A DNA stretch of 64,000 bases from Halomarina salina (GTDB lineage: Archaea > Halobacteriota > Halobacteria > Halobacteriales > Haloarculaceae). Shown here one piece after another: positions 1 to 64,000 of this stretch. Below the pieces are notes generated by a model. The model ran no database searches and was not told the DNA's origin. It saw nothing but the letters and a program-made list of their open reading frames with translations. Location of the stretch: positions 62,001-126,000 of the forward strand of contig NZ_JALLGW010000003.1 in the NCBI RefSeq assembly GCF_023074835.1, in the 5' to 3' direction. Position 1 is the stretch's first letter. The number at the start of each line of letters is the position of its first letter. The translations under genes and the position numbers were made by a program.

Positions 1-650
1 CCGACCTCGACGGCGTCAACGTCGTCCGGAACGTGGGGCATCTCGGCGGTCACGGTATCGTCGACATCGAGCGAGGCCACGCCGAGATCAAGTACGAGGG
101 CGTGCGGGTCCCGGAGGAGGCGCTCCTTGGAGAGGAGGGCGGCGGGTTCCGCCTGGCGCAACTGCGCCTCGGCGGCGGCCGACTGACCCACTGCATGCGC
201 TACTCGGGGATGGCCGAACGGTCCCTCGAGATATCGAAGGCGTACCTCCAGGACCGCCACGCGTTCGACGGGACGCTCTCGGAGAAGCAGGCGCTGCGCC
301 ACCGCATCGCGAACGCCGAGACCCAGCTCCACGCCGCACGGACGATGGTGCGCCACGCCGCGCGCGAACTCGACGACAGCGACGCCCGCATCGAGGTGGC
401 GATGGCGAAGCTGTTCACCGCGAACGTCACGAACGACATCATGGACCTGGCCGTGCAGTGTCTCGGCGGGAACGGCATCGGGAAGGACCTCCCCGTCGCG
501 TACTTCTACGAGTCCGTCCGACCCTTCCGCATCGTCGACGGGGCCGACGAAGTCCACCGGCGCAGCATCGCCCGGCACGCCTTCGACGACGTCTACGACG
601 AGGACATGGAGAACGTGCTCACGTTCGACTCGGACCTCGACATGACCTGA
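1..650 (+). CDS. Acyl-CoA dehydrogenase, C-terminal part (cut by window edge)
   Basis: The reading frame is open from base 3, so the N-terminus lies outside the window; about 215 residues remain. It carries the middle beta-domain end (loop with VPEEALLGEEGGGF) and the whole C-terminal helical domain, including QCLGGNGI and the closing helix DGADEVHRRSIARH. These match flavin-dependent acyl-CoA dehydrogenases, which oxidise acyl-CoA to 2-enoyl-CoA in the cytoplasm and pass electrons to ETF. The usual YEG glutamate before the last helix is replaced (VDGADE), so the catalytic base cannot be assigned. Next gene is 140 bases downstream on the same strand with its own promoter, so it is probably the end of a separate unit. 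Confidence 0.9.
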   Translation, partial: DLDGVNVVRNVGHLGGHGIVDIERGHAEIKYEGVRVPEEALLGEEGGGFRLAQLRLGGGRLTHCMRYSGMAERSLEISKAYLQDRHAFDGTLSEKQALRHRIANAETQLHAARTMVRHAARELDDSDARIEVAMAKLFTANVTNDIMDLAVQCLGGNGIGKDLPVAYFYESVRPFRIVDGADEVHRRSIARHAFDDVYDEDMENVLTFDSDLDMT

Positions 651-710
651 CGACCGGGCACGGACCGGGGTCAGGGGAGTCCACCCCTCGCCCGTCGTGT
701 CCGACGAACG

Positions 711-718
711 TTTTTATT
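711..718 (+). promoter_or_regulatory. TATA-like promoter element before the leader ORF and the CoxL-like gene
   Basis: The T-rich element TTTTTATT is followed by CCGG. A very similar TTTTATTCCGG lies before the CoA-transferase at 18,250. Its spacing predicts transcription starting near base 741, right at an ATG. Confidence 0.5.
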
Positions 719-741
719 CCGGGAGCGCCAAGCCGTGTCTT

Positions 742-786
742 ATGATATCGAATGGCACGAACCTCGTCGCGGTAGCGAGGGTGTGA
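742..786 (+). other. Possible leaderless 14-codon upstream ORF
   Basis: ATG at 742 opens 14 codons (MISNGTNLVAVARV) and stops at 784-786, four bases before the GTG start of the large gene at 791. The ATG lies about 27 bases after the TATA-like element, as expected for a leaderless message. In frame with the large gene there is a stop at 773-775, so the large gene cannot start further upstream. The ORF could therefore couple or control translation of the 791 gene. This is inferred from position only. Confidence 0.35.
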
Positions 787-790
787 GGCG

Positions 791-3124
791 GTGGCGATCG
801 ACCCCATCGAACCGAGCGACGCCCGACCGAGCGAACTCGTCGGCTCGGCCATCCAGCGCCGCGAGGACCCGCATCTCCTCACGGGCGACGCGGAGTACAC
901 CGACGACATCGCGTACGAGGGGGAACTCCACCTGGCGTTGCTCGGCAGTCGGTACGGCCACGCGACGATCCAGTCGGTCGACGCCAGCGAGGCGCTGGCC
1001 GACGACCGCGTGGTGGCGGTCTACACCCAGGACGACGTCACGGCGTCCGGCATCGACGGGGTCCTGCGCGTCGGAGCTCCGGAGGACGGGACGGCCCCGG
1101 ACAACCCCCTGCTGGCAGGCGACCGAGCGCGGTACAGGGGACAGCCCGTCGCCGCCGTCGTCGCCACCGAGCGCTACGCCGCCCGAGACGCCATCGGCGC
1201 TATCGACGTCGACTACGAACGGAAAGACGCGGTCGTAGACCCGGTCGCGGCCGTCGGCGAAGACGGTCCGACGGTCCACGAGTCCGCGCCGGACAACGTC
1301 GCGTTCGACTGGGAGGTCGGGGACGAGTCCGCCGTCGAGAGCGCGTTCGCCGAGGCGGATACGGTCGTCTCGACGGACATCGAGATAAACCGGGTCCTCC
1401 CGACGGCGATGGAACCGCGGGCCGCCACCGCGCGCTACGACCCGTCGAGCGACGAACTCTCACTGGAGCTCTCGACGCAGAACCCCCACACGATCAGGGA
1501 CGACGTCGCTCACACGCTCGACCACCCGGCTGAGAAGGTCCGCGTCCGACCGCCGGACGTCGGAGGCGGGTTCGGCGGGAAGCTCCAGCCCTACGCGGGC
1601 CAGCTGCTCGCGGCCTGGGCGGCGAAACGCCAGGAGCGCCCGGTGAAGTGGGTGGCGACCAGAACCGAGGACTCCCTGTCGATGGTCCACTCGCGCCAGC
1701 AGTCGATCACGGCGGAGGCCGCGGTCGACGACGACGGCACCGTCCGCGGCGTCCGGGCGGAGTCGGTGGCACCGGTCGGGGGCTACCTCGTCCCCGGCGG
1801 GAAGATCGTCCCGACGAACCTCGGGCTGATGGCGAGCGGCCAGTACGACATCCCGGCCGTCCACGTCCGCGTCACCGGCGCGTTCACGCACACGGCCCCG
1901 ATGGCGGCGTACCGAGGGGCGGGTCGTCCGGAGGCGACGTACTTCATCGAGCGGCTGCTGCGTACCGTCGCGGACGAACTCGACATCGACCCGGTCGAAC
2001 TTCGGCGACGGAACTTCGTGCCCGCAGACGCGTTCCCGTACGAGACGGGGCTGGGCCACACCTACGACAGCGGCGACTACGAGAAGACGCTCGACCGCGC
2101 GCTCGAGATGGTCGACTACGACGAGTTCCGCGAGCGACAGCGACGTGCCCGTGACGACGGGCGATACCTCGGCGTGGGCGTCTCCTGCTACGTCGAGGCG
2201 TGTGGCGCGGCCCCCGGCTGGCAGGAGAGCGGCGTCGTCGAAGTCCGCCCCTCGGGCACCGTCGTGGTGAAGTCGGGGACCGCCGAGATCGGGACCGGCC
2301 ACCGGACGGCGTACACCCAGATCGCGGCCGCGGAACTCGGGGTCGACTTCGAGGACGTAACCGTCGTCGAGGGCGACACCGGAGAGGTGGAGGTCGGTGG
2401 CGGTACCGCCGGAAGTCGGTCGATGCCGCTCGGCGGCAGTGCCGTACAGCAGAGCGCCGTCGCGGTCCGCGAGCAGGCGGTCGACGTCGCGAGCGACCTG
2501 CTCGAGGCCTCACCCGACGACCTCGTCGTGGAGGGTGGCGACGTCCACCTCGTCGGGGTCCCCGACCGGTCGGTGAGCCTCGCCGAGATCGCCAGCGTCG
2601 TCGCGGAGGATAGTAGCCCGGACGACGAACGGGGACTGGACGCAACGACCGCCTACGACCCGCCCAACTACACGTTCCCCTTCGGAACGCACGTCGTGGT
2701 GGTCGAGGTCGACCCCGAGGTCGGTGCTATCGACCTCCTTCGGTACTGCGCCGTCGACGACGTCGGAAACCAGATCAACCCGAAGATCGTCGAGGGACAG
2801 ATACACGGTGGGGTCGTCCAGGGCATCGGGCAGGCCATCTACGAGGACGTCGAGTACGACGAGAACGGACAGCTCCTCACCGAATCGCTCCAGGACTACG
2901 CCGTCCCGAAGTCCGTCGATGTCCCGGAGATAGAGACCGAGTCGACGGTCACCCCGTGCCCGCACAACCCACTGGGCGTCAAGGGGGTCGGCGAGGCCGG
3001 AGCCATCGCCGCGCCGCCTGCCGTCGTGAACGCGGTGGCCGACGCCCTCGCACCGCTGGACCCCGACGGTCTCGACATGCCCCTGACGGCGCAGCGCGTC
3101 TGGGCGGCAGTGAACGGCCCCTGA
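791..3124 (+). CDS. Xanthine-dehydrogenase-family molybdopterin-binding large subunit (CoxL-like, form II type)
   Basis: This 777-residue protein has the aldehyde oxidase/xanthine dehydrogenase a/b hammerhead domain (about residues 20-150) followed by the molybdopterin-binding domain. Visible landmarks are GGGFGGK (258-264), AYRGAGR (373-379) and GVKGVGEAG with the probable catalytic Glu735. True CO dehydrogenase CoxL has AYXCSFR; AYRGAGR marks the form II/putative group, so CO oxidation is unlikely. Such enzymes hydroxylate aldehydes, N-heterocycles or other carbons and normally need a FAD subunit and a 2Fe-2S subunit. Neither is adjacent here, so partners must lie elsewhere or upstream of the window. 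The start is GTG at 791 because an in-frame stop at 773 excludes anything earlier. Substrate unknown. Confidence 0.88.
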   Translation: MAIDPIEPSDARPSELVGSAIQRREDPHLLTGDAEYTDDIAYEGELHLALLGSRYGHATIQSVDASEALADDRVVAVYTQDDVTASGIDGVLRVGAPEDGTAPDNPLLAGDRARYRGQPVAAVVATERYAARDAIGAIDVDYERKDAVVDPVAAVGEDGPTVHESAPDNVAFDWEVGDESAVESAFAEADTVVSTDIEINRVLPTAMEPRAATARYDPSSDELSLELSTQNPHTIRDDVAHTLDHPAEKVRVRPPDVGGGFGGKLQPYAGQLLAAWAAKRQERPVKWVATRTEDSLSMVHSRQQSITAEAAVDDDGTVRGVRAESVAPVGGYLVPGGKIVPTNLGLMASGQYDIPAVHVRVTGAFTHTAPMAAYRGAGRPEATYFIERLLRTVADELDIDPVELRRRNFVPADAFPYETGLGHTYDSGDYEKTLDRALEMVDYDEFRERQRRARDDGRYLGVGVSCYVEACGAAPGWQESGVVEVRPSGTVVVKSGTAEIGTGHRTAYTQIAAAELGVDFEDVTVVEGDTGEVEVGGGTAGSRSMPLGGSAVQQSAVAVREQAVDVASDLLEASPDDLVVEGGDVHLVGVPDRSVSLAEIASVVAEDSSPDDERGLDATTAYDPPNYTFPFGTHVVVVEVDPEVGAIDLLRYCAVDDVGNQINPKIVEGQIHGGVVQGIGQAIYEDVEYDENGQLLTESLQDYAVPKSVDVPEIETESTVTPCPHNPLGVKGVGEAGAIAAPPAVVNAVADALAPLDPDGLDMPLTAQRVWAAVNGP

Positions 3125-3268
3125 GTCGGTCGGGGGCGACCACGCTCCCCGACCCGGCCGGAGTCGCTGCCGACCGGCCGATTCTCCGCGTGTCGACCGT
3201 GTCCTCGGTCTCGTTCGAGACGTGCTCGCGCTCTCGTTCGTGGCCTCGTGATGAGAACCGTACTGAAG

Positions 3269-3275
3269 TTATTTA
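3269..3275 (+). promoter_or_regulatory. TATA-like element of the 3,303 gene
   Basis: TTATTTA lies 28 bases before the ATG at 3,303, the distance expected for a leaderless haloarchaeal transcript. Confidence 0.5.
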
Positions 3276-3302
3276 CCGGTCCTCCCCGAGAGAACGAGTA
3301 CC

Positions 3303-4094
3303 ATGCGAGAGATCGGCGACGGAAACGTCCTGCTCGACGTCGAGGGCCACCGGGCGGACGTCGTACTCAATCGACCGGAGAAGCGAAACGCGATGAACCA
3401 GGCGTTGCTCCGCGACCTCAGGCAGGCCCTCGAGGAGGTGGACGCGACCGACGGAGTCCGCGTGATGACGCTCTCCGGGAAGGGGTCGGTGTTCTGTGCC
3501 GGGATGGACCTGGAGATGATGCGAGAACGTGGCGAGGAGGACGCCGAGGGCCTCGACGTCGGCCTGAACGACGTCACGCACTACATCGAGGACATGGACG
3601 TCGTGTCGGTCGCCAGCATCAAGCGAGGGGCGATCGCGGGCGCGTTCGAACTCGTCCTCCCCGTCGACTTCCGACTCATCAGTCGTGACGCGAAGTACGG
3701 GGTCATCGAGGTGACACTCGGGATATTCCCCTCCGGAGGTGCGACGCAGCGGCTGCCCCGACTCGTCGGGCTCTCGAAGGCCAAGGAGATCGTCCTCTCG
3801 GGGGAGTTCGTCGACCCGGAGGAGGCGAGGGAGATCGGCCTCGTCCACGAGGTGGTCGACGACCCCGAGGCGATCGACGAGCGAGCGAGGGAGTACGCGG
3901 ACGACCTCGCGGAGAACGCCCCCCTCGGGATGGCGGCCGCCCGCGGACTCCTCAACTCTGCGCTCGACGTGCCGCTCGACGAGGGCCTCGCTCACGAGTC
4001 GGCGATGGGCGAGCGATTGACCGAGACCGACGACTACACAGAGGGGTTCACCGCAAGAATCGAGGGTCGGGAACCGGAGTTCGAAGGCCGGTAG
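3303..4094 (+). CDS. Enoyl-CoA hydratase/isomerase family protein
   Basis: The 263 residues form a single crotonase fold. The first oxyanion-hole segment is FCAGMDLE (64-71) and the second RGAIAGAFEL (108-117). Both glutamates that act in crotonase appear conserved: Glu136 in GVIEVTLG and Glu162 in SKAKEIVL, so hydration of a 2-enoyl-CoA is plausible. The gene stands alone with its own TATA box and converges with the crotonase-family gene at 4,121-4,903 (26 bases between stops). The two are clearly distinct sequences. Specific substrate cannot be told. Confidence 0.92.
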   Translation: MREIGDGNVLLDVEGHRADVVLNRPEKRNAMNQALLRDLRQALEEVDATDGVRVMTLSGKGSVFCAGMDLEMMRERGEEDAEGLDVGLNDVTHYIEDMDVVSVASIKRGAIAGAFELVLPVDFRLISRDAKYGVIEVTLGIFPSGGATQRLPRLVGLSKAKEIVLSGEFVDPEEAREIGLVHEVVDDPEAIDERAREYADDLAENAPLGMAAARGLLNSALDVPLDEGLAHESAMGERLTETDDYTEGFTARIEGREPEFEGR

Positions 4095-4120
4095 TCGGCC
4101 ACTCGGTATCTGCGGCCCGC

Positions 4121-4903
4121 TCAGGCGTAGTCCCGGTCGTACTCGGGGTCGCGACGCTCCGAGAACGCGTCGACCGCTTCGTGGTGCTCCGGGTCGTTGA
4201 CGCAGTCCCACTGGTACTCCATCGCTCGCTCACAGTACTCCTCGAACGAGCGCTGCGGGTCGACGAGGCGCTTGGTGTGCTGGACGGCCAGCGCCGGGAG
4301 GTCGCGCATCTCCTCGGCGAACGCCGTCGCACTCGCCAGCGGGTCGTCGGCCTCCTCGACGGCGAGGCCCAGGTCCACTGCATCCTCGGGCGTGATGTCC
4401 CGGCCCGTCAGGAGGTACTCCTTGGCCTTCGACTCGCCGACGAGTCTGGGGAGCAGCCATCCCCCACCGTCACCGGGGACGAGCCCGACGTGGACGAACC
4501 CCTCCCGGAGCACCGCTTCGGGGCCGACGACCCGTGCGTCGCAGGCGAGCGCGAAGTCGCAGCCCGCGCCGATGGCCGGCCCACCGACGGCGGCGACGCT
4601 CGGCGTCGCCATACCGCGGAGCTGTCGGACGACGTTCTGGACGCCCCAGAGGTAGCCGGCGTACTCCTCCTTGGTCATCGTCTCGTGCCAGTCGGGCATG
4701 TCGTTCACGTCGGCCCCGGCGCAGAACGCGTCACCGGCCCCGGTCAGCACGAGCGCGTAGACGCCGTCGTCCTCCGCGGCGTCGCGCAGTGCGGCGTTGA
4801 GTTCCAGGATGGTCTGTCGACGGAACGCGTCGTACACCTCCGGTCGGTCGATCGTTATCGTGGCGATACCACGGGTCGTCTCGTAGCGGACATCTTCGTA
4901 CAT
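4121..4903 (-). CDS. Enoyl-CoA hydratase/isomerase family protein
   Basis: A 260-residue crotonase-fold protein. Start chosen at ATG 4,903 (MYEDVRYETT); the ATG 45 bases upstream would add an Arg-rich tail unlike the family. Oxyanion-hole segments are FCAGADVN (60-67) and GGPAIGAGCDFA (107-118). The position of the first crotonase glutamate is occupied by Phe135, while an Asp in the following VPGDGGG loop and Glu162 in SKAKEY remain. This pattern occurs in isomerases and ring-acting family members as well as hydratases, so only the family is called. It lies 108 bases before the 3' end of the thiolase at 5,012, on the same strand and downstream of it. Confidence 0.9.
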   Translation of the reverse strand: MYEDVRYETTRGIATITIDRPEVYDAFRRQTILELNAALRDAAEDDGVYALVLTGAGDAFCAGADVNDMPDWHETMTKEEYAGYLWGVQNVVRQLRGMATPSVAAVGGPAIGAGCDFALACDARVVGPEAVLREGFVHVGLVPGDGGGWLLPRLVGESKAKEYLLTGRDITPEDAVDLGLAVEEADDPLASATAFAEEMRDLPALAVQHTKRLVDPQRSFEEYCERAMEYQWDCVNDPEHHEAVDAFSERRDPEYDRDYA

Positions 4904-5011
4904 AGGGAACCACCGCCGGCGTCGAGCGCCGGTCAGGCGATACCTCACCCGTCCGGGCGCGTCGTCATCAGTGTACCTGTGGTCGGCGAGGAGGAGAGAC
5001 CGGTCGACCCG

Positions 5012-6175
5012 TCACGGCCGCTCGAACACGTTGACGCAACTGACCGCGCCCGTCGCGTTCCGGCCGATGCCGATGTTGTGCTGGAGACCGACCTGCGGGT
5101 CGTCGACCTGGACCGCACCGGCCTCGTCGCGCAACTGTTCGTACACCTCCGCGACCTGTGCGACGCCCGTCGCGCCGATAGGATGGCCCTTCGACAGCAG
5201 ACCGCCCGACGGGTTGACGGGCGTGTCGCCGTCGAGGCGGGTGTGGCCCTCCTCGACGAAGCGGCCGCCCTCGCCCTCGCCGCAGAACCCGAGGTCCTCG
5301 TAGGTGACGAGTTCCGTGATGGAGAAGCAGTCGTGGACCTCCGCGACGTCGACGTCGTCCGGCGCGATACCGGCGCGTTCGTACGCCTGCGACGAGGCGT
5401 GACGAGACGCCGGGAAGTTCGTCAGCGCGGCGTCCGCGCCACGCTGGAACGTGTCCGTCGACAGGCCCCACCCGGCGTGGCGGACCGGTCGGTCGGTGAA
5501 CTCCTCGGCCCGGTCCTCGCTGGCGAGCAACACCGCACAGGCGCCGTCGGTGACCGGACAGCAGTCGTAGAGGTTCAGCGGGTAGCTCACCGTCGGCGAC
5601 TCTGCGACGTCCTCGACGGAGCACTCGAACTGCTGGTGGGCGTGGGGGTACTTCGTCCCGTTCGCGTGGTTCTTGACGCTCACCTCCGCGATCTGCTCGC
5701 GGGTCGTGCCGTACTCCTCCATGTGGCGGGTCGCACGCATCCCGAAGAACGCGGGCATCGTCACGCCGCGACCGCGCCAGAGCCGTTCGAGCGCCGCGCT
5801 CTGGATGAGGCCGGCGGTGTCGTCAAGCATCTTCTCCGCGCCGATGACGAGCGCGACGTCCGCCGTGCCCGCCCGGATGGCTATCGACGCGTTCCGGAAC
5901 GCGTCGCTCCCCGTCGCACAGGCGTTCTCGACGCGCGTGATGGGCTTCTCGAATAGCCCTGTCGCGTGTGCGACCGCGGCTCCGGACGAGCCCTCGCCGG
6001 CCATGTCGATGGTGCCGTACCAGGCGGCGTCGATGTCTGCCGTCGGGTCGACGCCGTGGTCGACGTCGTCGAGCAGTTCGAGGTACGCCGACTCCAGCAG
6101 GTCGTCGAACGACTGGTCGTACAGTTCGCCGAAGTCGATCATCCCGGCGCCGACGACGTGGACGTCGCGCGTCAT
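5012..6175 (-). CDS. Thiolase family protein (acetyl-CoA C-acetyltransferase/SCP-x type), catalytically intact
   Basis: A 387-residue thiolase. The nucleophilic cysteine is present as Cys86 in ENACATGSD, the middle histidine in VHDCFSITE, and the C-terminal GGLLSKGHPIGATG and CVNVF motifs are normal. It should therefore catalyse CoA-dependent cleavage or condensation of a 3-oxoacyl-CoA in the cytoplasm. It overlaps the upstream DUF35 gene by 4 bases (ATGA). Together with the synthase-like gene before that, this forms a three-gene unit resembling the archaeal acetoacetyl-CoA thiolase/DUF35/HMG-CoA synthase complex. It is the only one of the three thiolases in the window with a complete active site. 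Confidence 0.93.
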   Translation of the reverse strand: MTRDVHVVGAGMIDFGELYDQSFDDLLESAYLELLDDVDHGVDPTADIDAAWYGTIDMAGEGSSGAAVAHATGLFEKPITRVENACATGSDAFRNASIAIRAGTADVALVIGAEKMLDDTAGLIQSAALERLWRGRGVTMPAFFGMRATRHMEEYGTTREQIAEVSVKNHANGTKYPHAHQQFECSVEDVAESPTVSYPLNLYDCCPVTDGACAVLLASEDRAEEFTDRPVRHAGWGLSTDTFQRGADAALTNFPASRHASSQAYERAGIAPDDVDVAEVHDCFSITELVTYEDLGFCGEGEGGRFVEEGHTRLDGDTPVNPSGGLLSKGHPIGATGVAQVAEVYEQLRDEAGAVQVDDPQVGLQHNIGIGRNATGAVSCVNVFERP

Positions 6176-6609
6176 CGCGCACCTCCGGTCTCTCCCTTGT
6201 TCGAACGCGGGACGCTGAACTTGAACGAGTTGACCGGCCGACGGCCGTCGCTGAACAGTTCGCGGAACCGGGCGACGACCTCGGTGCCGACCTCGATTTC
6301 CTCCAGGTCGGTCTCGGTGAGCAGACCGTAGACGCGCGCGGCCTCCCCCTCACCGTCCGCCTGGGGCAGGTCCACGACTGCGACCGGCTGGGGCGTCTCG
6401 ATGTCGTCGGGGAGATACTGCTGGACGACGAACGTCTCGACGGTCCCGCGTTCCGCCAGGACGACTTCCTCGAAGGTGGCGGGCGCGTCTCCACACCGCT
6501 TGCAGACGCGTTTCTCCTCTGGGTACGACACCCACCCGCAGTCCTGGCACTCGAAGCCGACGAGGCGCTGGTCCTGCCGACGGGTTCGGTGATAGCGCGG
6601 GCCGCTCAT
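6172..6609 (-). CDS. DUF35 (zinc ribbon plus OB-fold) acyl-CoA-binding scaffold protein
   Basis: 145 residues. The N-terminal rubredoxin-like zinc ribbon has Cys21, Cys24, Cys36 and Cys39 (CQDC and CKRC). An OB-fold follows from about residue 48. In methanogens such proteins bridge acetoacetyl-CoA thiolase and HMG-CoA synthase and hold CoA; in actinobacteria they pair with Ltp2. Here it overlaps the thiolase start by 4 bases and the synthase-like gene stop by 4 bases, which supports a complex of the three products. The role as scaffold is inferred from family and context. Confidence 0.9.
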   Translation of the reverse strand: MSGPRYHRTRRQDQRLVGFECQDCGWVSYPEEKRVCKRCGDAPATFEEVVLAERGTVETFVVQQYLPDDIETPQPVAVVDLPQADGEGEAARVYGLLTETDLEEIEVGTEVVARFRELFSDGRRPVNSFKFSVPRSNKGETGGAR

Positions 6610-7604
6610 GCGCCGCTCACCCCCTCGTACTCGACGGGTTCGCGGTACTCGAGGTGCCGGGCGTACGAGACGTACTCCTTCGCGTCGAGCAGTTCGGCGA
6701 CGGACAGGCCGTCGGTACGGTCCGCGCCCGGACCGGTCTCGAACAGCAGCGCGTCGGCCCCGCCGCCCCCGTAGTTGACCCCCAGGACGGACGTTCCGGG
6801 GTCGCTCGTCTCGAACGCTGCGACGAGGTCGAGCGCGAACGACGCCGTCCCGGCGTCCCCCACGGCCTCCCGATGTGACACGTGGTCGGCGTCCACCTCG
6901 CCGACCGCCGTACTGGCCATCCGGGTGTCGGGTGCGCCAGCGACGGCTCGTTCGGGCTCCGTCTCCGACCCGTCGAGGACCCGTCCGACCGCGGACTCGA
7001 CCGCCGGTGCGACGCCGTGTCGCCGTTCGAACCGGGCGTCGCCCGTCTCGGCGACCGAACCGTGTTCGCGGTGGTGTTCGACGAACCCCGACGTCTCTCG
7101 CCCGCTGGCGAGGAGCGTGGCGACCGGGCCGTCGGCGTCGGACCGCAGGAGGAGCGCTCCGGCCCCCGCTCCGGCGGTCGGGCTCCCGTCGTCGTCGGGG
7201 TCTGCCGGAAGCACGTCGACCGCGACGAGCAGGACGGTCTCGCCGCCAGTCGCGAACGCCGCTGCCGCCCCGAGCGCGTCGGTGACGGCCCGACGGCTCG
7301 ACCGAAAGTCACCCGTCCGGACGTCGCCGGTCGCGTCGAGTCGGTAGGCCACCTGTGCGGCGATTCCGTGTTCGGCGAACGGGTCGGTGACGCTCGCGGA
7401 CAACACCGCGTCGACCTCGGCCGCGTCGGCGGCAGACCGCGCGAGCGCCGTCGCTGCGGCCTCACACGCCATCGTCACGTGGTTCTCGTCGCGGGCCGGG
7501 ACGGCGCTCTCGCCGCTCGCCCGTCCGCCGTGCTGGTCGGCGACGTCGCGCCGATCGACGCGATACAGCGGGACGTAGCCGCCGTGCCCGTCGACTACGA
7601 CCAT
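6606..7604 (-). CDS. HMG-CoA synthase/3-oxoacyl synthase-like protein lacking the active-site cysteine
   Basis: About 332 residues with the thiolase-like fold of HMG-CoA synthase: an N-terminal half with a VDAVLSAS strand, then a DFRSSRRAVTDAL helix where the family has a nucleophilic cysteine (ACYAGT-like). Here two serines stand in its place. The glycine-rich C-terminal segment LGVNYGGGGADALL is kept. Only one cysteine occurs in the protein, far from the active site. It may be a non-catalytic partner or use another chemistry. The ATG at 7,604 (MVVVDGHGGYVPL) is preferred; GTG at 7,631 is an alternative. It is the first gene of the three-gene unit with the DUF35 and thiolase genes. Confidence 0.75.
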   Translation of the reverse strand: MVVVDGHGGYVPLYRVDRRDVADQHGGRASGESAVPARDENHVTMACEAAATALARSAADAAEVDAVLSASVTDPFAEHGIAAQVAYRLDATGDVRTGDFRSSRRAVTDALGAAAAFATGGETVLLVAVDVLPADPDDDGSPTAGAGAGALLLRSDADGPVATLLASGRETSGFVEHHREHGSVAETGDARFERRHGVAPAVESAVGRVLDGSETEPERAVAGAPDTRMASTAVGEVDADHVSHREAVGDAGTASFALDLVAAFETSDPGTSVLGVNYGGGGADALLFETGPGADRTDGLSVAELLDAKEYVSYARHLEYREPVEYEGVSGA

Positions 7605-8429
7605 CGCTTCACCTCGGACCGTACCGTGCACCGTGGTACCATTGTGAACGATTGCACACGCTCCGCACCGTAAACTGTATCGGTGGCTGCAGAGAGTCGC
7701 CGGTACCCCCGGTGGTGTCGGCGCTGAGTGGACCTCCCTAGCATATCCGTTCGGGACGACCAGTTCGGTGACGCTACAATCGACGAACCGTCGAGGACCG
7801 GTACGTCTCTCGAATCGTGATTCGCCTGCCCCAGCGGGCGTTCCAGTGAGAAGACGACGTCACACCGCACGTCGGCCACCGATGATAAATGATAACACGA
7901 TTCGTGGACGAGATCGGTTGACGTGGTACTCCGTAGCAACACTCGCCAACGGGATTCTGAAGCGAATGAGCGATATCTTCTACGGCGATCAGGCCGGCCA
8001 TCGCCAAATATCGCTTCTAAAAGTGGCCGTGCGTTGTCGTACTAGAGTTTTCTGTAAACTTTCGTACGAACGTCGCTTCGCCGGTTATCGATAGGGGCCT
8101 ATGCAAGCCCTCTCTGCGGTCGAGAGCGGCCACGGGAGCTCCTGAGTTCTTCACGCCGATACGCCGTGGCCTGGCTCGGGCGTCGTCTGCCGACACGTCG
8201 CCGAGGACGCTCCTAATTGATGCCGAACGTCGACCGTGCAACTACTTTTGATATAGTGGGTATCGTGCACGCACCTATCAGCGGCGTGTGGTGGGGGGCA
8301 TACAGGCGGGAACACAGTGCTACTCCGGCCGAATCGAGGAGGCAGGTCGCGGCTCGTGAGCGTGATCGAGTTGGTAGAACGAAGGGTGCTCGTCCGCTGA
8401 AGCGGCCCCCGCTCGTCGAGGTCGCAGTG
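7605..8429. other. Intergenic stretch, no recognisable gene
   Basis: About 825 bases between two minus-strand operons. It contains the promoter of the synthase-like gene near 7,645-7,675 and lower-GC patches (7,880-8,060 and 8,240-8,270). Short frames occur on both strands, the longest about 108 codons, but none resembles a known family or has a convincing start, so they were not called. A CGTGCACG palindrome lies near 8,263. Eroded coding sequence is possible. Confidence 0.6.
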
Positions 8430-8855
8430 TCAGCGGGGAGACGCCGACTCGTCGGGGAGCGTCGCGCTGAAGAATGGGTAGTCGGACCACCGACCCCGGT
8501 CGAGCGTTCCCGGGGCTGGACTCGGTTCGACGACCAGACGTTCGCCGATGGTGAGGTCGTCGTACGCCGCGGAAACCCGGACGAGGAGACGGACCCCGAC
8601 GTCGAGGTCGACCGTTCCGACGACCGCCGGCGCGTCGAATCCCGGCGGCGTGCGCGTGAGTTCGGTGAACGCGTGGAGCGTCCCGGTCGCATCGGTCCGC
8701 TCCCAGCCCACGTCGTCAGCGTGACAGACCGGACAGACCGGGGAGGGCGGCAGGAACGCCTCGCTACACGCCGAGCACCGCTGGACGGCGAACTCGCCGT
8801 CCGCGAGCGCCTCGAAGAACGGTGCGGCGAGTGCACCCTCACGCATCGTCGTCAC
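8430..8855 (-). CDS. DUF35 (zinc ribbon plus OB-fold) partner of the cysteine-less thiolase
   Basis: 141 residues with the zinc ribbon Cys27, Cys30, Cys41, Cys44 (CSAC and CPVC) preceded by the usual N-terminal helix FFEALADGEF, then an OB-fold (about 50-130). The start overlaps the end of the thiolase gene by 17 bases, which indicates translational coupling. By analogy with the DUF35 domain of ChsH2, which binds and activates the aldolase Ltp2, it is likely to form a complex with that thiolase-like protein. The gene ends the operon running from 11,272. Confidence 0.88.
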   Translation of the reverse strand: MTTMREGALAAPFFEALADGEFAVQRCSACSEAFLPPSPVCPVCHADDVGWERTDATGTLHAFTELTRTPPGFDAPAVVGTVDLDVGVRLLVRVSAAYDDLTIGERLVVEPSPAPGTLDRGRWSDYPFFSATLPDESASPR

Positions 8856-9996
8856 CCCCGAACACCGTCACGTTCACGCCGTCGACGTGCCCGTGCTCGG
8901 CCGACGTCAGCACCGTCGTCGCGTCCCGCACCTGGTTGGCCGCGGTCCCTCGAACCTGGCGAACCGCCTCGACGTGGTTGAGCAGCGGAGACACCATCGC
9001 CGGGTGGCCCCGACCGATACACCCTCCCGACGGGCTGATTGGCGTCGTCCCGTCGACAGCAGTCTGCCTGTCGACGGCGGCGAGCGCACCGTCTCCTCGG
9101 TCGAACAAGTCGAGTTCCTCGGAGAGAATCGCCTCCGTGTGGGGGAACGGCGCGTACAGTTCGAACACGTCGACGTCGCCCACTTCGCGGTCGGCGTCGT
9201 CGAGAGCCTCGTCCGCGGCGGCCGCCATCGCCGGGTGCCGGGCGAGCGACTCGCCGCGGACGCCGAGGTAGTGGCTCGGTGCGTGGTCGTAGCCGGTCCC
9301 AGCGATGGGAACCGGGCCGTCGGTCCGGCCGGCGTGGTCCGCACCAGTGACGACGACGGCCGCCGCACCGTCGCAGGGTGCCGGGCACTCGTACAGTCGC
9401 AACGGGCGGGCGACCGGCCGGGAGTCGAGGACGTCCGAGACGGTGGTGCCGCTCGAACGAATCGCCTCGGGGTTCGAGGCGGCGTTCTCGCGGTTCTTCA
9501 CGACGACCTCGGCGACGGCCTCCCGGGAGACGTCGTACTCGTGGCAGTAGCGCTGGAGGCTCTGCGCGTACAGTCCGGGGACGGTCGGCCCGACGGGTGA
9601 CTGGAGGTCCCGTTCGAACGTCCCGAGGATGTACGAGAGGTAGTCGTCGGTCTCGACGTGTGAGTTCCGCTCCGCGGCGAGGACGACGGCCACGTCGGTC
9701 ACACCGCGTTCGACGTCCGCGACGGCGAGTCGGAACGCGCTCCCGCCGCTCGTCCCGCCGGTGTAGGTCTCGACGTTCCGCGCGAGGTCGAGACCGAGGC
9801 GGTTCGCCAGTGCGGTCGAGAAGAACCCCTGCTCCGTCCAGGGCCGCGGCTTGGGCATGTAGAGACCGTCGACGTCGGCGAGGGCGAGGGCGGCGTCGTC
9901 GACGGCCTCCCGGAGCACTTCGGCGGCCATCTGCCACGTCGGCACGTCGTAGGTCCCGTTCGGAAGCGCGCTCACGCCGATGGCGTGTGCGGTCAT
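8839..9996 (-). CDS. Thiolase-like protein without nucleophilic cysteine (Ltp2/SCP-x-like, candidate retro-aldolase)
   Basis: 385 residues. Start taken at ATG 9,996 (MTAHAIGVSALPNG), 13 bases after the upstream stop; the ATG at 10,080 would overlap the upstream gene by 71 bases with a non-family tail. Overall fold and C-terminal GGCIGRGHPAM motif are thiolase-like, but the CATGS cysteine is absent (TGGTSGGSAFR, Ser83 region) and the HDCF histidine is replaced by Tyr281 (LYAPF). Established knowledge: Ltp2 of actinobacterial steroid degradation lacks the cysteine, works with a DUF35 protein and performs retro-aldol cleavage. Here the gene sits between a DUF35 gene and an acyl-CoA dehydrogenase, which supports the analogy. 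Confidence 0.85.
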   Translation of the reverse strand: MTAHAIGVSALPNGTYDVPTWQMAAEVLREAVDDAALALADVDGLYMPKPRPWTEQGFFSTALANRLGLDLARNVETYTGGTSGGSAFRLAVADVERGVTDVAVVLAAERNSHVETDDYLSYILGTFERDLQSPVGPTVPGLYAQSLQRYCHEYDVSREAVAEVVVKNRENAASNPEAIRSSGTTVSDVLDSRPVARPLRLYECPAPCDGAAAVVVTGADHAGRTDGPVPIAGTGYDHAPSHYLGVRGESLARHPAMAAAADEALDDADREVGDVDVFELYAPFPHTEAILSEELDLFDRGDGALAAVDRQTAVDGTTPISPSGGCIGRGHPAMVSPLLNHVEAVRQVRGTAANQVRDATTVLTSAEHGHVDGVNVTVFGGDDDA

Positions 9997-10009
9997 CGCC
10001 GTGGCCCCG

Positions 10010-11272
10010 TCATCGCTGTTCGACCCACGGCGTACCGTCCAGTTCGGCACCGACGTACTCGCCGGCGAACGCGTCGTCACGGAGTTCGTCGTAGGCGTCG
10101 TGCTGGACGATGCTGCGCATCACCTCGCTGGCTCCGCCGAGGAAGCGACCCGCACGAACGTCGCGCTGGATGCGCTCGACGGGGTAGAGCGTGGTCGTCC
10201 CGACCCCACCCATCACCTGCATCGCGGTGTCGGCCACCTCGTGGGCCGCGTCGTTCCCGAACGCCTTCGCCATCGCCCCCTCCATCCGGCCCGCCGAGAG
10301 GCCCCCCTCGTCCAGTAGCCGGGCGGCGCGGGTGTTGAGGAGGTACGCCGCGTCGAGTTTCGTCGCCGCGTCGGCGATACCGTGGTTGACCGCCTGGTAC
10401 CGCGAGAGCGGCCGCTCGTTGACGATGCGGTTGTCGGTGTAGTTCGCCGCGATCTCGAGGGCGCGCTCGGCCGCACCGAGACAGTACCGCGCGATGGTGA
10501 GGTGTTCGAGGTTCAGTTCGTTCGTGAGGTACGACCACGCCGCGCCGGGGTCGCCGACGACGTTCTCCGCGGGGACGTGAACGTCGTCGAACCGTATCCA
10601 CGCCGCGCCGGTCCCCCGGAACCCGTGCCAGTCCGAGAGGTCCATCTCGATGGAGAGACCGTCGGCGTCGCCCTCGACGAGGAGGATGGAGAGGCCGTCG
10701 CGGTCGCCCGCCTCGCCGCCGGTCCGGGCCGGGACGACGAACAGGTCGCCGTAGCGCGCGAAGTCGACGAACCGCTTCTCGCCGTTCAGCACCCACTCCT
10801 CGCCCTCGCGTCGGGCGCTGGTGTCGAGGTGAGCCATGTCGGTGCCGCTGCTCGGTTCGGTGAACGCCTGCGCGAGCACCACCTCGCCGTCGAGGAGCGG
10901 TTTCAGGTAGGTGTCCCGCACGTGGTCGCTGCCGTGTTCGTACAGCGTTCGACCGATGTGCTGGGTCAGCGACACCTGACAGGCGTGGACGATGGTGCCG
11001 GCGTACCCCAGCGCCTGTTCCGCGAGGACGGTCTCCACGACGCCCAGGCCCCCGCCGTTGTACTCCTCCGGGACCGAGATGCCGAGCAGGCCCGCGTCGC
11101 CGGCCCGCGAGACGAACTCCTGCCAGTCGGCCGCGGACTCGCGGTTCTCGTCGAGCGCGCGGAAGTGGTCCTGGTCCAGGTCGCCGACGAACACGTCGCT
11201 GCGCAGCGTCTCGACCGTCTCCTCGAGGTACTCTCGCTCCGCCTCGGTGAGTGATGTGTCTTCACCTATCAT
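10010..11272 (-). CDS. Acyl-CoA dehydrogenase
   Basis: 420 residues from ATG 11,272 (MIGEDTSLTEAERE); longer upstream extensions are not family-like. The N-terminal helical domain, the FAD/substrate segment AQAFTEPSSGTDM, the beta domain and the C-terminal QVMGGVGTTTLYPVER all fit. It should form 2-enoyl-CoA from an acyl-CoA using FAD. The usual C-terminal YEG catalytic glutamate is replaced by FLGGASE. This is the first gene of a three-gene minus-strand operon (dehydrogenase, cysteine-less thiolase, DUF35) and is divergent from the MaoC pair at 11,349, with 76 bases between starts. In steroid side-chain loci the corresponding dehydrogenases are heteromers, so a partner may exist. Confidence 0.93.
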   Translation of the reverse strand: MIGEDTSLTEAEREYLEETVETLRSDVFVGDLDQDHFRALDENRESAADWQEFVSRAGDAGLLGISVPEEYNGGGLGVVETVLAEQALGYAGTIVHACQVSLTQHIGRTLYEHGSDHVRDTYLKPLLDGEVVLAQAFTEPSSGTDMAHLDTSARREGEEWVLNGEKRFVDFARYGDLFVVPARTGGEAGDRDGLSILLVEGDADGLSIEMDLSDWHGFRGTGAAWIRFDDVHVPAENVVGDPGAAWSYLTNELNLEHLTIARYCLGAAERALEIAANYTDNRIVNERPLSRYQAVNHGIADAATKLDAAYLLNTRAARLLDEGGLSAGRMEGAMAKAFGNDAAHEVADTAMQVMGGVGTTTLYPVERIQRDVRAGRFLGGASEVMRSIVQHDAYDELRDDAFAGEYVGAELDGTPWVEQR

Positions 11273-11348
11273 GGGCCGTGGTTCTGGCAGTCGTCGGATA
11301 ACTGTTTCCCACGGTAGATTTTTGCGACGGGAGACGGGACTGTCTGGG

Positions 11349-11861
11349 GTGCCATCGAAATCGGTCGACGAGCTACAGGGCCTCGTCGGTGAGACGAGAC
11401 GGACGGTGTCGGAGTTCGTGGTCGAACGGGGCAAGGTCGCGGAGTTCGCCCGCGCCATCCACGACCCCGCCGACGTCTACCTCGACGAACGGGCCGCCGT
11501 CGCCGCCGGATACGAGACGATTCCCGCGCCGCCCACGTTCGTCCGGACGGCGTACTTCCCGCGGTACCGGCCGGACGATACCGACCAGGGACTCGGCTTC
11601 CACGAGGACCTCGGCTTCCACCAGCCGCGGACCGTCCACGGCGAGCAGCGCTACGAGTACGACCGGCCGCTCCTCCTCGGCGACGAACTGACGGGCCGGA
11701 CGACGCTGGAGGATGTCTTCGAACGGGACGGGAGACGAGGCGGAACGCTCACGTTCGCCGTCCTCCGCACGGACTTCACCGACACGGCGGGCGAGCACGT
11801 CGTCTCGGACTGGAACACCCGCATCGAGACGGGACGGGCCATCGAGGGGGAGCGCGAATGA
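11349..11861 (+). CDS. MaoC-like dehydratase, FAS1-like N-terminal type (partner subunit)
   Basis: 170 residues from GTG 11,349; no closer start fits. The hot-dog fold begins with TVSEFVVERGKVAEFARAI and continues with PPTFVRTAYFPRY. Where active MaoC hydratases have an Asp and His dyad (GDxNPxH), this protein has IHDPADVYLDE, so it is probably the non-catalytic half of a two-subunit enzyme. The stop overlaps the next MaoC gene by 4 bases (ATGA), strongly suggesting a heteromer like ChsH1-ChsH2. The hydratase would add water to the enoyl-CoA produced by the divergent dehydrogenase. Confidence 0.85.
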   Translation: MPSKSVDELQGLVGETRRTVSEFVVERGKVAEFARAIHDPADVYLDERAAVAAGYETIPAPPTFVRTAYFPRYRPDDTDQGLGFHEDLGFHQPRTVHGEQRYEYDRPLLLGDELTGRTTLEDVFERDGRRGGTLTFAVLRTDFTDTAGEHVVSDWNTRIETGRAIEGERE

Positions 11862-12256
11862 GCGACCACAGCGTCGGGGACACCGTCGAGCGGACCGTCG
11901 AGGGAATCGAGCGTGCCGACTTCGTGCGTTACGCCGGCGCGAGCGGCGACTTCAACCCCATCCACTTCGACGAACCGCACGCGCGGTCGTCGGGCTACGA
12001 GTCGCCGTTCGGCCAGGGGATGTTCACGAGCGGCGTCGCCTCGCGCGCCGTCCGCGAGGCGTTCGGCCTCCAGGGGCTCCGCGAGTTCGAGACGCGGTTC
12101 GTCTCGCAGGTCTGGCCGGGCGACGACCTGACGACGACCGTCGCGGTGACCGCCGTCGAGGAGACCGACGCCGGCGACCGTGTCGAGGCCGACGTGACGG
12201 TCACCGACCAGGACGGCGAGACGGTCGTGGAGGGGCGGGCGGTCGCCGTCGTCTGA
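11858..12256 (+). CDS. MaoC-family (R)-specific enoyl-CoA hydratase subunit
   Basis: 132 residues, a single hot-dog domain. The catalytic dyad is visible as Asp31 and His36 in SGDFNPIHFDE, followed by the usual GQGMFTSGVASRAV helix. This is the active hydratase half, coupled by a 4-base overlap with the FAS1-like half before it. Together they should convert a 2-enoyl-CoA into a 3-hydroxyacyl-CoA, which is the substrate type needed by the neighbouring cysteine-less thiolase/DUF35 pair. The next gene is convergent, 35 bases away. Confidence 0.92.
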   Translation: MSDHSVGDTVERTVEGIERADFVRYAGASGDFNPIHFDEPHARSSGYESPFGQGMFTSGVASRAVREAFGLQGLREFETRFVSQVWPGDDLTTTVAVTAVEETDAGDRVEADVTVTDQDGETVVEGRAVAVV

Positions 12257-12291
12257 CGGCCGGTCGTCGTCCTCCGACGCTCTCTCATTGC

Positions 12292-13500
12292 CTAGCGCTG
12301 CTCGAGGACCCCCGCTTCGACGAGGCGGTCGAGCGTCGCGTCGTCGTACCCCACCTCTTCGAGGACCTCGCGCGAGTGCTCGCCGAGCAGCGGCGCGTGG
12401 CGGCGGATGGACGGGGGCGTCTCCGAGAGGTCGAGCGGCGTGTCCGTGAGCGTCAGTTCCCCGTACCGGGGGTGGTCGACGTCGACGAACGTCCCCCGTT
12501 CCGCGAGGTGGTCCAGTTCGGCCGCCTCGCGGATGTCGTTGACGTGTGCGGCCGGGATGCCGGCGGCGTTCATCGCCTCGACGGCCTCGTCGGCGGGTTG
12601 CTCGACGAGCCAGCCCTCGAAGATGCGCGACAGTTTCGACGCGTCCTCCAGTCGCCCCTCCTCTGTCCGATAGCGCTCCTCCTCGCGCAGGTCCTCGCGG
12701 CCGAGCAGGTCGCAGTACGCCTCCCAGATGCGGTCGGAGTAGAGGAGCAGGGCGACGACGACGTAGCCGTCGGCGGCCTCGGCTGCCCCGTACAGCATGT
12801 CGGGCTGGCTGAACGTGTTCCGGCCGCCCGCGGCGGGCACCTCGTCCAGGTTGTTGTAGTACTCGAAGGCGGCGTCGACGTTGTGGACGAGCGATTCGAG
12901 CAACGAGACGTCGACCTTCTGACCCTCACCGCCCCGGTCGACGTGGCGGAGCGCGGCGATGGCGCTGAGTGCCGCGCTGTACGCCGCGTAGACGTCCCCC
13001 AGCGACGACTGGGAGCGAATCGGCGGCCCCTCGTCGAGGCCGTCGCCCATCAGGCTCGTGAACCCGGAGACGTGCTGGACGACGGTGTCCATCCCCGGAT
13101 TCTTCGCCAGCGGCCCCGTCTCGCCGAACCCCGTCACGTGGACGTAGACGAGGTCCTCGTTGACCTCGCTGAGCGTCTCGTAGTCCGCCCCGAGGCGCTC
13201 GGCGACGCCGGGGGGCCAGTTCTGGACGAACACGTCCGCGACCTCGACGAGGTCGTGCAGGCTCTCCTGTCCGGCGTCGGCCTTCAGGTCGAGGCTCAGC
13301 GACCGCTTGTTCCGGTTGTACAGTTCGAAACCGGGGTTGAACGGTTCGCCGTCGAGCTGTCGACGGTCCGTGCGGAACAGTTCGCCGCGGTGGGGTTCGA
13401 CCTTGACGACGTCGGCCCCGAGGTCACCGAGGAACGTCCCGGTCAGCGGTCCGGCGATGACCTGTCCGCACTCGACGACGCGTACGTCCGAGAGTGGCAT
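12292..13500 (-). CDS. Family III (CaiB/BaiF) CoA-transferase
   Basis: 402 residues with the characteristic interlaced-dimer fold. Family landmarks are GADVVKVE (28-35), YNRNKRSLSLDL (61-72), VFVQNWPPGVAERL and Asp169 in SLGDVYAA, at the place of the catalytic aspartate of formyl-CoA transferase. It should move CoA between an organic acid and a donor acyl-CoA such as succinyl-CoA. It is convergent with the MaoC pair and divergent from the ABC transporter genes at 13,615, so it may supply the activated substrate for imported acids. A TATA-like ACCGGCTTAATC lies near 13,520-13,532. Confidence 0.93.
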   Translation of the reverse strand: MPLSDVRVVECGQVIAGPLTGTFLGDLGADVVKVEPHRGELFRTDRRQLDGEPFNPGFELYNRNKRSLSLDLKADAGQESLHDLVEVADVFVQNWPPGVAERLGADYETLSEVNEDLVYVHVTGFGETGPLAKNPGMDTVVQHVSGFTSLMGDGLDEGPPIRSQSSLGDVYAAYSAALSAIAALRHVDRGGEGQKVDVSLLESLVHNVDAAFEYYNNLDEVPAAGGRNTFSQPDMLYGAAEAADGYVVVALLLYSDRIWEAYCDLLGREDLREEERYRTEEGRLEDASKLSRIFEGWLVEQPADEAVEAMNAAGIPAAHVNDIREAAELDHLAERGTFVDVDHPRYGELTLTDTPLDLSETPPSIRRHAPLLGEHSREVLEEVGYDDATLDRLVEAGVLEQR

Positions 13501-13589
13501 GTCACCGTGTCTGTAACCGACCGGCTTAATCTTACCTCAGGCGACCGTCGGGCGATCGAGGAGACCGGCGTCACCGGTCCGACCCCAAC

Positions 13590-13597
13590 GCTTATCG
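13590..13597 (+). promoter_or_regulatory. TATA-like element before the first Liv ATPase gene
   Basis: GCTTATCG lies about 22 bases before ATG 13,615 and is followed by CTCCGGCTGG. A similar arrangement (CTTTATGCCCCGGCTGG) lies before the dehydrogenase at 25,676. Confidence 0.4.
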
Positions 13598-13614
13598 CTC
13601 CGGCTGGCAGGGGT

Positions 13615-14331
13615 ATGCATACGAGACACATGGGCATCATCGATGTCGTCGACCTCAGCAGGTCGTTCGGCGGCCAGCAGGCCGTGGACGACCTGACGAT
13701 GAGCGTCGACAGCGAGTCGATTACGGGGATGATCGGTCCGAACGGGTCCGGGAAGACCACGACGTTCAACCTCATCACGGGTCTGCTACAACCCGACTCG
13801 GGGCGCGTCGAGTTCCGGGGAACGGACATCACGGGCTGGAAACCGTACCGAATCGCCAACGAGGGACTCGGGCGGACGTTCCAGCAGGCACGGGTGTTCG
13901 ACGAGATGACCCTCGAGGAGAACCTCCGGACCGTCGAGACGCCGGACGACGACGTCGACGAGGCCGTCGACCGGTGGCTGTCGTTCGTCGAACTCGACGA
14001 CCACCGGCACCACTACGCGGGGAACCTCTCGGGGGGACAGCAGGTGCTGCTCGGCATCGCCCGGACGTTGATGCTCGACCCGGACCTCATCCTGCTCGAC
14101 GAACCGTTCGCCGGCGTCAACCCCGGCCTCGTCGACGACATCGCCGCCCTGCTCGAACGCCTCCGGACGGAGGAGGGCAAGACGGTGCTCGTCGTGGACC
14201 ACGAGATCGACGAGATCAGCTCGCTCTGCGACGAACTCGTCGTCCTCGTCGACGGCCACCAGTTGCTGAAAGACGAACCGAGCGTCGTGCGCGAGGACGA
14301 CCGGGTTCGCGAATCCTACCTCGGACTATGA
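13615..14331 (+). CDS. livG: Branched-chain amino-acid-type ABC transporter ATPase (LivG-like)
   Basis: 238 residues from ATG 13,615 (a second ATG at 13,630 is possible). Walker A is GPNGSGKTT (41-49), the signature LSGGQ starts at 138, Walker B is LILLDEP and the switch histidine is in VVDHEIDE. It energises import by the LivHM channel. The gene comes before the binding-protein and permease genes, with LivF following at a 4-base overlap. The imported ligand is unknown; Liv systems also carry aromatic and other organic acids, and the surrounding CoA genes favour that reading. Confidence 0.92.
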   Translation: MHTRHMGIIDVVDLSRSFGGQQAVDDLTMSVDSESITGMIGPNGSGKTTTFNLITGLLQPDSGRVEFRGTDITGWKPYRIANEGLGRTFQQARVFDEMTLEENLRTVETPDDDVDEAVDRWLSFVELDDHRHHYAGNLSGGQQVLLGIARTLMLDPDLILLDEPFAGVNPGLVDDIAALLERLRTEEGKTVLVVDHEIDEISSLCDELVVLVDGHQLLKDEPSVVREDDRVRESYLGL

Positions 14332-15056
14332 CCGACCCATTACTCGACGTCGACGGAGTCGTAGCGGGCTACAACGAAGTGCCGGTGTTGAAGGACGTCG
14401 ACCTGCACGTCGACCGCGGCGAGGTGGTCGGTCTCATCGGTCCGAACGGGGCGGGGAAGTCGACCGTGTTCAAGACGGTCATGGGGTACCTCTCGCCGTG
14501 GGAGGGAGAGATCCGCTACGACGGTGAACGCGTTGGCGACGTCCAGCCCAGCGACCTGGTGAAACTCGGCATCGGCTACGTCCCCCAGACCCAGAACACG
14601 TTCCCGAAGATGGACGTGATGGAGAACCTGCGGATGGGCGCGTACACCGTCGACGGGAGCGCGTTCGAGGAGCGTGCCGAGGACCTCCTGGAGCTGTTCC
14701 CGCGGCTCGACGAGCGCCGGCACCAGCAGGTACGCACGATGAGCGGCGGCGAGCAGAAGATGGTCGCCGTCGCGCGGGCGCTCATCGCCGACCCCGACCT
14801 CGTCCTGTTCGACGAACCGAGCGCCGGGCTGATGCCCAAGTACGTCCAGCAGGTGTTCGACCGTATCGGTACCATCCGCGAGGAGCGCAACCTCACCTTC
14901 CTCATCATCGAGCAGAACGTTCCCGTACTGCTGGAGAACACGGACCGAACGTACGTTCTCCGGAACGGCGAAGTGGTCGGCGACGGTGCCAGCGAGCGCT
15001 TCCTGGAGGGCGAGGAACTCGGCGACCTCTACCTCGGCGGGTCGACGTCGGCGTGA
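14328..15056 (+). CDS. livF: Branched-chain amino-acid-type ABC transporter ATPase (LivF-like)
   Basis: 242 residues from ATG 14,328, which overlaps the LivG stop. Walker A is GPNGAGKST, the signature MSGGEQ, Walker B LVLFDEPSAGL, and the LivF-typical YVPQTQNTFPKMDVMENL Q-loop region is present. It is the second ATPase of the importer. After it come 84 bases holding two inverted repeats and then the binding protein gene, so the ATPases can be transcribed apart from the rest. Confidence 0.92.
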   Translation: MTDPLLDVDGVVAGYNEVPVLKDVDLHVDRGEVVGLIGPNGAGKSTVFKTVMGYLSPWEGEIRYDGERVGDVQPSDLVKLGIGYVPQTQNTFPKMDVMENLRMGAYTVDGSAFEERAEDLLELFPRLDERRHQQVRTMSGGEQKMVAVARALIADPDLVLFDEPSAGLMPKYVQQVFDRIGTIREERNLTFLIIEQNVPVLLENTDRTYVLRNGEVVGDGASERFLEGEELGDLYLGGSTSA

Positions 15057-15084
15057 GCGCGCGGCGAGCCGTACTTCACCTGCA

Positions 15085-15132
15085 GCCAACGCTAGTTATT
15101 TATGTTGGCTCCTTACAACGCTAAGTAGCGTT
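15085..15132. promoter_or_regulatory. Promoter with two inverted repeats before the binding-protein gene
   Basis: GCCAAC (15,085-15,090) pairs with GTTGGC (15,104-15,109) across a T/A-rich stretch that includes a TATA-like GTTATTTAT (15,095-15,103). A second perfect inverted repeat, AACGCTA-AG-TAGCGTT, covers 15,117-15,132 and ends 7 bases before the ATG at 15,140. The placement over the promoter and start suggests binding sites for a regulator, perhaps the IclR protein encoded at 20,710. Confidence 0.5.
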
Positions 15133-15139
15133 ACCAGCT

Positions 15140-16384
15140 ATGCCAGACAACCACCAGCATACCCATCGGGGGTCGACGAGCGATAGCGACAGTACTCGAC
15201 GGACGTTCCTGAGAGCGACCGGCGCGCTCGGGACTGCCGGGCTCACCGGACTCGCGGGCTGTACCGCGTTGAGCGGGGGTGGCGGAGGCGGTGACTCGCT
15301 GACCATCGGTATCTCCGTCCCGCTCTCCGGTGACTTCTCGAATCTCGGCTCTATCTACGAGACGGCGTTCGACGCGTGGGAGCAGAACGTCGAGGACAGC
15401 GGGGGACTCGACGGGACATCGGTCGAACTGCGGAAGGAGGACAACCAGAGTTCGGAGTCACAGGCGAGCGAGATCGCCAGCCAGTTCGCCAACGACGAGG
15501 TCGACTACGTCGTCAACGCCTACTCGTCGCCGCTCAGCCGCGCGATGGCACCCGCTCTCGAGGACGCCCAGATACCGCTCATCACCACCGGCTCGCTGAA
15601 CTACGAGATCCACCAGGGGTTCGACTACATGTTCATGTTCGAACCGCCGCTCGCCCGGAAGGGCGCGGGCTCCATCCTCTCCCAGCACGACGACGGGAAG
15701 AAGGTCGCGGCGCTCGCGGTCGACCTCGGCTGGGCGCGACTGAGCCAGAAGCGGTTCGTCGAACAGGTCGCCCCCGACAACGGGCTCGAGGTCGTCTACT
15801 CGGCGACCCACGCGCGCGAGACGACGGACTTCGACTCGTTCATGCTCCGGGCGAAGCAGGCCGGCGCGCAGTCGTTCGTGGCGACGAACTACTCCCACCA
15901 CGTCGTCAACATGGTCCGGTCGATGGCAGCGCGGAACTTCACGCCGAAGTACGTCGACGCCCAGACCGCGACCGCGGCGAGCATCGGCAACGACCTCGGC
16001 TCCCTCGTCGAAGGGCTGGCTGCCCCGACGATGTACATGCAGCAGTTCGACACGGCCGGGAACGAGGAGTTCCTCGAGACGTTCAAGAGCATCCGTTCGA
16101 GCGAGGAGATCTCCGCGGACTACCACGCGGCGCTCGCGTACGGGGCGCTCCAGACGTTCGAGGGCGCGTACGCGAACGCCGGGAGTGCCGAGGGGTCGGA
16201 GCTCCAGCAACAGATGATGAACTCGGAGTTCGAGACGGTCGCGGGGACGGCGTCGTTCAACGAGAACGGCGTCCAGGACGGCATCCCGTGGAGCCTCCTC
16301 CAGTGGCAGGACACCAAGTCGAAGCAACTCGTCTTCCCGGAGGAACGCGCGACAGGCGACGTCACGTGGCCGAAACCCTGGTGA
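15140..16384 (+). CDS. ABC transporter substrate-binding lipoprotein (LivK-like)
   Basis: 414 residues. The N-terminus has a twin-arginine signal (Arg20-Arg21 followed by TFLRATGALG) and a lipobox LAGC with Cys41, then a flexible GGGGGG linker. This predicts Tat export and lipid anchoring on the outer face, as is usual in haloarchaea. The mature part is a type I periplasmic-binding fold beginning SLTIGISVPLSGDFSNLG. It captures the ligand for LivHMGF. The gene is followed after 4 bases by LivH. Its ligand cannot be read from sequence; the neighbouring CoA-transferase and acyl-CoA dehydrogenase suggest a carboxylic acid. Confidence 0.93.
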   Translation: MPDNHQHTHRGSTSDSDSTRRTFLRATGALGTAGLTGLAGCTALSGGGGGGDSLTIGISVPLSGDFSNLGSIYETAFDAWEQNVEDSGGLDGTSVELRKEDNQSSESQASEIASQFANDEVDYVVNAYSSPLSRAMAPALEDAQIPLITTGSLNYEIHQGFDYMFMFEPPLARKGAGSILSQHDDGKKVAALAVDLGWARLSQKRFVEQVAPDNGLEVVYSATHARETTDFDSFMLRAKQAGAQSFVATNYSHHVVNMVRSMAARNFTPKYVDAQTATAASIGNDLGSLVEGLAAPTMYMQQFDTAGNEEFLETFKSIRSSEEISADYHAALAYGALQTFEGAYANAGSAEGSELQQQMMNSEFETVAGTASFNENGVQDGIPWSLLQWQDTKSKQLVFPEERATGDVTWPKPW

Positions 16385-16388
16385 GACA

Positions 16389-17270
16389 GTGGTCGACGTA
16401 ACTATCATCCTCTCGTTGCTGGCGAGCGGTCTCCTGCTCGCCGGCGTCTACATGCTCACGTCGATGGGAATGGCGCTCGTGTTCGGCGTGATGGAGGTCG
16501 TCAACTTCGCGCACGGCGGCCTCATCATGGCCGGCGGCTACATCACCTACTGGCTGTTCACCGAAGTCGGCGTCGACCCCATACTGAGCCTCGTCGTCGT
16601 CATCCCGGCGATGTTCGCCGTCGGGTACGCCGCCCAGTGGGTGTTCGTCGAACACGTCGTCGGCGAAGAAGACCTCTACAGTCTGTTGCTGACGTTCGGG
16701 CTGTTGCTGGTGCTCGAGTCGACGTTCCGCGTCGTCTTCTCGACGGAGACGGTGACCATCCCCTACCTCTCGCAGGGCGTCGACGTCGCCTCCATCGGGC
16801 TGTCGCTGAAGGAGGTCGCCTCGGGCGGCATCGGGTTCGTCGTCACGGGCGTGCTGTTCGCGTTCCTCTCCCGGAGCTCCCTCGGGCAGGCCATCCGCGC
16901 GACGAGTCAGGCTCCCGACCTCGCGGAGGCCTCGGGCATCAACGCGCCACGTATCCGTGCCATCACGTTCGGCGTCGGCTCGTTGCTGGCCGGCATCGGC
17001 GGGACGGCGTACTTCATCTCCTACGGTATCAGTCCCATCGGTGGTCGCCACCTGCTGCTCATCGCGTTCGTCGTCATCGTCCTCGGCGGCATGGGGAGCA
17101 TCAAGGGTGCGGGCGTCGCCGCCGTCCTCATCGGCGTGTTCCAGACGTTCGCGGAGTACTACGCCGGCTCGCACCGGGCGCTCCTCGTCATGTACCTCGG
17201 TATCGCCGTCGTCCTGCTCGTGCGCCCGCACGGACTGTTCGGTGAACCGGAGGACCGACTCCATGGTTGA
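16389..17270 (+). CDS. livH: ABC transporter permease (LivH-like)
   Basis: 293 residues, almost entirely hydrophobic, with about eight membrane segments. The family N-terminus GVYMLTSMGMALVFGVMEVV and NFAHGGLIMAGGY and the late IAFVVIVLGGMGSIKGA cytoplasmic coupling loop are clear. Start is GTG 16,389, four bases after the binding-protein stop. Forms the channel with LivM, whose start it overlaps by 8 bases. Confidence 0.93.
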   Translation: MVDVTIILSLLASGLLLAGVYMLTSMGMALVFGVMEVVNFAHGGLIMAGGYITYWLFTEVGVDPILSLVVVIPAMFAVGYAAQWVFVEHVVGEEDLYSLLLTFGLLLVLESTFRVVFSTETVTIPYLSQGVDVASIGLSLKEVASGGIGFVVTGVLFAFLSRSSLGQAIRATSQAPDLAEASGINAPRIRAITFGVGSLLAGIGGTAYFISYGISPIGGRHLLLIAFVVIVLGGMGSIKGAGVAAVLIGVFQTFAEYYAGSHRALLVMYLGIAVVLLVRPHGLFGEPEDRLHG

Positions 17271-18210
17271 CCTGCCGCCCATCGACGACCGACGGACCTT
17301 CTACGGTATCATCGTCGTCGCCGCGCTGGTGCTGGCCACCGGTCCCGTCAGTCTCACCCCCTACGGGATGAAGGTCGTCTACTTCCTGTTCATGTACGCG
17401 GCGCTCGCGTACGCCTGGAACTTCCTCTCGGGGTACACGGGGTACGGAACGTTCGGCCCGTTCGCGTTCATCGGACTGGGGGCGTACGCCACGGCCGTCC
17501 AGGTCGTCTACCTCAACCTGGCGTGGCCGCTCGCGCTCGTCGGCACCACCGCCTTCGTGGCGGTGTTCGCGCTCGTCCTCGGGGTCATCCTGCTCCGGAT
17601 ATCGGGCATCTACTTCGCCATCGCGACGCTGCTCGTCGCCGAGGGACTCAGACAGGGCGTGCTCATCGAGACGACGTACCTGAAGGGCTCCATCGGCCTG
17701 AACGTGGCGCCGCTGACGAACACGGAGGCGTACTTCGCGTTCATGGTGCTCGCGTTCGCCTGTCTCGTGCTGACCTACGAGACGGCGACCTCGCGGTTCG
17801 GGCTGCGGATGCTCGCCGTCCGCGAGGACGAACAGGCGCTGTCGACCATCGGGGTCAACCCCCTCCGGTACAAGCTCTCGGCGTTCGTCGTCCACGGCGT
17901 GCTCACCGGGCTCGCGGGGAGCCTCTACGCCCTCTCGCTGGGCTTTCTCTTCCCGAGCACGGTGTTCAGCATCTCGATGACCATCACGCTCATCCTGCTG
18001 GTCGTCCTGGGCGGCATCGGGACGGTCTGGGGGCCGGCGCTCGGCGCGCTCATCCTCATCCCGACCCAGGAGATACTCACGCAGAACGTCTCGGACTACC
18101 ACATGCTCGCGTTCGGCGTGGTGCTCATCGTGCTCATCCTCCTCATGCCCGAGGGACTGGTGAACGAACTCCAGGAGCGCGGGTACCTTCCCCGGTCGCG
18201 GGGGGTCTGA
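17263..18210 (+). CDS. livM: ABC transporter permease (LivM-like)
   Basis: 315 residues from ATG 17,263, overlapping LivH by 8 bases. Multiple membrane segments, the LivM hallmark YTGYGTFGPFAFIGLGAYAT after the second helix, and the coupling loop LVVLGGIGTVWGPALGA are visible. Completes the importer encoded from 13,615. It ends 39 bases before the CoA-transferase gene, which has its own TATA box. Confidence 0.93.
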   Translation: MVDLPPIDDRRTFYGIIVVAALVLATGPVSLTPYGMKVVYFLFMYAALAYAWNFLSGYTGYGTFGPFAFIGLGAYATAVQVVYLNLAWPLALVGTTAFVAVFALVLGVILLRISGIYFAIATLLVAEGLRQGVLIETTYLKGSIGLNVAPLTNTEAYFAFMVLAFACLVLTYETATSRFGLRMLAVREDEQALSTIGVNPLRYKLSAFVVHGVLTGLAGSLYALSLGFLFPSTVFSISMTITLILLVVLGGIGTVWGPALGALILIPTQEILTQNVSDYHMLAFGVVLIVLILLMPEGLVNELQERGYLPRSRGV

Positions 18211-18218
18211 GGCAGGAA

Positions 18219-18226
18219 GTTTTATT
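18219..18226 (+). promoter_or_regulatory. TATA-like promoter of the 18,250 CoA-transferase
   Basis: GTTTTATT followed by CCGG lies about 27 bases before the ATG at 18,250, giving a leaderless message. The core TTTTATTCCGG is shared with the promoter at 711. Confidence 0.5.
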
Positions 18227-18249
18227 CCGGCACGCTCGGATTATGTCCT

Positions 18250-19428
18250 ATGCAACCACTCGACGATGTCGTCGTCGTAGATGCATCACAGGCGCTCGTC
18301 GGCCCGTTCGCGACCCAGACGTTCGGCGATATGGGTGCGGAGGTCATCAAGATCGAACGTCCGGGGACGGGCGACCTGACGCGCGACTTCGCGCCCGCCT
18401 ACGGCGACCTGTCGGCGTACTTCGTGAGCCTCAACCGGAACAAGCAGTCCATCACGCTCGACCTCGCGTCCGAGGAGGGCCGCGACGTCCTGCACGACCT
18501 GGTCGCGGAGGCGGACGTGTTCGTCCAGAACTTCGGGCCGGGCGTCGCCGAGCGACTCGACGCCGACTACGACACGCTCGCCGACCTGAACGAGGACCTG
18601 ATTTACACCGACGTCTCGGGCTACGGCGACGACAGTCCGCACGGCGACCGGAAGTCCTTCGACATCGTCCTCCAGGGCGAGTCGGGCATCATGTCCGTCA
18701 CGGGCAGCGAGGACCAGCCCGCCCGCGTGGGCATCTCCATCAGCGACGTCTCGGCGGCGATGACCGCGACGTACGCGACGCTCACGGCGCTCTACCACCG
18801 CGAGCGGACCGGCGAGGGACAGTACATCGACATCGCCCTGCTCGACACGAGCTTCCAGTGGCTCCTCTACCACGTCACGAACTTCTTCGCGACCGGCGAG
18901 ACGCCGCAGCGAATGGGGACGCGCCACCCGAACCTGACGCCGTACCAGGCGCTCGAGACGGCGGACGACTGGGTCGTCGTCGGCGTCATCACCGAGGCGC
19001 ACTGGCCGTCGTTCTGCGAGGCCCTCGACCACGAAGAGTGGCTGGAACTCGACCGCTTCGAGACGTTCACCGACCGGGTGGAGAACCGCGAGGAGTTCGA
19101 CGCGCTCCTCGACGACATCTTCGCCGAGAAGACGACCGCGGAGTGGGTCGAGCGCCTCCGTCAGCACGACGTCCCCTGCACGCCCCTCAACTCGGTCGCG
19201 GACATCGCCGAGTCCGAGCACGTCGAGGCCCGAGAGATGGTCGCCGAGATGGACCACCCCGACCTGGGGACGTTCCGGGCACCCGGCAACCCGGTGAACT
19301 TCTCGACGCTGGAGACGGACACCTCGCAGGCACCACCGACGCTCGGCCAGCACACCGAGACCGTCCTCGGTGCGCTCGGGTACGACGACGACGACATCGC
19401 CGACCTCGCCGACCGGAACGTCATTTGA
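18250..19428 (+). CDS. Family III (CaiB/BaiF) CoA-transferase
   Basis: 392 residues. Landmarks match the copy at 12,292 but the two are only moderately similar: GAEVIKIE (29-36), LNRNKQSITLDL (61-72), VFVQNFGPGVAERL, and Asp166 in ISISDVSAA at the catalytic aspartate position. It transfers CoA to an acid without ATP. Placed directly after the importer and 80 bases before an acyl-CoA dehydrogenase, it probably activates the imported acid, which the dehydrogenase then oxidises. Confidence 0.93.
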   Translation: MQPLDDVVVVDASQALVGPFATQTFGDMGAEVIKIERPGTGDLTRDFAPAYGDLSAYFVSLNRNKQSITLDLASEEGRDVLHDLVAEADVFVQNFGPGVAERLDADYDTLADLNEDLIYTDVSGYGDDSPHGDRKSFDIVLQGESGIMSVTGSEDQPARVGISISDVSAAMTATYATLTALYHRERTGEGQYIDIALLDTSFQWLLYHVTNFFATGETPQRMGTRHPNLTPYQALETADDWVVVGVITEAHWPSFCEALDHEEWLELDRFETFTDRVENREEFDALLDDIFAEKTTAEWVERLRQHDVPCTPLNSVADIAESEHVEAREMVAEMDHPDLGTFRAPGNPVNFSTLETDTSQAPPTLGQHTETVLGALGYDDDDIADLADRNVI

Positions 19429-19497
19429 GCCGGCCACGTTCCGGGTCGAGCCCTGCTCCTGTGGCTCCTTCCCCCGTCACTTATGCGCTCGCTGGGT

Positions 19498-19511
19498 GTA
19501 CGTGTGGTATG
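19498..19511 (+). promoter_or_regulatory. Start-site sequence shared with the 23,302 gene
   Basis: GTACGTGTGGTATG spans the ATG at 19,509 and is repeated exactly at 23,291-23,304 across the ATG of the acyl-CoA synthetase. A TATA-like ACTTATG lies about 28 bases before the ATG here. Shared control is possible. Confidence 0.4.
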
Positions 19512-20660
19512 CTCGCACTGAACGAGGAGCAGCGGATGCTGGTCGAGACGCTCTCGGACCTCGCGGAGAACGAGTTCGCGGAGCGCGCCTTCGAGTGGGG
19601 CGACGAGACGCCGTGGGAGAACATCGAGACGCTCGCCGAGCGGGGCTTCCTCGGCGTCAACATCGGCACGGAGTACGGCGGCGGGGGCATGACCGAACTG
19701 GCGGCCATCCTCACCATCGAGGCTGTCGGGCGCGTCTGTCCGGACACGGCGCAGTACATCTACGAGCAGCAGATGGTCGCGCCGCGAGCCATCGAGATGT
19801 TCGGGAGCGAGGACCTCAAAGAGCGCTACCTGCCGGGCGTCACCAGCGGCGAGACGTGTGTCGCGGTCGGCATCAGCGAACCCGAGGCCGGCAGCGACGT
19901 CGCCGCGATGAACACCACCGCCGAACCCGCCAGCGCGGACGCGGACGGCGACGCACTGGTCGTCGACGGCGAGAAGACGTGGGTGTCGAGCGTCCGGGAC
20001 GCCGACGCGGTACTCCTCTGGGTGAAGTTCCCGGAGGGACTCGGGACGCTCGTGGTCGACTTCGACAGCGACGGCGTCGAGGTCGGCGAACACTTCACCA
20101 ACATGGCCGGTCACACCCAGTCGCAGTTCTTCCTGAACGACGTGCACGTCCCCGAGGCGAACGTGCTCGCTCGCGGCGAGGACGCGTTCGTGAAGCAACT
20201 CCAGGCGCTGAACTGGGAGCGCCTGGGGTCGAGTGCGCTCGCCAACGCCCTCGCCCGGAACGGGCTGGAACGGGCGCTCGACTACGCCGGCGACCGGAAC
20301 CAGTTCGGCCAGCCCATCGCCGACTTCCAGGGCATCGAGTGGAAGTTCGCGGACATGACCAAGCGACTGCAGGCCTCGCGTGCGCTCACCTTCTCCGCCG
20401 CGCAGTCGGCCGTCGACGCCGGACGCATCCCCGCTCGGATGGAGACGTCGGTCGCGAAGCTCTACGCGTCGGAGACGGTCGAGCGTGTCGTCAGCGAGGC
20501 GCTGCAGGTGTTCGGCGCGAACGGCTACCAGCGGGGCCACCCGCTGGAGTACCTCTACCGCATGGCGCGGGGTCGTCGTATCGCGGCCGGCACCGACGAG
20601 ATACAGAAGAACCAGATCGCGCGCGTCCTGAAGCGCGACGGGTTCCCGTCCATCACGTGA
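19509..20660 (+). CDS. Acyl-CoA dehydrogenase
   Basis: 383 residues from ATG 19,509. The family segments GISEPEAGSDVAAMNTTA (FAD/substrate) and QVFGANGYQRGHPLEYLYR (C-terminal domain) are clear. The common YEG glutamate is replaced (AAGTDEIQKNQ), so the base is probably elsewhere, for example the Glu in LNWERLG. The protein is a close paralog of the dehydrogenase at 25,676: both begin with LxxEQRM, share ETPWENxE and end with GTDEIQKNQIA. It follows the CoA-transferase and precedes the IclR regulator, forming a likely substrate-inducible unit. Confidence 0.94.
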   Translation: MLALNEEQRMLVETLSDLAENEFAERAFEWGDETPWENIETLAERGFLGVNIGTEYGGGGMTELAAILTIEAVGRVCPDTAQYIYEQQMVAPRAIEMFGSEDLKERYLPGVTSGETCVAVGISEPEAGSDVAAMNTTAEPASADADGDALVVDGEKTWVSSVRDADAVLLWVKFPEGLGTLVVDFDSDGVEVGEHFTNMAGHTQSQFFLNDVHVPEANVLARGEDAFVKQLQALNWERLGSSALANALARNGLERALDYAGDRNQFGQPIADFQGIEWKFADMTKRLQASRALTFSAAQSAVDAGRIPARMETSVAKLYASETVERVVSEALQVFGANGYQRGHPLEYLYRMARGRRIAAGTDEIQKNQIARVLKRDGFPSIT

Positions 20661-20686
20661 AGATTTCTCGTGAAGAAACGTTAAGT
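20653..20686. promoter_or_regulatory. Operator-like repeats and TATA box before the first IclR gene
   Basis: A TCACGTGA palindrome (20,653-20,660) overlaps the stop codon of the dehydrogenase. Next is the inverted repeat TTTCT-CGTGA-AGAAA (20,664-20,678), directly followed by a TATA-like CGTTAAG (20,679-20,685), about 28 bases before ATG 20,710. The arrangement fits autoregulation by the IclR protein. Binding is inferred. Confidence 0.45.
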
Positions 20687-20709
20687 GCGACTGGAGGAGA
20701 GTGTGTGCC

Positions 20710-21501
20710 ATGGCATCGTCACGCGAAGGGGGCGACACGGGAGCGGGGGAACGGGTGACCGTCCAGTCGGTGACGACGACGCTCGACGTCATCGACGCAC
20801 TCCAGCGCCACCAGGGCGCGGGTGTCACGACGCTCGCCGCCGACCTCGACTGCTCGAAGAGCACCGTCCACAAACACCTCGCGACGCTCCGGGAGCGGGA
20901 TTTCGTCGTGAAGAACGACGACAGCTACCGCCTCGGCCTGCGGTTCCTCGACGTCGGCGGCGACGTGCGGAAGCAGTTTCCGGGTGCCGACCGGATCAAG
21001 CGGAAAGTTCGGCACCTGAGCGAACAGACGGAGGAGCTGGTGCAGTTCATCGCCGAGGAGCGCGGTCGCTCGGTCGTCCTCTACCGGGAGGTCGGCCCGC
21101 ACGGCGTCAACACCCGGACTCGCGTCGGGAAACGCCTCTACCTCCACCAGATCGCGGCCGGGAAGGCCATCCTCGCGAACCTCCCCGACTGGCGAGTGGA
21201 CGAGATCGTCGCCAGACACGGCCTGCCGCGGGCGACCGAGTCGACCATCACCGACCGGGACGCGCTCGACGAGGAACTCGCGACCATCCGCGAGCGGGGG
21301 GTCTCGTACTCGCTGGGCGAGAGCACGCGCGGCCTCAACGCCGTCGCCGTCCCGATGCTCGACCCCGACGAGCGGGTCCTGGGAGCCTGCGTCGTCTCCG
21401 GACCGAGCCACCGACTCCGGGGCGACCTGCTCGAAGAGGAGTTGCCGAACGTGCTCCTCAGCACCGTCAACGAACTCGAACTGAACCTCGCGTACGAGTA
21501 G
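20710..21501 (+). CDS. IclR family transcriptional regulator
   Basis: 263 residues from ATG 20,710; a GTG at 20,701 is an alternative, but the TATA spacing favours the ATG. The winged helix-turn-helix (about residues 20-85) contains GVTTLAADLDCSKSTVHKHL. The IclR effector domain follows with GKRLYLHQIAAGKAILA and the closing VSGPSHRLRGD. Such proteins bind small organic acids and repress or activate catabolic genes. It lies at the end of the importer/CoA-transferase/dehydrogenase run and is convergent with the citryl-CoA lyase-like gene. A second family member is at 41,649. Confidence 0.93.
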   Translation: MASSREGGDTGAGERVTVQSVTTTLDVIDALQRHQGAGVTTLAADLDCSKSTVHKHLATLRERDFVVKNDDSYRLGLRFLDVGGDVRKQFPGADRIKRKVRHLSEQTEELVQFIAEERGRSVVLYREVGPHGVNTRTRVGKRLYLHQIAAGKAILANLPDWRVDEIVARHGLPRATESTITDRDALDEELATIRERGVSYSLGESTRGLNAVAVPMLDPDERVLGACVVSGPSHRLRGDLLEEELPNVLLSTVNELELNLAYE

Positions 21502-21597
21502 CCGTTCGCGACGGCGAAACGGCTCCGCTCACTCGCGCGACTGCTCTGACCCCTGCGGCCGAGTCTCAGCCGCCGTTCGGTCGTCTATCGACTGCGC

Positions 21598-22353
21598 TCA
21601 GTCCTCGACGTAGGTCATCCGCTCGTCGACCGTCTGCCAGACGTCCATACCGACGGGCGACTCACGCTCCTCGATGACCTCCGCGACGAGGCCGGCGGCG
21701 CGACTGACGATGGCGAACCCCCGTGCGGCCTCCGGGGCCAGGCCGAGGTCGGACGCGAGTGCGCCGATGGCGCCGGTGACGTTGATGGGGAGGTCACGGC
21801 CCGCCTCGTCCTCGAACGCCCCCTGGAGGTCGCGGAGGATGGCGACGTGGTCGCCGGTGACGTCGGCGTCGTCTGCGAGGTCGAAGAGGCGCTGGGCGCG
21901 CGGGTCGACGGGGTCGAACTCGGGGTGGCCGATGCCAGAGAACCGCTTCTCGCTCTCGCGGTAGGCGGCGACGAGTTCCGCCGTCGCGGCCTCGCGGTCG
22001 TCGGCCGCAGCGACGGCCTGGAGGTCGGTCGCACACTGCTCCATCGCTCCCGCGAACCGGGACCCGACGCCGAGCAGACCGCTCGCCACCGCTCCCTGCG
22101 TCGACGACGGTTCCGAGAGCAGGGTGAGGCGCGTGGCGATGGCGTGCGGGGTCGTGCCGTGGACCATCAGCGAGGAGAGCATCGCGTTGATCAGTCGCCG
22201 TTCGGCGACCGTGGGCGTCTCGCCGCTCAGGAGGTGGACGAACGCGGACCCGAAGTCCATCTCTCCCATTATCTCGGTCGTGAGGTCCTTCCCGCGAACG
22301 GTCACCGATTCCTCGTCGTGCGTCGAGAGTCGCGTCTCGTAGCTGTCGGGCAT
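21598..22353 (-). CDS. Citryl-CoA lyase-like protein (citrate synthase fold, short form)
   Basis: 251 residues from ATG 22,353 (MPDSYETRLSTH). It corresponds to the C-terminal lyase module of the citrate synthase/ATP-citrate lyase superfamily and lacks the large N-terminal part of citrate synthase. Visible segments are MGEMDFGSAFVHLLSGETPT near the N-terminus, VHGTTPHAIATRL, GIGHPEFDPVDPRAQRLF with the active-site histidine, and PINVTGAIGALASDLGL. Known relatives cleave citryl-CoA to acetyl-CoA and oxaloacetate or act on related branched acyl-CoA. Here it stands alone on the minus strand among acyl-CoA genes, so it may split a tricarboxylic or branched intermediate. Confidence 0.82.
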   Translation of the reverse strand: MPDSYETRLSTHDEESVTVRGKDLTTEIMGEMDFGSAFVHLLSGETPTVAERRLINAMLSSLMVHGTTPHAIATRLTLLSEPSSTQGAVASGLLGVGSRFAGAMEQCATDLQAVAAADDREAATAELVAAYRESEKRFSGIGHPEFDPVDPRAQRLFDLADDADVTGDHVAILRDLQGAFEDEAGRDLPINVTGAIGALASDLGLAPEAARGFAIVSRAAGLVAEVIEERESPVGMDVWQTVDERMTYVED

Positions 22354-22471
22354 CGTACCGGGAACTGCCGCGGTATGTCGTATAAATCTAGCGGGCGTCG
22401 GACTGCCGGAGGCTACCATCACGCCGCGCTACTGGGGCAATCTTGAGGAGGGTGCCCGACGTCGACCGCGT

Positions 22472-23246
22472 ATGTTCGACCCGGAGTCCGACACGGTTCA
22501 GTACGAACGCGACGGCCACGTCGCCGTCGTCACGCTCGACCGCCCGGCGACACTCAACGCGCTCACGGTGGAGATGCGAGAGACCGTCGCCGACTGTCTC
22601 CTCGACGCCGACGCCGACGACTCCGTCCGCGCCGTCGTCGTCACGGGCGCTGGCGAGGCGTTCTGTTCGGGGATGGACCTCGAGGAGTTCTCCCGTGAGG
22701 AGACCGCGCGGATGCTGGACGTCGACTCCGACTTCCGGGACTTCACGCTCCGGGGGGACCCCATCTACACGCCCGTCGTCGCGGCGGTCAACGGCCACTG
22801 TATCGCTGCCGGGATGGAGTTCCTGCAGGCGACGGACCTGCGTATCGCGGCCGAAGAGGCCAAGTTCGGCCTCCAGGAACCGCGGTGGGGGTTCGGCGAC
22901 CGGGTCGACGGTCCGCCTGCCCCGTGACCTCGCGTACTGTCACGCGATGGAGTTCCTGCTGACGGGTGACCTCTTCTCGGCCGACCACGCGTACCGGGTC
23001 GGCCTCGTGAACGACGTCGTGCCAGCCGACGAGGTGGTCGAACGCGCGATGGCGGTCGCCCGCCGAATCGCCTCGAACAGTCCGGACGCGATACGCGCTA
23101 TCAAGGAGATCGTCCGGCGCGGCGGCCGCGTCCCGCGCGAAGAGGCGTTCGCCATCGAGTCGGCGGTCGGGGTGTCCGCCCTCGAGAGCGACGACGTCGA
23201 CGAGGGACGAGCGGCCTACGAAGCGGGGCGGACCCCGGAGTACTGA
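22472..23246 (+). pseudogene. Enoyl-CoA hydratase/isomerase gene with a frameshift
   Basis: The first frame (22,472-22,927) gives a crotonase N-terminus with FCSGMDLEEF and CIAAGMEFLQATDL, then ends in an unrelated tail after QEPRWGFGD. The second frame resumes the family sequence with STVRLPRDLAYCHAMEFLL and runs to EAGRTPEY at 23,246. The break falls between about 22,889 and 22,904 in the GC-rich loop that normally reads GLFPGGGSTVRL. A single-base insertion or a short deletion would explain it. It is either a recent pseudogene or a sequencing error; if repaired, the product would be about 257 residues. It precedes the acyl-CoA synthetase by 55 bases. Confidence 0.85.
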
Positions 23247-23301
23247 TTCGGCCGGCCGCGGTGATGACAAGCTATTTCCGGCGCTTCCCGGTACGTGTGG
23301 T

Positions 23302-24927
23302 ATGAGTTGGCGCGGAGCGACACTGAACCAGCTGCTGGACACCGCCGCGGACGAGCACGCCGACACCGAGGCGCTCGTCACGGCGGACGAACGGCTCACG
23401 TACGCCGAACTGCACGACAGGGTCCGCGAGTTCGCGCGTGGACTCCTCTCGCTAGGGGTCCGGACCGGCGACAGGGTCGGCGTGCTCCTCAGCAACCGGG
23501 TCGAGTGGTTCGTCGCCACCTACGCCACCGAGCGCGTGGGGGCGACGATGGTCGGCCTCAACACCTGGTACAAACCTGACGAACTCCGCTACGCCCTCCG
23601 ACAGGCCGACGTCTCGACGCTGGTGACGCTCGACTCGTTCCTCGACAACGACTACCTCGAGATGCTGACGAGCGTCGACCCCGCCATCGTCGAGGGCGAC
23701 GGGACGAACGTGAACTCCACGGTGCTCCCCGTGCTCCAGACCGTCGTCGTGGTGGGGGACGCACCGTCGTGGACCGTGCACTGGGACGAGGTCGTCGACC
23801 GCGCGGACGGCGTGACGGGCGACCGGTTGGCCGCGACCGCAGAGGCGGTCGAACCGGACGACGAGGCGTACGTCCTCTTCTCCTCCGGGACCACGGGACG
23901 CCCGAAACCCATCGTGCTCGAACACGACGGACTGGTGACGAACCCGCGCAGCATCGGCGCTCGACTCGGCGTCGACGCTGGCGACCGGTTCTGGCTCGGG
24001 CTGCCGCTGTTCTTCAGCTTCGCGGCCTGCAACGAGTCGATAACGGCGTTCGCCCACGGGGCGACGCTCGTCGTGCAGGAACGGTTCGACGCCCGGGAGG
24101 CGGTCGACCTCGTCCGGGAGGAGGAGTGCACCGTGCTGTACGGAATGGGGAACATGTTCAAATCGATGGAGCGCCTCGACACCGACCTCCGGGCGGCGTT
24201 CGACTCGGTCCGGGTCGCCCTCGCCGTCGCCCCACGGCCCGTCCGACGGCGACTCGAAGAGGAACACGGCGTCGACCGTGCGCTGAACTGCTACGGGTTG
24301 ACCGAGGTGTCGGCCATCTGTGCAATCACGCACCACGACAGCGACGAGCGCTCGCGACGGGAGACGGTCGGTCATCCCCTGGCGAACGTCGACGTTCGCG
24401 TCAAGGACCCGGAGACGGACGTCGAGGTCGCGCCGGGCGAGCGGGGGGAGATTCGCATCCGGAGTCGAACGATGTTCCGGGAGTACCTGAAGCGCCCGGA
24501 GAAGACCCGGGAAGCGTTCGACGAGGCGGGGTACTTCCGCACGGGCGACCTGGGGTGGCTGGAGGCCGACGGCCGCCTCGTCTTCGAGGGCCGCATCACG
24601 GACATGATCAAGACCGGAGGCATCAACGTCTCCCCGGAGGAGGTCCGGCGCGTCGTCGGCGAACACCCCGGCGTCGAGGAAGCGGTCGTCGTCGGCCTCC
24701 CCGACGACCGGCGGGACGAGGTCGTCGCTGCAGCGGTCCGACCGGCCGATGGGCACGACCTGACGGGCGACGACGTGATCGAGTTCTGCGCGGAGCGCAT
24801 CTCGGCGTACAAGGTCCCCGACGTCGTCGTGGTCAGAGACGAGGCCTTCCCGCGGACGGACACAGGGAAGGTCAGGACGTTCGAGGTCCGCGAGGAACTG
24901 GCCGCCGAGACCGGACGCGACGCCTGA
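23302..24927 (+). CDS. AMP-forming acyl-CoA synthetase
   Basis: 541 residues of the adenylate-forming enzyme family. The P-loop FSSGTTGRPKP lies near residue 194, YGLTE near 331, the hinge TGDLGWLEADGRLVFEGR near 415, and the C-terminal lysine motif TDTGKVRTFE near 523. It activates a carboxylic acid with ATP and CoA via an acyl-AMP. In place of the usual substrate region there is an aromatic segment LPLFFSFAACNES, so the acid is not predictable. The start shares a 14-base leader with the dehydrogenase at 19,509. It is followed by the flavin-reductase-like gene (74 bases) and a second acyl-CoA dehydrogenase. Confidence 0.93.
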   Translation: MSWRGATLNQLLDTAADEHADTEALVTADERLTYAELHDRVREFARGLLSLGVRTGDRVGVLLSNRVEWFVATYATERVGATMVGLNTWYKPDELRYALRQADVSTLVTLDSFLDNDYLEMLTSVDPAIVEGDGTNVNSTVLPVLQTVVVVGDAPSWTVHWDEVVDRADGVTGDRLAATAEAVEPDDEAYVLFSSGTTGRPKPIVLEHDGLVTNPRSIGARLGVDAGDRFWLGLPLFFSFAACNESITAFAHGATLVVQERFDAREAVDLVREEECTVLYGMGNMFKSMERLDTDLRAAFDSVRVALAVAPRPVRRRLEEEHGVDRALNCYGLTEVSAICAITHHDSDERSRRETVGHPLANVDVRVKDPETDVEVAPGERGEIRIRSRTMFREYLKRPEKTREAFDEAGYFRTGDLGWLEADGRLVFEGRITDMIKTGGINVSPEEVRRVVGEHPGVEEAVVVGLPDDRRDEVVAAAVRPADGHDLTGDDVIEFCAERISAYKVPDVVVVRDEAFPRTDTGKVRTFEVREELAAETGRDA

Positions 24928-25000
24928 CCGGACGCCAGACGAGCGGACCCACGCGGCGACCGACCGACGCGACTATGCGACGGTGTCCCAAACGACGGGT

Positions 25001-25591
25001 ATGGAGACCGACCTGCGAGAGGACGTGTCGGGCGTCCACCGTCTGCTCACGAGCGTCGTGACGCCCCGGCCCATCGCGTGGACGAGCACCGTCGACGAGT
25101 CCGGCGTTACGAACCTCGCCCCCTACAGTTACTTCAACCTCGTCCACACCGACCCGCCGGTCGTGATGTTCGCGGCCGAGGACGACGGCGAGCGACGGAA
25201 GGACACGCCGACCAACGCCGTCGACACCGGTGCGTTCGTCGTGAACCTCGTCACGGAACCGCTGGCCGACCGGATGGACCGGACGTCGCTGGCCGCGCCC
25301 CCGGAAGTGAACGAGTTCGAGGAGGTCGGTCTGGAGGCCGTCCCGGCGACGACGGTCGACGTGCCCCGGGTCGCGGACGCGGCCGCACACCTCGAGTGCA
25401 CCGTTCGGGACACGAAGCGAATCCACGGCAGCACGCTCGTCTTCGGCGACGTCCAGTACGTCCGCGTCGACGACGCGATGCTCACAAACGGCCGGGTCGA
25501 CGCCGCGAAGGTGGACGCGGTCGGTCGCCTCGGCGGCCCCTACTTCACCCGAGTCGACCGCCTCTCGCTCACCCGGCGCACCGACTACTGA
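25001..25591 (+). CDS. Flavin-reductase-like FMN-binding protein
   Basis: 196 residues from ATG 25,001 (GTG 24,983 would add six residues). The split-barrel FMN-binding fold of flavin reductases is shown by TSVVTPRPIAWTSTVDESG, NLAPYSYFN and the later GRLGGPYFTRVDRL. Such proteins reduce flavin with NAD(P)H for a monooxygenase or act as flavoprotein oxidoreductases. No two-component monooxygenase is visible nearby, so its partner is unknown. Position between the synthetase and a dehydrogenase suggests a step in the same pathway. Confidence 0.85.
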   Translation: METDLREDVSGVHRLLTSVVTPRPIAWTSTVDESGVTNLAPYSYFNLVHTDPPVVMFAAEDDGERRKDTPTNAVDTGAFVVNLVTEPLADRMDRTSLAAPPEVNEFEEVGLEAVPATTVDVPRVADAAAHLECTVRDTKRIHGSTLVFGDVQYVRVDDAMLTNGRVDAAKVDAVGRLGGPYFTRVDRLSLTRRTDY

Positions 25592-25675
25592 CCGGTCGGT
25601 CGACCGGTACTGCTGCCACCGTGTCAGACGGTACCATCGCTATCTTTATGCCCCGGCTGGTCCCTCTTCCTCCCG

Positions 25676-26815
25676 ATGGACGACCTCTCCGACGAGCAGC
25701 GGATGGTCCTCGAGACGGTTCGAGACCTCGCCGAACAGAACTTCGCCGAGAAGGCGTGCACGTGGCACGACGAGACGCCCTGGGAGAACGTCGAACTGCT
25801 GGCCGACCGGGGGTTCCTCGGACTGAACTTCGACGAGCAGTACGGCGGCGGTGGCATGACCGAGGTGGAGGCGCTGTTGACGATCGAGATCGTCTCGCGG
25901 GTGTGTCCCGACACGGGACTGTTCCTCGACTCGCAGACGATGCTCGGCCCCCGGGCCGTCGCCGAGTTCGGCACCGAGGCCGCCAAGGAGCGCTACCTCC
26001 CGCCGGTGATGAACGCCGAGGACGGCATCGCCCTCTCCATCTCGGAGCCGGGTGCCGGGTCCGACGTCGGCGCGATGAACACGACCGCCGAGGAAGACGG
26101 CGACGGGTTCCGGGTCAACGGCGAGAAGACCTGGGTGAGCGACGTGGGCTACTGCGGGTCGTCGGTCGTGTGGGTCCGGTTCCCCGGCGAGGGGCTGGGT
26201 TCGCTCGTCCTCGACTTCGACGCGGAAGGCGTCGAGATGACGAACCACTTCACGAACATGGCCGGGCACACCCAGACGCAGTTCTACATGGACGACGTCT
26301 ACGTCCCGGCCGAGAACGTCCTCACTCGGGGGGAGTCGGCGTTCAAGGAACAGCTCGTCTCGCTGAACTGGGAGCGCCTCGGGAACGCCGCGATGATAAC
26401 CGGGAAGATGGCGTTCGCCATCGACCGCGCCATCGAGTACGCGGAGGATCGCGAGCAGTTCGGCCAGCCTATCGGGGAGTTCCAGGGCATCGAGTGGAAG
26501 CTAGCCGACCTCGTGAAACACTACAAGGCCGCACAGGGGTTGACGCACCGGGCGGCGCGGAACGCCGTTGCAGCCGACCGGACGCCGAGCCGACTCGACG
26601 CGTCGGTCGCGACGCTGTACGCCTCCGAGATAGCCGAGCGCGTCGTCAGCGAGTGCGTACAGATACACGGCGCGAACGCCTACCAGCAGGGCCACCCGCT
26701 GGAGTACCTCTACCGGGACATCCGCGGCTGGCGCATCGGCGCGGGTACCGACGAGATACAGAAGAACCAGATAGCGAACGTCGTCAAGCACGACGGACTC
26801 GACCACGTCGTCTGA
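25676..26815 (+). CDS. Acyl-CoA dehydrogenase
   Basis: 379 residues from ATG 25,676. It shows LSISEPGAGSDVGAMNTTA, the NHFTNMAGHTQTQFYMDDV beta region and QIHGANAYQQGHPLEYLYR. The ending AGTDEIQKNQIA lacks the YEG glutamate, as in its paralog at 19,509, to which it is clearly closer than to the other dehydrogenases in the window. A TATA-like CTTTATG stands about 30 bases before the start. It is convergent with the hydrolase at 26,856 (40 bases). It probably oxidises the CoA ester made by the synthetase at 23,302. Confidence 0.94.
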   Translation: MDDLSDEQRMVLETVRDLAEQNFAEKACTWHDETPWENVELLADRGFLGLNFDEQYGGGGMTEVEALLTIEIVSRVCPDTGLFLDSQTMLGPRAVAEFGTEAAKERYLPPVMNAEDGIALSISEPGAGSDVGAMNTTAEEDGDGFRVNGEKTWVSDVGYCGSSVVWVRFPGEGLGSLVLDFDAEGVEMTNHFTNMAGHTQTQFYMDDVYVPAENVLTRGESAFKEQLVSLNWERLGNAAMITGKMAFAIDRAIEYAEDREQFGQPIGEFQGIEWKLADLVKHYKAAQGLTHRAARNAVAADRTPSRLDASVATLYASEIAERVVSECVQIHGANAYQQGHPLEYLYRDIRGWRIGAGTDEIQKNQIANVVKHDGLDHVV

Positions 26816-26855
26816 CCGGTCGCTTCATTCCGCCGACGCGCTGCCGCGCCTCGGC

Positions 26856-27653
26856 TCACTCCTCGAGGAACTCGACGACCAGCGAGGCCGTCTCGTCCGG
26901 GCGCTCCATCATCGGGTAATGGCCGGTCTCCTCCATCGTGACCGGCGTACAGTCGGGGAGGCCGGCTATCGTCTCCTCGAACACGTCGTCCTGGATATAG
27001 AAGTCCTCGGTCCCCCGGACCAGCAGGACGGGAAGCGTCGCCTCGTCCAGCCTGTCGGAGACGTCGTGGTCGGCCCAGCCCTGCAGGTCGTTCGTGCCGA
27101 CCTCGTGCGCGCTCCGGTGTTGCCAGACGAGTTCGCGGCGGGCGGCGTCGGGGACGCTCTTCGCGGTGGAGTCGACGACGGAGTACTCCAGCACGTTCTG
27201 CCAGCCGGGGAGCGCGTGAGGGTGTGACAGCCGTCCGAGCTGTGCGCCCCGCGTCCGGCCCGCTCCCTCGAACGCGAGCGCACACCGGAAGGCGTCGGGG
27301 TGCTCGACGGCGAGGTCCAGCGCCGTGTCGCCGCCGATGGAACACCCCATCACGGCGGGCGCGTCGAGGCCGAGTTCCCGGACGAGGTCGAGGACGAACT
27401 CGGCGTGCTGGTGGATGGTGTCGTGAGGCTCCCAGTCGACCGGGTAGGACTTCCCGTGGCCCGGCAGGTCCGGCACGACGAGACGGTACCCCGCGTCGAC
27501 GAGCGGCGGCGCGACGTGTCGCCACTGTCGACCGTCGGCCCCCGCGGTGTGAATCGCCACGATGGCGGGGTCGTCCTCGCTTCCGGCCGTCTCGACGTAC
27601 GTCCGGGTGTCCTGCACCGTCACGTACCGGCCGACGAGGTCGGAGTCACTCAT
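26856..27653 (-). CDS. Alpha/beta hydrolase
   Basis: 265 residues. The serine nucleophile elbow is GCSIGGD, an oxyanion segment is IHTAGADGRQWRHVAPPL, the acid is in RGTEDFYI and the histidine in METGHYPMME. These fit carboxyl-ester, thioester or C-C hydrolases. It is the last gene of a minus-strand operon that starts with the second Liv importer, and overlaps the SCP2-like gene by 8 bases, so it probably acts on the imported compound or an intermediate. Confidence 0.9.
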   Translation of the reverse strand: MSDSDLVGRYVTVQDTRTYVETAGSEDDPAIVAIHTAGADGRQWRHVAPPLVDAGYRLVVPDLPGHGKSYPVDWEPHDTIHQHAEFVLDLVRELGLDAPAVMGCSIGGDTALDLAVEHPDAFRCALAFEGAGRTRGAQLGRLSHPHALPGWQNVLEYSVVDSTAKSVPDAARRELVWQHRSAHEVGTNDLQGWADHDVSDRLDEATLPVLLVRGTEDFYIQDDVFEETIAGLPDCTPVTMEETGHYPMMERPDETASLVVEFLEE

Positions 27654-28023
27654 GGGCGGCCTCCAGGTCCTGCAGGCTCCGGACGAGCAGTTCCAGCATC
27701 TCGCGCATCCGGTTGGCCTCGAGTTTGTCGCCCACGGTCCGCAATTCGGCGACGTGGATGGCCCCCGAGAGGGACGTCTCGCCGCTCGCGACGCGTCTCC
27801 ACGCCCCGCGGTCGCCGACGACCCGGAACGTCGCGCCGAACGCCGGGACGTACGGTTCGGTGTCGATGACGCGACCGCGGTACACCTTGAACCAGGCCGT
27901 CTCGTCGCCGACCTCGAAGGCCACGGAGCCGTCGAACTGCGACGCCGCTCGTTCGAACGCTTCGGTCGATGCGTGGTCGGCGAGGTCGTCTCGCCAGTCG
28001 TCTTCGTCGAGAATCGTGGTCAT
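27646..28023 (-). CDS. SCP2-like (sterol carrier protein 2 fold) small protein
   Basis: 125 residues. The pattern of FDGSVAFEVGDETAWFKVYR, a central strand GATFRVVGDRGAWRRV and a C-terminal helical segment ANRMREMLELLVRSLQDLEA resembles SCP2-fold proteins that bind hydrophobic or acyl-CoA ligands. The family call is from pattern only. It overlaps both neighbours (4 and 8 bases) in the operon between the enoyl-CoA hydratase and the hydrolase. A lipid-binding helper for a bulky substrate would fit the steroid-like modules nearby. Confidence 0.6.
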   Translation of the reverse strand: MTTILDEDDWRDDLADHASTEAFERAASQFDGSVAFEVGDETAWFKVYRGRVIDTEPYVPAFGATFRVVGDRGAWRRVASGETSLSGAIHVAELRTVGDKLEANRMREMLELLVRSLQDLEAAHE

Positions 28024-28772
28024 GATCTGAACTCGTCGAGTCGTCCGCGTGCGTCACCGTCGTCGAACGCCCGTGCCATCGCGTCCGCCGCCTCCTCGCG
28101 GAGCGTCGAGACGTCGGCGGACGGCACGGGCGCACCGAGTCGTCGTTTCAGCGCGGCGATGGTGTGGCCGCTGTTCGCTTCGAGCGTATTCGTGAGGTCC
28201 GCTACCGCCTCGTCGAGGTCGTCGCTCGCCGCCGTTCGGCTGACGAACCCGGCGGACAGCGCCTCCGCTGCGGACACGTCGCGGCCGGTGAGGAGCCAGT
28301 CGCGCGCGCGACGCTCACCGACCAGTCGCGGGAGGAGCGCCACCGCGAGTCCCGAGATGGGGATGCCGAGTCGGACTTCGGGTACGGCGAACGTCGCGTC
28401 CTCCGTCGCGACGACGAGGTCGGCGGCCAGCGCGAGCAGGAAGCCGAACCCGAGCGCCCGCCCCTGCACGGCCGCGACGACCGGCAGCGGACACTCGCGG
28501 ACCGCGAGCGTCAGGTCGACGTACGTCTCCGAGAGCGCCCGCGCTTCGGCGTCGTCCGCGGGGTCGAGGTCGTCGAGGTCTGCACCCACCGAGAAGTGGT
28601 CGCCCGCCCCCCGGACGACGACCACCGAGCCGTCGGTCCGGTCGAGGTCGCGGATGGCGTCGACGAGCGCGTCCACCGCGTCGACGGGAAGCGCGTTGTA
28701 CGCGCCGGGGCGGTCGAGCGTCACCGTCACCTGTTCGCCGTCGGTCGTGACGGCGTGGTGGGCGTCGGTCAT
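28020..28772 (-). CDS. Enoyl-CoA hydratase/isomerase family protein
   Basis: 250 residues. Oxyanion-hole segments are FSVGADLDDLD and QGRALGFGFLLALAADL. The catalytic region reads VPEVRLGIPISGLAVALLPRLVGERRARDWLL: the first glutamate is present (PEVR), but the second crotonase glutamate position is Asp or Arg, so hydratase or isomerase cannot be decided. It overlaps LivF by 4 bases and the SCP2-like gene by 4 bases, tying a catabolic step directly to the importer. Confidence 0.92.
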   Translation of the reverse strand: MTDAHHAVTTDGEQVTVTLDRPGAYNALPVDAVDALVDAIRDLDRTDGSVVVVRGAGDHFSVGADLDDLDPADDAEARALSETYVDLTLAVRECPLPVVAAVQGRALGFGFLLALAADLVVATEDATFAVPEVRLGIPISGLAVALLPRLVGERRARDWLLTGRDVSAAEALSAGFVSRTAASDDLDEAVADLTNTLEANSGHTIAALKRRLGAPVPSADVSTLREEAADAMARAFDDGDARGRLDEFRS

Positions 28773-29482
28773 TCGAGCACCTGGTCGACGGCGTTCTGGT
28801 AGGCGTCCTCGAACTCGCCTCGCTCGCCGAGGTACTGGAGCGTGTTCTTGCGCATCAGGTACATCCGGTCGGAGACCTGCTTTGCCATCCGTATCTGCTC
28901 GTCGACGAGCAACACGGTGACACCCGACTCGCTGATGTCGACGATGGTATCCCGGATGTCCTCGACGATCTTCGGTGCGAGGCCGAGGGTCGGTTCGTCG
29001 AACATGATGAGGTCCGGGTCGATGACGAGACCCTGCGCGATGGCGAGCATCTGCTGTTGGCCGCCGCTCATCGTCCCGGCGACCTGCGACTGGCGGTCCC
29101 GAAGGATGGGGAACAGGTCGAACACACGGTCGAGTTGCTCGTCTCGCGAGACGTCGGCCGCCGGAATCATCGCCGTCTGGAGGTTGTTCCGGACGGTCAT
29201 CTCCGGGAAGATGCGGTGACGCTCCGGGACGTACGCGAGGCCCCTGTCGATGCGCTCGAACGGTTCCTCGCCCACGATGGACTCGCCGTCGAACCTGACG
29301 TCCCCGCTGTCGATGGCCTTCACGCCAGCGACCGCGTCGAGGAGCGTCGTCTTGCCAGCGCCGTTCGCGCCGACGATGGCCACGACGTCACCGGCCGGGA
29401 CGTTCAGGTCCGCGTCCCGGATGACCTCCATGTCGCCGTACGAGACGTGGAGGTCGTCGACCGTGAGGAGTTCGCGCGTCAT
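28769..29482 (-). CDS. livF: Branched-chain amino-acid-type ABC transporter ATPase (LivF-like)
   Basis: 237 residues from ATG 29,482, overlapping the LivG stop by 4 bases. Walker A GANGAGKTT, the LivF Q-loop region YVPERHRIFPEMTVRNNL, signature MSGGQQ and Walker B LIMFDEPTLGL are all normal. It is the ATPase with a canonical signature in this second importer, paired with a LivG whose signature is divergent. Confidence 0.92.
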   Translation of the reverse strand: MTRELLTVDDLHVSYGDMEVIRDADLNVPAGDVVAIVGANGAGKTTLLDAVAGVKAIDSGDVRFDGESIVGEEPFERIDRGLAYVPERHRIFPEMTVRNNLQTAMIPAADVSRDEQLDRVFDLFPILRDRQSQVAGTMSGGQQQMLAIAQGLVIDPDLIMFDEPTLGLAPKIVEDIRDTIVDISESGVTVLLVDEQIRMAKQVSDRMYLMRKNTLQYLGERGEFEDAYQNAVDQVLE

Positions 29483-30162
29483 ATCGCCATCTCCCCCAGG
29501 AAGTCCTCCCGAACCGTCTCGTCGTCGAGCATCTCCTCCGGCGTGCCGCGTTTCATCACCTGCCCCTGTGCGAGGATGGTGACGGTGTCCGCGAGGTCGA
29601 ACGCCGTCTCGATGTCGTGTTCGATGAGCATCAGCGTCTTCCGCTCGGCGAGGGCGTCGAGGTAGCCGACCATCGCCGGCTTCTCGGTCGGGTTGAGTCC
29701 CGAGAACACCTCGTCGAGCAGGAGGAGTTCGCCCTCGCTGGCCAGCGCCAGCGAGACGCGCTTGCGCTCGAACAGCGTCAGTTCGCTCCCCTCCTTGTCG
29801 TGGATGTCGAGGAGGTCGAGCAGTTCCATCATCTCGCGGGGCGAGGACTCGAACGCGCCGAGACTGATGTTCTCGGCGACGGTGAGTTCGTCGAACACGT
29901 CGACCTCCTGGAAGGTGCGTCGGATGCCCGTCCGGGCGGTCTTGTAGTCGGGTGTCGACGTGATGTCGGTCCCCTGGAACCTGACGGTGCCGTGGTCGGG
30001 GATGTGGTAGCCCGTGATGCAGTTGAACAGCGTCGTCTTGCCAGCCCCGTTCGGGCCGATGATGACGTTCGTCTCCCCGGACGCGACGTCGAACGTGACG
30101 CCGTCGAGGGCGACGATACCGCCGAACGTCCGTTCGAGGTCGTTCACCTCCAGAAGCGCCAC
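29479..30162 (-). CDS. livG: Branched-chain amino-acid-type ABC transporter ATPase (LivG-like) with non-canonical signature motif
   Basis: 227 residues. Walker A is GPNGAGKTT (36-44), Walker B LLLLDE (146-151) and the switch histidine is in LIEHDIETA. The LSGGQ signature is replaced by LTLFE (128-132) in the segment SELTLFERKRVSLAL. The signature of one ATPase completes the ATP site of the other, so one of the two sites in the LivG/LivF dimer may be weak. Some LivG subgroups are known to vary here. Overlaps LivM by 19 bases. Confidence 0.9.
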   Translation of the reverse strand: MALLEVNDLERTFGGIVALDGVTFDVASGETNVIIGPNGAGKTTLFNCITGYHIPDHGTVRFQGTDITSTPDYKTARTGIRRTFQEVDVFDELTVAENISLGAFESSPREMMELLDLLDIHDKEGSELTLFERKRVSLALASEGELLLLDEVFSGLNPTEKPAMVGYLDALAERKTLMLIEHDIETAFDLADTVTILAQGQVMKRGTPEEMLDDETVREDFLGEMAI

Positions 30163-31172
30163 GAGCGGTCACCTCCGTTGCCGAGTCGGTCGTACAGGCC
30201 CCCGAGGACTCCCCGCGGGAGGAACAGGACGACGACGATGAGCATCCCGCCGACGATGTAGGGCTTCATGTCCGAGAGGCCGAACGTCCGCACGACCTCC
30301 GGCAGTCCGACGAGGATGATGGCACCGATGATGGGGCCGTGGACCGTCCTGAGCCCCCCGACGACGGCGATGACGAGCAGGAAGACGGTCTGGTCGAGGG
30401 TGAACCCGCCGGGCGTGATGAGGCCGTTGACGTGAGCGTACAGCGACCCGCCGACGCCAAGCAGCAGGGCACCGACGACGACCGAGACGAACTTGTAGCG
30501 CGTCGGGTTGTACCCAATGGAGCGGAGCAGGTCCTCGTTCTCGCTCGTCGCCACCGCGAGCGTCCCGACCAGCGAGCGGTCGAACGTCGCCACGACGGCG
30601 ACGGCCACGGTGAGCACGGCCAGCAAGAAGAGGTACTGAGCCACCTGCGTCTCGAACGTCACGGGGCCGATGGCGGGGGCGGGGATGCCGCTGATGCCGG
30701 TCGGTCCGACCGCTCCCCAGTTCGTGAACAGGTAGTAGACGATCTCCTCGAAGGCGAGCGTCGCGATGATGATCTCGAACGACGACCCGATGGCGATAGC
30801 CGAGAGTGCGACGAGGCTCCCCACGACGGCGGCGACGACGCCCCCGGCGAGCATCGCCAGCAGGTAGGGGACGCCGAACACGTTCACGAGGAGCGCCGAG
30901 GTGACCCCGCCGATGACGGCCAGCGCCGCCGGACAGAACACGAGCAGGTTCGGCCAGCCGAGCATCAGGTTGTACCCCGAGGCCATCACGGCGAACACGA
31001 GGACGAGCAGCGCGGTGTAACCCACGTAGCTCGACGCCGACACGAGCGGGATGGCGAGGAGCCCCAGTACGAGCGTTATGCCGACGGACCGTGCGACCGA
31101 CTGCCACTCGATGCGTTCGAGGTCGCCGTCGATCTGCTCGCCTGCGACGCCGCTCGCGGTGTCGGTGCTCAT
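30144..31172 (-). CDS. livM: ABC transporter permease (LivM-like)
   Basis: 342 residues from ATG 31,172 (MSTDTASGVAGEQ), overlapping LivH by 4 bases. The hydrophilic N-terminus of about 28 residues is followed by some ten membrane segments. Family markers are GYNLMLGWPNLLVFCPAA and the coupling region VIAVVGGLRTVHGPIIGA. A frame reaching 31,922 exists upstream but reads Arg-rich shadow sequence of LivH. Confidence 0.92.
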   Translation of the reverse strand: MSTDTASGVAGEQIDGDLERIEWQSVARSVGITLVLGLLAIPLVSASSYVGYTALLVLVFAVMASGYNLMLGWPNLLVFCPAALAVIGGVTSALLVNVFGVPYLLAMLAGGVVAAVVGSLVALSAIAIGSSFEIIIATLAFEEIVYYLFTNWGAVGPTGISGIPAPAIGPVTFETQVAQYLFLLAVLTVAVAVVATFDRSLVGTLAVATSENEDLLRSIGYNPTRYKFVSVVVGALLLGVGGSLYAHVNGLITPGGFTLDQTVFLLVIAVVGGLRTVHGPIIGAIILVGLPEVVRTFGLSDMKPYIVGGMLIVVVLFLPRGVLGGLYDRLGNGGDRSWRFWR

Positions 31173-32098
31173 CGGGCCACCCCGCGAAGACCGCGAACGC
31201 GGTCGACGAGGACGGCCCCCAGGTTCTCCTCTCCCTCGTCCAGCAACACGGCCTTGGCGAGGAAGAACAGGATGAGGATGGCGAACTCGGAGGCGTAGAT
31301 GTAGTACGACGACAGGTAGAGGATGGCGAACGCCTCGTAGACGCCCAGCGCGTAGCCCGCGACGGCCGCGCCGAGCACTCGCCCGATTCCGCCGAGGATG
31401 ACGACGATGAACGCCTTGATGAGGAGCGATGCGCCCATGTCGGGCGTCAGCGAGAACATCGCCGCGTTCATCACGCCGGCGACGGCCGCCATGGCGCTCC
31501 CGAGGACGAACGCGACGAGGAACGTCCGGCTGACGTTGACCCCCTTGAGTCGCGCGAGATCGCGGTCCTGGACGATGGCCTGCAGTCCGAGGCCCGTGTT
31601 CGTGTAGTTGATGAGCCAGTAGAGGACCGCGAAGTTGGCGATCGAGAACACGACGACCAGGAGTTCGAGCGTCGTCACCGAGACGCCGAACGCTTCGAGG
31701 CTCCCCCGCTGCAGGCCCGCCAGGGAGACGGAGTGTGGCTCGTGGCCCCAGATCTGGGCGAACGCTCGCTCGAAGATGCGAGCGAGGCCGAGCGTGAGGA
31801 GGATGACGCCGAAGACGTACTCCGACTCCGACCGGTCGTACAGCGGTGCCAGGAGCCCCCGCTCGACGATGGCCCCCAGTGCGCCGATGACGACGACGGC
31901 CGCGACGATGCCGACCGGCCACGGGAGTCCCGAGAGCATCGTGACCTGGTAGAAGACGTACGCGCCGCCCGCGAACAGGGCCGCGTGCCCCATGTTCGGG
32001 ATGTCCATCACGCCGAAGATGATGGTGAAGCTCGCTGCGAACAGCGCGTAGATGCTCCCCTGGATGAGTCCGTTGACGAGGCTCTCTAGTAGTACCAT
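31169..32098 (-). CDS. livH: ABC transporter permease (LivH-like)
   Basis: 309 residues from ATG 32,098 (MVLLESLVNGLIQGSIY); upstream extension to 32,212 is not family-like. Markers are FTIIFGVMDIPNMGHAA early and KAFIVVILGGIGRVLGA late. About eight membrane segments. Starts 22 bases after the binding-protein stop and overlaps LivM by 4 bases. Confidence 0.92.
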   Translation of the reverse strand: MVLLESLVNGLIQGSIYALFAASFTIIFGVMDIPNMGHAALFAGGAYVFYQVTMLSGLPWPVGIVAAVVVIGALGAIVERGLLAPLYDRSESEYVFGVILLTLGLARIFERAFAQIWGHEPHSVSLAGLQRGSLEAFGVSVTTLELLVVVFSIANFAVLYWLINYTNTGLGLQAIVQDRDLARLKGVNVSRTFLVAFVLGSAMAAVAGVMNAAMFSLTPDMGASLLIKAFIVVILGGIGRVLGAAVAGYALGVYEAFAILYLSSYYIYASEFAILILFFLAKAVLLDEGEENLGAVLVDRVRGLRGVAR

Positions 32099-32120
32099 GA
32101 GTAGTGAGTTGAGCGCTGGT

Positions 32121-33389
32121 TCACAGGTCGACGTTGGGTGGGATGCTCGTGATCGGTGGCAGTTGACCGCTCCACGCGACGTCTTCGACGACGGCCGAGT
32201 CGCCGTCGGCACCGAACTTGATGAGCGACCCCGGGATAGCTGGCTGTCCCCGGTCGTTTATCGTCGTCTTCCCGAGCAGGGTCGTGATCTCGGTCCCGAC
32301 GAGGGCGTCGCGGATCTCCGACCCCTCCGTACTGCCCGCCTCCGCGATTCCCTGCCGGGCCGCCTGTGCGTCGGCGTAGACGTTGAACGCGGTCGGGTGC
32401 ATCGGCGCGTCGAGGCCCTTGTACTCCTCGAACTGCGAGAGCGCGTCCTCGGAGAGCGTCTCGGCGATGGCCGGGTTGTCGGCGTACGCGAGGCGGGTGT
32501 AGACGCCCAGCGCGTAGACGTTGTCCATCGCCGCTCCCACCTCGTCGATGCTGTTGTAGTCCGCGCCTCCCAGTCCCGTCAGAATCGGCATCTGCTCGTT
32601 GAGGCCCTCCCGAGCCTGCTGCTGGATGAACCGTTGCATCGCGGAGGCCCACGTCTGTACGTAGACGGCGTCGATGTTGTCGTTGTTGTACGCCCGCTTG
32701 GCCTTGGTGATGTACGAGGAGAAGTCCTGCTGGCTGAACGAGAAGCGACCAAGTTCGGTGTAGCCGCCGTCGTTGTCCGGCTGGTCGAACCACCAGTCCA
32801 TCAGCGCGAGCGTGTCGTCACCCCAGTCGCCCGTCTCGGCGATGACACCGATGTTCTGGATGTCGTCGCTCTGCTGGACCTGCCGGAGCGCGGGGTACGC
32901 GTCCATGACGGTGCTCACCGTCATCCGCATCATGTACGACCCGGGTTCGTTCACTTCGGGCGTGAACCCGTGGGTGAACGTCGGAATCTCGTTGTCGTTC
33001 GCGATGGGCGCGATGGCGATCGCACCCGTGCTCCGCCACGACGAGAGAATCATCGCCACGTTGTCGACGGTCGCGAGACGTTTCGCCGCCGACCGCGCAG
33101 CGCTGTTGTTGGACTCGTCGTCGTACTCGACGAGCGACACCTCGCGCTGGGTGCCGTCGACGTCGATACCACCGTCCTCGTTGATTCTGTTCTTCCAGGC
33201 CGTCTGCGTCTCCGTCGCGAGTTCGCCGTAGAACGCCGCCGCCCCCGAGAGGGGGTTGATCGCTCCGAGTTTTATCTTCCCCCCACCGCCGCCGCCGAGC
33301 ACACCGGTACAGCCCGCCAGACCGGCCGTCCCGAGGGTAGCCGCTACTGCACTACTCCGTCTGAGGAAACGTCGCCGTGTGTTATCCAT
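32121..33389 (-). CDS. ABC transporter substrate-binding lipoprotein (LivK-like)
   Basis: 422 residues from ATG 33,389. A twin-arginine signal (RRRFLRRSSAV, residues 5-15) and lipobox LAGC with Cys27 predict Tat export and lipid anchoring; GGGGGG follows. The mature domain begins KIKLGAINPLSGAAAFYGEL, typical of Leu/Ile/Val-type binding proteins. It opens an eight-gene operon ending at 26,856: binding protein, LivH, LivM, LivG, LivF, enoyl-CoA hydratase, SCP2-like, hydrolase. It is only distantly similar to the binding protein at 15,140, so the two importers probably have different ligands. A TATA-like TTTAACA (33,427-33,433, minus strand) precedes it. Confidence 0.93.
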   Translation of the reverse strand: MDNTRRRFLRRSSAVAATLGTAGLAGCTGVLGGGGGGKIKLGAINPLSGAAAFYGELATETQTAWKNRINEDGGIDVDGTQREVSLVEYDDESNNSAARSAAKRLATVDNVAMILSSWRSTGAIAIAPIANDNEIPTFTHGFTPEVNEPGSYMMRMTVSTVMDAYPALRQVQQSDDIQNIGVIAETGDWGDDTLALMDWWFDQPDNDGGYTELGRFSFSQQDFSSYITKAKRAYNNDNIDAVYVQTWASAMQRFIQQQAREGLNEQMPILTGLGGADYNSIDEVGAAMDNVYALGVYTRLAYADNPAIAETLSEDALSQFEEYKGLDAPMHPTAFNVYADAQAARQGIAEAGSTEGSEIRDALVGTEITTLLGKTTINDRGQPAIPGSLIKFGADGDSAVVEDVAWSGQLPPITSIPPNVDL

Positions 33390-33459
33390 GTACGAACACT
33401 CTGCGCGGACAATCCCCGCATAATGTGTTAAAGGTATCGGTGAGTTCGAAGTACGTTGC

Positions 33460-35094
33460 TCATCCCTGATAGCGACCGGCGATTCGGTCCCGGAGCTCCG
33501 TCTTCTGTATCTTCTCGCCGTGGGGCCCCTCCGACCGGGGGAACGCGTCGACGAACTCCACGTCCTCCGGTTCCTTGTAGTCCGCCACCCGGTCGTCGAG
33601 GTACTCGTACAGGGCCTCGGTGGTGAGCCCGTCGTCCGCACGCTTGACGAACGCCACAGCGACCTGACCGTGGCGGGGGTGAGGAACGCCGACGACCTGC
33701 GAGAGTTCGACGCCGGGGTGCTCGTCGAGGACGGTCTCGATGTCCCGCGGTGCGACGAGGAACCCGCGAATCCGGAGGGCGTCGTCCATCCGCGACTGGT
33801 AGTAGAGGTTCCCAGACTCGGGGTCGCGGACTGCGAGGTCACCCGTGTGGAACCAGCCCTCGTCGTCGAAGGCCGCCTCGGTCTTCTCGGGTTTCCCGAG
33901 GTAGCCCTCCATGACGTTGAACCCGCGGAGACACAGTTCGCCCGCCTCGCCGTCCGGGCGTTCCTCGTTCGTCTCGACGTCGACGACCCGCGCCGCTTCC
34001 TCCTCCGGAAATATCATGGGGCCGCCGACCTGCTTGCGCGTCTCGGGGTCGGCGTCCGGGTCGCCGACGAACACCTGGCTGTTCGCCTCCGAGAGGCCGT
34101 AGGGCTGGCAGACCGGGATACCAGTCCTGCGCTCTATCTCCTCGAACAGCGCCTCGTCGTACCCTATGCTGACGAAGCCGGTCGCTCCCTTCGAGAGGCT
34201 CTCGACGCGGGCCTCGTCGAACGCGTCGTGGTCGAGCAGGCGCTGGAACATCGTCGCCAGTGCCGACATGTAGGTCACACCGTAGCGTTCGACGTTCTCG
34301 ACGGTCCACTCGGGCTCGAAGTGCGTCTGAACGACCTGTGGGACGCCGTGGGTCAGCGCGCTCATGAACATGTTGTACCCCCAGACGCCACAGAACGGGA
34401 GGAGGCCCAGCGCGACGTCGTCTCCGTCGAGGCCGAAGTGGACCCCGACCTGATGGGAGTGATTGAGCATCGACCGGTTCGACTGGAGGACGCCCTTCGG
34501 GTCGCTCGTCGTCCCGCTGGTGTAGAAGACGCAGACCGGCGCCTCCGGGTCGGTCGCTGCCGGGACATCGTCGCGCCCCGCGCCCGCCTCCGTGACGGCG
34601 TCGTAGTCCCGGACAGCCGGATAGTCCTCGTGTGCGTCGAGCGCGATTACCTGGTCCAGCGACGGGACCGAGTCGGGGGCGAACGCGGAGGGTGCGCTCG
34701 TCGCTATCTCGGGGACGACGTCGGCCACCATGTCCAGATACTGGTTACCCAGGAACGACTCCTCGGTGAGCAGGACCGAACACCCGGAGTCGGTCAGCAT
34801 GTACTCCAGTTCGTGGGTCCGGTAGCGCGTGTTGACGGCGACGATAGCCGCACCGAGGTACGATGCCGCCAGTTGTGCCTGGATCCACTCCGGGCGGTTG
34901 CTCAACCAGACCGCGATGGTGTCGTCCTCGCCGACGCCCAGGTCGGCGAGGCCGTGTGCGAGCGCCCGACTCTCCTCGACGAGGGTGGCGTAAGTCGTCT
35001 CCTCGCCCTCGAAGTGAAGCGCGACGGCGTCCGGGTCGTCGCTCGCGACGTCGGCTATCCCCTGGTAGACCGTGGCCTCCGGCCAGCGCAACAT
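33460..35094 (-). CDS. AMP-forming acyl-CoA synthetase
   Basis: 544 residues. The P-loop FYTSGTTSDPKGVL, YGLSEANSQV, hinge TGDLAVRDPESGNLYYQSR and C-terminal lysine in HGEKIQKTEL identify the adenylate-forming acyl-CoA synthetase family. It makes a CoA ester with ATP. The substrate-binding segment LPFCGVWGYNMFMSAL differs from the enzyme at 23,302. It starts 45 bases after the DUF35 gene of the second retro-aldolase-like module and ends 70 bases before the binding-protein gene of the importer operon. A TATA-like TTCTTTTG about 26 bases upstream gives it its own promoter. Confidence 0.93.
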   Translation of the reverse strand: MLRWPEATVYQGIADVASDDPDAVALHFEGEETTYATLVEESRALAHGLADLGVGEDDTIAVWLSNRPEWIQAQLAASYLGAAIVAVNTRYRTHELEYMLTDSGCSVLLTEESFLGNQYLDMVADVVPEIATSAPSAFAPDSVPSLDQVIALDAHEDYPAVRDYDAVTEAGAGRDDVPAATDPEAPVCVFYTSGTTSDPKGVLQSNRSMLNHSHQVGVHFGLDGDDVALGLLPFCGVWGYNMFMSALTHGVPQVVQTHFEPEWTVENVERYGVTYMSALATMFQRLLDHDAFDEARVESLSKGATGFVSIGYDEALFEEIERRTGIPVCQPYGLSEANSQVFVGDPDADPETRKQVGGPMIFPEEEAARVVDVETNEERPDGEAGELCLRGFNVMEGYLGKPEKTEAAFDDEGWFHTGDLAVRDPESGNLYYQSRMDDALRIRGFLVAPRDIETVLDEHPGVELSQVVGVPHPRHGQVAVAFVKRADDGLTTEALYEYLDDRVADYKEPEDVEFVDAFPRSEGPHGEKIQKTELRDRIAGRYQG

Positions 35095-35139
35095 ATACCG
35101 CGAGGACGATTACCACAGACAAAAGAATTCGGGTTGGGG

Positions 35140-35601
35140 TCAGTCCAGTCCGAACACCGGGACGGACACGTCCTCGCGTTCGGTGGGAACGAACTCGACG
35201 CCGACGCTCGCGCCCACCTCGACGTCGTCCGGGTCGCAGTCGACCAGATTCGTCATCACCCGCGGCCCCTCGACGAGTTCGACGTACGCGACGACCAGCG
35301 GCAGGTCCGCCTCCGGCCACCCCTCCATCCGCTCGGCGACGGAGTAGGTGTAGACGGTCCCCTCACCGGACGCCTCGGTCCACTCCGTCTCCGCGAAGCA
35401 GTCCGGGCACCGCGCCCGCGGGTAGTGGACGACGAGGCCGCAGTCGGGACAGCGACTGAGCAGCAACACCCCGTCGCTCGCGGCCGCCCAGTACCGTTCG
35501 CTCTCGGGTGTCACGTCGGGCAGCGGTCGCGGCTCCCATGTCTCCGGTGCGTCGCTCATCTCGTCCGACCCGTCGCGCTCGTCGTCCGACCCGTCGCTCA
35601 T
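35140..35601 (-). CDS. DUF35 (zinc ribbon plus OB-fold) partner of the second cysteine-less thiolase
   Basis: 153 residues from ATG 35,601; the first 20 residues are acidic and variable, and ATG 35,559 is also possible. The helix SERYWAAASDGVLLLSR leads to a zinc ribbon with Cys51, Cys54, Cys65, Cys68 (CPDC twice), then an OB-fold with GEGTVYTYSVAERM and VMTNLVDCDPDDVEVG. It overlaps the thiolase-like gene by 4 bases. The predicted role is to bind and complete that protein, as the DUF35 domain of ChsH2 does for Ltp2. Confidence 0.88.
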   Translation of the reverse strand: MSDGSDDERDGSDEMSDAPETWEPRPLPDVTPESERYWAAASDGVLLLSRCPDCGLVVHYPRARCPDCFAETEWTEASGEGTVYTYSVAERMEGWPEADLPLVVAYVELVEGPRVMTNLVDCDPDDVEVGASVGVEFVPTEREDVSVPVFGLD

Positions 35602-36767
35602 GTCCGGCCCTCCGCGCCGAGGACGAGCGTCGCCGCCCCGTGTCTGGTGGCGATGGAGCCGCCCGTGCCGTGGGCGAGTGCGACGTCGGCGTCGACCTGC
35701 ACCTCCTCGTTGGCCTCGCCGCGCACCTGCCGGACGGCCTCGATGACCTTCGTCATCCCGCCGCGGTTCCCGGGGTGGTTCGAGCAGAGGCCCCCGCCGT
35801 CGGTGTTGAACGGCAGGTCGCCGTCCGCTCTGAGGGTGCCGCCCTCGACGAACCGCCCGCCCTCGCCCTTCTCGCAGAATCCCAGGTCCTCCAGCGCTTC
35901 GAGGACGGTGATGGTGAACGAGTCGTAGATGGAGGCGTAGTCGACGTGTTCGGGGCCGAGACCGGCCTCCGCGAACGCCCGCTCGCCGGACTGGACCGCG
36001 CCGGTCGTCGTCACGTCGACGCGCCCCGCGTCGTGGTGTTTCGGGGCCTCGCCGTGGCCGAGCACCTCGACGCACTCGCGGTCGAGGTCGGCACGAACGT
36101 CCTCGCTGACGACCAGCAACGCACCGCCGCCGTCGGAGATGACACAGCAGTCCAGCAGGTGGAGGGGGTCGGCGACGACGGGCGAGTCGAGGACGTCGTC
36201 GACCGAGACGGGGTCCTGGTACATCGCGTCGTCGTTGTACTGCGCGTGGTAGGAGGCGGCGGCGCGAACCTCCGCCAACTGGGCGCTCGTCGTCCCGTAC
36301 TCGTGCATGTGGCGACGTGCCGTCATCCCGTACATCGTCACGTTCGTCGTGCCGTAGATGCGCTCGTAGCTGTCCTGGACGGTCCGGAGCTTCCGGGTTC
36401 CCGACCCGGTGGCCTGCCCCCGCGAGCGTGGCCGCCCGGCGAGCGTGACGAGCGCGACGTCGCACTTCCCGTCGCGGATCGCGCTCGCCGCGTGCCCGAC
36501 GTGGGCGACGTACGACGACCCGCCGTAGTCCGTCGTGTCCGCGTACGACAGGTCGAGGCCGAGGTAGTCGGCTGCCATCAGCGGCGTCAGCGAGTGCTCC
36601 ATCTCCGGGACGCCCGCCGTGAAGTACGCGTCGACCGCGTCCTTCGAGAGGCCGGCGTCGTCCAGTGCCCCCGCCGCCACGTCGGCGGTCAGTTGCATGG
36701 TCGACCGGTCCGGAGCCTCCCGCGTCGGGTGTTCGAACGCACCAGCGACGTACACGGACTCGGCCAT
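35598..36767 (-). CDS. Thiolase-like protein without nucleophilic cysteine (Ltp2/SCP-x-like, candidate retro-aldolase)
   Basis: 389 residues from ATG 36,767, which overlaps the stop of the small ORF before it. The segment that should hold CATGS reads DTTDYGGSSYVAHVGHA (78-94), so the cysteine is missing. The middle motif is IYDSFTITVLE with Tyr281 in place of the histidine of HDCF. The C-terminal GGGLCSNHPGNRGG (324-337) is kept. This combination is that of the steroid side-chain aldolase Ltp2 rather than of thiolases. With the DUF35, MaoC, dehydrogenase and CoA-transferase genes of the same operon it gives a second retro-aldolase-like module. It is clearly diverged from the copy at 8,839. 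Confidence 0.87.
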   Translation of the reverse strand: MAESVYVAGAFEHPTREAPDRSTMQLTADVAAGALDDAGLSKDAVDAYFTAGVPEMEHSLTPLMAADYLGLDLSYADTTDYGGSSYVAHVGHAASAIRDGKCDVALVTLAGRPRSRGQATGSGTRKLRTVQDSYERIYGTTNVTMYGMTARRHMHEYGTTSAQLAEVRAAASYHAQYNDDAMYQDPVSVDDVLDSPVVADPLHLLDCCVISDGGGALLVVSEDVRADLDRECVEVLGHGEAPKHHDAGRVDVTTTGAVQSGERAFAEAGLGPEHVDYASIYDSFTITVLEALEDLGFCEKGEGGRFVEGGTLRADGDLPFNTDGGGLCSNHPGNRGGMTKVIEAVRQVRGEANEEVQVDADVALAHGTGGSIATRHGAATLVLGAEGRT

Positions 36768-36913
36768 CAGACCACACCTCCCGACCCGTCCCTCGTGGAG
36801 CTGTCGACGACTACCGTCGCGTCGGGGTAGTCGAGTTCTCTCGCCGTCGTGCGACCGGTGCCGTGGCCGTCGACGGTGGCGATACACCGCTTCTCGTCCG
36901 GAATGTCACTCAT
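36767..36913 (-). CDS. Small ORF of 48 residues inside the second retro-aldolase-like operon
   Basis: ATG 36,913 lies 12 bases after the CoA-transferase stop, and the TGA stop (36,769-36,767) overlaps the ATG of the thiolase-like gene. The product begins MSDIPDEKRCIATVDGHGTG and has one cysteine, a Gly-rich turn and a hydrophobic strand. No family is recognised. Tight packing on both sides supports translation; it may be a small subunit, a coupling ORF or the remnant of a larger gene. Confidence 0.45.
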   Translation of the reverse strand: MSDIPDEKRCIATVDGHGTGRTTARELDYPDATVVVDSSTRDGSGGVV

Positions 36914-36925
36914 GAGTCGTAGCTC

Positions 36926-38404
36926 TCAGTCTCTGTCGGCGTGCCAGTCGAGCGCAGTTTCGATGTCGTGTGGGATGTGGCCGCCGCGTGAGCGGCCGCG
37001 GTTCAGGTAGTCGGTCAGGTCGTCCCGGTAGTCGGGGTGGGCGCACTCCTCGACGAGCGCACGGGCGGTCTCCCTGGGAGCGTTCCCCCGGAGGTCCGCG
37101 ACCCCCTGTTCGGTGACGACCACGTCGACGTCGTGTTCGGTGTGGTCGACGTGCGGGACCATCGGGACGATGCGAGAGATGTCGCCACCGGCCGCCGTCG
37201 ACGGCAGGGCGACGACGGCCAGCGGCGAGTGGCGGTTGAAGTCGCCGCTGCCGCCGACGCCGTTCATCGCCCGCGTCCCGTCGACGTGCGTCGAGTTGAC
37301 GTGCCCGAACAGGTCGAGTTCGAGCGCGCTGTTGACGGCGACGACGCCGAACCGGTCGATGAGCGCCCCGCTGTTCGAGAGGTCGGCGGGCCGGAGGACG
37401 ACGTCCTCGGCGTAGCGCTCGGCGTTCTCGAACAGACGGTCCTGGCCCTCGGTCGAGAGCGCGAGCGACGTCGCGCTCGCGGCGGTCAGTTCGCCCTCGT
37501 CGAGCAGGTCGAGCAGGCCGTCCTGGATGACCTCGCCGAAGTAGATCAGGTCCCGGTCCCCGAGGTCGGTGTCGCCGAGCGCCCCCATCAGGGCGTTGCC
37601 GAGGCTGCCGACCCCGAACTGGATGCGCAGCGACTCCTCGAACAGCGGCGAGCGCTCGACCTCGCGTTCGACGAACTCGCGGAGGTTCGCGGCGATGGTC
37701 CGGTCGTCGTCGGTCGGGTCGCGGAACGAGTACGGCTGGTCGCGCCGGTCGGTCTCGACCACCGCATCGAGTTTCTCGGGGTCGAACGTGACGCGCTCGC
37801 CCCCGATTCGCCCACCGGGGTCGGTGAGCGGAATCGGGTCGCGGTTCGGCGGCGTCCCCGGGCGGTAGACGTCGTGGAACGCGGCGAGTTCGGTCGGGAC
37901 CGTCTCGTTGACCTCGACGACGAGGCGGTCGGCGCTCTCGACGAACGCGGGCGTCTGACCGATGCTCGTCGAGGGAATCAGCCAGTCCGCGCCGACCGCC
38001 AGCGCCTCGACGACGGCGACGCGCTCTCCCTCTCCGGTGAGACCGCCGAACTGCACTTCGTCGCCGAGCGTGCTGACGTCTCGGTCGTGGAACGCGATAC
38101 GGCCGTCGTTGACCGCCGCCCGCGCTGGCGGTCGCGCCTGATACGGAAACCGGCGGGCGATTGCGTCGGCCTCGACGAGGGCGACGTCTATCTCCTCGCC
38201 GACGCTCCCGCCGCTGACGACGGTCAGGGCGAGGTCACGCCCAGAGTCGGCCAGCGCGAGCGGGACCGCCTTCGGGTAGCCGACGCTCCCGAACCCGCTG
38301 ACCAGCAGCGTCGCGTCGTCCTCGACGTCGGCGGCCACGTCCGCGGCGCTTCGGACGGGGAGGTCGCCCTGTAAGCGGGCTGTGGTCGAACGCTCGCCGC
38401 CCAT
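36926..38404 (-). CDS. Acetyl-CoA hydrolase/transferase family CoA-transferase (Cat1/AarC-like)
   Basis: 492 residues from ATG 38,404, whose last base is shared with the stop of the MaoC gene (TGATG type). The two Rossmann-like CoA-transferase halves are visible: LLVSGFGSVGYPKAVPLAL near the N-terminus and QFGVGSLGNALMGAL with YFGEVIQDGLLDLLDEG near the middle, the latter glutamate being the likely CoA-carrying residue. The end has VTEQGVADLRGNAPRETA, typical of acetyl-CoA hydrolases/succinyl-CoA:acetate transferases. It may recycle CoA from or to the acids made by the module. Confidence 0.9.
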   Translation of the reverse strand: MGGERSTTARLQGDLPVRSAADVAADVEDDATLLVSGFGSVGYPKAVPLALADSGRDLALTVVSGGSVGEEIDVALVEADAIARRFPYQARPPARAAVNDGRIAFHDRDVSTLGDEVQFGGLTGEGERVAVVEALAVGADWLIPSTSIGQTPAFVESADRLVVEVNETVPTELAAFHDVYRPGTPPNRDPIPLTDPGGRIGGERVTFDPEKLDAVVETDRRDQPYSFRDPTDDDRTIAANLREFVEREVERSPLFEESLRIQFGVGSLGNALMGALGDTDLGDRDLIYFGEVIQDGLLDLLDEGELTAASATSLALSTEGQDRLFENAERYAEDVVLRPADLSNSGALIDRFGVVAVNSALELDLFGHVNSTHVDGTRAMNGVGGSGDFNRHSPLAVVALPSTAAGGDISRIVPMVPHVDHTEHDVDVVVTEQGVADLRGNAPRETARALVEECAHPDYRDDLTDYLNRGRSRGGHIPHDIETALDWHADRD

Positions 38405-38946
38405 CAGTCGTCCTCCGGTTGCGTGCCGACGCCCGCTGGCCACCCCGGCGGCTTGGCGGCCGAGGGTTCGGCGTACTCGCGTTTGAGTACCATCGGCGTC
38501 CGCTCCAGCGAGAGCACCAGGTCGTCGTCCTGATTGTACGCCCGGAGTTCGGTCGTGACGATGCCGACGTGGTCTCGGCTCTCCGTTTCGCGCTTCGAAA
38601 CCACCTCCGACTCGGAGAACAGCGTGTCGCCGTGGAAGACGGGCGCGTGATGGCGGATGTCGTCGTAGCCCAGGTTCGCCGTCGCGTTCATCGAGACGTC
38701 GATGACGCTCATCCCGACGACGAGGGCGATGACGAACGTCCCGTTGACGAGTCGTTCGCCGAACTCCGTCTCCGCGGCGTACGCCTCGTTGAAGTGCATC
38801 GGGTTGACGTTCATCGTGACGTTGGTGAACCAGACGTCGTCCGTCTCGGTCACCGTCCGCCCGTACGGGTGCTTGTAGACGTCGCCGATCTCGAAGTCTT
38901 CGTAGAACCGTCCCTGCCAGCCGTCTTTGAGTGTGCGTTCGCTCAT
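38404..38946 (-). CDS. MaoC-family enoyl-CoA hydratase
   Basis: 180 residues from ATG 38,946. The hot-dog domain has the hydratase helix region TNVTMNVNPMHFNEAYA with His51; the usual catalytic aspartate is Asn46, a variation seen in the mesaconyl-CoA hydratase-like branch. GERLVNGTFVIALVVGMSV follows. It would hydrate the enoyl-CoA formed by the dehydrogenase 5 bases upstream. The single subunit here replaces the two-subunit hydratase of the first module. Confidence 0.92.
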   Translation of the reverse strand: MSERTLKDGWQGRFYEDFEIGDVYKHPYGRTVTETDDVWFTNVTMNVNPMHFNEAYAAETEFGERLVNGTFVIALVVGMSVIDVSMNATANLGYDDIRHHAPVFHGDTLFSESEVVSKRETESRDHVGIVTTELRAYNQDDDLVLSLERTPMVLKREYAEPSAAKPPGWPAGVGTQPEDD

Positions 38947-38951
38947 CGTAA

Positions 38952-40169
38952 TCAGTAGCTCCGTGGGAGGTCGAGGACGTTCTCCCCGATGAAGTTCAGT
39001 GCGAGCTGTTGCGTGATGGGGACCAGCCTGGTCAGCCGAGCCTCGCGGAAGTAGCGCTCGACGTCGTACTCGCGGGCGATGCCGAACCCGCCGTGGGTCT
39101 GGACGGCGGCGTCGGCGGCCTCGAACGCGGCGTTCGCGGCGAGGAACTTCGACATGTTCGCCCGCGCGCCGACGTCCTTCGCGTCGTCGTCGCCGACGGC
39201 GGCGCTCGCCGCGCTGTACACCATCTGCTTGGCGGCCTGGACGTGCGCGTGTGCCTCGGCCAGCGGGTGCTGAATCGCCTGGTTCGAGCCGATGGGTCGA
39301 CCGAACACCTCGCGTTCGTTCGCGTACCCGACGCCCGCCTCGATGGCCGCCTCGCCGAGACCGACGCACTCGGCGGCGATGACCAGACGCTCCTCGTTGA
39401 GACCGTCGAGCATCTGGTAGAACCCCTCGCCCTCCTCGCCGATGGCCGCCGACACCGGGAGCCGGAGGTCCTCGAAGAACAGCTCGTAGGAGTGGACGAA
39501 GTTACTCGCCGTCTTGTCGATCTGCTTGAGCTCCAGTCCGCCCTGGTCGTACGCCTCCTCCAGATCGACGAGGAACATCGTCAGGCCTCTCGTCCGCTTC
39601 TCGACCTCGTCGCGCGGCGTGGTGCGAGCCATCAGAATGAGGTAGTCGCTGGCGTCGACGCGGGAGATCCATATCTTCTGGCCGTTGACGAGGTACTCGT
39701 CCTCGTCGGCGTCGCCCGCGCCCCGTTCGGCGCGCGTCTCGATGGCCGTCGAGTCGGAGCCGGCGTTCGGCTCGGTGAGTCCGAACGCCTGGATGGACGT
39801 CTCGCCGCGGGCCACCTCGGGGACGATCTCCTCTTTCATCTGCTCGCTCCCGTACTCGACGAGCGGGACGGAGTTGTAGATGGCACCGTGGACCGCCTGT
39901 GCGGCACTGAACCCGCCGCCGGAGGCCGCTATCTCCTCCATCATGACGACGACCTCCTCGGTCGTCATGCCCGCCCCGCCGTACTCCTCGGGGAGCAACG
40001 CGCCGAACCAGCCGTGCTCTCCGAGCGTGTCGACGAACTCGCTCGGGTACTCTCCTGCGGCGTCCTTCTCGCGCCAGTAGGCCGCGTCGTACTCGTCGCA
40101 GACGTCTCGTATCGACTCCCGGACCAGTTGTTGCTGGTTCGAGAGTTCGACCGTGTCAGTACTCACCAT
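38952..40169 (-). CDS. Acyl-CoA dehydrogenase
   Basis: 405 residues. Markers: QAFGLTEPNAGSDSTAIETR for FAD and substrate, DKTASNFVHSYELFFEDLRLP in the beta domain, and QTHGGFGIAREYDVERYFRE in the last domain. The C-terminus (ITQQLALNFIGENVLDLPRSY) lacks a clear YEG glutamate. First gene of the second retro-aldolase-like operon (dehydrogenase, MaoC, CoA-transferase, small ORF, thiolase-like, DUF35). Its start lies 50 bases from the stop of the PrpD-like gene, which is on the same strand upstream. Confidence 0.93.
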   Translation of the reverse strand: MVSTDTVELSNQQQLVRESIRDVCDEYDAAYWREKDAAGEYPSEFVDTLGEHGWFGALLPEEYGGAGMTTEEVVVMMEEIAASGGGFSAAQAVHGAIYNSVPLVEYGSEQMKEEIVPEVARGETSIQAFGLTEPNAGSDSTAIETRAERGAGDADEDEYLVNGQKIWISRVDASDYLILMARTTPRDEVEKRTRGLTMFLVDLEEAYDQGGLELKQIDKTASNFVHSYELFFEDLRLPVSAAIGEEGEGFYQMLDGLNEERLVIAAECVGLGEAAIEAGVGYANEREVFGRPIGSNQAIQHPLAEAHAHVQAAKQMVYSAASAAVGDDDAKDVGARANMSKFLAANAAFEAADAAVQTHGGFGIAREYDVERYFREARLTRLVPITQQLALNFIGENVLDLPRSY

Positions 40170-40219
40170 TGAGTGTGGGAGGAATCAGCTACCTGCAGTA
40201 TTAAAATTACGGGTGGGCG

Positions 40220-41554
40220 TTACTCGGCGAGCGCGTCGGCGACGTCCGGATGGTCGTCGAGGGTCAGGAGGGTGTCCGCGAGTCGGTCCACGGCGGTGTC
40301 GGGGACGGCACGGCCTGCGCACTCCGCGAACTTCTCACGGAGTTCTGACTCGGTGAGCGGGTCGCCGTGGGTACCCGGCGGGTTCTCCTGCCGGCGCTCG
40401 TACGTCCCGTCGGCCGTCTCGATACGTACGACCGCTTCGTGAGAGTCGTAGTGGAACGACTCGTCGACGCTGAACTCGACTCTCTCGCGAACCCGCTGGA
40501 CGGTGGCATCGTCGATAGCGTCGTCCTCGAACGTGGCGAGACCGACCCGCTCGCGGACCGCGCCGCTGGCGACGGCGTACTCCATCGAGAACTTCGCCTC
40601 CAGCCCCGTTTCGGGGTCGACGTGGTGGAGTGCGTCGGCGGCCCCCTGGGCGGCGCGGACCTGGATGCGCTCGACGTCCTCCGGGTCGACTCCGTGCTCC
40701 TCCACCAGCGCCTGGGTCGCGGCGATGCTGGTGTGCGTGAAGTAGCAACAGGGGTAGTACTTGACGTGGATGCCCTCCGTCTCCAGCGCCCACTCGTCGG
40801 GGTCGAAGGCGAACTCGTCCCGTTCTTCGGGGCCGTAGAGGTCCCAGAACCCCCGGTCGCCGCTGACAGCGGTCGCGTCGGCGGTGAACCCGTTCTCCGC
40901 GAGCAGCGCCGCCGTGACGCCCGAGCGCGCACAGAGGCCGGCGTGGAGGGGTTTCGTCATCGACCCGAAGTTCCGCTTCAGCCCCGCTGGCGTCGACGCG
41001 GCCACGTTCAGCGCGTGGCGCGTCTCCTCGGTGTCGAGGTCCAGCAACGAGGCGACGGCCGCCGCCGCGCCGAACGCGCCGAACGTGGCGGTGGCGTGCC
41101 AGCCTGCCTCGTAGTGGTCGGGACTGATGGGGTCGGCGAGCGCGCACTCCACTTCGAAGCCAGCCGCATACGCGGCGACGAGCGCTTCGCCGGACGCCCC
41201 CCGCTCCCCGGCGAGTGCGAAGAGCGCCGGGACGAGCGTGACGCTCGGGTGGCCGTCCATCGCCCACGAGAGGTCGTCGTAGTCGAGCGCGTGGCTCGCG
41301 GTACCCGTTCGCAGGGCTCGCTCGGCGGCGCTCGCGGACGTGGTGAGGCCGAGCGTCGCGGCGACGTCGCCGTCGTCTGGCCGACTGTCCAACGCCTCGA
41401 ACGTCGTCTCCCCGGCGCCCTCGACTGCGCCGGCGAGCGTGACGCCCGCCGTGTCGAGGAACGCCCGGCGGACGGTCTCGCGGGCGTCGTCTGGTACCTC
41501 GGCGAACGTGAGCGTGGCCGCGAACTCGGCGAGTTCGGTCTCGGGTGAAGCCAT
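40220..41554 (-). CDS. MmgE/PrpD family protein
   Basis: 444 residues from ATG 41,554; ATG 41,563 is an alternative, and the TATA element ACGTTTATC favours the former. The all-helical N-terminal domain has GTASHALDYDDLSWAMDGHPS and the second domain KYYPCCYFTHTSIAATQAL. The family includes 2-methylcitrate dehydratase, cis-aconitate decarboxylase and cyclic-acid lyases, so it could act on a tricarboxylic intermediate that the citryl-CoA lyase-like protein might later cleave. It is divergent from an IclR gene 94 bases away, which probably controls it. Confidence 0.9.
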   Translation of the reverse strand: MASPETELAEFAATLTFAEVPDDARETVRRAFLDTAGVTLAGAVEGAGETTFEALDSRPDDGDVAATLGLTTSASAAERALRTGTASHALDYDDLSWAMDGHPSVTLVPALFALAGERGASGEALVAAYAAGFEVECALADPISPDHYEAGWHATATFGAFGAAAAVASLLDLDTEETRHALNVAASTPAGLKRNFGSMTKPLHAGLCARSGVTAALLAENGFTADATAVSGDRGFWDLYGPEERDEFAFDPDEWALETEGIHVKYYPCCYFTHTSIAATQALVEEHGVDPEDVERIQVRAAQGAADALHHVDPETGLEAKFSMEYAVASGAVRERVGLATFEDDAIDDATVQRVRERVEFSVDESFHYDSHEAVVRIETADGTYERRQENPPGTHGDPLTESELREKFAECAGRAVPDTAVDRLADTLLTLDDHPDVADALAE

Positions 41555-41577
41555 ACCGGACATCGACGAGGAGAGCG

Positions 41578-41624
41578 GATAAACGTTGACCAGACACGCG
41601 TGTTCGACGATACGGGACTTTAAG
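41578..41624. promoter_or_regulatory. Divergent promoter region with palindrome between PrpD-like and IclR genes
   Basis: For the minus gene a TATA-like GTTTATC lies at 41,579-41,586. A perfect ACACGCGTGT palindrome (41,594-41,603) sits midway. For the plus gene TTTAAG (41,619-41,624) lies 25 bases before ATG 41,649. One regulator bound at the palindrome could control both directions. Confidence 0.5.
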
Positions 41625-41648
41625 TGTAGAGCGTCCGTCGGTGTGCAC

Positions 41649-42422
41649 ATGAACGACGACACGCGGCCGGGGGGCGTCGACACGGTCAGCTCCGCCGAGA
41701 CGCTGTTCGAAATCGTCGAATACATCTCGGAGGCGGAGGGACAGACCGTCTCGGAGATCGCGTCGAACCTCGACTACGCGAAGAGTACCGTCCACCGACA
41801 CCTCACGACGCTCGAACAGTGTGGGTACGTCGTGAGAGACGGCGGCTACTACGTCGGCCTGCGCTTTCTCGAACTCGGTCAGCAGGCGCGCAACCGTCAC
41901 CGCGCGTACCGCCTCGCTCGCGACAAGGTGGACGAACTCGCCGCCGAGACCGACGAGCGCGCCCAGTTCATCGTCGAGGAGCACGGGGAGGCGGTCTACA
42001 TCCACCGGACGTTCGGCGCGCACGCCGTTCGAACCGACCCCGGCATCGGGAAACGCATCCCGCTGCACGCTACGTCCGCGGGAAAGGCGATTCTCGCCTC
42101 GATGACCGACGAACGGCGGTCCCGCATTATCGAACAGACCGCGTTCGACGCCATCACGGGGGAGACCATCACCGACCCAGAGGAACTCGACGAGGAACTC
42201 GCTCGCATCACGGAACGCGGGTACGCCTTCAATCGCCAGGAGAACGTGGACGGCCTCCACGCCGTGGGCGTCCCGGTGACCGGGCCCGACGATACCATCA
42301 TCGGCGCGCTCAGCGTGTCCGGTCCCAGCCACCGCCTCACCGGTGACTGGTTCGAGAACGAACTCCCCGCGCTGCTGCTCGGGGCGGCGAACGAACTCGA
42401 ACTCAACATCGCGTACGCGTAG
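41649..42422 (+). CDS. IclR family transcriptional regulator
   Basis: 257 residues from ATG 41,649; the TATA spacing and family N-terminus exclude the longer frame from 41,586. The winged helix contains GQTVSEIASNLDYAKSTVH (about 35-55). The effector domain shows GKRIPLHATSAGKAILASM and VSGPSHRLTGDW. It is related to the regulator at 20,710, particularly in the C-terminal half. Likely targets are the divergent PrpD-like gene and perhaps the operon beyond it. It marks the last gene of the high-GC catabolic district. Confidence 0.93.
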   Translation: MNDDTRPGGVDTVSSAETLFEIVEYISEAEGQTVSEIASNLDYAKSTVHRHLTTLEQCGYVVRDGGYYVGLRFLELGQQARNRHRAYRLARDKVDELAAETDERAQFIVEEHGEAVYIHRTFGAHAVRTDPGIGKRIPLHATSAGKAILASMTDERRSRIIEQTAFDAITGETITDPEELDEELARITERGYAFNRQENVDGLHAVGVPVTGPDDTIIGALSVSGPSHRLTGDWFENELPALLLGAANELELNIAYA

Positions 42423-42518
42423 GGCGTTCCAGTCATTACCGAACTATCCTAACGCCCTCAACCATCCCTTGTCGGAACCGTCCCGTACCTGGTTCCCGAT
42501 GGACATCCAGCACTGCCG

Positions 42519-42540
42519 ATAACAAAAATAGTATTGTTAT
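42519..42540. repeat. Inverted repeat ATAACAA/TTGTTAT
   Basis: ATAACAA at 42,519-42,525 pairs with TTGTTAT at 42,534-42,540 across 8 bases. It follows the IclR gene by about 100 bases and could act as a transcript end or be an element remnant. Confidence 0.4.
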
Positions 42541-42791
42541 GTTCGGGGGGTCGCACCATCCAGCATTGTCATATAAGATACTAGTAAGTTGCCGAAGCTG
42601 GCCGTAATTGGGTCCGAATATCTAGTGTTATCGATCGGCCTCGCCGATGCGAACCGGATCCCACACGGTAAATCAGCACAGACCGTATTCGAATTGCGCC
42701 TATTTTATTCTATCAATGTCGTCCTGTCTCACTTTGGATTCGCCATACTGAATCACGGAAATGCGAATGTATTGTCACATACCGCCCCGAA

Positions 42792-42812
42792 TATCCGGTA
42801 TATAACCGGATA
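42792..42812. repeat. Perfect inverted repeat TATCCGGT-ATATA-ACCGGATA
   Basis: Eight-base arms at 42,792-42,799 and 42,805-42,812 flank ATATA. It lies in non-coding low-GC DNA. Function unknown; a protein-binding site or element end is possible. Confidence 0.5.
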
Positions 42813-43506
42813 GTAGGAAATAAAAGTGTTGAATATGAGATTGCAGTGTCGAAGTGGGAATGGAACTGGCGGAATGACGTGATGTTGGCGCGAGAGGAGT
42901 ACACTGGCGGACATTGGATGCTAATAACGATTGCCAAGATTCGATTATATAGCGGTTCGATAGACGACGGTACGAAAGAAGTAATAGTTATTCTCGTATC
43001 TCATGACGAGCGTGGAGAGGTGTCCTGGTAATACGAGGGTGACCCACTGCTTCCGGCCTGTGGACCAATCACGGCAACGAGCCACACACTTCGAAACGGC
43101 AGAAATGGTAGTGCATACTCCCAGGGGAATCGAGACCGCTTCCTCCAATCGGCCTGTCAGGATACCGTCGTCCAAGGCATTTATCATCGCGCTCGGCTTT
43201 GCCTTCTCCCCGAAGTTCTCCTCGTCAGTTCGTTCGAAACCCAGCGTGTTTGCGTCGGAGTCACTAGAACTGTTTGGAAACTCCGACTAATCCTAAACGA
43301 ATTGCAATTTTAGCGATTACAGCCCTACTATTGCCACACTCGAATTTTCCGAATACTGTACTCCTCATGGGAGCCCTAATCGTCGAGAGCTCTGATGACA
43401 GCCAGAATCCGGTCGGCCCCTGTCGAGCAAGGTCGGTTTGGAACATCTCCAACGAGTCTATCGAGCGGCCCGATGGAACGGGCCGCTTCGAGTCGCCCTT
43501 CGAACT

Positions 43507-43596
43507 ATGAACGAATCACAGACTGAACAATCAGGTTATCTGGATGTGGACAGTCTGGTTGACAGCGCGATCTTTCTAGCTGAAGTGGGTGCATAG
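43507..43596 (+). CDS. Possible 29-residue ORF before the primase fragment
   Basis: ATG 43,507 to TAG 43,594-43,596 encodes a peptide beginning MNESQTEQSGYLDVDSLV. Its stop overlaps the GTG that opens the primase-like frame. The close packing resembles small genes preceding primase genes in haloarchaeal proviruses, but no family is recognised and the downstream gene is dead. Confidence 0.25.
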   Translation: MNESQTEQSGYLDVDSLVDSAIFLAEVGA

Positions 43597-43950
43597 TGAC
43601 TCGAGGCCTCCCGGACCGTAGTGCCCTGCCGGATGCACTCAACGACGAACCACAATGGGTCGGGGGGCGCTCGGATGAACGTGACGGAAAGCGGACGAAG
43701 ATTCCCATCGATTCGTCGACGGGGCAGTACGCGCCCGTGACGGACCCAGAGACGTGGGGAAATATTCGAAGACGTGGTCGACGTTGGGGTGTGTGGCGAC
43801 AGTGGCGGTGTCGGGTTCGTCTTCACCGAAGAGGACCTGTTCGTGGGGGTCGACCTCGACGACTGTCGCGACCCCGCGTCGGGCGTGCCGGAGCAGTGGG
43901 CCGCCGAGATCATCGAGACATTGAACTCCTATACAGCAGCTGAACCCGAG
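43596..43950 (+). pseudogene. Fragment of a plasmid/provirus-type primase-polymerase, frameshifted and truncated
   Basis: The first frame reads LPDALNDEPQWVGGRSDER, GKRTKIPID and VTDPETWGN. One extra base around 43,761-43,764 shifts it, and the second frame continues FEDVVDVGVCGDSGGVGFVF, VGVDLDDCRDP and QWAAEIIETLNSY. This is the N-terminal primase/polymerase (PrimPol-like) region found in haloarchaeal plasmid and provirus replication proteins, with VDLDDC holding metal-binding acidic residues. After about 43,950 the match stops and the gene ends against the convergent phosphatase. Only about 118 of several hundred residues remain. Confidence 0.75.
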
Positions 43951-43971
43951 TTAGGGGTCGCTCTCACCTGG

Positions 43972-45525
43972 CTACTCCAGGTAACCGAGGTCAGAGAGGC
44001 GTTGCTTGACAGCGTTATCTGCGGCGCTGTCATGTGGACGCACCCCTTCGTACTCCGGGTACGCGACGGCTTCGCCGTCGTTCTTGATTACGGGAAGGAC
44101 CTTACCGTCCATTCGGTCGCTATAGGGGACATCCAGCGCCGCGAGGACACTCGGGGCAATATCAAAGAGGTGTGCGTCGGCGAGTGACTCCGAGGAGTCG
44201 ATGCTGTTGCCTACGGCGACGATCATCCCGTCGCGCTTGTGGTTCCAGAGGTTATCAGCAACGGTGAACGCTTCCCCAGCCAATTCCGTATGAAGAAGAT
44301 TGTCGAACGCTCGCGGGACCGTGATGATGTCGACGGCGCGGTCAGTCTCGGATCCCTCGAAGTACGTCTCAACTGGAGCGACATCCTCGAAGACAGGTCT
44401 ACCGTCAGGTGCCCTCAGGTCTGTGAGTTCTGCAATGATCTCCTCGCGGATAGCCTCGAACTCTCCATCGGGGACGACGCCTGCTGGGTCGCGTCCCTCG
44501 CGGTTGATGCGGACGCCGAGTTCCGACCGATGGCGCATATAGGCGACTGATTCGGCGAAATCGACAGCCTCCTCACCTCCGTTGCCGCCGTCACCATTAC
44601 CGTCAACGCTACCGCCGTCAGTGGCGTCGGTGGTCCCCTCCCGGAGCGTATCCCGAATCGGGCTCCAAGAGGGCATCGCGGTACTGTCCGTCGTCGTCTC
44701 GACATACCCCAACTCGCGCAAGATATCGTTGACGTGAACCTGCCAGCCATCGTAGCGACCGATGCCGTGGTCGCTGGCGATGAACACGCGCTCAGGGTCA
44801 CGGGCATTGAGCAACGCGCCGACCTGTTCGTCGAGCGCCTCGTACACCGTTCGGACCTGCTCCCAGTCGTCGCCACCGAACTCGTGGAACAGTTTGTCCG
44901 TGTGCTGGAACTCGACGAACCCGAAGTCGGGGTCGAACCGGTCGGCGAGATAGCGGTACGCCTCCCCACGCATTCGGATGCACTCGCGGTAGTCTACGAG
45001 TTTCTCGGCCTCGGTGAGCTCTTCGTCGTCGCTCTCGACATCATAGGAGCGATACACTCGGTAGTCGCCGATGGCCGCTCGGACGTCAGCAAGAAGTCCC
45101 TTCGGATGGCAATTCGGGTCCTCGGGTGCCATAAACCCCGGGAGGATTGCGCCGTCGATGTCACCCGGTGGGTGGGTCATCGGGACGTTGACGACGACGC
45201 TCGTCAGTCCCCGCTCGTCGAGTAGTTCCCACAGGGCGTGCTCCTGGACGTGGTCCGCGCCGACGATATGCCAGTCGTAGCCGTCGTATCCAGTGAACCC
45301 GAATGCGCCGTGCTTGCCGGGGTTGGTGCCCGTGTACATCGAGGGCCACGCGCTCGGCGTCCACGGTGGCACCTGTGATTCGAGTGACCCCGCCACCCCA
45401 CCAGTACAGAGCGCCTCCATATTCGGCGCGTGTCCCTCTTCGATGAGGCGGTCGAAGATGGCGAAGCTCCCCGCGTCGATACCGATGAGTAACGTCTCCC
45501 CATCACCGGGTTCATATTCAGTCAT
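43972..45525 (-). CDS. Alkaline-phosphatase-superfamily protein (type I phosphodiesterase/nucleotide pyrophosphatase family)
   Basis: 517 residues. It begins with the metal-site segment LLIGIDAGSFAIFDRLIEEG (ligand Asp; the usual nucleophile Thr/Ser region follows near PPWTPSAWPSMYTGTNPGKHG). Later metal ligands are in EFQHTDKLFHEFGG (Asp, His) and ASDHGIGRYDG (Asp, His), and DAHLFDIAPSVLAALDVP closes the domain. The enzyme should hydrolyse a phosphodiester, pyrophosphate or phosphonate bond. No signal peptide is present, so it acts in the cytoplasm. A low-complexity Gly/Asp insert lies around residues 315-330. It is alone among degraded DNA. Confidence 0.88.
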   Translation of the reverse strand: MTEYEPGDGETLLIGIDAGSFAIFDRLIEEGHAPNMEALCTGGVAGSLESQVPPWTPSAWPSMYTGTNPGKHGAFGFTGYDGYDWHIVGADHVQEHALWELLDERGLTSVVVNVPMTHPPGDIDGAILPGFMAPEDPNCHPKGLLADVRAAIGDYRVYRSYDVESDDEELTEAEKLVDYRECIRMRGEAYRYLADRFDPDFGFVEFQHTDKLFHEFGGDDWEQVRTVYEALDEQVGALLNARDPERVFIASDHGIGRYDGWQVHVNDILRELGYVETTTDSTAMPSWSPIRDTLREGTTDATDGGSVDGNGDGGNGGEEAVDFAESVAYMRHRSELGVRINREGRDPAGVVPDGEFEAIREEIIAELTDLRAPDGRPVFEDVAPVETYFEGSETDRAVDIITVPRAFDNLLHTELAGEAFTVADNLWNHKRDGMIVAVGNSIDSSESLADAHLFDIAPSVLAALDVPYSDRMDGKVLPVIKNDGEAVAYPEYEGVRPHDSAADNAVKQRLSDLGYLE

Positions 45526-46125
45526 CCACCGAAACCCCCTCCGTTCCGTTATTGGTGTCGAGAACCATTGTATAACGATGTATTCTAAACAATGCTACTA
45601 TCTTAACTCCGTTCGCTGCACAGTAAACGTCTCTATGTGTTGGATGGCTAAATTCTGATGATTCACGTCTTGTCGGAGTAATATCCACAGACGCCGCCGA
45701 TGACCAACACTATCGGCTTGGGCCCCATATCTGACCACCGCAAACACAGGGGAAGGAGTTACCGACGTATGGGCAAGGGGCCGAATCACAGGCCTCCTAA
45801 TCCGCGTATCGGTCTGCCAGAGGGTGGTGAGAATTCACACTGGAGATGACGTAATCGTCCCACGACTCCTTGACGATAGTCGGTGCGAGTGCACTACATA
45901 CGCCCGCAGCATCGGGGGCGCCCAGACTCAGTACTTCATGACTCGGCTATCGACACAAGAGCCAATCGATGGTCATTGGTGTGCGTATTATTCGGCGGTC
46001 ACAATCAGAATAGATGAAGAGAGAAGTCGGGAGGAAGTCTGTACACCTCCGTAGTATGTCGACCGAACGGGCAGGGTGACGAGGGTGCGTGCCCGGCTAT
46101 GACTCACCATTCAAGGCGAGCACCA
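45526..46125. other. Intergenic stretch, no recognisable gene
   Basis: About 600 bases of intermediate GC between the starts of the phosphatase gene and the end of the glutamate dehydrogenase gene. The longest frame (76 codons at 45,824) has no family features. Nothing was identified apart from the probable phosphatase promoter near 45,550-45,600. Confidence 0.6.
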
Positions 46126-47409
46126 CTACGGCCAAAGTCCTCTCGCGTCATGTGCTTCGGCGATTCGAGACAGCGCGACGCTGTACGCCGCGTCTCGCCA
46201 CGATACGTCGTTATCGTCGACTGCGGTCCGAACTTCCTCCCAGGCCGTCTGCATCTCGGCTTCGAGTTCGTCGTTGACCCGGTCGAGTGTCCACGCACGA
46301 CGATTGATGTCCTGCAACCACTCGAAGTAACTCACCGTCACACCGCCCGCATTCGCTAAGATGTCTGGCACGACAGGAACCCCTCGTTCCTGCAAGATGC
46401 CGTCGGCACTCGTCGTTGTCGGACCGTTCGCTCCTTCGACGACGAGCCCGGCCCGAATATCGTCGGCGTTGGCGTCGGTGATGACGTTCCCGACCGCAGC
46501 AGGGATCAACACATCGACATCGAGTTCCAGGAGCTCCTCGTTCGAGAGGGCAGCATCGGCATTCCGCGTGACTGCCTCGGGCTCATCGTCGTGTGTCGGA
46601 ATCGCGGCGATATCGAGACCATCCTGATCGTAGAGTGCACCGTTGACGTCACTGACGGCGACGACGTCGGCACCCCAGTCATCGAGCAAACGGGCGGCAT
46701 TCGCACCGACGCTTCCGAACCCTTGCACTGCGACGGTCGACTCGTCAAGCGGTGTCCCGTAGTACTCGCAAGTCTCACGCGTCACGAGGGCGACGCTCCG
46801 CCCCGGTGCTTCCTCACGCCCGTAGCTTCCACCAACGACTGGCGGTTTTCCCGTCACGACACCCGGCGTCGTCTCACCGACCTGCATGCTGTAGGCGTCC
46901 ATCATCCAGGCCATCGTCCGGGCATTCGTACCCATATCCGGTGCCGGAATGTCCCGATTCGGCCCAATCACGTCACGGATCTCCTGCGTGAACCGGCGCG
47001 TGAGTCGCTCAGTTTCGTCGTCGCTCAGGCGCTTGGGGTCGACGACGACACCCCCTTTCGCACCACCGAACGGGATGTTCATCACCGCACACTTCCAGCT
47101 CATCCACATGGATAGCCCGATGCACTCGCCGCGCGTGACGTCGGGGTGGTATCTGAGGCCGCCTTTGTATGGCCCGCGGACGCTATCGTGTTGCGCACGG
47201 TAGCCGGAGAACATCTCGACTGTCCCATCGTCCATTTCGACGGGCACCGACACCTCCGTTACTTTCGCGGGTTGTTTGAGCCGTTCGACGACATCGCGGT
47301 CGAGGTCGAACAGGGTGGCAGCGTGGTCGAGTTGCCGCCGCGCGGTTTCGACAGCCGGTTCGTCGTCGGTCGCTTCATGTGGTCGTGTCTGGGGGGTCTC
47401 TGTCGCCAT
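46126..47409 (-). CDS. gdhB: Glu/Leu/Phe/Val family amino-acid dehydrogenase (probable glutamate dehydrogenase)
   Basis: 427 residues. The N-terminal substrate domain has [17 protein letters not shown] and [14 protein letters not shown] with the catalytic lysine region; the Rossmann domain has [19 protein letters not shown]. It should interconvert glutamate with 2-oxoglutarate plus ammonia using NAD(P). The C-terminal [15 protein letters not shown] is typical of the family. It lies 3 bases after a small zinc-ribbon gene, with which it is probably co-transcribed. Haloarchaea often have several copies; this one sits in the variable island, downstream of a large regulator on the same strand. The gene symbol is a family name only. 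Confidence 0.9.
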
Positions 47410-47412
47410 GCG

Positions 47413-47604
47413 TTATTCGAACGTCGTCTGACGATTGCGCATCGACCCTCCACAGTCCGGGCAGGACTCTGGATAGTCCTCGACCCGAACGATCGTCCCG
47501 CACTCGAAGCACTCGTACGCCGACTCTTCACGGGGGTCGTACTCGATATCTCGCATCGGTATGAACGCTGTCCGGCCGCTCGCCGCATCGGCGCTCTCGT
47601 TCAA
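47413..47604 (-). CDS. Rubrerythrin-like zinc-ribbon small protein
   Basis: 63 residues (a start at ATG 47,556 would leave 47). The core MRDIEYDPREESAYECFECG followed by CPDCGG gives four cysteines, Cys32, Cys35, Cys48 and Cys51, as in the haloarchaeal rubrerythrin-like domain family. It probably binds zinc or iron. It is 3 bases upstream of the glutamate dehydrogenase gene, an arrangement that suggests a regulatory or stability role for that enzyme. Function not established. Confidence 0.8.
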   Translation of the reverse strand: MNESADAASGRTAFIPMRDIEYDPREESAYECFECGTIVRVEDYPESCPDCGGSMRNRQTTFE

Positions 47605-47731
47605 TGGCGAACACGTACCGGTGCCTGGTGTTCGATGTTCAACCCCCCACGAGCGGTCTCTTCGTCGACGCGCGGTTAATCGAGCGACTCATCGGCCGAA
47701 CCACAGTGACGGGACTCGATAAGGACAGCTG

Positions 47732-50608
47732 TCAGGTACGATCTGGGGAGGGGCTCACCGTCACACCGATCTCTTCGAACAGGGTCGAGAACAGTTTGCG
47801 CTGGACGGTCCGAGCGTGTCGATAGAACGCCGTCGGTGAGATGTCGAGCGTGGCCGCAACATCCTCACCTGTGCTCTCGCGGGGAGAGTCAAAGAATCCG
47901 CTGTAGTAGGCCGTCTGCACCACTTCCAGCTGCCGGTCGGTCACCCGCTCGAGGAACTGCGAATACAGGTCCTGTGTCGAGGACCGATCCAGCGTTTGCT
48001 TCGACTGGAGGTCGATCGTATCGAGCGAGTTGGACACGAGCCGGCTGATGTGACGAAGGTCCACCGTCTGCGGGATATCGATGACTACGGTCCCAATCGT
48101 CTCATCGACAGTGAGGTGCTGGAGTATCGCCCCGTGGTCGGCTAGCTCCAGGGCGAGAAACGGCTGTGAGAGTTTGAGTCGAACCACTCCACCAGCGTTG
48201 GTCGATCGAATCTGCTGGAAGTCGTCGATGCCGACGAGTCGCTCCGCGACCTGCTCGATGTCCGACGGTGACGCCCCGTCTACAGTAACGAACAGGTAGC
48301 TTCCCTGGTCGGTCTGCTGGACACCCCCTCGGTACGTGAGGCGACATGCTGCTTCTCGAGCGAGGCGTGAGAGGACGAACGCTGGGTCGTCGAACTCGAA
48401 TTCAGCGCGCGTCACCGACGTCGAGAGCAACGCGTTCTTTCGCTCGACAGCACTCGTCGCAGAGGCGACTGTCTCCCCGAGTTCGGAGAGCACCTCCCGA
48501 ATCAGTTCGTCGAACGCCTGCTGCTCGTTCGCGTAGACCGTCAACACTCCGTACGTGAATTCGTCGTACGCGAGCGGCACACTCACCACCGAGAGATAGT
48601 CACGCGACAACGCATTCTTCCGCCACGCTTCCTCCCTGAGTCCACCGGCGACGTTGCTAACAGTCGTTACCCGCTGCGTAGCCGCGGTGCGACCAGCCGG
48701 TTCGACAGCGGACTCCGCGACCGAGAAGGATAATTCGTCCAGATAGCCACGTTCCGACCCGGCCCACGCTCGGGGTTCGACCGTGTTCGATGGTGAATCG
48801 ACCGTCCCGATCCACGCGAACGCGAAGCGGTCGTTCGCCGTCAGCCGTTCGCAGACGGCGTGCTCGATTTCCGTGCGGGTTTCGGCCTGGACGAGCGCCT
48901 GGTCGATTTCGCGGATGATCTCGTTGATCTGGTTCAGCGCGGTGAGCTGGGTGTTGCGTGTCTGGAGCGCTCGGTCCTGACTCCGGAGTCGAGACTCACG
49001 TTGCACGCGGTCGAGGGCGGCTTCGGCGGTCGCTGCGAGCAAATCCGCGAGTTCGCGGGTCACGGCGTCGAACTGTCCGACGTCCGACGAGCCAGCGATG
49101 AACACGCCGTGCTCGCCGAGCGGGATGTACGCCGCACTCCGAAGCTCTGTGGCGCGATTTTCGAGGCAATCCGCATCGTGGACGTCGTCGAAGAACAGTG
49201 ACTCATCGTCGAGGAAGCTATCGCTCGTGAGTCCTGGCGCGTCTGCTCGCACGCTCGGGAGTGGGCCGTGTAGCTCCTTCATCCGTGACGACTGAGCCGT
49301 TGGTCGCAGTTCGTTCGCGTCGTCATCGAACAGATAGACAGCACTCGCACCGAGATTGACGACGCCGGGCGTATCATCGACGATGTGTTGAGCGATCTCG
49401 TACGGCGTCTCGGCATAGAGGAGGTCACGTGCCGTCCCGTGAAGCGTTGCTAGCGCTTCTTCCCGCTGTTTCCGTTTCGTGATGTCCCGGCAGCTGAAGA
49501 GGATTGAGCCGTCCTGAATCGAGACTTCTCGGACATTGACGAGGAGCGTATGCTCACGTCCAGCCTTGTCGGTCGCGGTACACTCGATGTTCTTGAGGAC
49601 TCCCTTCGCCGCGAGTTCCTCACGGTCGAACAGGTCCGTGCCGAGGAGGTCGTCTATCGTCCCCTGCTCATGGATTTCCTCGTCGGTGTAGCCGAAGATG
49701 AAGTGAACGTTGGGGCAGACGTAGGTGTACTCGCCATCTTCGTCCGTAATCAGAACTGTGTCCGTCATATTATTCAGAGTAACCCGGTGGAGCTCCTCTG
49801 ACTGACGTAACTCACGTTCGAGCGTGACGCGGTCGGTGATATCGACACCAGTGACGACGACTGAGACGAGTGCTCCACGCTCGTCGTGTACTGGCTGGGC
49901 GGACAGTTCGACGACCGTCGGGTCGCCCTCTGTCGCTATTGTGACGACTGCGTTCCCGAATGTCCCATCGAGTGCAGGTTCGACAACGCCACGGATGTCC
50001 GACTGCACGTCCTCTTCACCAGCCCACCACGGGAGCATCCAGAACGGATCACCGACGACGGTGTCTATGGGTGCTTCAATCTGCTCGCGTGCCGTCTCGT
50101 TCGCGCGAAGGAGGGCTCCATTCGGATCGAGCACCCACGTCGCCGTCCGAGTGTCGTGGAAGATAGCGTCGAACTGGCGTGCTCGGTCGCGTTGCGTAAC
50201 TGACCGCTTTGCGGTCCGAACGCTGCGGTCGATCCGTTCGATGAGGTTGTCGAACTGCTCGGCAGGCGGTCCGTCGAGGGCCACATAGTCCGAAACACCA
50301 GCAGCAATCGCACGGCTGGCGACCGTTTCACTTCCGGAACCGGTACACATGACGACGGGAAGCGACGGCGCATGCTCACGCACCTTCTCGACCAGTTCCA
50401 CACCTGTCGATGTGTCGAGGTCGTACTCACAGACGAGGCAGTCGATCGAGCGCTCCTCGAGTCGCGCTACCGCTTCCTCAGTTGTTTCGACAGACTCGAT
50501 AGCTGTCTCAGTCTGTGCTGCCAGATACTGCTCGAACGACGTCATCCAGGGGGGAGGACCCACGAGGAGGACGCGCACCGAGCGCAGCGATTCGGAGGGA
50601 GTCACCAT
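47732..50608 (-). CDS. Multi-domain sensor/transcription regulator of the bacterio-opsin activator type (receiver-like, PAS, PAS, GAF, GAF, HTH)
   Basis: 958 residues from ATG 50,608, set by a TATA-like element GTATATTC about 34 bases upstream (minus strand). Order: receiver-like domain (about 8-125, phospho-acceptor Asp in CEYDLD), two PAS domains (about 145-275 and 280-400, each ending in a DITxR motif), GAF domain (about 410-560), second GAF (about 590-740), and the Bat/HTH_10 output region (about 760-950) with QLEVVQTAYYSGFFDSPRES and DVAATLDISPTAFYRHARTV. It has no kinase domain, so it should sense a signal and bind DNA directly. Possible targets are the adjacent dehydrogenase unit. Confidence 0.9.
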   Translation of the reverse strand: MVTPSESLRSVRVLLVGPPPWMTSFEQYLAAQTETAIESVETTEEAVARLEERSIDCLVCEYDLDTSTGVELVEKVREHAPSLPVVMCTGSGSETVASRAIAAGVSDYVALDGPPAEQFDNLIERIDRSVRTAKRSVTQRDRARQFDAIFHDTRTATWVLDPNGALLRANETAREQIEAPIDTVVGDPFWMLPWWAGEEDVQSDIRGVVEPALDGTFGNAVVTIATEGDPTVVELSAQPVHDERGALVSVVVTGVDITDRVTLERELRQSEELHRVTLNNMTDTVLITDEDGEYTYVCPNVHFIFGYTDEEIHEQGTIDDLLGTDLFDREELAAKGVLKNIECTATDKAGREHTLLVNVREVSIQDGSILFSCRDITKRKQREEALATLHGTARDLLYAETPYEIAQHIVDDTPGVVNLGASAVYLFDDDANELRPTAQSSRMKELHGPLPSVRADAPGLTSDSFLDDESLFFDDVHDADCLENRATELRSAAYIPLGEHGVFIAGSSDVGQFDAVTRELADLLAATAEAALDRVQRESRLRSQDRALQTRNTQLTALNQINEIIREIDQALVQAETRTEIEHAVCERLTANDRFAFAWIGTVDSPSNTVEPRAWAGSERGYLDELSFSVAESAVEPAGRTAATQRVTTVSNVAGGLREEAWRKNALSRDYLSVVSVPLAYDEFTYGVLTVYANEQQAFDELIREVLSELGETVASATSAVERKNALLSTSVTRAEFEFDDPAFVLSRLAREAACRLTYRGGVQQTDQGSYLFVTVDGASPSDIEQVAERLVGIDDFQQIRSTNAGGVVRLKLSQPFLALELADHGAILQHLTVDETIGTVVIDIPQTVDLRHISRLVSNSLDTIDLQSKQTLDRSSTQDLYSQFLERVTDRQLEVVQTAYYSGFFDSPRESTGEDVAATLDISPTAFYRHARTVQRKLFSTLFEEIGVTVSPSPDRT

Positions 50609-51065
50609 CGGTACTCTCTCGTCTCCACGACCCCGTTGAATATACGACCATGGGTGTGATGATGAACCCCCCACTACCGTGTTAGGTTTGTGAGGAGGCG
50701 AGCATACTCCAGATGGTTACGTGCACGTCGACCAAGCCCGGTTTAGGGCTGGGTTCTCGGCGTCGTATCGAAGATAGCAGACGGTCCCGGATACCGAGCA
50801 CCCATATCTACTACCCTCGGTAGACGTGTGATGTTGAACGTTCACCGGTAAGATTGGAGGGGCATGAGTAGTTGAAAGTGCATTCACGAGCACCCAACAC
50901 TGAGTGGAGAGTCTTGACACCAGATGAATACGCCCTCGGCCATCGCTCGACGGGTAGGGGAGACGAGAATCGTCGCTCCAGCGCTCCGAGTGCGTATGGC
51001 GCCCAATCACAACCAGCCAGAACACGTACAGCGAGGCCAGCACAGACGGTCGAATCTCTCTTCAC
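50609..51065. other. Intergenic stretch between divergent genes
   Basis: About 450 bases holding the promoter of the regulator (near 50,640) and presumably that of the MFS gene. No coding frame with family features was found on either strand. Confidence 0.55.
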
Positions 51066-52310
51066 ATGACGAGCTCGCCCGACACGGTGACTTCTCCCGG
51101 TCGATCAGAGGGTACTCAGAACCGGAATCCTCGAGCAACGTGGGGGCTCGTCGTTGGAGCCAGTCTCATCTCAACCGGTCTGGCAGCATACGAAATCGTC
51201 CCGGCGAGCGTGACGCCCGTAATTCGTGACTCGCTCGGCATCGACGCGACTGCGGCCGGCCTCCTCGTCGGAACGATGTTCGGCACAGCTGTCGTCGCGA
51301 GCCTCCCGACCGGAGCTCTTCTCGACCGAATGAACACTCGTACCGCAATGGTACTCGCCGTTTTTCTGCTCTGCATCGCGGGGGGATGGGGGTGGGTGGC
51401 TGGACAAAGCGGGAACTACCGTCAGCTCATCCTCTCACGGATTCTCGGTGGAATCGCGTACGTTGCTGTATGGAATGCGGGAATCGATATCGTCAGTCGG
51501 TCAGTAGGGCCAGACCGGCGAGCAACGGCTGTTGGAGTCTTCACCGCCAGTGGGCCCGTCGGGTTCGCGCTGGGACAAGGCGGAGGCCCACTCGTCGCGT
51601 CTCACTTCGGGTGGCCTGCGATCTTCATCGTGTTCGTTGGCATCGCGCTACTGGGCCTGCTCATATTTTGGCCGACGAGTCGTGGCCTCGGGCACAGTTC
51701 TGGCGATGCACCAACCCTTAGCGAGTTCGGTGCAGTTCTCCGAAATCGAGAGGTTTGGCTCGTTGGCGGCCTCGGATTTGCTGGGTACGCCCTGTATCTC
51801 TTCGTCAATAGCTGGGGTGGGCCGTATCTCACCCAAGAACTCGGCTTGTCGGTGACCGTCAGTGGAGCACTCGTCGCCGTCTTCCCAGCGATCGGTATCT
51901 TCGCGCGGACGAGTAGTGGACTACTCTCGGACAGGGTCTTCGCAGGGAGGCGGCGACCGATTGTTCTGGGCTCGTTCGTGGTAGCGACACCACTCGTCTT
52001 GTCATTCACCTGGCTCCAGTCGATTCCTGTGCTCGTAGCGATATTGCTCGTCACGGGCTTTGCAGTCCAACTAACGCTTGGCCTCTCGTTTACCTACGTG
52101 CGGGAGTTGGTCACCGAACAAGTCGCAGCAACCGCAGTCGCATTTCAAACGAGTGTTGGGCTCGCTGGGGCGTTCGTCGCTCCGATCATCGGAGGGAGAC
52201 TGGTCGATACGGGTGGGTTCGAAGTCGCATTTCTCGTAGCTGGAGGTGTGGCGATCGGAGGAATCGTACTTGCCTGGATGGCTCCTGAATCAGCACCGAC
52301 ACGAGGGTAG
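51066..52310 (+). CDS. Major facilitator superfamily transporter
   Basis: 414 residues with about twelve membrane segments. The motif-A-like loop GALLDRMNTRTAMV lies between helices 2 and 3, and a second LLSDRVFAGRRRPIVLG loop between helices 8 and 9, as expected for the two halves. The N-terminal 25 residues are hydrophilic and cytoplasmic. Substrate unknown; sugar- or acid-type carriers look similar. It is divergent from the large regulator and convergent with the EamA transporter. Confidence 0.9.
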   Translation: MTSSPDTVTSPGRSEGTQNRNPRATWGLVVGASLISTGLAAYEIVPASVTPVIRDSLGIDATAAGLLVGTMFGTAVVASLPTGALLDRMNTRTAMVLAVFLLCIAGGWGWVAGQSGNYRQLILSRILGGIAYVAVWNAGIDIVSRSVGPDRRATAVGVFTASGPVGFALGQGGGPLVASHFGWPAIFIVFVGIALLGLLIFWPTSRGLGHSSGDAPTLSEFGAVLRNREVWLVGGLGFAGYALYLFVNSWGGPYLTQELGLSVTVSGALVAVFPAIGIFARTSSGLLSDRVFAGRRRPIVLGSFVVATPLVLSFTWLQSIPVLVAILLVTGFAVQLTLGLSFTYVRELVTEQVAATAVAFQTSVGLAGAFVAPIIGGRLVDTGGFEVAFLVAGGVAIGGIVLAWMAPESAPTRG

Positions 52311-52484
52311 AGAGGACTAGTCCCGTTGCCAGTGTCCGTACACAAATTCTTCGTACGGATGTTGTTGTAGTACCCCCCATCAGTGGTCGTGCTGTGGGCC
52401 AGTTCGACACGCACCGCGTAAAGTACGACCGGGTCCGACCAGCTAGTTAGCAGATGCAGTCGCGGTGTGCATTCAGAGAACCGG

Positions 52485-53390
52485 TTAGTCGAAGAGTTCG
52501 ACGGCAATCGTCCGTCGTTTGAGAACCCCGAAGCCCACCGCTATGAACACGAACCCCAGCAGTGCCGACGGCGGGAGCGCTTCGCCGAACAGCACGTACC
52601 CCGCCACGATAGCGACGACCGGGAAGAGGTAGTGAATCAGGTTGGTCTCCACGGCAGACCGCCGGTCGATCAGGACGAAGTAGATGATGTACGCGAGCGC
52701 GGTCGAAATCACCGTCAGATAGCCGAGAGCGAGGACTGCTGTCGGGTTTATCGTTACGTCCGCCAGCGACTCGCCGACAACCGGACTGAGCGCGTGCATC
52801 AGGCCAGCGCCGAGAAGCATCGACCACGCGGTCACCGCGGGCACGGAGATGGCGTTCTCCGCCCGTCGAATCAGGACACTCCCCAGCGCTGTTCCGATAG
52901 CTGAGACGAATATCACCAGTTTTCCGACGATGCCCTGGTCGACGAGTGAGGTAGCCCCTGGGACCAGGGTAAGAAGTACGCCCACGACCCCGATGCCGAG
53001 TCCTACGAGCTCGTCTTTCGATACCCGGTCTTGGGGGACGAGTACCCACGACCACGCAGCGGTCAACAGCGGGATGAGACTTGCCATCAGTCCGGAGAGA
53101 GCGCTCGTCGTCAGTGCCTGGCCGATATACCAGATGCCCTGTCCGAACGGGAAGAACAGCGTCCCTCCACCTACGATAGCGAGCACGTCACCGCGAGTGG
53201 ATGGGCGCCAGTTACGGGTGGTGGTGATCGCATACCCCAGCAGAAACACCCCGGCGAGGTCGAATCGGAACGCTGCGATCAGTAACGGAGGCATGTAGGA
53301 CAGGGCCGCCTCGACGGCAGGAAACGCCCCGCCGCCCATCACCGAGAGGCCGACGAACAGCGCGAGATCGCGGCGCTGGGTCGAATCCAC
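52485..53390 (-). CDS. EamA/DMT family transporter
   Basis: 301 residues from GTG 53,390 (VDSTQRRDLALF); TTTATTA on the minus strand 27 bases upstream supports this start over the longer frame from 53,528, which would add 46 non-family residues. About ten membrane segments in two repeats, each an EamA domain; the second repeat ends with HYLFPVVAIVAGYVLFGE. Such carriers export or import metabolites, often amino acids or nucleotide-type compounds. Substrate unknown. Confidence 0.9.
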   Translation of the reverse strand: MDSTQRRDLALFVGLSVMGGGAFPAVEAALSYMPPLLIAAFRFDLAGVFLLGYAITTTRNWRPSTRGDVLAIVGGGTLFFPFGQGIWYIGQALTTSALSGLMASLIPLLTAAWSWVLVPQDRVSKDELVGLGIGVVGVLLTLVPGATSLVDQGIVGKLVIFVSAIGTALGSVLIRRAENAISVPAVTAWSMLLGAGLMHALSPVVGESLADVTINPTAVLALGYLTVISTALAYIIYFVLIDRRSAVETNLIHYLFPVVAIVAGYVLFGEALPPSALLGFVFIAVGFGVLKRRTIAVELFD

Positions 53391-53413
53391 GACCGGACAC
53401 TCGAAAGTGAGAG

Positions 53414-53420
53414 TAATAAA
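53414..53420 (-). promoter_or_regulatory. TATA box of the EamA transporter gene
   Basis: TTTATTA on the minus strand is centred 27 bases before the GTG at 53,390, indicating a leaderless message and deciding the start. Confidence 0.5.
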
Positions 53421-53635
53421 GGCAGGCCTGGTCGTCGCCACGTGCAACGTCGATATGCCGACGGTTCTCCAGATGTAACGGTCGGCCACCCCGAGAGCGT
53501 TGCGTCCAGACAGATTCCGTTCGTCCACCCCTGATATCGACTCCTCTGTTCGGCAGGCGACGGACAGCGTCTCCGAAGCAGTACTCGAAGTAGCTGATAG
53601 ACCAACGCTCTCTGTCTATCGGTCTCACGGATTCC

Positions 53636-54045
53636 TTACTTCCCGGTAGAATCCACTGGCTTTTCGGCCGGGACCGCTGCCGTGCGATAGGCTTCGTAGA
53701 GATCGCTGCCCCACTCGACGAGTGCGTCGTTAGAACTGAGCAGCATCGCAATGTGGTCCCCTTCACCGGTCTCGTTGTACGCTCCGATGGCGACCTTTCG
53801 ATCGTTGTACAGGCCAATACCGAGGGTCAGTGACTCTTCAAGATAGCCGATCTGGAAGTCCCGTACTCGCTATCGTCGAGGAAATGATCGAGTCCTTCCT
53901 CATGAAGATGAGTGTAGACCGAGTAATCGACGATCGCCTCGCCGGCAAGTCCGAGTTTCAGGAGCTTATCATAGGCGCGAAAGAGTGTCGGATCGAAGAT
54001 CGAATTTTCGTGGGACCAGCACAAGATTATTGCCGCATATTTCGG
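53636..54045 (-). pseudogene. Remnant of a FilR1-domain winged-helix regulator, truncated and frameshifted
   Basis: Reading the minus strand, the first frame gives FDPTLFRAYDKLLKLGLAGE and AIVDYSVYTHLHEEGLD. A missing base near 53,860-53,863 shifts the frame, which continues DFQIGYLEESLTLGIGLYND, VAIGAYNETGEGDHIAMLLS and ALVEWGSDLYEAYR to a stop at 53,638. This is the C-terminal ligand-sensing FilR1 domain of haloarchaeal ArsR/TrmB-like regulators. A stop codon just upstream ends the match and the DNA-binding half is gone. It is a dead fragment next to another dead gene. Confidence 0.75.
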
Positions 54046-54222
54046 AGGAGCCTACACGCTCAACACCACATCCACTTGGATCGGCGACGATCTCGTCACC
54101 GACACGAATCGGCGTTGGAACGCCCTTTCTTCAGCGGGCCGAGACACGACTGCACCATCCTTTCTGCAGTGAGGACGGTCACCAACCCAAAGACCCAATC
54201 GGTAGGGATGTAACAGCACACT

Positions 54223-55089
54223 ATGCCTGTCGATATCACGCACGACACCGCACAGGTCAATGGCGTTCGACTGCACTACGCGCTCGCTGGCGGGGGAGAG
54301 CCGGTGGTCCTTCTACACGGATGGCCACAGACCTGATACGAGTGGCGACACGTAATCTCCGATTTGGCTACCGACTACACCGTCGTCGCACCGGACCTTC
54401 GAGGCTTGGGTGATTCCGAGAGACCGGTGGATGGGTTCGACAAGGATACGGTCTCGACGGACGTTCGGGAACTGGTTCACCACCTCGGCTTCGAATCGGT
54501 GGCGCTCGTCGGCCACGACTGGGGTATGCCGACGGCGTACGCCTACGCGGCACAGTATCGAGATGAAGTCCATGCATTAGCAGTGTTGGACGCAATGTTG
54601 CCGGGAGTCCGCGAGGACGAGAAACCGAGACGAATGTGGCACATGTACTTTCATCAGCAACGTGACCTGCCCGAACTGCTCGTCTCGGGCAACGAGCGGG
54701 CTTATCTCTCTTGGTTCTACAATGACTTGAGCGGGGACCCCTCGAAGATCGATTCCGAAGCCCGTGACGAGTACGTCCGATGTTACTCTTCGGCTGGCGG
54801 ATTGAGATGTGGGTTCGAGTACTATCGGGCGTACGACACCGATGCCGAACAGAACGAACGACACGCCGAAACACCATTAGAGATGCCCGTGTTGGCACTA
54901 TCCGGTGAATGGTCCTTCGGTTCGCTAACCGTACGAGACATGGAGGCCGTCGCGACGAACGTTGAAAGCGAAGTGCTCGAGGAGACGGGTCACTGGATAC
55001 CAGAAGAGCGACCGGCGTACCTCATCGAACGGCTCCGGGGGTTCTTCGATAGTGCACTGGACACTCCGACCGACGATGCTGCAGGCTGA
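54223..55089 (+). pseudogene. Alpha/beta hydrolase (epoxide hydrolase-like) with in-frame stop codon 38
   Basis: From ATG 54,223 the frame reads VVLLHGWPQT, then TGA at 54,334-54,336, then YEWRHVISDL and on to 55,089 in the same frame. Relatives have tryptophan at this place, so TGG became TGA by one change. The rest is family-like: APDLRGLGDSERP, the nucleophile Asp in VGHDWGMPTAYAYA, and the histidine in ETGHWIPEERP. Without the stop the product would have 288 residues. Internal starts after the stop would remove the oxyanion segment, so activity is unlikely. Confidence 0.85.
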
Positions 55090-55450
55090 ACGACCCGACG
55101 ACGAACCCATTCGGTACCCTCAGCCGAATCAGCCCCTGCTGTCGTTAGAGGGGGTAATTCTTGTATTGTGGTCCGTAGAGATTCGAACGCCGAGCCTTTG
55201 TGAGCGTGGATACTCCAAGAGTGTATAGCGACATGAGATTTAAAGAAGCCAGGAGCTGATGATCCGTGGTCACAACTCCAGATGCGACTGAACACCTCCT
55301 TCGAGAGGCTACTCTCGTATACTCCGAAGGACAACTGTATCTGCTAGCACTCGCGTTGTTGGATCGACGTGGCCCATGGACGTTGAACTGAGGAGCCTTT
55401 TCGAGGGAAGATGGTGGAATCACGCTTCGAGTCAGGGTCGACTGGGTGAC
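55090..55450. other. Intergenic stretch with one doubtful short frame
   Basis: About 360 bases. A GTG-started frame at 55,266-55,391 (41 residues, ATEHLLREATLVYSEGQLYL) looks protein-like in composition but matches nothing recognised and has no clear promoter. Otherwise nothing seen. Confidence 0.45.
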
Positions 55451-55852
55451 TTACTCGAACGTCATCCCGTAGCCCCACCCTTCTAGGTGACCCGCTACCT
55501 CGTCGAGGTGGTCGAGACCGACCATCATCAGCGCCTCCCGAAGGTCTGTTAGCGAGACGTCGTCGTCGAACCGGTCTTCGAGTTCGCGGAGCGCGTCCCG
55601 TTCTGCACTCTTCGTGTCGGGCATGAGGAACAGCGGCACTCTGTCACGCCCGTCCTGAACGCCGTCGCGACGGAACTTGTACGGTATCTGCATCGTCCGT
55701 TGCTGCGTAGCGCCCTTCGATTCTGTCTCTGCAGTCGATGACTCTTGCTCCTCGACCGTTTCCGACTCGGATGCATCGCGCTCCGGGCTTTCGCTCGGGC
55801 TGGACTCCTCGGCGAACGGGTCCTCTCCCGCTCCCTCCTTCATCCCCGTCAT
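55451..55852 (-). CDS. Small acidic protein coupled to ParA (possible centromere-binding partner)
   Basis: 133 residues from ATG 55,852, overlapping the ParA stop by 4 bases. The first 55 residues are low-complexity Glu/Ser/Asp; the rest has a basic stretch TMQIPYKFRRDGVQDGRDRV and a C-terminal helical part DVSLTDLREALMMVGLDHLD. No helix-turn-helix is obvious. Haloarchaeal plasmids often carry such a small gene directly after parA, so a role in DNA segregation, perhaps binding the nearby iterons, is inferred. Confidence 0.65.
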   Translation of the reverse strand: MTGMKEGAGEDPFAEESSPSESPERDASESETVEEQESSTAETESKGATQQRTMQIPYKFRRDGVQDGRDRVPLFLMPDTKSAERDALRELEDRFDDDVSLTDLREALMMVGLDHLDEVAGHLEGWGYGMTFE

Positions 55853-56724
55853 ATCGTCGCCACCTCGTGATCTACGTCGCCCGGTTCCGGTGGGTTCGGT
55901 GCCTCCAGGCCCACCTCGCGTTCCAGATAGCGTGCGAGGCGGTCGAACTGCGCGAGGGTCTCCCGCTCGTAATCGCGCTGGCGGTCGCGGAACTCGCGAA
56001 CGTACCTGAACGCGGAGCACTGCTGCATCCAGCACCCTTCCATCAGCGACGCCCGCTCGCCGAAGACTTCGGGGATGGCGTACTCGATCTCGTCGAGGAC
56101 CGTCCGCTGATCACGCGTGTCCTTGAACCCGACCGGGACGGCCGCGAGGACGCCGACGTCGATCTCGAGCTGGTCCTCGAACCCGGCGACGAGCGCTTCC
56201 AGCCCCTCGACTGCCGCGCGACCCTTCGCGCTCGGCTCGACGGGGATGACCAGCGACCGCGTCGCGTGAATCGCGTTGTAGAGGTGGGGCCCCTCCGTCG
56301 CTGGTGGGTCACAGATCAGGACGTCGTACTCGTCGGGGATGCCCGCCTCCCGGAGGACGCGAAGTAGCTGGGCGTGCATCCCGTACGCCTCGCCCATCGC
56401 CTCCGCCTGCTCTTTCTCGCGCTGGAGGAACGTCGACAAGTCCGAGAGCATGTTGTGTTCCGGTACGACGTCCACCCCCTCGACAGTGCGGATGAGGTCG
56501 GTGAACTCGCCCTTCGGTCGTCGGATCATATGCCGAACGAGGTTGTCGACCGGTTCGGTTCGCTCGTCGTCGACGCCGAACAGGCGCGACAGGTCGCCGT
56601 CCTGCGGGTCGAGCGGGACGACGAGGGGCTTCAGACCGGCGCGTGCGTGCGCGACAGCCAGATTCGCCGCCGTGGTGGTCTTCCCGACCCCGCCGGCCTC
56701 ACTGTACGTGGAGTACGCCAACAT
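55849..56724 (-). CDS. parA: ParA/Soj family partition ATPase
   Basis: 291 residues. The deviant Walker A reads SEAGGVGKTTTAANLAVAHA (8-27), Walker A-prime/B segments are VVPLDPQDGDLSRLFG and DVLICDPPATEGPHLYN. The signature lysine of KGG-type ParA is replaced by Ala10, as is common in haloarchaeal plasmid copies. It should form ATP-dependent dimers on DNA and move plasmid or chromosome DNA. An array of 13-bp repeats starts 100 bases upstream of its ATG, and a recombinase gene follows beyond it on the same strand (transcribed towards parA). This is the maintenance cassette of an integrated element. Confidence 0.92.
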   Translation of the reverse strand: MLAYSTYSEAGGVGKTTTAANLAVAHARAGLKPLVVPLDPQDGDLSRLFGVDDERTEPVDNLVRHMIRRPKGEFTDLIRTVEGVDVVPEHNMLSDLSTFLQREKEQAEAMGEAYGMHAQLLRVLREAGIPDEYDVLICDPPATEGPHLYNAIHATRSLVIPVEPSAKGRAAVEGLEALVAGFEDQLEIDVGVLAAVPVGFKDTRDQRTVLDEIEYAIPEVFGERASLMEGCWMQQCSAFRYVREFRDRQRDYERETLAQFDRLARYLEREVGLEAPNPPEPGDVDHEVATI

Positions 56725-56823
56725 AAGGAGGACATACGACTCCCCCCACTTGAATCCACGTCAGACAATTCATGAACCACTGTGGTTACCGAACCCAACG
56801 AACTCAATTCATGGAGTCGCCGG

Positions 56824-56871
56824 ATGAACACCAACGATGAACACACCCAATGAACACCAGCCAAGAACACA
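56824..56871. repeat. Iteron group A: ATGAACACC-like units every 13 bp
   Basis: Units start at 56,824 (ATGAACACC), 56,837 (ATGAACACA), 56,850 (ATGAACACC) and 56,863 (AAGAACACA), a constant 13-base period. They lie about 100 bases upstream of the parA ATG. Such direct repeats are typical of partition sites (parS) or replication iterons. Confidence 0.7.
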
Positions 56872-57051
56872 ATCAATTAACTTCATTAATTAGACCCAGA
56901 GAGTGCTTGCTGTAGTTGGTGAAACCCAATGAGATGGTGAATTAGTGGCTTCAAGATGTACTTGCGATGAATATTGACCAGGATAAGGAACAACTGGTCG
57001 GTGATCTCGACGGAGCATTGTCCGACTGAACAGTACCAGATCCAATCATCG

Positions 57052-57099
57052 GCGAACACCATTAATGAATGTTGGTAGTGAACCTCGTCGATGAACACC
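57052..57099. repeat. Iteron group B: degenerate units every 13 bp
   Basis: Units start at 57,052 (GCGAACACC), 57,065 (ATGAATGTT), 57,078 (GTGAACCTC) and 57,091 (ATGAACACC), again with a 13-base period. The outer units match group A best. Group B lies 180 bases from group A, towards the recombinase gene. Confidence 0.55.
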
Positions 57100-57223
57100 A
57101 CCAAAAGAGACAACTACTGCGTGGGACGGGTCGTAGCAAACGTTGGCAGAACCTGGCGCGTGTACACCCCCACGCCGACGTCACCCGTGAAGACCACGGA
57201 GAGTACACAGAGTCGGTGTACTC

Positions 57224-58537
57224 CTATCCCTCGAACGCTTCGGCGAGCCGCGAACGCATGAACTCCCGCCGCGTTCGCCGTGCTCGTTCGTCGGAGAGGT
57301 AGTTGTCGTGGACGACGGCGGGGTCAGAAGAGCCCTGCTCGGCCGCGATGTCGCCGACACCCTCCAGAAACTCACCCAGAGCGGCCGTGTAGGTGTCGTA
57401 CCAGAAGCGACGACAGAGCTGTGGCGAGGGGTGCTCGTCGCCGACCGTCTCCGGCAGGTCCGCCCGCTCGGCGAGGTCCCGGAACCAGGCCCAGATACGC
57501 TCGCGGCCGACGTGCTCGACCCCTTCGTACGACGAGGGGAAGAGGTAGCCGTGCCAGTCGTCTCCGCTATCTCCCGAATCAACTCCAGAGGCAGCACTCA
57601 GCTCGTCGATTCGATCGTCGAGCGCGTCGACCCCGTAGAGCAGGTTCACCTCTCCCGGTCCGTTCTTGCGCTCCTCGAACGTCAGGTAGGGCACGTCGTC
57701 GTCGCGGTGGACCTGCGAGACGTGCAACGAGGCGACCTCGTTCGCTCGGAGGCCCCACCCGGCGAGTGCGACGACGAGCAGGCGTTCGCGCCGCCCGTCG
57801 GCCGCCATCATCAACGAACGGACGTGGTCGGCCGTGAGTGCTGGCGGGTCGGTGGCGTCGATCTGCCACTTGAACTCCGCGTACAGGCCCGTAGCGGGGT
57901 TCGTAGCCGCTACTCGCCGCCCGACGAGGTGCTGGTACCAGTCGTCGACGACGCCCCTGACGCGGCGTTTCGTCCGGGCGGCGTAGCCCTCGTCGTTCAA
58001 CCAGTCGAACGCGGCGTAGCACGCGTCGACAGCTTCGTAGGCCGGGCGCTCCGAATCCCGTCGGACCGGCGAGAGGAGGTCGTCGGTGTCGTTCGCGGCC
58101 GTGTACGCCCGGACGTAGAGGTTCAGGCGCGTCCGCATCGCGTCGATAGAAGAGTCGGAGAGGTCGTGGCGGTTCCGGCGACGGTCGAGGAACCGTTCGA
58201 GAACCTCGACGGTCGCCTCGTCGTCCGTTGCCCAGTCGTAGCCCCTGTCCTGCGAGTCTCCGCAGAGGTCCGCGTCCCAGAACTCCCCGAACGAGCAGTC
58301 GTGGTGCCGTCTCAACGCGGCGAGGAACGCTCGTAGCCCCTCGTCGCGGAACCACTGGTGCGTCGGTTTCTCCATCTCGGCGTCGTGACCGTCCGCCTCG
58401 AATCGCGGAGCAAGCTCCTCCCGATACAGTTCTGCGAACCCCTGGCGGTCAAGCGTCGACCACCGCACGCCCTCGAACGGGTCGTCCGTGGGTGGAAGCC
58501 CGCTCGCTGCCTTCTGGGTGGATTCTGAGTCGGCCAT
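57224..58537 (-). CDS. Tyrosine recombinase/integrase
   Basis: 437 residues. The C-terminal catalytic domain shows Arg264 in GWGLRANEVASL, Lys291 in EERKNGPGEV, Arg376 in PSPQLCRRFWYDTY and the nucleophile Tyr413 in VVHDNYLSDE. The usual histidine before the second arginine is replaced. The N-terminal half resembles a core-binding domain (helical, 100-220). It is longer than XerC/D and fits haloarchaeal plasmid or provirus integrases. Placed beside parA and its iterons, it probably integrates or resolves the same element. The attachment site was not found by eye. Confidence 0.88.
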   Translation of the reverse strand: MADSESTQKAASGLPPTDDPFEGVRWSTLDRQGFAELYREELAPRFEADGHDAEMEKPTHQWFRDEGLRAFLAALRRHHDCSFGEFWDADLCGDSQDRGYDWATDDEATVEVLERFLDRRRNRHDLSDSSIDAMRTRLNLYVRAYTAANDTDDLLSPVRRDSERPAYEAVDACYAAFDWLNDEGYAARTKRRVRGVVDDWYQHLVGRRVAATNPATGLYAEFKWQIDATDPPALTADHVRSLMMAADGRRERLLVVALAGWGLRANEVASLHVSQVHRDDDVPYLTFEERKNGPGEVNLLYGVDALDDRIDELSAASGVDSGDSGDDWHGYLFPSSYEGVEHVGRERIWAWFRDLAERADLPETVGDEHPSPQLCRRFWYDTYTAALGEFLEGVGDIAAEQGSSDPAVVHDNYLSDERARRTRREFMRSRLAEAFEG

Positions 58538-58756
58538 GTTCGTGAGGTTCGGAGATAGTTCACGATTCCAGATAACTCTGTGGGTACAACGGACTGGTTG
58601 AGTCTGTTCGACCCACGGACGTCGGGCGCGCTCGTGCTGGCGATGTATGAATTGTATGTGGCTATACCGATACTGTCGGTGCGAGCTACCAGCCTTCGTC
58701 GAAGAGTCGTCCGTACTCCTCGACGGGGGCGCTCTCGGGAGCGGGCGTGGCGAACG

Positions 58757-58898
58757 CGAGGAGCACAGTCGGAACGAATCACGGACGCCACTCCCCTATC
58801 TCGGTACGCCGGACGGAATCGGTGCCATGACGGCGTTCCTCGCATCGGACTATGCACGGTTCATCACGGGCCAGTCGTTCGTCGTCAACGATGGATAG
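58757..58898 (+). pseudogene. C-terminal fragment of a short-chain dehydrogenase/reductase
   Basis: The frame ending at 58,898 reads TPLPYLGTPDGIGAMTAFLA, SDYARFITGQSFVVNDG. This is the standard C-terminal end of SDR proteins (family pattern: GxPxxIA...FLASD.A.FITGQ...VDGG). About 40 residues match; before that the frame turns to unrelated sequence, so the cofactor-binding and catalytic parts are gone. Confidence 0.7.
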
Positions 58899-59589
58899 AC
58901 GGCCCAGTATCGGACTCGAGGATGAGCCTCAAGTCGCACGAGAGACGCCAACCGCAGTGAGCGGCCGAGTCACTGGCCGTCGGTGTACTCGGTCAAAAGT
59001 AGCTGCCCAATTGTTAGGGAAACCAACACACCACGAGACGGAGTGTGGAACGTAGACCACGCGCCGGACTATCGGGGGTTACCAGAACAACCTCTTAGAG
59101 CCCGTGAAACGGCGAAGAGCTCTGATTGGAGGTGGAGAGTCGTAACCCGGTCACTGTGGCAGTCCACTCGGTGCAGAGCGACTGCTACGGGGGGCTGAAG
59201 CGGACGTCACCGGTCGACGCCGTCCCACGCGCTTTCAGGGCCCGTGTGAGGAGTCCGACGTTCCGTGCTCTCGTTCGTTCAGAGGGGGTCTCTAACGATC
59301 CCCGCCGACGGTCGTTTCCGGACCTCATCGACCGACTCGACGGGGTCGTGTGGTAGCTGTCGTATCGAAGCTCTGAGTACCCCATCGAAGGAGGCCGTAC
59401 GTGTGAGCAAGTGCGACCACGAAAAGGGATGCCAGCCACTACACCTCGAGGCGGCACATCGGAGCCTACGTCCACCCCTCGAAACGAGTCCGTTGGGCAC
59501 CCTACGAGAGGTGTGCAAAAATTTTTACGGATGCTGGGGAGAGCTGCCGTCTCGACGGTAGTTCACGGACAGGGATACGTGTGTGATTG

Positions 59590-59598
59590 TTTGATATT
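59590..59598 (+). promoter_or_regulatory. TATA-like element of the 59,620 hydrolase
   Basis: TTTGATATT lies about 26 bases before GTG 59,620 and decides that start over an in-frame TTG at 59,587. Confidence 0.4.
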
Positions 59599-59619
59599 CC
59601 TTCCCACACTCTACCGCCT

Positions 59620-60498
59620 GTGCCACCAGTTCACTCGAAGGTGTCGGCCAACGGTATCGACGTCCACTACGTCCGGGAGGGGTCCGGGTTGCCGCTCGTC
59701 TTCCTTCACGGGTGGCCCGAGTTCTGGCGGACGTGGCGGAGGAACCTGACCCCGCTCTCGGAGAGCTACGACGTCGTCGCACCCGACCTCCGGGGGTTCG
59801 GCGCGACCGAGAAGCCGGACCTGCCGGCCGAGGAGGGGTACACCGTCGCGGACCACGTCGCCGACCTGCGGGCCCTGACGACGGCACTCGACCTCGACGA
59901 GTTCGGCCTGGTGAGCCACGACCTTGGCGCGCTCGTCGCCCAGCAGTTCGCACGCGAGTACCCCGAATCGGTGACCGGCCTGTTCTTCTTCGACTGCCCG
60001 TACCCCGGTATCGGCGACCGGTGGCTCCGAGCCGACCGTCTCGGCGAGATATGGTACCAGTCGTTCAACCAGCAGCCGTGGGCCGCCGACCTCGTGGGTG
60101 CGTCCAGGGAGACGTGCGAGACGTACATCGGCCACTTCCTCTCTCACTGGGCGGGCGACCCGGATGCGTTCGACCGGGAGGACCGCGACGCCTGGATTGA
60201 CAACTTCATGCGCGAGGGCAACCTCCAGGGTGGGTTCAACTGGTACGTCGCGGCCGACGACGCCCGCAAGCGGTTGATGCGCGAGGGTGCGCCGTCACTG
60301 CCGACGATAGACATCCCGACCCGCGTCCTCTGGGGGGAACTCGACCCGGTACTCAGGGTGGAGTGGGCCGACCGACTGGACGAGTACTTCTCTGACTGCG
60401 AGTTCGACAGTCTCCCGGACGCGGGCCACTTCGCGCATTACGAACGTCCGGAGCGCGCGAACGAGGAGATAGACGCGTTCTTCTCGTCGGTAACGTGA
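59620..60498 (+). CDS. Alpha/beta hydrolase, Asp-nucleophile type (epoxide hydrolase/haloacetate dehalogenase-like)
   Basis: 292 residues from GTG 59,620. HGWPEFWRTWRR is the oxyanion segment, APDLRGFGATEKP follows, the nucleophile Asp is in LVSHDLGALVAQQF, and GELDPVLRVEW and AGHFAHYERPE give the later acid and histidine. An aspartate rather than serine nucleophile points to epoxide hydrolase or dehalogenase chemistry. It belongs to the same group as the broken gene at 54,223. It is convergent with the TRAP transporter operon (34 bases). Confidence 0.9.
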   Translation: MPPVHSKVSANGIDVHYVREGSGLPLVFLHGWPEFWRTWRRNLTPLSESYDVVAPDLRGFGATEKPDLPAEEGYTVADHVADLRALTTALDLDEFGLVSHDLGALVAQQFAREYPESVTGLFFFDCPYPGIGDRWLRADRLGEIWYQSFNQQPWAADLVGASRETCETYIGHFLSHWAGDPDAFDREDRDAWIDNFMREGNLQGGFNWYVAADDARKRLMREGAPSLPTIDIPTRVLWGELDPVLRVEWADRLDEYFSDCEFDSLPDAGHFAHYERPERANEEIDAFFSSVT

Positions 60499-60532
60499 GC
60501 GCCGCGGCGAGAACGGAAATCGCGCTTCCGGG

Positions 60533-61840
60533 TCAGTAGAGACCGAACGACCGGGGGAGCGCGAGGATGAGGTCCGGGACGAAGATTAGCAGCAGGACGA
60601 TGAACACCAGCGGGACGTAGAACGGAGCGACCCCTCGGACGATATCTTCCAGTTCCCGGTCGGTCACTCTTTCGAGCGAGAACAGCGCGATACCGAACGG
60701 AGGGGTGACGATACCGATCATCAGCACGACCATCATGACGATACCGAACGAGAGCGGGTTGATGCCGAGGTCCGGGAAGATGGGGATGAGGATGGGCACC
60801 ATCACAGTGATGATTGCGAGCGTCTCCATGAACGTCCCCAGCAGGAGGAAGATGACCGCGAGGATGAGGACGACCACCGTCGGGTCGCTCGACAGGGTCA
60901 GCAGCTGGTCGGCGAGGAGGCCAGGAACCCCCGAGAGGACCAGCAGGTAGCCGTAGAGGTTCGCGATGCCGATGATGAACAGTAGGACGGCCGTGTCGAG
61001 GAACGTCTTCCGGGTCGTCTCGTAGAGCATCGAGAGACTCAGACTCCGGTAGTAGACGAACCCGATTATCAGCGCGTAGATGGTCGCGACGATGGCGGCC
61101 TCCGTGGGCGTGAACATCCCCGTCAGGATGCCCCCGACGATGATGACGGGCGTCACGAGCGCGGGAATCGACCGGAGGAACGTCCGACCGAGCCGACTCG
61201 CGTTGTACGATCGGACCGAACCCACCTCCTCTCCGCGGAAGCTCAGGACGAGCACCGTCGCCATCAGACTGAGTCCCATCAGGAGCCCCGGAATCACTCC
61301 AGCGATGAAGAGGGCGCCGATGGAGACGTTCGCCAGCACGCCGTAGACGATGATCGGGATGCTCGGCGGGATGATAGGCCCGATAGTCGACGAGGCGCCG
61401 GTGATGCCCGCAGCGAAGTTCTCGTCGTACCCCCGGTCGACCATCGAGCGGTACTCGATGACACCGAGCCCGGCGGCGTCGGCGACCGCCGAGCCGCTCA
61501 TCCCCGAGAATATCATGCTGACGACGACGTTGACGTGACCGAGTCCGCCGGGGACGGGGCCGACGAGTTCCTCGGCGAAGTCGAAGATGTCCTCGGTCAT
61601 CCCGACCTCGTTCATGATGCGTCCCGCGAGCAGGAAGAACGGGACGGCGATGAGGATGAAGCTGTTCAACCCCGTGTAGAACCGCTGGGCGACCACCTGC
61701 ACGTTGAACCCGGGGCCGAAGGGCAGGAGCATGATGACGACCGACGAGATGCCGATGGCGAACGCGACGTGGACTCCGAGCAGGTACAGCGCCAGCAGGA
61801 TGACGAGGAAGGCCGCTGCTAGCAGGAGTTCGCCGCTCAT
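60533..61840 (-). CDS. dctM: TRAP transporter large membrane subunit (DctM-like)
   Basis: 435 residues with about twelve hydrophobic segments. Markers are ALYLLGVHVAFAIGISSVV at the N-terminus, FFLLAGRIMNEVG, SGMSGSAVADAAGLG and the helical-hairpin region PPSIPIIVYGVLANVSIGAL. It forms the sodium-driven transport domain for an organic acid delivered by the binding protein. The start overlaps the small subunit stop by 4 bases. Confidence 0.94.
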   Translation of the reverse strand: MSGELLLAAAFLVILLALYLLGVHVAFAIGISSVVIMLLPFGPGFNVQVVAQRFYTGLNSFILIAVPFFLLAGRIMNEVGMTEDIFDFAEELVGPVPGGLGHVNVVVSMIFSGMSGSAVADAAGLGVIEYRSMVDRGYDENFAAGITGASSTIGPIIPPSIPIIVYGVLANVSIGALFIAGVIPGLLMGLSLMATVLVLSFRGEEVGSVRSYNASRLGRTFLRSIPALVTPVIIVGGILTGMFTPTEAAIVATIYALIIGFVYYRSLSLSMLYETTRKTFLDTAVLLFIIGIANLYGYLLVLSGVPGLLADQLLTLSSDPTVVVLILAVIFLLLGTFMETLAIITVMVPILIPIFPDLGINPLSFGIVMMVVLMIGIVTPPFGIALFSLERVTDRELEDIVRGVAPFYVPLVFIVLLLIFVPDLILALPRSFGLY

Positions 61841-62370
61841 CGCCCGGCCTCCGTGGTGGCGTCGGCGGAGTCGGTGCCGTCACTGCTCGGCGTCCGGTAC
61901 TCCCGCCAGAGGTCCCGTGTGTCGGCGGCGGTGTAGGCCGCCGTCAGGAGGAACATGACGGCCATGATGATGTTGACGTAGCCGTAGTTCAGCCACCGGA
62001 CCGTCGGCAACGGGTTCCCGAGCGTCCGGCCAGCGACGACGTACGACGAGTACGCGATGAACAGACAGAACGCCAGCACGAGGACGTTCGTTACCATGAA
62101 CAGCACCGACTGGTAGTTCCCCGAGAGGGACTTCAGGAGCGGCCGGATGGAGATGTGGTCGTTGGTCCGCATCGCGTACGGGATGCCGACGATGGTGAGG
62201 ATGACCAGACAGTACCGCGCGATTTCGCCGGTCCAGAGGAGGTCGGGAAGGAATTCGAGGGGCCGTGAGGCGATCCGGAGCGTCACCGTGACACCGATGA
62301 CGCCGACGAGCAGGACGCCGATGATCTCCAGAGCCGTGTGGACCTTCCCGAGGATATTGTATGATGTCAA
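61837..62370 (-). CDS. dctQ: TRAP transporter small membrane subunit (DctQ-like)
   Basis: 177 residues with four membrane helices. WTGEIARYCLVILTIVGIPY and RTNDHISI are the DctQ hallmark segments. It partners DctM. It begins 25 bases after the binding-protein stop and overlaps DctM by 4 bases. Confidence 0.92.
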   Translation of the reverse strand: MTSYNILGKVHTALEIIGVLLVGVIGVTVTLRIASRPLEFLPDLLWTGEIARYCLVILTIVGIPYAMRTNDHISIRPLLKSLSGNYQSVLFMVTNVLVLAFCLFIAYSSYVVAGRTLGNPLPTVRWLNYGYVNIIMAVMFLLTAAYTAADTRDLWREYRTPSSDGTDSADATTEAGR

Positions 62371-62395
62371 TGGTGGTGGGTTCGCAGTCGAGGGG

Positions 62396-63445
62396 TTACG
62401 CCAGGCTCTGTACGTCGTCGTAGCTCGCGTTCCAGTTCTCCTCGAACAGTTGCCTGATCTTCGGAGCGGCGGCCTCCTGAAACGCCTGCTGGTCGACCTC
62501 CTCGGCGGGGACGATCGTCGTGTCGTGTTCCTCCTGGACCATCTGCTCCAGCTCCTCGAACTCGCTCTGAATCGTCTCGTACCCCCAGCTGACCGCGTCG
62601 TCGATGGCCGTGTTGAACGTCTCCTTGTCGCCGTCCGAGAGACTGTCCCAGAACTGCGTGCTGACGACCTGCGGATACGCCTGGGTCATGTGACCCGTCT
62701 TCGAGAAGTGCGACTGGACCTCGTAGAGGCTGAAGTCGACGAACTGGCCGATCGGCCCCTCCGACGCCTCGACGACGCCGGTCTGGAGGGCGGAGTACAG
62801 TTCGTCCGCCTGGACCGGCGTCACGTCCACGCCGATGGCGTTCCACGGACCGATCCACGAGTCGATCTCCGGCATCCGCATCGGGACGCCCTCGAGGTCC
62901 TCGGGCGAGGTGACCGGCTTGTTCGACGTGGTGTGACGGACGCCACGGTACGCCGCCCGGACGACACGCTGGTTCCCCTCCTCGGTGAGGACGCTGTTCA
63001 GTCCGTCCTCGCCCTCGACGTACTCCGCCTCCATCGCCTGGAGGTGCTCCCAGCCCTGGGCGACGAACGGTGCCGAGAGGAACCCGTACCCCGAAGCGTA
63101 CCGGTTCGCCAGCCCCCCGTAGCTCGTACTGTGGACGTCGATGCTGCCACTCGCGGCCGCCTCCATCTGGTCCTCCTCGCCCCCGATGGAGCCAGCGAGG
63201 AGGTTGAGGCTGTAGTCGCCCTCGGCGTTCTCGATGAAGTTGTTCACACCCCGTTCGAGGATTTGCGCCTGGATGTGGTCCTGATTGAACACCGTCGCGG
63301 CGCGGATCGTCCCGCCACCACCACCGCCACTGCTGTTGTTTCCGTTCCCCCCGCCCCCGAGTGCGTCGGTACAGCCACTGAGTCCGACGAGTCCAGCCGC
63401 AGATACGCCTATACCGGTCTTTAGCACGTCCCGTCTGCTTACCAT
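62396..63445 (-). CDS. dctP: TRAP transporter substrate-binding lipoprotein (DctP-like)
   Basis: 349 residues from ATG 63,445 (MVSRRDVLKTG). The TATA-like element at 63,477-63,487 would place the transcript start downstream of the other ATG (63,466), so 63,445 is preferred. A twin-arginine signal (SRRDVLKT) and lipobox LSGC with Cys25 predict Tat export and membrane anchoring, followed by a Gly/Asn linker. The DctP fold has LEGVPMRMPEIDSWIG, whose arginine usually binds the ligand carboxylate. It captures an organic acid for DctQM. Confidence 0.93.
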   Translation of the reverse strand: MVSRRDVLKTGIGVSAAGLVGLSGCTDALGGGGNGNNSSGGGGGGTIRAATVFNQDHIQAQILERGVNNFIENAEGDYSLNLLAGSIGGEEDQMEAAASGSIDVHSTSYGGLANRYASGYGFLSAPFVAQGWEHLQAMEAEYVEGEDGLNSVLTEEGNQRVVRAAYRGVRHTTSNKPVTSPEDLEGVPMRMPEIDSWIGPWNAIGVDVTPVQADELYSALQTGVVEASEGPIGQFVDFSLYEVQSHFSKTGHMTQAYPQVVSTQFWDSLSDGDKETFNTAIDDAVSWGYETIQSEFEELEQMVQEEHDTTIVPAEEVDQQAFQEAAAPKIRQLFEENWNASYDDVQSLA

Positions 63446-63476
63446 TGTTAACGACTGTCTAGCCATGGTGTGTATA

Positions 63477-63487
63477 CTTATATTTAT
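63477..63487 (-). promoter_or_regulatory. Promoter of the TRAP operon
   Basis: ATAAATATAAG on the minus strand is a strong TATA box. Transcription from about 25 bases downstream leaves a leader of roughly 10 bases before ATG 63,445. Confidence 0.55.
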
Positions 63488-63689
63488 CGGAAGCTCCGCC
63501 TCAGCTGGCGGACGAAGGCTCCCAACGGTCCTCGCACTGCGACGGTGCTGGGGAGTCGAGAACGCCGAAGCCCCCACGAGAACGACAGTCTCACCGGGAC
63601 ACAGACCCGGTCGCTGTCTACGGACTGCCCCACACCTCGAGTGTCACTCTGCAACACACTTAGTAGGCCACCGGCAGACGGGACGGACG

Positions 63690-64000
63690 ATGCTGAACAC
63701 AGCGCGAAAGCTCGCCGACCGTGAGTCGCCGGTCCGGGTCGGGGTCATCGGTGCGGGACTGTTCGGAAGCAACACGGTCACGCAGGTCGAGCGTGCGCCC
63801 GGGATGACGACGGCGGCTATCGCGGACGTCGACACGGAGAAGGCGACCGAGACGTATCGAACCGCTGGCGTGGACGATGCCGCCGTCGTAACGGCGAATA
63901 CTCCCGAAGAAGCGACCGAGGCCATCGGCGGCGGCGAGCGAGCGGTGCTCGACGACGGGCTCGACCTGGTGCGCGCGGACCTGGACGTCGTCGTGGAGGC
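63690..64000 (+). CDS. NAD(P)-binding oxidoreductase, N-terminal part (cut by window edge)
   Basis: The first 103 residues from ATG 63,690. After a short helix, VRVGVIGAGLFGSNTVTQVE is a Rossmann GxGxxG nucleotide-binding site, followed by AAIADVDTEKATETYRTAGV and an ERAVLDDGLDLVRADLDVVV segment. This resembles homoserine-dehydrogenase-like/SAF-domain oxidoreductases of sugar-acid or organic-acid metabolism. A TATA-like CACTTAGTA lies about 30 bases before the ATG. It is divergent from the TRAP operon, which may import its substrate. The rest lies beyond the window. Confidence 0.8.
   Translation, partial: MLNTARKLADRESPVRVGVIGAGLFGSNTVTQVERAPGMTTAAIADVDTEKATETYRTAGVDDAAVVTANTPEEATEAIGGGERAVLDDGLDLVRADLDVVVE

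Follow-up and report, generated by a model that had tools for sequence, protein, structure and literature searches.

Gene organization of the locus

The window analyzed here, a stretch of 64,000 nt from Halomarina salina, holds three sets in which a gene for an SCP2-type thiolase-fold protein adjoins a gene for a DUF35 protein. The genes discussed below are as follows.

5012 to 6175, minus strand: P0001, intact SCP2-type thiolase with Cys86, His281 of HDCF and His331 of GHP
6172 to 6609, minus strand: P0002, DUF35/OB_ChsH2_C partner of P0001, overlapping it by 4 bases
6606 to 7631, minus strand: P0006, HMG-CoA-synthase-like third subunit with Arg at the place of the catalytic Cys, adjoining the thiolase gene in orthologs
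8430 to 8855, minus strand: P0005, zinc-ribbon/OB DUF35 partner of P0003, overlapping it by 17 bases
8839 to 9996, minus strand: P0003, cysteine-less thiolase-fold protein with the signature YAPFPH / GHP / EHGH (model m072e6999aa55)
10010 to 11458, minus strand: acyl-CoA dehydrogenase, its stop 13 bases ahead of the P0003 start (open reading frame end given; the true start is probably further inside)
11858 to 12256, plus strand: MaoC-like hydratase, transcribed away from the P0003 operon
33460 to 35094, minus strand: AMP-forming acyl-CoA ligase, downstream of P0007
35140 to 35601, minus strand: P0007, zinc-ribbon/OB DUF35 partner of P0004, overlapping it by 4 bases
35598 to 36767, minus strand: P0004, cysteine-less thiolase-fold protein with the signature YDSF / NHP / GTGG, scoring above the cut-off of NCBIfam PRK08142 (model mb3da5df01d21)
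36926 to 38443, minus strand: CoA-transferase of the succinyl-CoA:acetate type, whose score exceeds the NCBIfam cut-off for ScpC
38404 to 38946, minus strand: P0008, MaoC-type hydratase whose best NCBIfam match is RipB/Ich (172 bits, below the cut-off of 340)
38952 to 40169, minus strand: acyl-CoA dehydrogenase of the P0004 operon

The start of P0003 was taken at Met29 of the open reading frame 8839-10080 and that of P0004 at Met41 of the frame 35598-36887; with these starts the tyrosine considered below is residue 281 in both proteins. The three thiolase-fold genes, with their DUF35 neighbors, lie on one catabolic gene island. A sequence-only reading of this DNA had described three thiolase/DUF35 pairs, all of which are present where it placed them, with the refinement that the set at 5012 is a trio including the HMG-CoA-synthase-like gene at 6606-7631.

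P0001 carries the nucleophilic cysteine (Cys86, within NACATG), HDCF at 281 and GHP at 330 that characterize a thiolase, the first two as already read from the sequence, and its closest solved relative is the acetoacetyl-CoA thiolase 6esq. P0006 lacks the catalytic Cys and His of an active HMG-CoA synthase. Among haloarchaeal sequences of its type the cysteine is gone in 30 of 30, the site varying between Arg, Pro, Glu, Gly, Ala and Thr, and the histidine in 29 of 30, with L182 as the sole keeper.

Two conserved cysteine-free active sites

Neither P0003 nor P0004 has the nucleophilic cysteine of a thiolase. Glycine takes its place in the cysteine loop (TYTGGTSGG in P0003, TDYGGSSY in P0004) and, as the earlier reading had it, Tyr281 stands for the HDCF histidine in both; the remaining motifs are YAPF and GHP in P0003, and YDSF and NHP in P0004. 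Loss of the cysteine and presence of Tyr281 are invariant across the haloarchaeal proteins of both families (18/18 for P0003, 23/23 for P0004). Within the P0004 family YDSF, a YD motif with the base tyrosine, and its Ser283 are found in all 23 proteins, and His331 in 22. One of the two cysteine-free families is common to many bacteria as well as archaea. P0003 represents a distinct family, set apart by an active-site signature of Y[AVT]PFPH, an intact GHP and a C-terminal EHGH, in which Tyr281, His286, His331, Glu367, His368 and His370 each occur in 18 of 18 proteins, residue 282 is Ala, Val or Thr and residue 283 is Pro, with no YD motif and no His or Cys in third position. Relatives with YAPC occur in proteobacteria.

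Invariant columns are concentrated in the active-site loops, at 22 of 31 against 81 of 354 elsewhere in the P0003 family and 17 of 31 against 100 of 358 in the P0004 family. The dN/dS ratio is about 0.21 for P0003 against L011 and 0.03-0.07 for P0004 against L041 and L042, which indicates purifying selection, dS being high in some of the pairs used. The proposal that these sites are selected rather than decayed is thus strongly supported by conservation across genomes. A cysteine elsewhere that might take over the role was looked for, and the candidates on the GHP loop are not universal: Cys326 of the P0003 family, at the place of Gln347 of Sal, is present in 17 of 18 proteins (Pro in L011) and Cys328 of the P0004 family in 22 of 23.

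The SCP2-type thiolase fold of P0004 is indicated by Pfam (Thiolase_N and Thiolase_C_1) and by Foldseek/VIA on the predicted model; mean pLDDT is moderate, at 77.1 for P0003 and 74.5 for P0004. The best structural match of the P0004 model is the aldolase Sal (Z 42.3), followed by TbSLP (Z 40.8). For the P0003 model the matches are the cysteine thiolases 7yvy (43.7) and 6esq (43.6), then the aldolase Ltp2 (42.7), a ranking of modeled folds that does not separate aldolase from thiolase.

Alignment with Ltp2 and Sal places Tyr281 of both proteins opposite the proven catalytic bases Ltp2 Tyr294 and Sal Tyr302. In these enzymes the base tyrosine acts together with a second catalytic residue, Tyr344 in Ltp2 and Cys304 in Sal (PMC12329534), which is absent from both P0003 and P0004; the residue following Tyr281 is Ala in P0003 and Asp in P0004. 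The N-T-x-G-G and G-T-G loops of P0004 are the same as those of Ltp2 and Sal. Activity was not detectable in the Sal variants C304A, C304S and C304H (PMC12329534), and since serine at the place of Ser283 inactivates Sal, this counts against an aldolase reading of P0004. The aldolase-type active site originally proposed finds partial support: the tyrosine and the lost cysteine hold, while the known catalytic acid is missing.

A tree of 50 of the 83 aligned rows unites P0004 with Ltp2 and Sal (support 100/100), Sal and Ltp2 being long branches, and by its sequence P0004 belongs to this clade. The best tree places P0003 among cysteine thiolases and implies that the Tyr/His state changed twice. 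The AU test is compatible both with a single Tyr clade (p 0.39) and with a clade uniting the Cys-less proteins, L001 and 4yzo among them (p 0.30), so two origins of the tyrosine are not claimed. The same change is seen in two diverged copies, as had been argued in favor of selection, but with a single origin not rejected the two copies may not be independent.

Gene neighborhoods

A DUF35-like gene lies near the thiolase-fold gene in 17/17 P0003-family and 23/23 P0004-family neighborhoods, compared with 7/17 neighborhoods of cysteine thiolases that were hand-picked rather than random (12 lower-scoring search hits and five from the genome of the window). The P0003-family set comprises 16 of 18 genomes plus the Halomarina plasmid L127, leaving out the window itself (G000) and G238, where the gene is cut at the fetch boundary; the P0004-family set comprises 22 of 23 genomes, all but that of the window, plus L127. 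Both families occur together in 10 genomes out of 341, against an expectation of 1.2, and in seven of these ten they lie within 36 kb of each other.

MaoC genes lie near only 2/17 P0003-family genes, so the haloarchaeal context of P0003 says little. The loci of bacterial relatives in Achromobacter and Roseomonas hold MaoC, dehydrogenase, thiolase and OB-protein genes, with no 3-hydroxyacyl-CoA dehydrogenase listed. The P0004 operon of the window encodes an acyl-CoA dehydrogenase, a MaoC hydratase, P0004 and its DUF35 partner, together with a branched-chain-type importer and a ScpC-like CoA-transferase. An itaconate pathway would share its RipB-like hydratase, CoA-transferase and a PrpD-like protein, but P0008 falls below the RipB cut-off, and an acyl-CoA dehydrogenase would be out of place in it. 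The genes annotated here include none for steroid ring degradation. Literature searches, mostly of open-access papers and including haloarchaea combined with thiolase, DUF35, aldolase or steroid, listed no publication on the YAPF or YDSF families.

Proposed reaction and alternatives

From residue positions, conservation, modeled fold, DUF35 pairing and operon content we infer a reaction, roles for individual residues and a type of substrate. In our leading reading, to which we give about an even chance, the conserved pairs P0003/P0005 and P0004/P0007 are catalytically competent enzymes with the SCP2-thiolase fold and a DUF35 partner. Unable to carry out Cys-dependent thiolysis, they would most likely act as retro-aldol acyl-CoA C-C lyases. 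The P0004 operon of the window fits such a retro-aldolase: the acyl-CoA dehydrogenase would form an enoyl-CoA to which the hydratase would add water, Tyr281 would take the proton off the beta-hydroxyl, and the alpha-beta carbon bond would break to give a short acyl-CoA enolate and an aldehyde or ketone. The enolate may be held and protonated by His331 of GHP or NHP, by main-chain amides in the Gly loops and, in P0004, by Ser283. The branched-chain-type importer, MaoC hydratase and ScpC-like CoA-transferase lead us to guess at a small branched or dicarboxylic acid as the substrate of P0004. More tentatively, the P0003 family, in haloarchaea and the proteobacterial YAPC relatives, could form a third, separately evolved class of cysteine-free thiolase-fold lyase, not a variant of the Ltp2/Sal site, with Tyr281/His286/His331/Glu367/His368/His370 as its own catalytic set and perhaps a metal-binding or multi-His site.

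It is rather unlikely, though it has support in the neighborhoods, that the P0004 family, and perhaps P0003, takes the place of a thiolase in a beta-oxidation operon, with water or CoA attacking a 3-ketoacyl-CoA or other beta-dicarbonyl substrate directly (retro-Claisen cleavage) and no covalent Cys intermediate. At 6/23 P0004-family loci the gene is preceded on its strand, at a distance of 132-148 bases, by one for a 3-hydroxyacyl-CoA dehydrogenase, which would deliver a 3-keto substrate and so argues against a retro-aldolase; such a dehydrogenase gene occurs within 6 kb at 11/23 loci against 2/17 controls (uncorrected p 0.02). Acyl-CoA dehydrogenase (16/23) and crotonase-type hydratase (15/23) genes are frequent nearby, and an SDR dehydrogenase adjoins the gene in three of four bacterial orthologs inspected, one being without it. 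The window's own P0004 operon, however, has no neighboring 3-hydroxyacyl-CoA dehydrogenase, MaoC is enriched as well (10/23, p 0.04), and P0004 falls in the Ltp2/Sal clade. To our knowledge there is no example of retro-Claisen cleavage by a cysteine-free thiolase-fold enzyme.

The fold might instead serve another direction or chemistry, such as aldol- or Claisen-type addition, acyl transfer or decarboxylation. PhlC, an acylase of the thiolase fold that keeps its Cys (PMC6392133), has a Tyr at the Tyr281 place, a correspondence inferred from match coordinates, and TbSLP (YDCF), the second structural match of P0004, has weak malonyl-CoA decarboxylase activity (PMC12329534). The tyrosine of PhlC alongside its cysteine, and the frequent position of P0004 relatives beside a 3-hydroxyacyl-CoA dehydrogenase, mean that a tyrosine and a missing cysteine are not proof of an aldolase. 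The catabolic setting (importer, ligase, CoA-transferase, dehydrogenases) and the lack of a nucleophilic Cys for an acyl-enzyme make such chemistries improbable. It is similarly improbable that the two proteins are inactive and persist as a scaffold or CoA-binding partner in a complex with a different enzyme; P0006 is evidence that such subunits persist here, but its Cys site varies, whereas the active-site loops of P0003 and P0004 are their most conserved part. Pseudogene decay of two thiolase copies, which would explain the lost nucleophile, is scarcely credible: the frames are open, selection is purifying and the replacement residues are invariant in many genera.

If retro-aldol cleavage is correct, two more conserved cysteine-free sites in archaeal catabolic islands would mean that the thiolase fold has been recruited for non-thiolytic C-C cleavage on a wider scale, the acid residue differing from case to case, and that "thiolase" or "acetyl-CoA acetyltransferase" is the wrong annotation for P0003- and P0004-type genes. 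With an intact thiolase, a YDSF and a YAPF protein in one window, each paired with a DUF35 protein of its own, this matched set lends itself to testing.

Comparison with known systems

The three-gene make-up at 5012-7631 resembles that of the PhlABC acylase and the archaeal thiolase/HMG-CoA synthase/DUF35 complex (5m3k, 6esq); in PhlA the catalytic Cys is missing, as it is in P0006. A difference is that the sequence of P0001 suggests a CoA thiolase. The best PDB sequence match of P0003, the thiolase-like ST0096 of Sulfolobus tokodaii (4yzo, 133 bits), is also without the nucleophilic Cys but has HDMA at the HDCF place, its HD intact, where P0003 has Tyr. The closest solved sequence to P0004, a putative thiolase from Sphaerobacter thermophilus (4u4e, 274 bits, about 40% identical), shares YDSF, the absent Cys and the retained His.

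Within the searchable literature, proven thiolase-fold aldolases come from the breakdown of steroid and bile-acid side chains. The bile-acid aldolase Sal-Shy(DUF35) (PDB 9myr) has the fold, Gly for Cys, the Tyr and the DUF35 partner in common with P0003 and P0004, but relies on Cys304 (YDCY) with Gln347/Gln352 where P0004 has Ser283/His331. The steroid aldolase Ltp2-ChsH2(DUF35) (PDB 6ok1) likewise shares the SCP2-thiolase fold, Gly for Cys, Tyr for the HDCF His and a DUF35 partner; the hydratase and DUF35 are separate genes in the window, unlike in Ltp2-ChsH2. Pro283 of P0003 sits where Ltp2 and Sal have His and Cys, and YDHF with Tyr344 in Ltp2 corresponds to YDSF with His331 in P0004 and YAPF with His331 in P0003.

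Three thiolase/DUF35 pairs

The window covers bases 62001-126000 of a 261 kb contig of a 4.46 Mb haloarchaeal genome. Each of the three thiolase-fold genes considered here shares 4 to 17 bases with its own DUF35 gene, and P0006 adjoins the first pair:

5012-6175, minus strand: P0001, thiolase, with DUF35 partner P0002
6606-7631: P0006, HMG-CoA-synthase-like protein
8839-9996, minus strand: P0003, cysteine-less thiolase homolog, with DUF35 partner P0005
35598-36767, minus strand: P0004, cysteine-less thiolase homolog, with DUF35 partner P0007

All three have the SCP2-type thiolase fold and belong both to the 9 proteins with a Thiolase_C_1 domain and to the 13 Thiolase_N matches of the whole genome. 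P0001 retains Cys86, HDCF and GHP, while P0003 and P0004 have glycine at the cysteine place and Tyr281 for the histidine of HDCF. Genes and residues thus agree with the sequence-only reading of three pairs, one intact and two with tyrosine and no cysteine, and its count of Tyr281 is correct provided that translation starts at Met29 (P0003) and Met41 (P0004) of the longest frames. Two Thiolase_N matches of equal score lie toward opposite ends of the contig (contig positions 1127-1849 and 244219-244941), perhaps because a segment is repeated or one end of the assembled replicon is duplicated.

P0006 (111 bits to PRK04262) adjoins P0001-P0002. The catalytic cysteine is missing from all 30 aligned haloarchaeal sequences (P0006 and 29 relatives) and the histidine from 29, and a Cys thiolase gene stands beside the P0006-type gene in 30/30 loci scanned, its own included. 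PhlA of PhlABC also lacks the cysteine, according to PMC6392133; because P0006, like PhlA, lacks it and adjoins a thiolase, we liken 5012-7631 to PhlABC and to thiolase/HMGCS complexes. The thiolase subunit is likely the sole catalytic member of this trio. In many haloarchaeal genomes the HMG-CoA-synthase-like open frames are long enough to suggest fusion, perhaps to an OB domain.

Conservation and distribution

Across 341 genomes of the class, P0003 orthologs were found in 18 (all at least 430 bits; best remaining match 201) and P0004 orthologs in 23 (all at least 512 bits; best remaining match 293). Every P0003 ortholog has Gly-Gly at the cysteine loop, Y[AVT]PFPH, GHP and a C-terminal EHGH; every P0004 ortholog has the glycine and YDSF, with NHP in 22 and NQP in one. 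Within active-site loops that we chose ourselves from the alignment, invariant columns numbered 22/31 against 81/354 elsewhere for P0003 (p 9e-8) and 17/31 against 100/358 for P0004 (p 0.003). Near pairs gave dN/dS well under 1, a rough value since dS is high in some pairs. Conserved replacement residues, enriched loops and low dN/dS together exclude decay and confirm selection, which the sequence-only reading had also favoured.

Both families occur together in 10/341 genomes against 1.2 expected (p 7e-9, ignoring relatedness), in 7 of these within 36 kb; a Halomarina plasmid carries both, spaced by 18 kb. P0003-family patterns, strict enough to miss divergent relatives, recovered 14 loci in genome contigs, all haloarchaeal. 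Plasmids from several bacterial genera carry P0004 orthologs at 52-62% identity.

Gene neighbourhoods

P0004 operon, minus strand: MmgE/PrpD-like, acyl-CoA dehydrogenase, MaoC-type hydratase, ScpC-like CoA-transferase, P0004, P0007, AMP ligase, branched-chain-type ABC importer genes
P0003 operon, minus strand: acyl-CoA dehydrogenase, P0003, P0005; MaoC gene divergent

The PrpD and importer labels derive in part from our own inspection of the translated sequences, and the best match of the hydratase, RipB/Ich, is under its cut-off. A citryl-CoA-lyase-like gene (21598-22422; NCBIfam PRK06224, 277 bits, over its cut-off) lies in the same catabolic island, and an 81% ortholog is close to the P0004 ortholog of another genome (G252). 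Past the P0004 operon, G+C falls from about 0.68 to 0.59-0.64 (43000-64000), and gene calls starting past 43 kb matched none in the compared neighbourhoods. At loci L073, L076, L079, L081, L085 and L088, a co-directional 3-hydroxyacyl-CoA dehydrogenase gene lies 132-148 bases upstream of the Cys-less thiolase gene.

Genes within 6 kb of the thiolase locus (P0004 family; P0003 family; Cys-thiolase controls)
DUF35-like: 23/23; 17/17; 7/17
Acyl-CoA dehydrogenase: 16/23; 5/17; 6/17
Crotonase: 15/23; 2/17; 8/17
3-Hydroxyacyl-CoA dehydrogenase: 11/23; 5/17; 2/17
MaoC: 10/23; 2/17; 2/17
SDR: 8/23; 5/17; 4/17

Fisher tests of the P0004 family against controls, uncorrected and on related loci, gave p 0.02 for 3-hydroxyacyl-CoA dehydrogenase and p 0.04 for MaoC. 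The former is encoded directly upstream in 6/23 P0004-family loci, the six named above. Nothing else speaks as strongly against a simple retro-aldolase, and we have no explanation for it under that reading.

Comparison with proven aldolases

A tree built without the active-site columns, from 50 of the 83 aligned rows, places the P0004 family, its bacterial orthologs, 4u4e (a putative Sphaerobacter thermophilus thiolase), the bile-acid aldolase Sal and the steroid aldolase Ltp2 on one side of a branch (100/100). The P0003 family groups with YAPC proteins (99/99) among Cys thiolases. The best tree requires two changes of the Tyr/His state, which suggests independent origins in P0003 and P0004; this is no more than suggested, since forcing all 33 Tyr rows into one group lowers the likelihood by no more than 2.6 log units (p 0.39). 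This genome encodes another SCP2-thiolase-like protein that lacks the cysteine (L001, contig C1, 2871625-2875053; TSSSG and HDMF); it groups with Sulfolobus 4yzo (99/97), and no DUF35 gene was found within 6 kb of it.

AlphaFold models were built from 18 (P0003, pLDDT 77.1) and 23 sequences (P0004, 74.5). The modelled P0004 best matches Sal (Z 42.3, rmsd 3.0, 364 aligned), followed by TbSLP (40.8), with more matches within one point of TbSLP; Ltp2 scores 40.2. The ranking for the P0003 model (7yvy 43.7, 6esq 43.6, Ltp2 42.7) is non-discriminating.

According to PMC12329534, Ltp2 and Sal have glycine at the nucleophile place. In Ltp2 the base is Tyr294, within YDHF, and the acid is Tyr344; Sal relies on Tyr302 and Cys304 of YDCY, and its C304A/S/H variants had activity below detection. 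In the alignment, Tyr281 of both P0003 and P0004 falls at the base position, but the acid places hold Ser283 and His331 in P0004 and Pro283 and His331 in P0003, so that the known base is matched while the known acid is missing in both. The aldolase-type site read from the sequence is supported in part, by the tyrosine and the glycine, and aldolase chemistry is our leading prediction for the two proteins, at about even odds. Cys326 occupies the place of Sal Gln347 in 17/18 P0003-family proteins, whereas bacterial relatives, 33-35% identical and found in Achromobacter, Roseomonas and Cupriavidus plasmids, have YAPC and Leu326. P0003 is a separate family of its own, and P0004 branches within the Ltp2/Sal clade, its residues at the acid places making up a third arrangement.

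Follow-up and report, generated by a model that had tools for sequence, protein, structure and literature searches.

A cysteine-less thiolase-like protein and its DUF35 partner as a candidate retro-aldolase of haloarchaea

Introduction

Thiolase-fold retro-aldolases have been proven mainly for steroid side chains. In Ltp2-ChsH2(DUF35) of the igr locus (PDB 6ok1), a thiolase fold without the nucleophilic cysteine carries a tyrosine at the position of the HDxF histidine and is paired with a DUF35 partner bearing a C4 zinc site, and dehydrogenase and MaoC steps come beforehand. The igr locus has two dehydrogenase genes (ChsE1-ChsE2) and a MaoC pair made up of one catalytic and one non-catalytic subunit, the latter (ChsH2) being fused to DUF35. 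The bile-acid aldolase Sal-Shy(DUF35) (PDB 9myr) similarly combines loss of the thiolase nucleophile with a tyrosine base and a DUF35 partner; its YDCY motif contains an essential Cys304, its zinc site is of the C3H1 type, and DUF35 is again fused to MaoC. TcLtp2 and CtSal are both proven aldolases that use the tyrosine at the HDxF histidine position as base (PMC12329534).

Other described systems touch on the same themes. The benzoylsuccinyl-CoA thiolase BbsAB (PDB 7pxp) is a thiolase-DUF35 pair from a branched dicarboxylate pathway, in which BbsB retains both the cysteine (SACSAG) and the HD motif. Pathways of the itaconate/methylsuccinate type require the cleavage of a tertiary 3-hydroxyacyl-CoA (PMC12290011), and the ict-ich-mcd-mmgE-ccl cluster of Pseudomonas and Cupriavidus brings together a CoA transferase, a MaoC hydratase, a dehydrogenase, an MmgE/PrpD protein and a CitE-type lyase. 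On haloarchaeal retro-aldolases or itaconate clusters we found no literature in a search that left most subscription journals outside its reach.

Results

The window, by which we mean the whole 64,000-nucleotide stretch of Halomarina salina DNA that was analysed, is part of a circular 243,092-bp replicon (the ends of contig C3 share 18,080 identical overlapping bases), a 243-kb plasmid of this salt-loving archaeon. A sequence-only reading had described an igr-like module at 8430-12256, and ORF positions and Pfam bore out all the genes that it named, with their strands and coordinates. DUF35a (8430-8846, minus strand) is a zinc-ribbon/OB-fold partner protein with the C4 motif CSACSEAFLPPSPVCPVC (Pfam zf-ChsH2 and OB_ChsH2_C). 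As had been described, it overlaps the thiolase-like gene, with which it shares 8 bp; this gene, THLa (8839-9996, minus strand), encodes a thiolase fold without the nucleophilic cysteine according to Pfam (Thiolase_N/Thiolase_C_1), alignments, a tree and AlphaFold2, and is our candidate retro-aldolase. The acyl-CoA dehydrogenase ACADa (10010-11269, minus strand) is recognized by its Pfam acyl-CoA dehydrogenase domains, alignment and motif. On the plus strand lie MaoC-a (11349-11861, with 11349 or 11388 as its likely start; Pfam FAS1_DH_region), a HadA-like hot-dog hydratase subunit without the catalytic histidine, and the HadB-like subunit MaoC-b (11858-12256; Pfam MaoC_dehydratas). The Asp/His dyad is indeed confined to the second subunit, which reads SGDFNPIH, while MaoC-a reads HDPADVY with tyrosine for histidine.

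Codon usage of the locus genes is haloarchaeal. Beyond the MaoC pair is a class III CoA-transferase gene, CaiB1 (12292-13500, minus strand), whose product matches best the NCBIfam model for succinyl-CoA:mesaconate CoA-transferase (253.8 bits, under the model cut-off of 700) and whose ortholog (81%) adjoins THLa in locus L069 of Halorientalis. A citryl-CoA-lyase-like protein is encoded at 21598-22353 on the minus strand (NCBIfam PRK06224.1-5, 277.7 bits, exceeding the cut-off of 193). The window also holds, at 5012-6609, a thiolase-like/DUF35 pair that retains the cysteine and that the earlier reading had passed over.

No THLa ortholog in the alignment has a cysteine at the nucleophile site. 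SCP2-type and acetoacetyl-CoA thiolases have the nucleophile motif CASG, whereas all aligned haloarchaeal orthologs have TGG[TS]S in place of xxCAS, confirming the cysteine loss first noticed in the 8839 gene. Cys326, in an SGGC motif, was ruled out as a catalytic cysteine since it is proline in L069. The histidine of HDxF is kept in all Cys-bearing thiolases compared; at this position THLa has a tyrosine, Tyr281 (within YAPFPH), as do the related bacterial proteins and the clade of Ltp2, Sal and THLc. A rule that gives this tyrosine to all Cys-less relatives is too broad, as it fails for Sulfolobus ST0096 (4yzo), in which the cysteine was lost without gain of the tyrosine. The residue aligned with the acid of TcLtp2, Tyr344, is the invariant histidine of GRGHP (His331) in THLa. 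Tyr281, His331 and their flanking motifs are strictly conserved among the orthologs, which argues for catalysis by THLa. The tyrosine motif is always YAPF, YTPF or YVPF, and never the YDHF of Ltp2.

In the tree, THLa and five proteobacterial homologs form a separate clade (100/99) outside that of Ltp2 and Sal. These bacterial relatives are 60-66% alike mutually and about 35% to THLa. A phylogeny check set beforehand found that THLa does not group with active Cys thiolases, whereas BbsB does. Tree and motifs together rule out THLa as an ortholog of Ltp2. The Sphaerobacter thiolase-like protein (PDB 4u4e) and THLc, a second thiolase-like protein of the window, resemble THLa in being Cys-less and in having a base-position tyrosine and an HPG-type histidine, but they fall inside the Ltp2/Sal clade. 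AlphaFold2 predicted a thiolase fold for the THLa monomer from an alignment of 29 sequences (pLDDT 88, pTM 0.91); an earlier model from 14 sequences had reached pLDDT 69, and its fold search was uninformative. The solved folds nearest to the predicted structure by E-value are Cys thiolases, with Ltp2 and Sal slightly behind, so comparing folds does not tell an aldolase from a thiolase in the case of the THLa model.

The top phmmer match of DUF35a is ChsH2(DUF35) (6ok1_B, E=1.5e-12), and like partner proteins of the ChsH2 type it joins a zf-ChsH2 ribbon with a C4 motif to an OB fold. The C4 zinc motif is present in nearly all DUF35a orthologs and is retained by the DUF35s of the bacterial clusters. 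DUF35a differs from Shy in its zinc site, and, being a separate gene, from both Shy and ChsH2 in not being fused to MaoC. It lies 3' of THLa on the same strand with a spacing of -8 to +3 bp in 21/21 measurable haloarchaeal loci, and for this reason the THLa-DUF35a pair is the conserved unit. A haloarchaeal block of dehydrogenase, MaoC pair, thiolase-like protein and DUF35 was ruled out, only THLa-DUF35a being constant.

In bacteria the pair sits in transporter-THL-DUF35-CoA ligase-MaoC-dehydrogenase clusters, and the dehydrogenase, MaoC, thiolase-like and DUF35 genes are grouped in Roseomonas, Achromobacter and Pacificitalea. Dicarboxylate or tricarboxylate transporters are included, two clusters have MmgE/PrpD-like genes, and the MaoCs are fully active, which tells against a design that includes an inert MaoC subunit. 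The cluster dehydrogenases have the helix-G glutamate and lack that of MCAD. ACADa has its catalytic glutamate at the helix-G (IVD/LCAD) position (LNLEHL) and glycine at the MCAD position. ACADa was found in 4/341 genomes, all of which also have THLa (p=5.5e-6, ignoring kinship), and two Halomarina plasmids carry its ortholog near THLa. The MaoC pair, which had been taken for a partner of THLa, lies within about 9 kb of it in no other haloarchaeal or bacterial locus examined, although MaoC-a orthologs occur in 15/18 THLa genomes. Despite the igr-like combination of one catalytic and one non-catalytic subunit, the top library matches of the two proteins are HadA and HadB.

Haloarchaeal neighborhoods vary. 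In most Natrialbaceae the neighbors of the pair are genes of peptidase, gamma-glutamyltranspeptidase-like, MFS and TRAP type, and a nearby dehydrogenase or hydratase is mostly lacking. In loci L075, L106 and L118 THLa is joined to an itaconate/methylsuccinate-type gene set, to which the citryl-CoA-lyase-like gene also belongs in L075 and L118; L069 has such genes as well, but without the transferase and hydratase. Organic-acid transporters, CoA transferases, MmgE/PrpD proteins and itaconyl-CoA-hydratase-like MaoCs recur as neighbors, and they lend no support to a steroid or long isoprenoid substrate. The genome has no match over cut-off to HsaA, the one steroid-ring gene searched for. A RipB/Ich-like hydratase is present in 18/18 THLa genomes versus 108/341 overall (p=3.6e-10, ignoring kinship) and, counted by genus, in 8/8 THLa genera versus 44/81 (p=0.0055).

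The window encodes a second Cys-less thiolase-like/DUF35 pair at 35140-36767, which the sequence-only reading did not include. THLc (35598-36767, minus strand; YDSF, NHPG) belongs to the Ltp2/Sal/4u4e clade in the tree, and its partner DUF35c (35140-35601, minus strand; Pfam) adjoins it as DUF35a does THLa. Judged by sequence, this pair, and not THLa, is the window's true Ltp2/Sal-clade member. Also on the minus strand are a ScpC-type (succinyl-CoA:acetate) CoA-transferase (36926-38404; NF053853, 524 bits, cut-off 500 exceeded), a MaoC hydratase akin to itaconyl-CoA hydratase RipB/Ich and mesaconyl-CoA hydratase (38404-38946; NF038241, PF19315), ACADd, an acyl-CoA dehydrogenase of the helix-G glutamate type (38952-40169), and an MmgE/PrpD family protein (40220-41554; Pfam PF03972 and PF19305). 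An IclR-family regulator (41649-42422, plus strand; Pfam) recurs beside these genes. Four protein families known from the ict-ich-mcd-mmgE-ccl cluster (CoA transferase, MaoC hydratase, dehydrogenase and MmgE/PrpD) are represented within 36926-41554, and they are also found near THLa or THLc in several haloarchaea. The hydratase is a candidate for the Ich type but scores 171.6 bits on the Ich model, under its cut-off of 340, and it is the ScpC model that the transferase matches. Unlike the bacterial cluster, 35140-42422 contains no CitE-type citramalyl-CoA lyase gene and has the thiolase-like/DUF35 pair there instead; genes of the HpcH/HpaI family are absent from the window and present elsewhere in the genome.

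Discussion

On balance we lean toward THLa and DUF35a forming one DUF35-scaffolded, Cys-less SCP2-thiolase-fold enzyme for the retro-aldol cleavage of a 3-hydroxyacyl-CoA, a role that sequence comparison makes a candidate function for the THLa clade. We infer the retro-aldol chemistry, the complex, the residue roles and the substrate. After uptake, an acid would be activated with CoA by a CaiB or ScpC-type transferase (in bacteria, by an ADP-forming ligase), an IVD-type dehydrogenase, here ACADa, would form the enoyl-CoA, and a MaoC hydratase would add water to the branched beta-carbon. The resulting 3-hydroxyacyl-CoA would be one whose beta-carbon cannot become a ketone by oxidation. Tyr281 would take the beta-hydroxyl proton, by homology with TcLtp2 Tyr294 and CtSal Tyr302, and His331 or another conserved residue would reprotonate the enolate, so that a shortened acyl-CoA is released together with a ketone or oxo-acid. 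The hydratase could be either the local MaoC pair, which may serve as partner, or the RipB/Ich-like MaoC at 38404, and the comparative data favor the latter. Unlike Ltp2, THLa has no steroid context; a small branched, perhaps dicarboxylic, acyl-CoA is the likelier substrate, given the universal co-occurrence with a RipB-like hydratase and the itaconate/methylsuccinate-type gene sets at several loci. Several points count against a retro-aldolase: YDHF, the acid tyrosine found in TcLtp2 and the YDCY found in CtSal are all absent from THLa, ST0096 lost its cysteine without having the tyrosine, and most Natrialbaceae loci offer the pair mostly no dehydrogenase or hydratase nearby.

A narrower form of this explanation, possible though doubtful in our judgment, would make THLa-DUF35a a citramalyl-CoA-type lyase acting with a RipB/Ich-like hydratase, ScpC-type transferase, MmgE/PrpD protein and dehydrogenase in a haloarchaeal itaconate/methylsuccinate-type pathway, which would be the one encoded by the second island of the window or else a related route for a larger alkylsuccinate. 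The tertiary cleavage that such a pathway demands, the hydratase in every THLa genome, the joint loci (L069 in part) and the contents of the bacterial clusters all fit. However, most genomes with a RipB-like hydratase lack THLa, many Natrialbaceae THLa loci have no such neighbors, the window's itaconate-type operon holds THLc and not THLa, and its CoA transferase equally fits plain succinate/acetate transfer. We consider it unlikely that THLa is instead a Cys-independent decarboxylase, acyl-CoA hydrolase, acyltransferase or silent subunit whose beta-oxidation-type neighbors serve another route. Related folds do perform acyl transfer or thiolysis (PhlC, BbsB), TbSLP weakly decarboxylates malonyl-CoA (PMC12329534), and the Natrialbaceae neighborhoods are highly varied; yet BbsB retains its cysteine, Tyr281 and His331 are strictly conserved along with the motifs around them, and dehydrogenase and hydratase neighbors recur in bacteria and Halomarina.

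The full igr-like module, in which ACADa, both MaoCs, THLa and DUF35a would act jointly on an acyl-CoA that is bulky and branched (isoprenoid- or steroid-like) and the inert MaoC subunit would make room for the bulky part, seems to us quite improbable. Its gene content and local clustering are as expected, MaoC-a is frequent among THLa genomes, and its histidine-to-tyrosine replacement has been reported for ChsH2 (PMC11321319). Against this stand the distance of the MaoC pair from THLa in the other loci examined, its HadA/HadB affinity, the fully active bacterial MaoCs, the HsaA result, the single dehydrogenase gene and the unfused DUF35. What survives of that module is an analogy of chemistry (cysteine loss, base tyrosine, coupling to a C4-zinc DUF35, helix-G glutamate and bacterial gene clusters); membership in the igr/Ltp2 family, given the separate clade and different motif, does not.

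Haloarchaea and Proteobacteria share this additional Cys-less clade, which has an active-site signature of its own and a constant DUF35 partner; its existence suggests a chemistry broader than steroid catabolism. THLa-DUF35a would be a small enzyme of two genes that lends itself to direct functional tests. Haloarchaeal clusters that look like those for itaconate/methylsuccinate degradation miss a cleavage step, and thiolase-like/DUF35 pairs are candidates to fill it. As a speculation that we rate as improbable rather than expected, two separate clades of Cys-less thiolase-fold retro-aldolases with DUF35 scaffolds (THLa and THLc) may serve haloarchaea in itaconate/methylsuccinate-type degradation, where they would cleave tertiary 3-hydroxy dicarboxylyl-CoAs, either standing in for CitE-type citramalyl-CoA lyase or handling larger alkyl-homologues. 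If true, this would carry the enzyme class beyond steroid and ibuprofen side chains, to small organic acids as substrates and to archaea as hosts, and would add a new active-site design built on tyrosine and histidine.

Gene content of the locus

The window lies in a haloarchaeal genome of 4.46 Mb, on a contig (C3) of 261,172 bases that carries an identical 18,080 bases at both ends and is therefore a replicon closed into a circle of 243,092 bp. The gene content described for the locus in the sequence-only reading is real. On the minus strand, the gene for DUF35a (8430-8846), a zinc-ribbon/OB-fold protein, overlaps by 8 bp that for THLa (8839-9996), a thiolase-fold protein without the nucleophilic cysteine; the acyl-CoA dehydrogenase ACADa (10010-11269) and a class III CoA-transferase, CaiB1 (12292-13500), are on the same strand, and two hydratase subunits, MaoC-a (11349 or 11388 to 11861) and MaoC-b (11858-12256), are on the plus strand. 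By established knowledge of the family, the likely catalytic Glu of ACADa (LNLEHL) sits in helix G, as in isovaleryl-CoA dehydrogenase, and the site that usually holds it in MCAD is Gly. HadA and HadB are the top library matches for the MaoC pair. MaoC-b carries an Asp/His dyad (SGDFNPIH), and the His position of MaoC-a is occupied by Tyr, the same change reported for non-catalytic ChsH2 (PMC11321319).

Elsewhere in the window, an enoyl-CoA hydratase gene (22472-23246) is called as two open reading frames in different frames (22472-22927 and 22947-23246), a possible frameshift or disrupted gene. Within a catabolic island, a Cys-bearing thiolase (ENACATG), a DUF35 and an HMG-CoA-synthase-like gene (5012-7604) follow one another with 4-bp overlaps, resembling the arrangement of the archaeal acetoacetyl-CoA thiolase/DUF35/HMGCS complex.

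The conserved unit is a gene pair

THLa orthologs (54-75% identity) occur in 17 other genomes among 340 sampled in the class, Halorientalis, Salinadaptatus, Halalkalicoccus, Natronorubrum and Natronolimnohabitans among the hosts, and are separated by a clean identity gap from paralogs (about 35% or less). DUF35a lies directly 3' of THLa, at -8 to +3 bp, in all 21 loci with both genes called. At the remaining loci in the genomes sampled, THLa has neither ACADa nor the MaoC pair inside a distance of about 9 kb; in two Halomarina plasmids ACADa (69-70%) is some 1 kb or 5 kb away, and all four sampled genomes carrying ACADa have THLa. The window is the only place where the MaoC pair was found adjoining THLa. 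THLa and DUF35a are the true unit, to which a dehydrogenase and a MaoC are recruited case by case.

Family placement and active site

Maximum-likelihood trees gave three clades: haloarchaeal and proteobacterial THLa (100/99); TcLtp2, CtSal, Sphaerobacter 4u4e, a Natrialbaceae group and THLc, the window's second Cys-less thiolase-like protein (100/98-99); and Cys thiolases with BbsB and ST0096. Branching inside the Ltp2/Sal clade is weak, since the trees have no root, long branches lead to two or three of the PDB entries, and only the aligned parts of the PDB sequences were used. HDxF is the motif of the Cys-bearing proteins in this comparison, and Tyr replaces its His in both Cys-less clades (YAPF in THLa, YAPC in its bacterial relatives, YD[HCS] in Ltp2, Sal and THLc). 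TcLtp2 and CtSal use this Tyr as the base that takes the proton from the beta-hydroxyl (PMC12329534). The acid position differs, being the invariant His of GRGHP in THLa, Tyr344 in Ltp2 and Gln352 with Cys304 in Sal. ST0096 (4yzo) lacks Cys and keeps HD, so absence of the Cys is not by itself the mark of an aldolase. The THLa monomer was modelled confidently as a thiolase fold (pLDDT 88, pTM 0.91; TM 0.83-0.90 to 7yvy, 6esq, 6ok1 and 9myr), and activities cannot be told apart by the predicted fold alone.

Neighbourhoods in haloarchaea and bacteria

Elsewhere in haloarchaea, a RipB/Ich-like MaoC (81-84% to that at window 38404), a ScpC-type CoA transferase, MmgE/PrpD, the dehydrogenases ACADa or ACADd (window 38952-40169), a citryl-CoA-lyase-like gene, CaiB and IclR recur near THLa (loci L075, L106 and L118; L069 in part), and many Natrialbaceae loci have other neighbours. 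By co-occurrence statistics in which kinship is ignored or corrected only roughly, MaoC-a is somewhere in the genome in 15 of 18 THLa genomes; the RipB-like hydratase is in 18/18 THLa genomes versus 108/341 overall, and in 8/8 THLa genera versus 44/81 (p=0.0055); and THLa and THLc occur together in 10 genomes, where about 1 is expected, in seven of them on one contig within about 35 kb. On the Halorientalis-like contig L069, about 30 THLc residues and part of its partner DUF35c lie between ACADd and CaiB1-THLa (7184-7550), an apparent deletion remnant.

THLa relatives in Cupriavidus necator N-1, C. metallidurans CH34, Roseomonas gilardii, Achromobacter and Pacificitalea are 60-66% alike mutually and about 35% to THLa, and a DUF35 gene, with a C4 zinc motif, again comes next. 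The order is MaoC, MaoC, dehydrogenase, THL, DUF35 in Roseomonas, with MmgE/PrpD and ETF genes, and transporter, THL, DUF35, ADP-forming CoA ligase, MaoC, dehydrogenase in Achromobacter and Pacificitalea. Like ACADa, the dehydrogenases have the helix-G Glu and have lost the MCAD Glu. The MaoCs carry the dyad (SGDxNPxH; SGDYNALH in Pacificitalea), so the design does not include an inert subunit. These clusters are the best independent support for a putative dehydrogenate-hydrate-cleave sequence.

Proposed retro-aldolase activity and possible substrates

That the Cys-less thiolase-like protein and DUF35 form a retro-aldolase is the best explanation, which we hold at slightly better than even. 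This mechanistic part of the earlier proposal of an igr-like module (8430-12256) is retained; membership of igr, the actinobacterial steroid side-chain locus, is not, as five defining features fail. An HsaA search found no steroid-ring gene. Loci of Natrialbaceae (L100, L101 and L102, about 6.5-9 kb) come structurally nearer to the steroid hydratase-aldolase set than the locus described here: in them a 4u4e-like Cys-less thiolase and DUF35 adjoin a fused double-MaoC, an SDR and an acyl-CoA ligase.

In Pseudomonas and Cupriavidus, families corresponding to the recurrent neighbours serve the breakdown of itaconate and methylsuccinate, in which a CitE-type citramalyl-CoA lyase performs the last step (PMC12290011, PMC9875883). 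The same families (ScpC-type CoA transferase, RipB/Ich-like hydratase, dehydrogenase, MmgE/PrpD) occupy 36926-41554 of the window, adjoining THLc/DUF35c (35140-36767), a Cys-less pair of the Ltp2/Sal clade; 35140-42422 is an operon-like run resembling the itaconate/methylsuccinate type, and no CitE-type lyase was found within it. The arrangement recurs in two other genomes (L182 and L183) and partially in another three (L189, L191 and L194). In L203, a RipB-like cluster without THL adjoins a DRE-TIM lyase/synthase-like gene of the isopropylmalate/citramalate synthase family (5986-7092), perhaps encoding another cleavage enzyme. As a tertiary 3-hydroxyacyl-CoA, citramalyl-CoA belongs to the type of compound that Cys-less thiolase-like/DUF35 aldolases cleave, and it or its homologues may be the substrate of THLa or THLc.

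Follow-up and report, generated by a model that had tools for sequence, protein, structure and literature searches.

Organization of the locus

The window, a 64-kb stretch of the Halomarina salina genome, contains on its minus strand an operon in which genes for an acyl-CoA dehydrogenase, a MaoC hydratase and a CoA-transferase precede a 48-residue open reading frame (ORF), a thiolase-fold protein, its DUF35 partner and an acyl-CoA synthetase (Table 1). A previous sequence-only reading had described this order correctly, and rightly stated that, compared with another retro-aldolase-like operon (module A), the hydratase is of a different type and the thiolase has diverged. The operon is not, however, uninterrupted as proposed, as the 48-residue ORF is an SDR gene remnant (see below), and starts and stops overlap not throughout but at three of the six junctions (from dehydrogenase to synthetase, the first, third and sixth junctions are gaps of 5, 12 and 45 bp, and the second, fourth and fifth are overlaps of 1, 1 and 4 bp). 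The unit also extends beyond 35140–40169 on both sides, with MmgE/PrpD and divergent IclR genes upstream and a LIV-type ABC transporter downstream.

Table 1. Position and assignment of the genes at the operon locus (window coordinates).
Feature	Position	Strand	Remarks
Acyl-CoA dehydrogenase	38952..40169	-	Subfamily also present in MmgE/MaoC/CoA-transferase/CoA-ester-lyase clusters
Single-domain MaoC hydratase	38404..38946	-	Asn-x4-His replacing Asp-x4-His; RipB/Ich the closest model in NCBIfam
Class I (Cat1/ScpC-like) succinate-type CoA-transferase	36926..38404	-	NF053853
48-codon relic of SDR dehydrogenase gene	36767..36913	-	First 37 codons, perhaps last few
Thiolase-fold protein, predicted retro-aldolase	35598..36767	-	NF006010; nucleophile Cys absent
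DUF35 partner	35140..35601	-	Zinc ribbon C-x2-C-x10-C-x2-C + OB fold
AMP-forming acyl-CoA synthetase	33460..35094	-	Starts 45 bp past DUF35
MmgE/PrpD-family protein	40220..41725	-	Pfam PF03972 + PF19305; ORF limits, start codon uncertain
IclR-family regulator, divergent from operon	41643..42422	+	Sequence read as IclR; cluster c3
LIV-type ABC transporter genes (substrate-binding protein, permease, ATPases)	28769..33842	-	Pfam, four ORFs; outer ORF limits

The large genes of the operon are real and under constraint, as judged from their coding composition (GC3 of 0.89–0.91 in the four longest) and low dN/dS values (0.03–0.19 against two other haloarchaeal copies, with one DUF35 pair saturated). 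The operon order is conserved in three genera, the H. salina window included. The synthetase occupies the same place in loci L023 (74%) and L092 (78%), where a substrate-binding protein and one permease are also found downstream of the operon. Retention of the gene order in two other genera, together with co-occurrence and proximity, supports the earlier proposal that the genes function jointly. The IclR cluster comprises 16 members across 14 of the 50 clustered loci, and by tblastn the regulator matches the IclR encoded in the Sneathiella operon (discussed below) at 29%.

Active site of the thiolase-fold protein

The thiolase-fold protein scored 553.1 bits against NF006010 (the PRK08142 thiolase-domain subfamily), above the curated cut-off of 462, and contains the motifs G82-G83, Y281-D-S283-F, H331-P and H366-G-T-G-G. 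Alignment places a Gly where thiolases have their nucleophile Cys. This Gly and the YDSF motif are present in 117 of 117 thiolase rows and His331 in 116, the rows deriving from an 80-locus set (17 archaeal and 63 bacterial) and 37 haloarchaeal loci, with at least 12 loci common to both. The description of the protein as ‘cysteine-less' thus holds for the catalytic nucleophile and not otherwise, as C207, C208, C298 and C328 are present. That the thiolase might be an inactive relic, a possibility raised at the outset, is excluded by a dN/dS of 0.03–0.07 against other haloarchaeal copies and by the invariant motifs; it is the 48-residue ORF of which this is true.

A fold search ranked 4u4e first, followed by Sal, a Pyrococcus thiolase and Ltp2. 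In the alignment the Pyrococcus enzyme and BbsB retain the nucleophile Cys, the lack of which rules out assignment of the window protein as a canonical thiolase or a member of BbsAB. The AlphaFold model has a mean pLDDT of 70, falling below 50 in the active-site loops, and we therefore make no claim about geometry from it. According to a study of Ltp2 and Sal, both enzymes use the YDx[FY] Tyr as their catalytic base; in Sal a Gly replaces the nucleophile Cys, and activity is lost on mutation of Cys304 to Ser (PMC12329534). The second catalytic residue of Ltp2 (Tyr344) or Sal (Cys304) is not matched in the window protein, which has His331 and Ser283, and we therefore class it as working like these enzymes but not as either of them. 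Ser283 stands at the place of Sal Cys304, where a Ser inactivates Sal, which counts against retro-aldol cleavage. The active-site signature nevertheless supports the earlier label ‘retro-aldolase-like', the activity itself being predicted, and retro-aldol chemistry appears more probable for this putative aldolase than thiolysis.

A decayed SDR gene upstream of the thiolase

The 48-residue ORF matches the N-terminus of a 299-residue SDR (51% over 37 amino acids; 0 of 5,000 shuffles), the intact gene for which occupies the place of the ORF in the haloarchaeal operon L092. Only the first 37 residues of the SDR are represented; the complete Rossmann domain and the catalytic residues are absent. 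The last codons of the ORF possibly match the end of the SDR, by eye only. The ORF matched no protein family in Pfam or NCBIfam, and no counterpart was found upstream of the thiolase in 15 other loci. Thus, lacking a family and counterparts and matching the SDR N-terminus, it was rejected as a small functional peptide, and by sequence it is a relic of an SDR dehydrogenase gene. The SDR gene has also been lost from the Natronomonas operon. Its loss from both organisms, with the rest of the operon remaining constrained, is what would be expected if there were no need for a 3-keto intermediate.

It could be argued that the operon encodes a modified β-oxidation of the Bbs type, in which the dehydrogenase and hydratase are followed by a hydroxyacyl-CoA dehydrogenase (the SDR step, now provided in trans) and thiolase–DUF35 carries out retro-Claisen cleavage of a 3-ketoacyl-CoA, as for benzylsuccinate. 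The full operon at L092 retains an intact SDR, the nearest solved relative of which is the (3R)-hydroxyacyl-CoA dehydrogenase 2et6, and a 3HCDH- or SDR-type dehydrogenase lies within 3 kb of the thiolase in 17 of 41 haloarchaeal loci (a tally counted by hand from the locus rows); both fit a 3-ketoacyl-CoA step and count against retro-aldol cleavage. The single NCBIfam match of DUF35, moreover, is BbsA, albeit below the cut-off. Against this view, the nucleophile Cys kept by BbsB is missing, the SDR is a relic in H. salina and gone from Natronomonas, and the best other SDR in the H. salina genome is only 41% identical. We consider such a pathway rather unlikely.

Enzymes predicted to act on a small diacid

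The best solved relative of the MmgE/PrpD protein is the IDS epimerase 2hp0, which it matches at seven of seven sites (H85, D88, H99, Y145, H150, K198 and K266, the 2hp0 numbering having been mapped onto the protein by us). P. aeruginosa Msi differs in having Glu91 at a site where the window protein and 2hp0 both contain Asp. The two-base His/Tyr site of MmgE/PrpD isomerases is thus retained, and the protein is predicted to be a 2-substituted succinate isomerase/epimerase. The CoA-transferase scored 524.2 bits against NF053853 (ScpC), above the curated cut-off of 500, and aligns at the Glu of the [YG]xEVIQD motif, the catalytic residue; the P. aeruginosa-type CoA-transferase of the methylsuccinate/itaconate cluster is a class III enzyme. 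The best NCBIfam match of the MaoC hydratase was NF038241 (RipB/Ich), at 171.8 bits against a cut-off of 340, and a score of half the cut-off counts against a methylsuccinate-type reading. All 80 close haloarchaeal rows of the hydratase (the window is one of them, and some loci overlap) have its Asn-His pair, in contrast to the Asp and His reported for H. mediterranei PhaJ proteins (PMC4823750), and a PHA-type PhaJ was thus rejected.

These subfamilies are shared with bacterial clusters of the C5-branched-diacid type. Of six bacterial loci inspected that contain MaoC relatives at 50–57%, those of Rhodococcus, Thermus, Amycolatopsis, Variovorax and Rubrobacter include at least two of a CoA-ester lyase, MmgE, a CaiB transferase and a dehydrogenase; the sixth, from Polaromonas, had no cluster partners, which counts against a diacid pathway. 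The window dehydrogenase, a candidate methylsuccinyl-C4-CoA dehydrogenase, matches those of three similar clusters at 43–47% and a fourth at 32%; in this comparison similar clusters on plasmids were stand-ins for the characterized Ich, Mcd and Msi sequences.

The likeness to methylsuccinate clusters may reflect shared subfamilies only, the retro-aldolase operon serving a longer or different branched acid, such as an isoprenoid- or sterol-derived side chain. Steroid side chains are the substrates of Ltp2 and Sal (PMC12329534), the same thiolase is found in many other contexts, and a synthetase accompanies the CoA-transferase. The MmgE/PrpD protein, the Asn-His MaoC and the succinate-type CoA-transferase, however, indicate a small dicarboxylate, and no steroid-specific gene was recognized among the window proteins scanned, making a longer substrate distinctly unlikely.

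Distribution and linkage

MaoC is present in 91 of the 93 haloarchaeal genomes that carry the dehydrogenase. Both genes occur in 17 of 27 thiolase-positive genomes, and in 8 of these 17 the thiolase and MaoC are no more than 12 kb apart. These counts assume an identical draw of the 391-genome sample; the homology cut-offs (E 1e-60, 1e-90 and 1e-150) were our choice, and Fisher tests ignored relatedness. Each of the 41 haloarchaeal thiolase loci has an adjacent DUF35 gene. These loci comprise the 37 haloarchaeal matches and four named loci of the 80-locus set; that set includes 13 further archaeal loci, of which 12 are on the same contigs, judged by length, and L126 (3.5 kb) was left out. Within 10 kb of the thiolase, the dehydrogenase was found in only 10 of the 41 loci and MaoC in only 10 (labels being best tblastn hits at identity cut-offs set in the script), which, like the absence of the thiolase from 111 of 128 MaoC-positive haloarchaeal genomes, counts against a dedicated diacid operon.

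No CitE match was found within the 64-kb window. The H. salina genome encodes two CitE-like proteins elsewhere, one near another MaoC (L238), so cleavage in trans is possible, again a point against the preferred reading. That the dehydrogenase, MaoC, CoA-transferase and MmgE form a methylsuccinate/mesaconate module that depends on such a CitE to cleave its citramalyl-CoA, with thiolase–DUF35 a neighbour catalysing some unrelated reaction, would also fit the thiolase-free genomes and the Haloprofundus and Haladaptatus clusters, which have no nearby thiolase, but is improbable given the overlapping genes, the order kept in three genera and the proximity in 8 of 17 genomes.

Discussion

We propose, with a probability of roughly 0.4, that the operon catabolizes a small branched diacid of the 2-alkylsuccinate type, ending in retro-aldol cleavage by thiolase–DUF35; the substrate, the direction and each catalytic role are what we infer from the gene content, conservation and active-site residues. 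Methylsuccinate is the simplest candidate. The acid would be imported by the ABC transporter, its C2 stereoisomers equilibrated by MmgE/PrpD, and its CoA ester made by the CoA-transferase (or synthetase). The acyl-CoA dehydrogenase would then introduce a double bond, to which MaoC would add water, generating a tertiary 3-hydroxyacyl-CoA (citramalyl-CoA from methylsuccinate). As a tertiary alcohol cannot be oxidized to a ketone for thiolysis, thiolase–DUF35 would split it in a retro-aldol reaction, releasing acetyl-CoA and a 2-oxoacid (pyruvate), with Tyr281 abstracting the hydroxyl proton and His331, possibly Ser283, protonating the enolate.

A bolder and doubtful extension is that a haloarchaeal Cys-less Tyr-His thiolase with DUF35 replaced the CitE-type citramalyl-CoA lyase for methylsuccinate or a larger 2-alkylsuccinate, providing a third thiolase-fold aldolase design after Tyr-Tyr (Ltp2) and Tyr-Cys (Sal), outside steroid breakdown. 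In the Sneathiella-type bacterial operon a CitE-like lyase lies beside the same thiolase–DUF35 in 8 of 10 copies, indicating that the thiolase is not simply a CitE substitute and counting against our main proposal too. Thiolase–DUF35 is a testable alternative to CitE lyase. In the open-access literature searched, thiolase-fold aldolases have been characterized on steroid side chains only; if correct, our proposal would bring this chemistry to small metabolites, provide haloarchaea with a methylsuccinate route, and suggest a role for subfamily members annotated ‘thiolase domain-containing protein' or ‘acetyl-CoA acetyltransferase'. Members of this conserved family occur in haloarchaea, Alphaproteobacteria and Actinobacteria; their Tyr-Ser-His site is almost invariant, and in haloarchaea they are linked to genes like those of C5-branched-diacid clusters.

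Comparison with known systems

The bacterial methylsuccinate/itaconate cluster, as described in Cupriavidus and Pseudomonas, encodes a CoA-transferase, itaconyl-CoA hydratase, citramalyl-CoA lyase, acyl-CoA dehydrogenase and MmgE isomerase, with the isomerase reported almost only in Pseudomonadota (PMC12290011). Four of these five gene types are also in the window, which differs in being archaeal, in its class I CoA-transferase and thiolase–DUF35, and in the absence of a CitE-type citramalyl-CoA lyase from the locus. The alphaproteobacterial operon of the Sneathiella type (ten copies, L141 among them) has the dehydrogenase, thiolase, DUF35, MaoC, SDR, IclR and a CoA-transferase in common; its further genes encode two CaiB transferases, an enoyl-CoA hydratase and the CitE-like lyase, and it has no MmgE match. 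The closest solved relative of the thiolase, 4u4e from Sphaerobacter thermophilus (40% identity by structural alignment), shares YDSF, THP and HGTGG, its entry title, ‘putative thiolase', giving no function.

Ltp2–ChsH2 and Sal–Shy share with the window the thiolase fold, Gly for Cys, the catalytic Tyr of YDx[FY] and a DUF35 partner. The third residue of that motif is Ser in the window thiolase, His in Ltp2 and Cys in Sal, and the position of His331 is occupied by Tyr344 in Ltp2 and Gln352 in Sal; the window hydratase, in addition, is unfused to DUF35, with no steroid context seen. The benzoylsuccinyl-CoA thiolase BbsAB likewise combines a thiolase fold with DUF35 in a pathway of CoA-ester dicarboxylates, but BbsB retains the nucleophile Cys and has HDAF in place of YDSF.

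Results

Every gene that the sequence-only reading had named at 35140-40169 was found there on the minus strand. Its claim that starts and stops overlap throughout held at three of the six junctions: from the dehydrogenase to the synthetase these comprise a gap of 5 bp, an overlap of 1, a gap of 12, overlaps of 1 and 4, and a gap of 45 bp, so that translational coupling is likely for some gene pairs only. By eye, a T/A-rich stretch that could be a promoter lies in the 50 bp separating the stop of MmgE/PrpD from the start of the dehydrogenase gene. Full operons, including synthetase and transporter genes, occur in the window and at two other haloarchaeal loci, L023 (Natronomonas) and L092 (genome G180, another family).

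Coordinates of the operon and of other features discussed
Feature	Location	Coordinates	Strand
Operon, MmgE/PrpD to LIV-type ABC transporter	window	~28769-41725	minus
Module A thiolases, one canonical, one without nucleophile Cys	window	5012-6175 and 8839-10080	minus
Region of lower G+C	window	40000-64000	
MmgE/PrpD fragment upstream	L092	~6854-7386	
Thiolase adjoining MaoC gene	L072	6896-8077	minus
CitE-like lyase gene and neighbours	L238	5805-8500	

The thiolase of the operon scores above the NF006010 cut-off, and alignment to solved proteins places Gly at the position of the nucleophile Cys of BbsB and the Pyrococcus thiolase. It carries YDSF where the steroid aldolases Ltp2 and Sal have YDHF and YDCY, respectively, and NHP in place of Gln352 (Sal) or Tyr344 (Ltp2); the Tyr of the motif is the catalytic base in both aldolases, according to an excerpt of PMC12329534. 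Gly, Tyr and Ser occupy the active-site positions in 117/117 aligned rows, and His331 is present in 116, although these rows count at least 12 loci twice. DUF35, with four Cys arranged as C-x2-C-x10-C-x2-C, directly follows the thiolase in all 41 haloarchaeal loci. The predicted model adopts the thiolase fold, the first hits of a fold search being 4u4e (a putative thiolase of Sphaerobacter thermophilus), Sal, a Pyrococcus thiolase and Ltp2. The Gly substitution, the YDSF motif, the adjoining DUF35 and these fold neighbours favour aldol over Claisen chemistry for the predicted thiolase-DUF35 pair. Since the Cys304Ser variant of Sal is inactive (PMC12329534, in excerpt), His331 is the likelier acid of the predicted active site.

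In module A, the thiolase with canonical motifs (NACATG, HDCF, GHP) and the one lacking the nucleophile Cys (GGTSG, YAPF) each adjoin a DUF35 gene. The thiolase at L072 has Ser at the expected place of the nucleophile Cys (NEASGSG).

Identity of the operon dehydrogenase to its counterparts in clusters of Rhodococcus, Thermus and Rubrobacter is 43-47%, compared with 32% for the Variovorax counterpart. The former clusters contain a MaoC gene plus, variously, MmgE, CaiB, CoA-ester lyase or a fumarase-type hydratase, and their dehydrogenases share with that of the operon an AP[IV]/VPI motif, at a position occupied by EGT in two solved acyl-CoA dehydrogenases. The Asn-x4-His motif of MaoC is retained in 80/80 close rows and in 6/6 bacterial rows (~50-57% identity); one of the six bacterial loci read, in Polaromonas, had none of the MmgE, CaiB, CoA-ester lyase or dehydrogenase-type partners. 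At each of the seven catalytic positions listed in PMC12290011, the MmgE/PrpD protein agrees with IDS epimerase.

Among 391 genomes of the class, MaoC occurs in 128, the dehydrogenase in 93 and the thiolase in 27. MaoC is present in 91 of the 93 dehydrogenase-bearing genomes, and 17 of the 27 thiolase-bearing genomes have both. The thiolase co-occurs with the dehydrogenase (Fisher, p 7e-6) and with MaoC (8e-4) in tests that ignore relatedness; in 8 of the 17 genomes thiolase and MaoC lie at most 12 kb apart (binomial 5e-14 under random placement).

L092 has an intact 299-residue SDR between CoA-transferase and thiolase in an otherwise identical gene order. The 48-residue ORF of the window is 51% identical to the first 37 residues of this SDR (E 7e-9; score reached by 0/5000 shuffles); its glycine motif is damaged, and dN is ~0.33, versus 0.07-0.21 in intact operon genes. 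At the same place in L023 ~100 bp are left. Thus, the SDR gene is decayed or lost in two of three full-operon copies. No closer SDR above 41% identity was found in the window's genome. The upstream MmgE/PrpD gene of L092 is only a short fragment, and so a different gene appears to have decayed there than in the window.

Other arrangements were also observed. In Haloprofundus sp. MHR1 (L203) and Haladaptatus caseinilyticus (L204), genes for IclR, MmgE/PrpD, acyl-CoA dehydrogenase, MaoC and CoA-transferase are clustered, with TAXI-TRAP transporter genes after them; the thiolase is absent from both clusters. At L079, L080 and L095 the same MaoC, CoA-transferase and dehydrogenase adjoin genes of clusters c23, Asp/Glu racemase-like as read by eye, and c42 and c43, guessed from length and place only to be hydantoinase/oxoprolinase-like. 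Right of the operon, G+C drops from ~0.68 to 0.59-0.64, and ParA-like and weak integrase matches occur, which suggests a different history for this side. The 64-kb window contained no tRNA genes.

Discussion

Within 3 kb of the 41 haloarchaeal thiolase loci, 3HCDH occurs in 10, SDR in 9 and either in 17, neighbours that leave room for beta-oxidation instead of a retro-aldol route; within 10 kb, dehydrogenase and MaoC each occur in 10, MmgE in 7 and CoA-transferase in 6. Room is likewise left for citramalyl-CoA-type cleavage by a lyase acting in trans, as two CitE-like genes lie elsewhere in the window's genome. One, at L238, has a glutamate-dehydrogenase-like gene and a further MaoC of Ich type in its vicinity, and its product is a possible citramalyl-CoA lyase in trans. 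The alphaproteobacterial Sneathiella-type operon, found at 10 bacterial loci among 80 thiolase loci, includes a CitE-like gene in eight, the other two being contigs that end early.

The operon is real, conserved and catabolic, and its key enzyme is most likely to work like the Ltp2 and Sal aldolases without itself being one of them. Citramalyl-CoA is a tertiary alcohol. The Ltp2 substrate is a tertiary alcohol too (C17 hydroxyl; PMC12329534, in excerpt), and thus retro-aldolase cleavage of citramalyl-CoA would be chemically fitting. The predicted pathway, with its putative substrate, most likely resembles methylsuccinate degradation. According to PMC12290011, bacterial proteins of such types mediate the isomerisation of methylsuccinate, dehydrogenation, activation, hydration and the cleavage of citramalyl-CoA. 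All of these types but the last are present in the operon, with thiolase-DUF35 in the place of the lyase.
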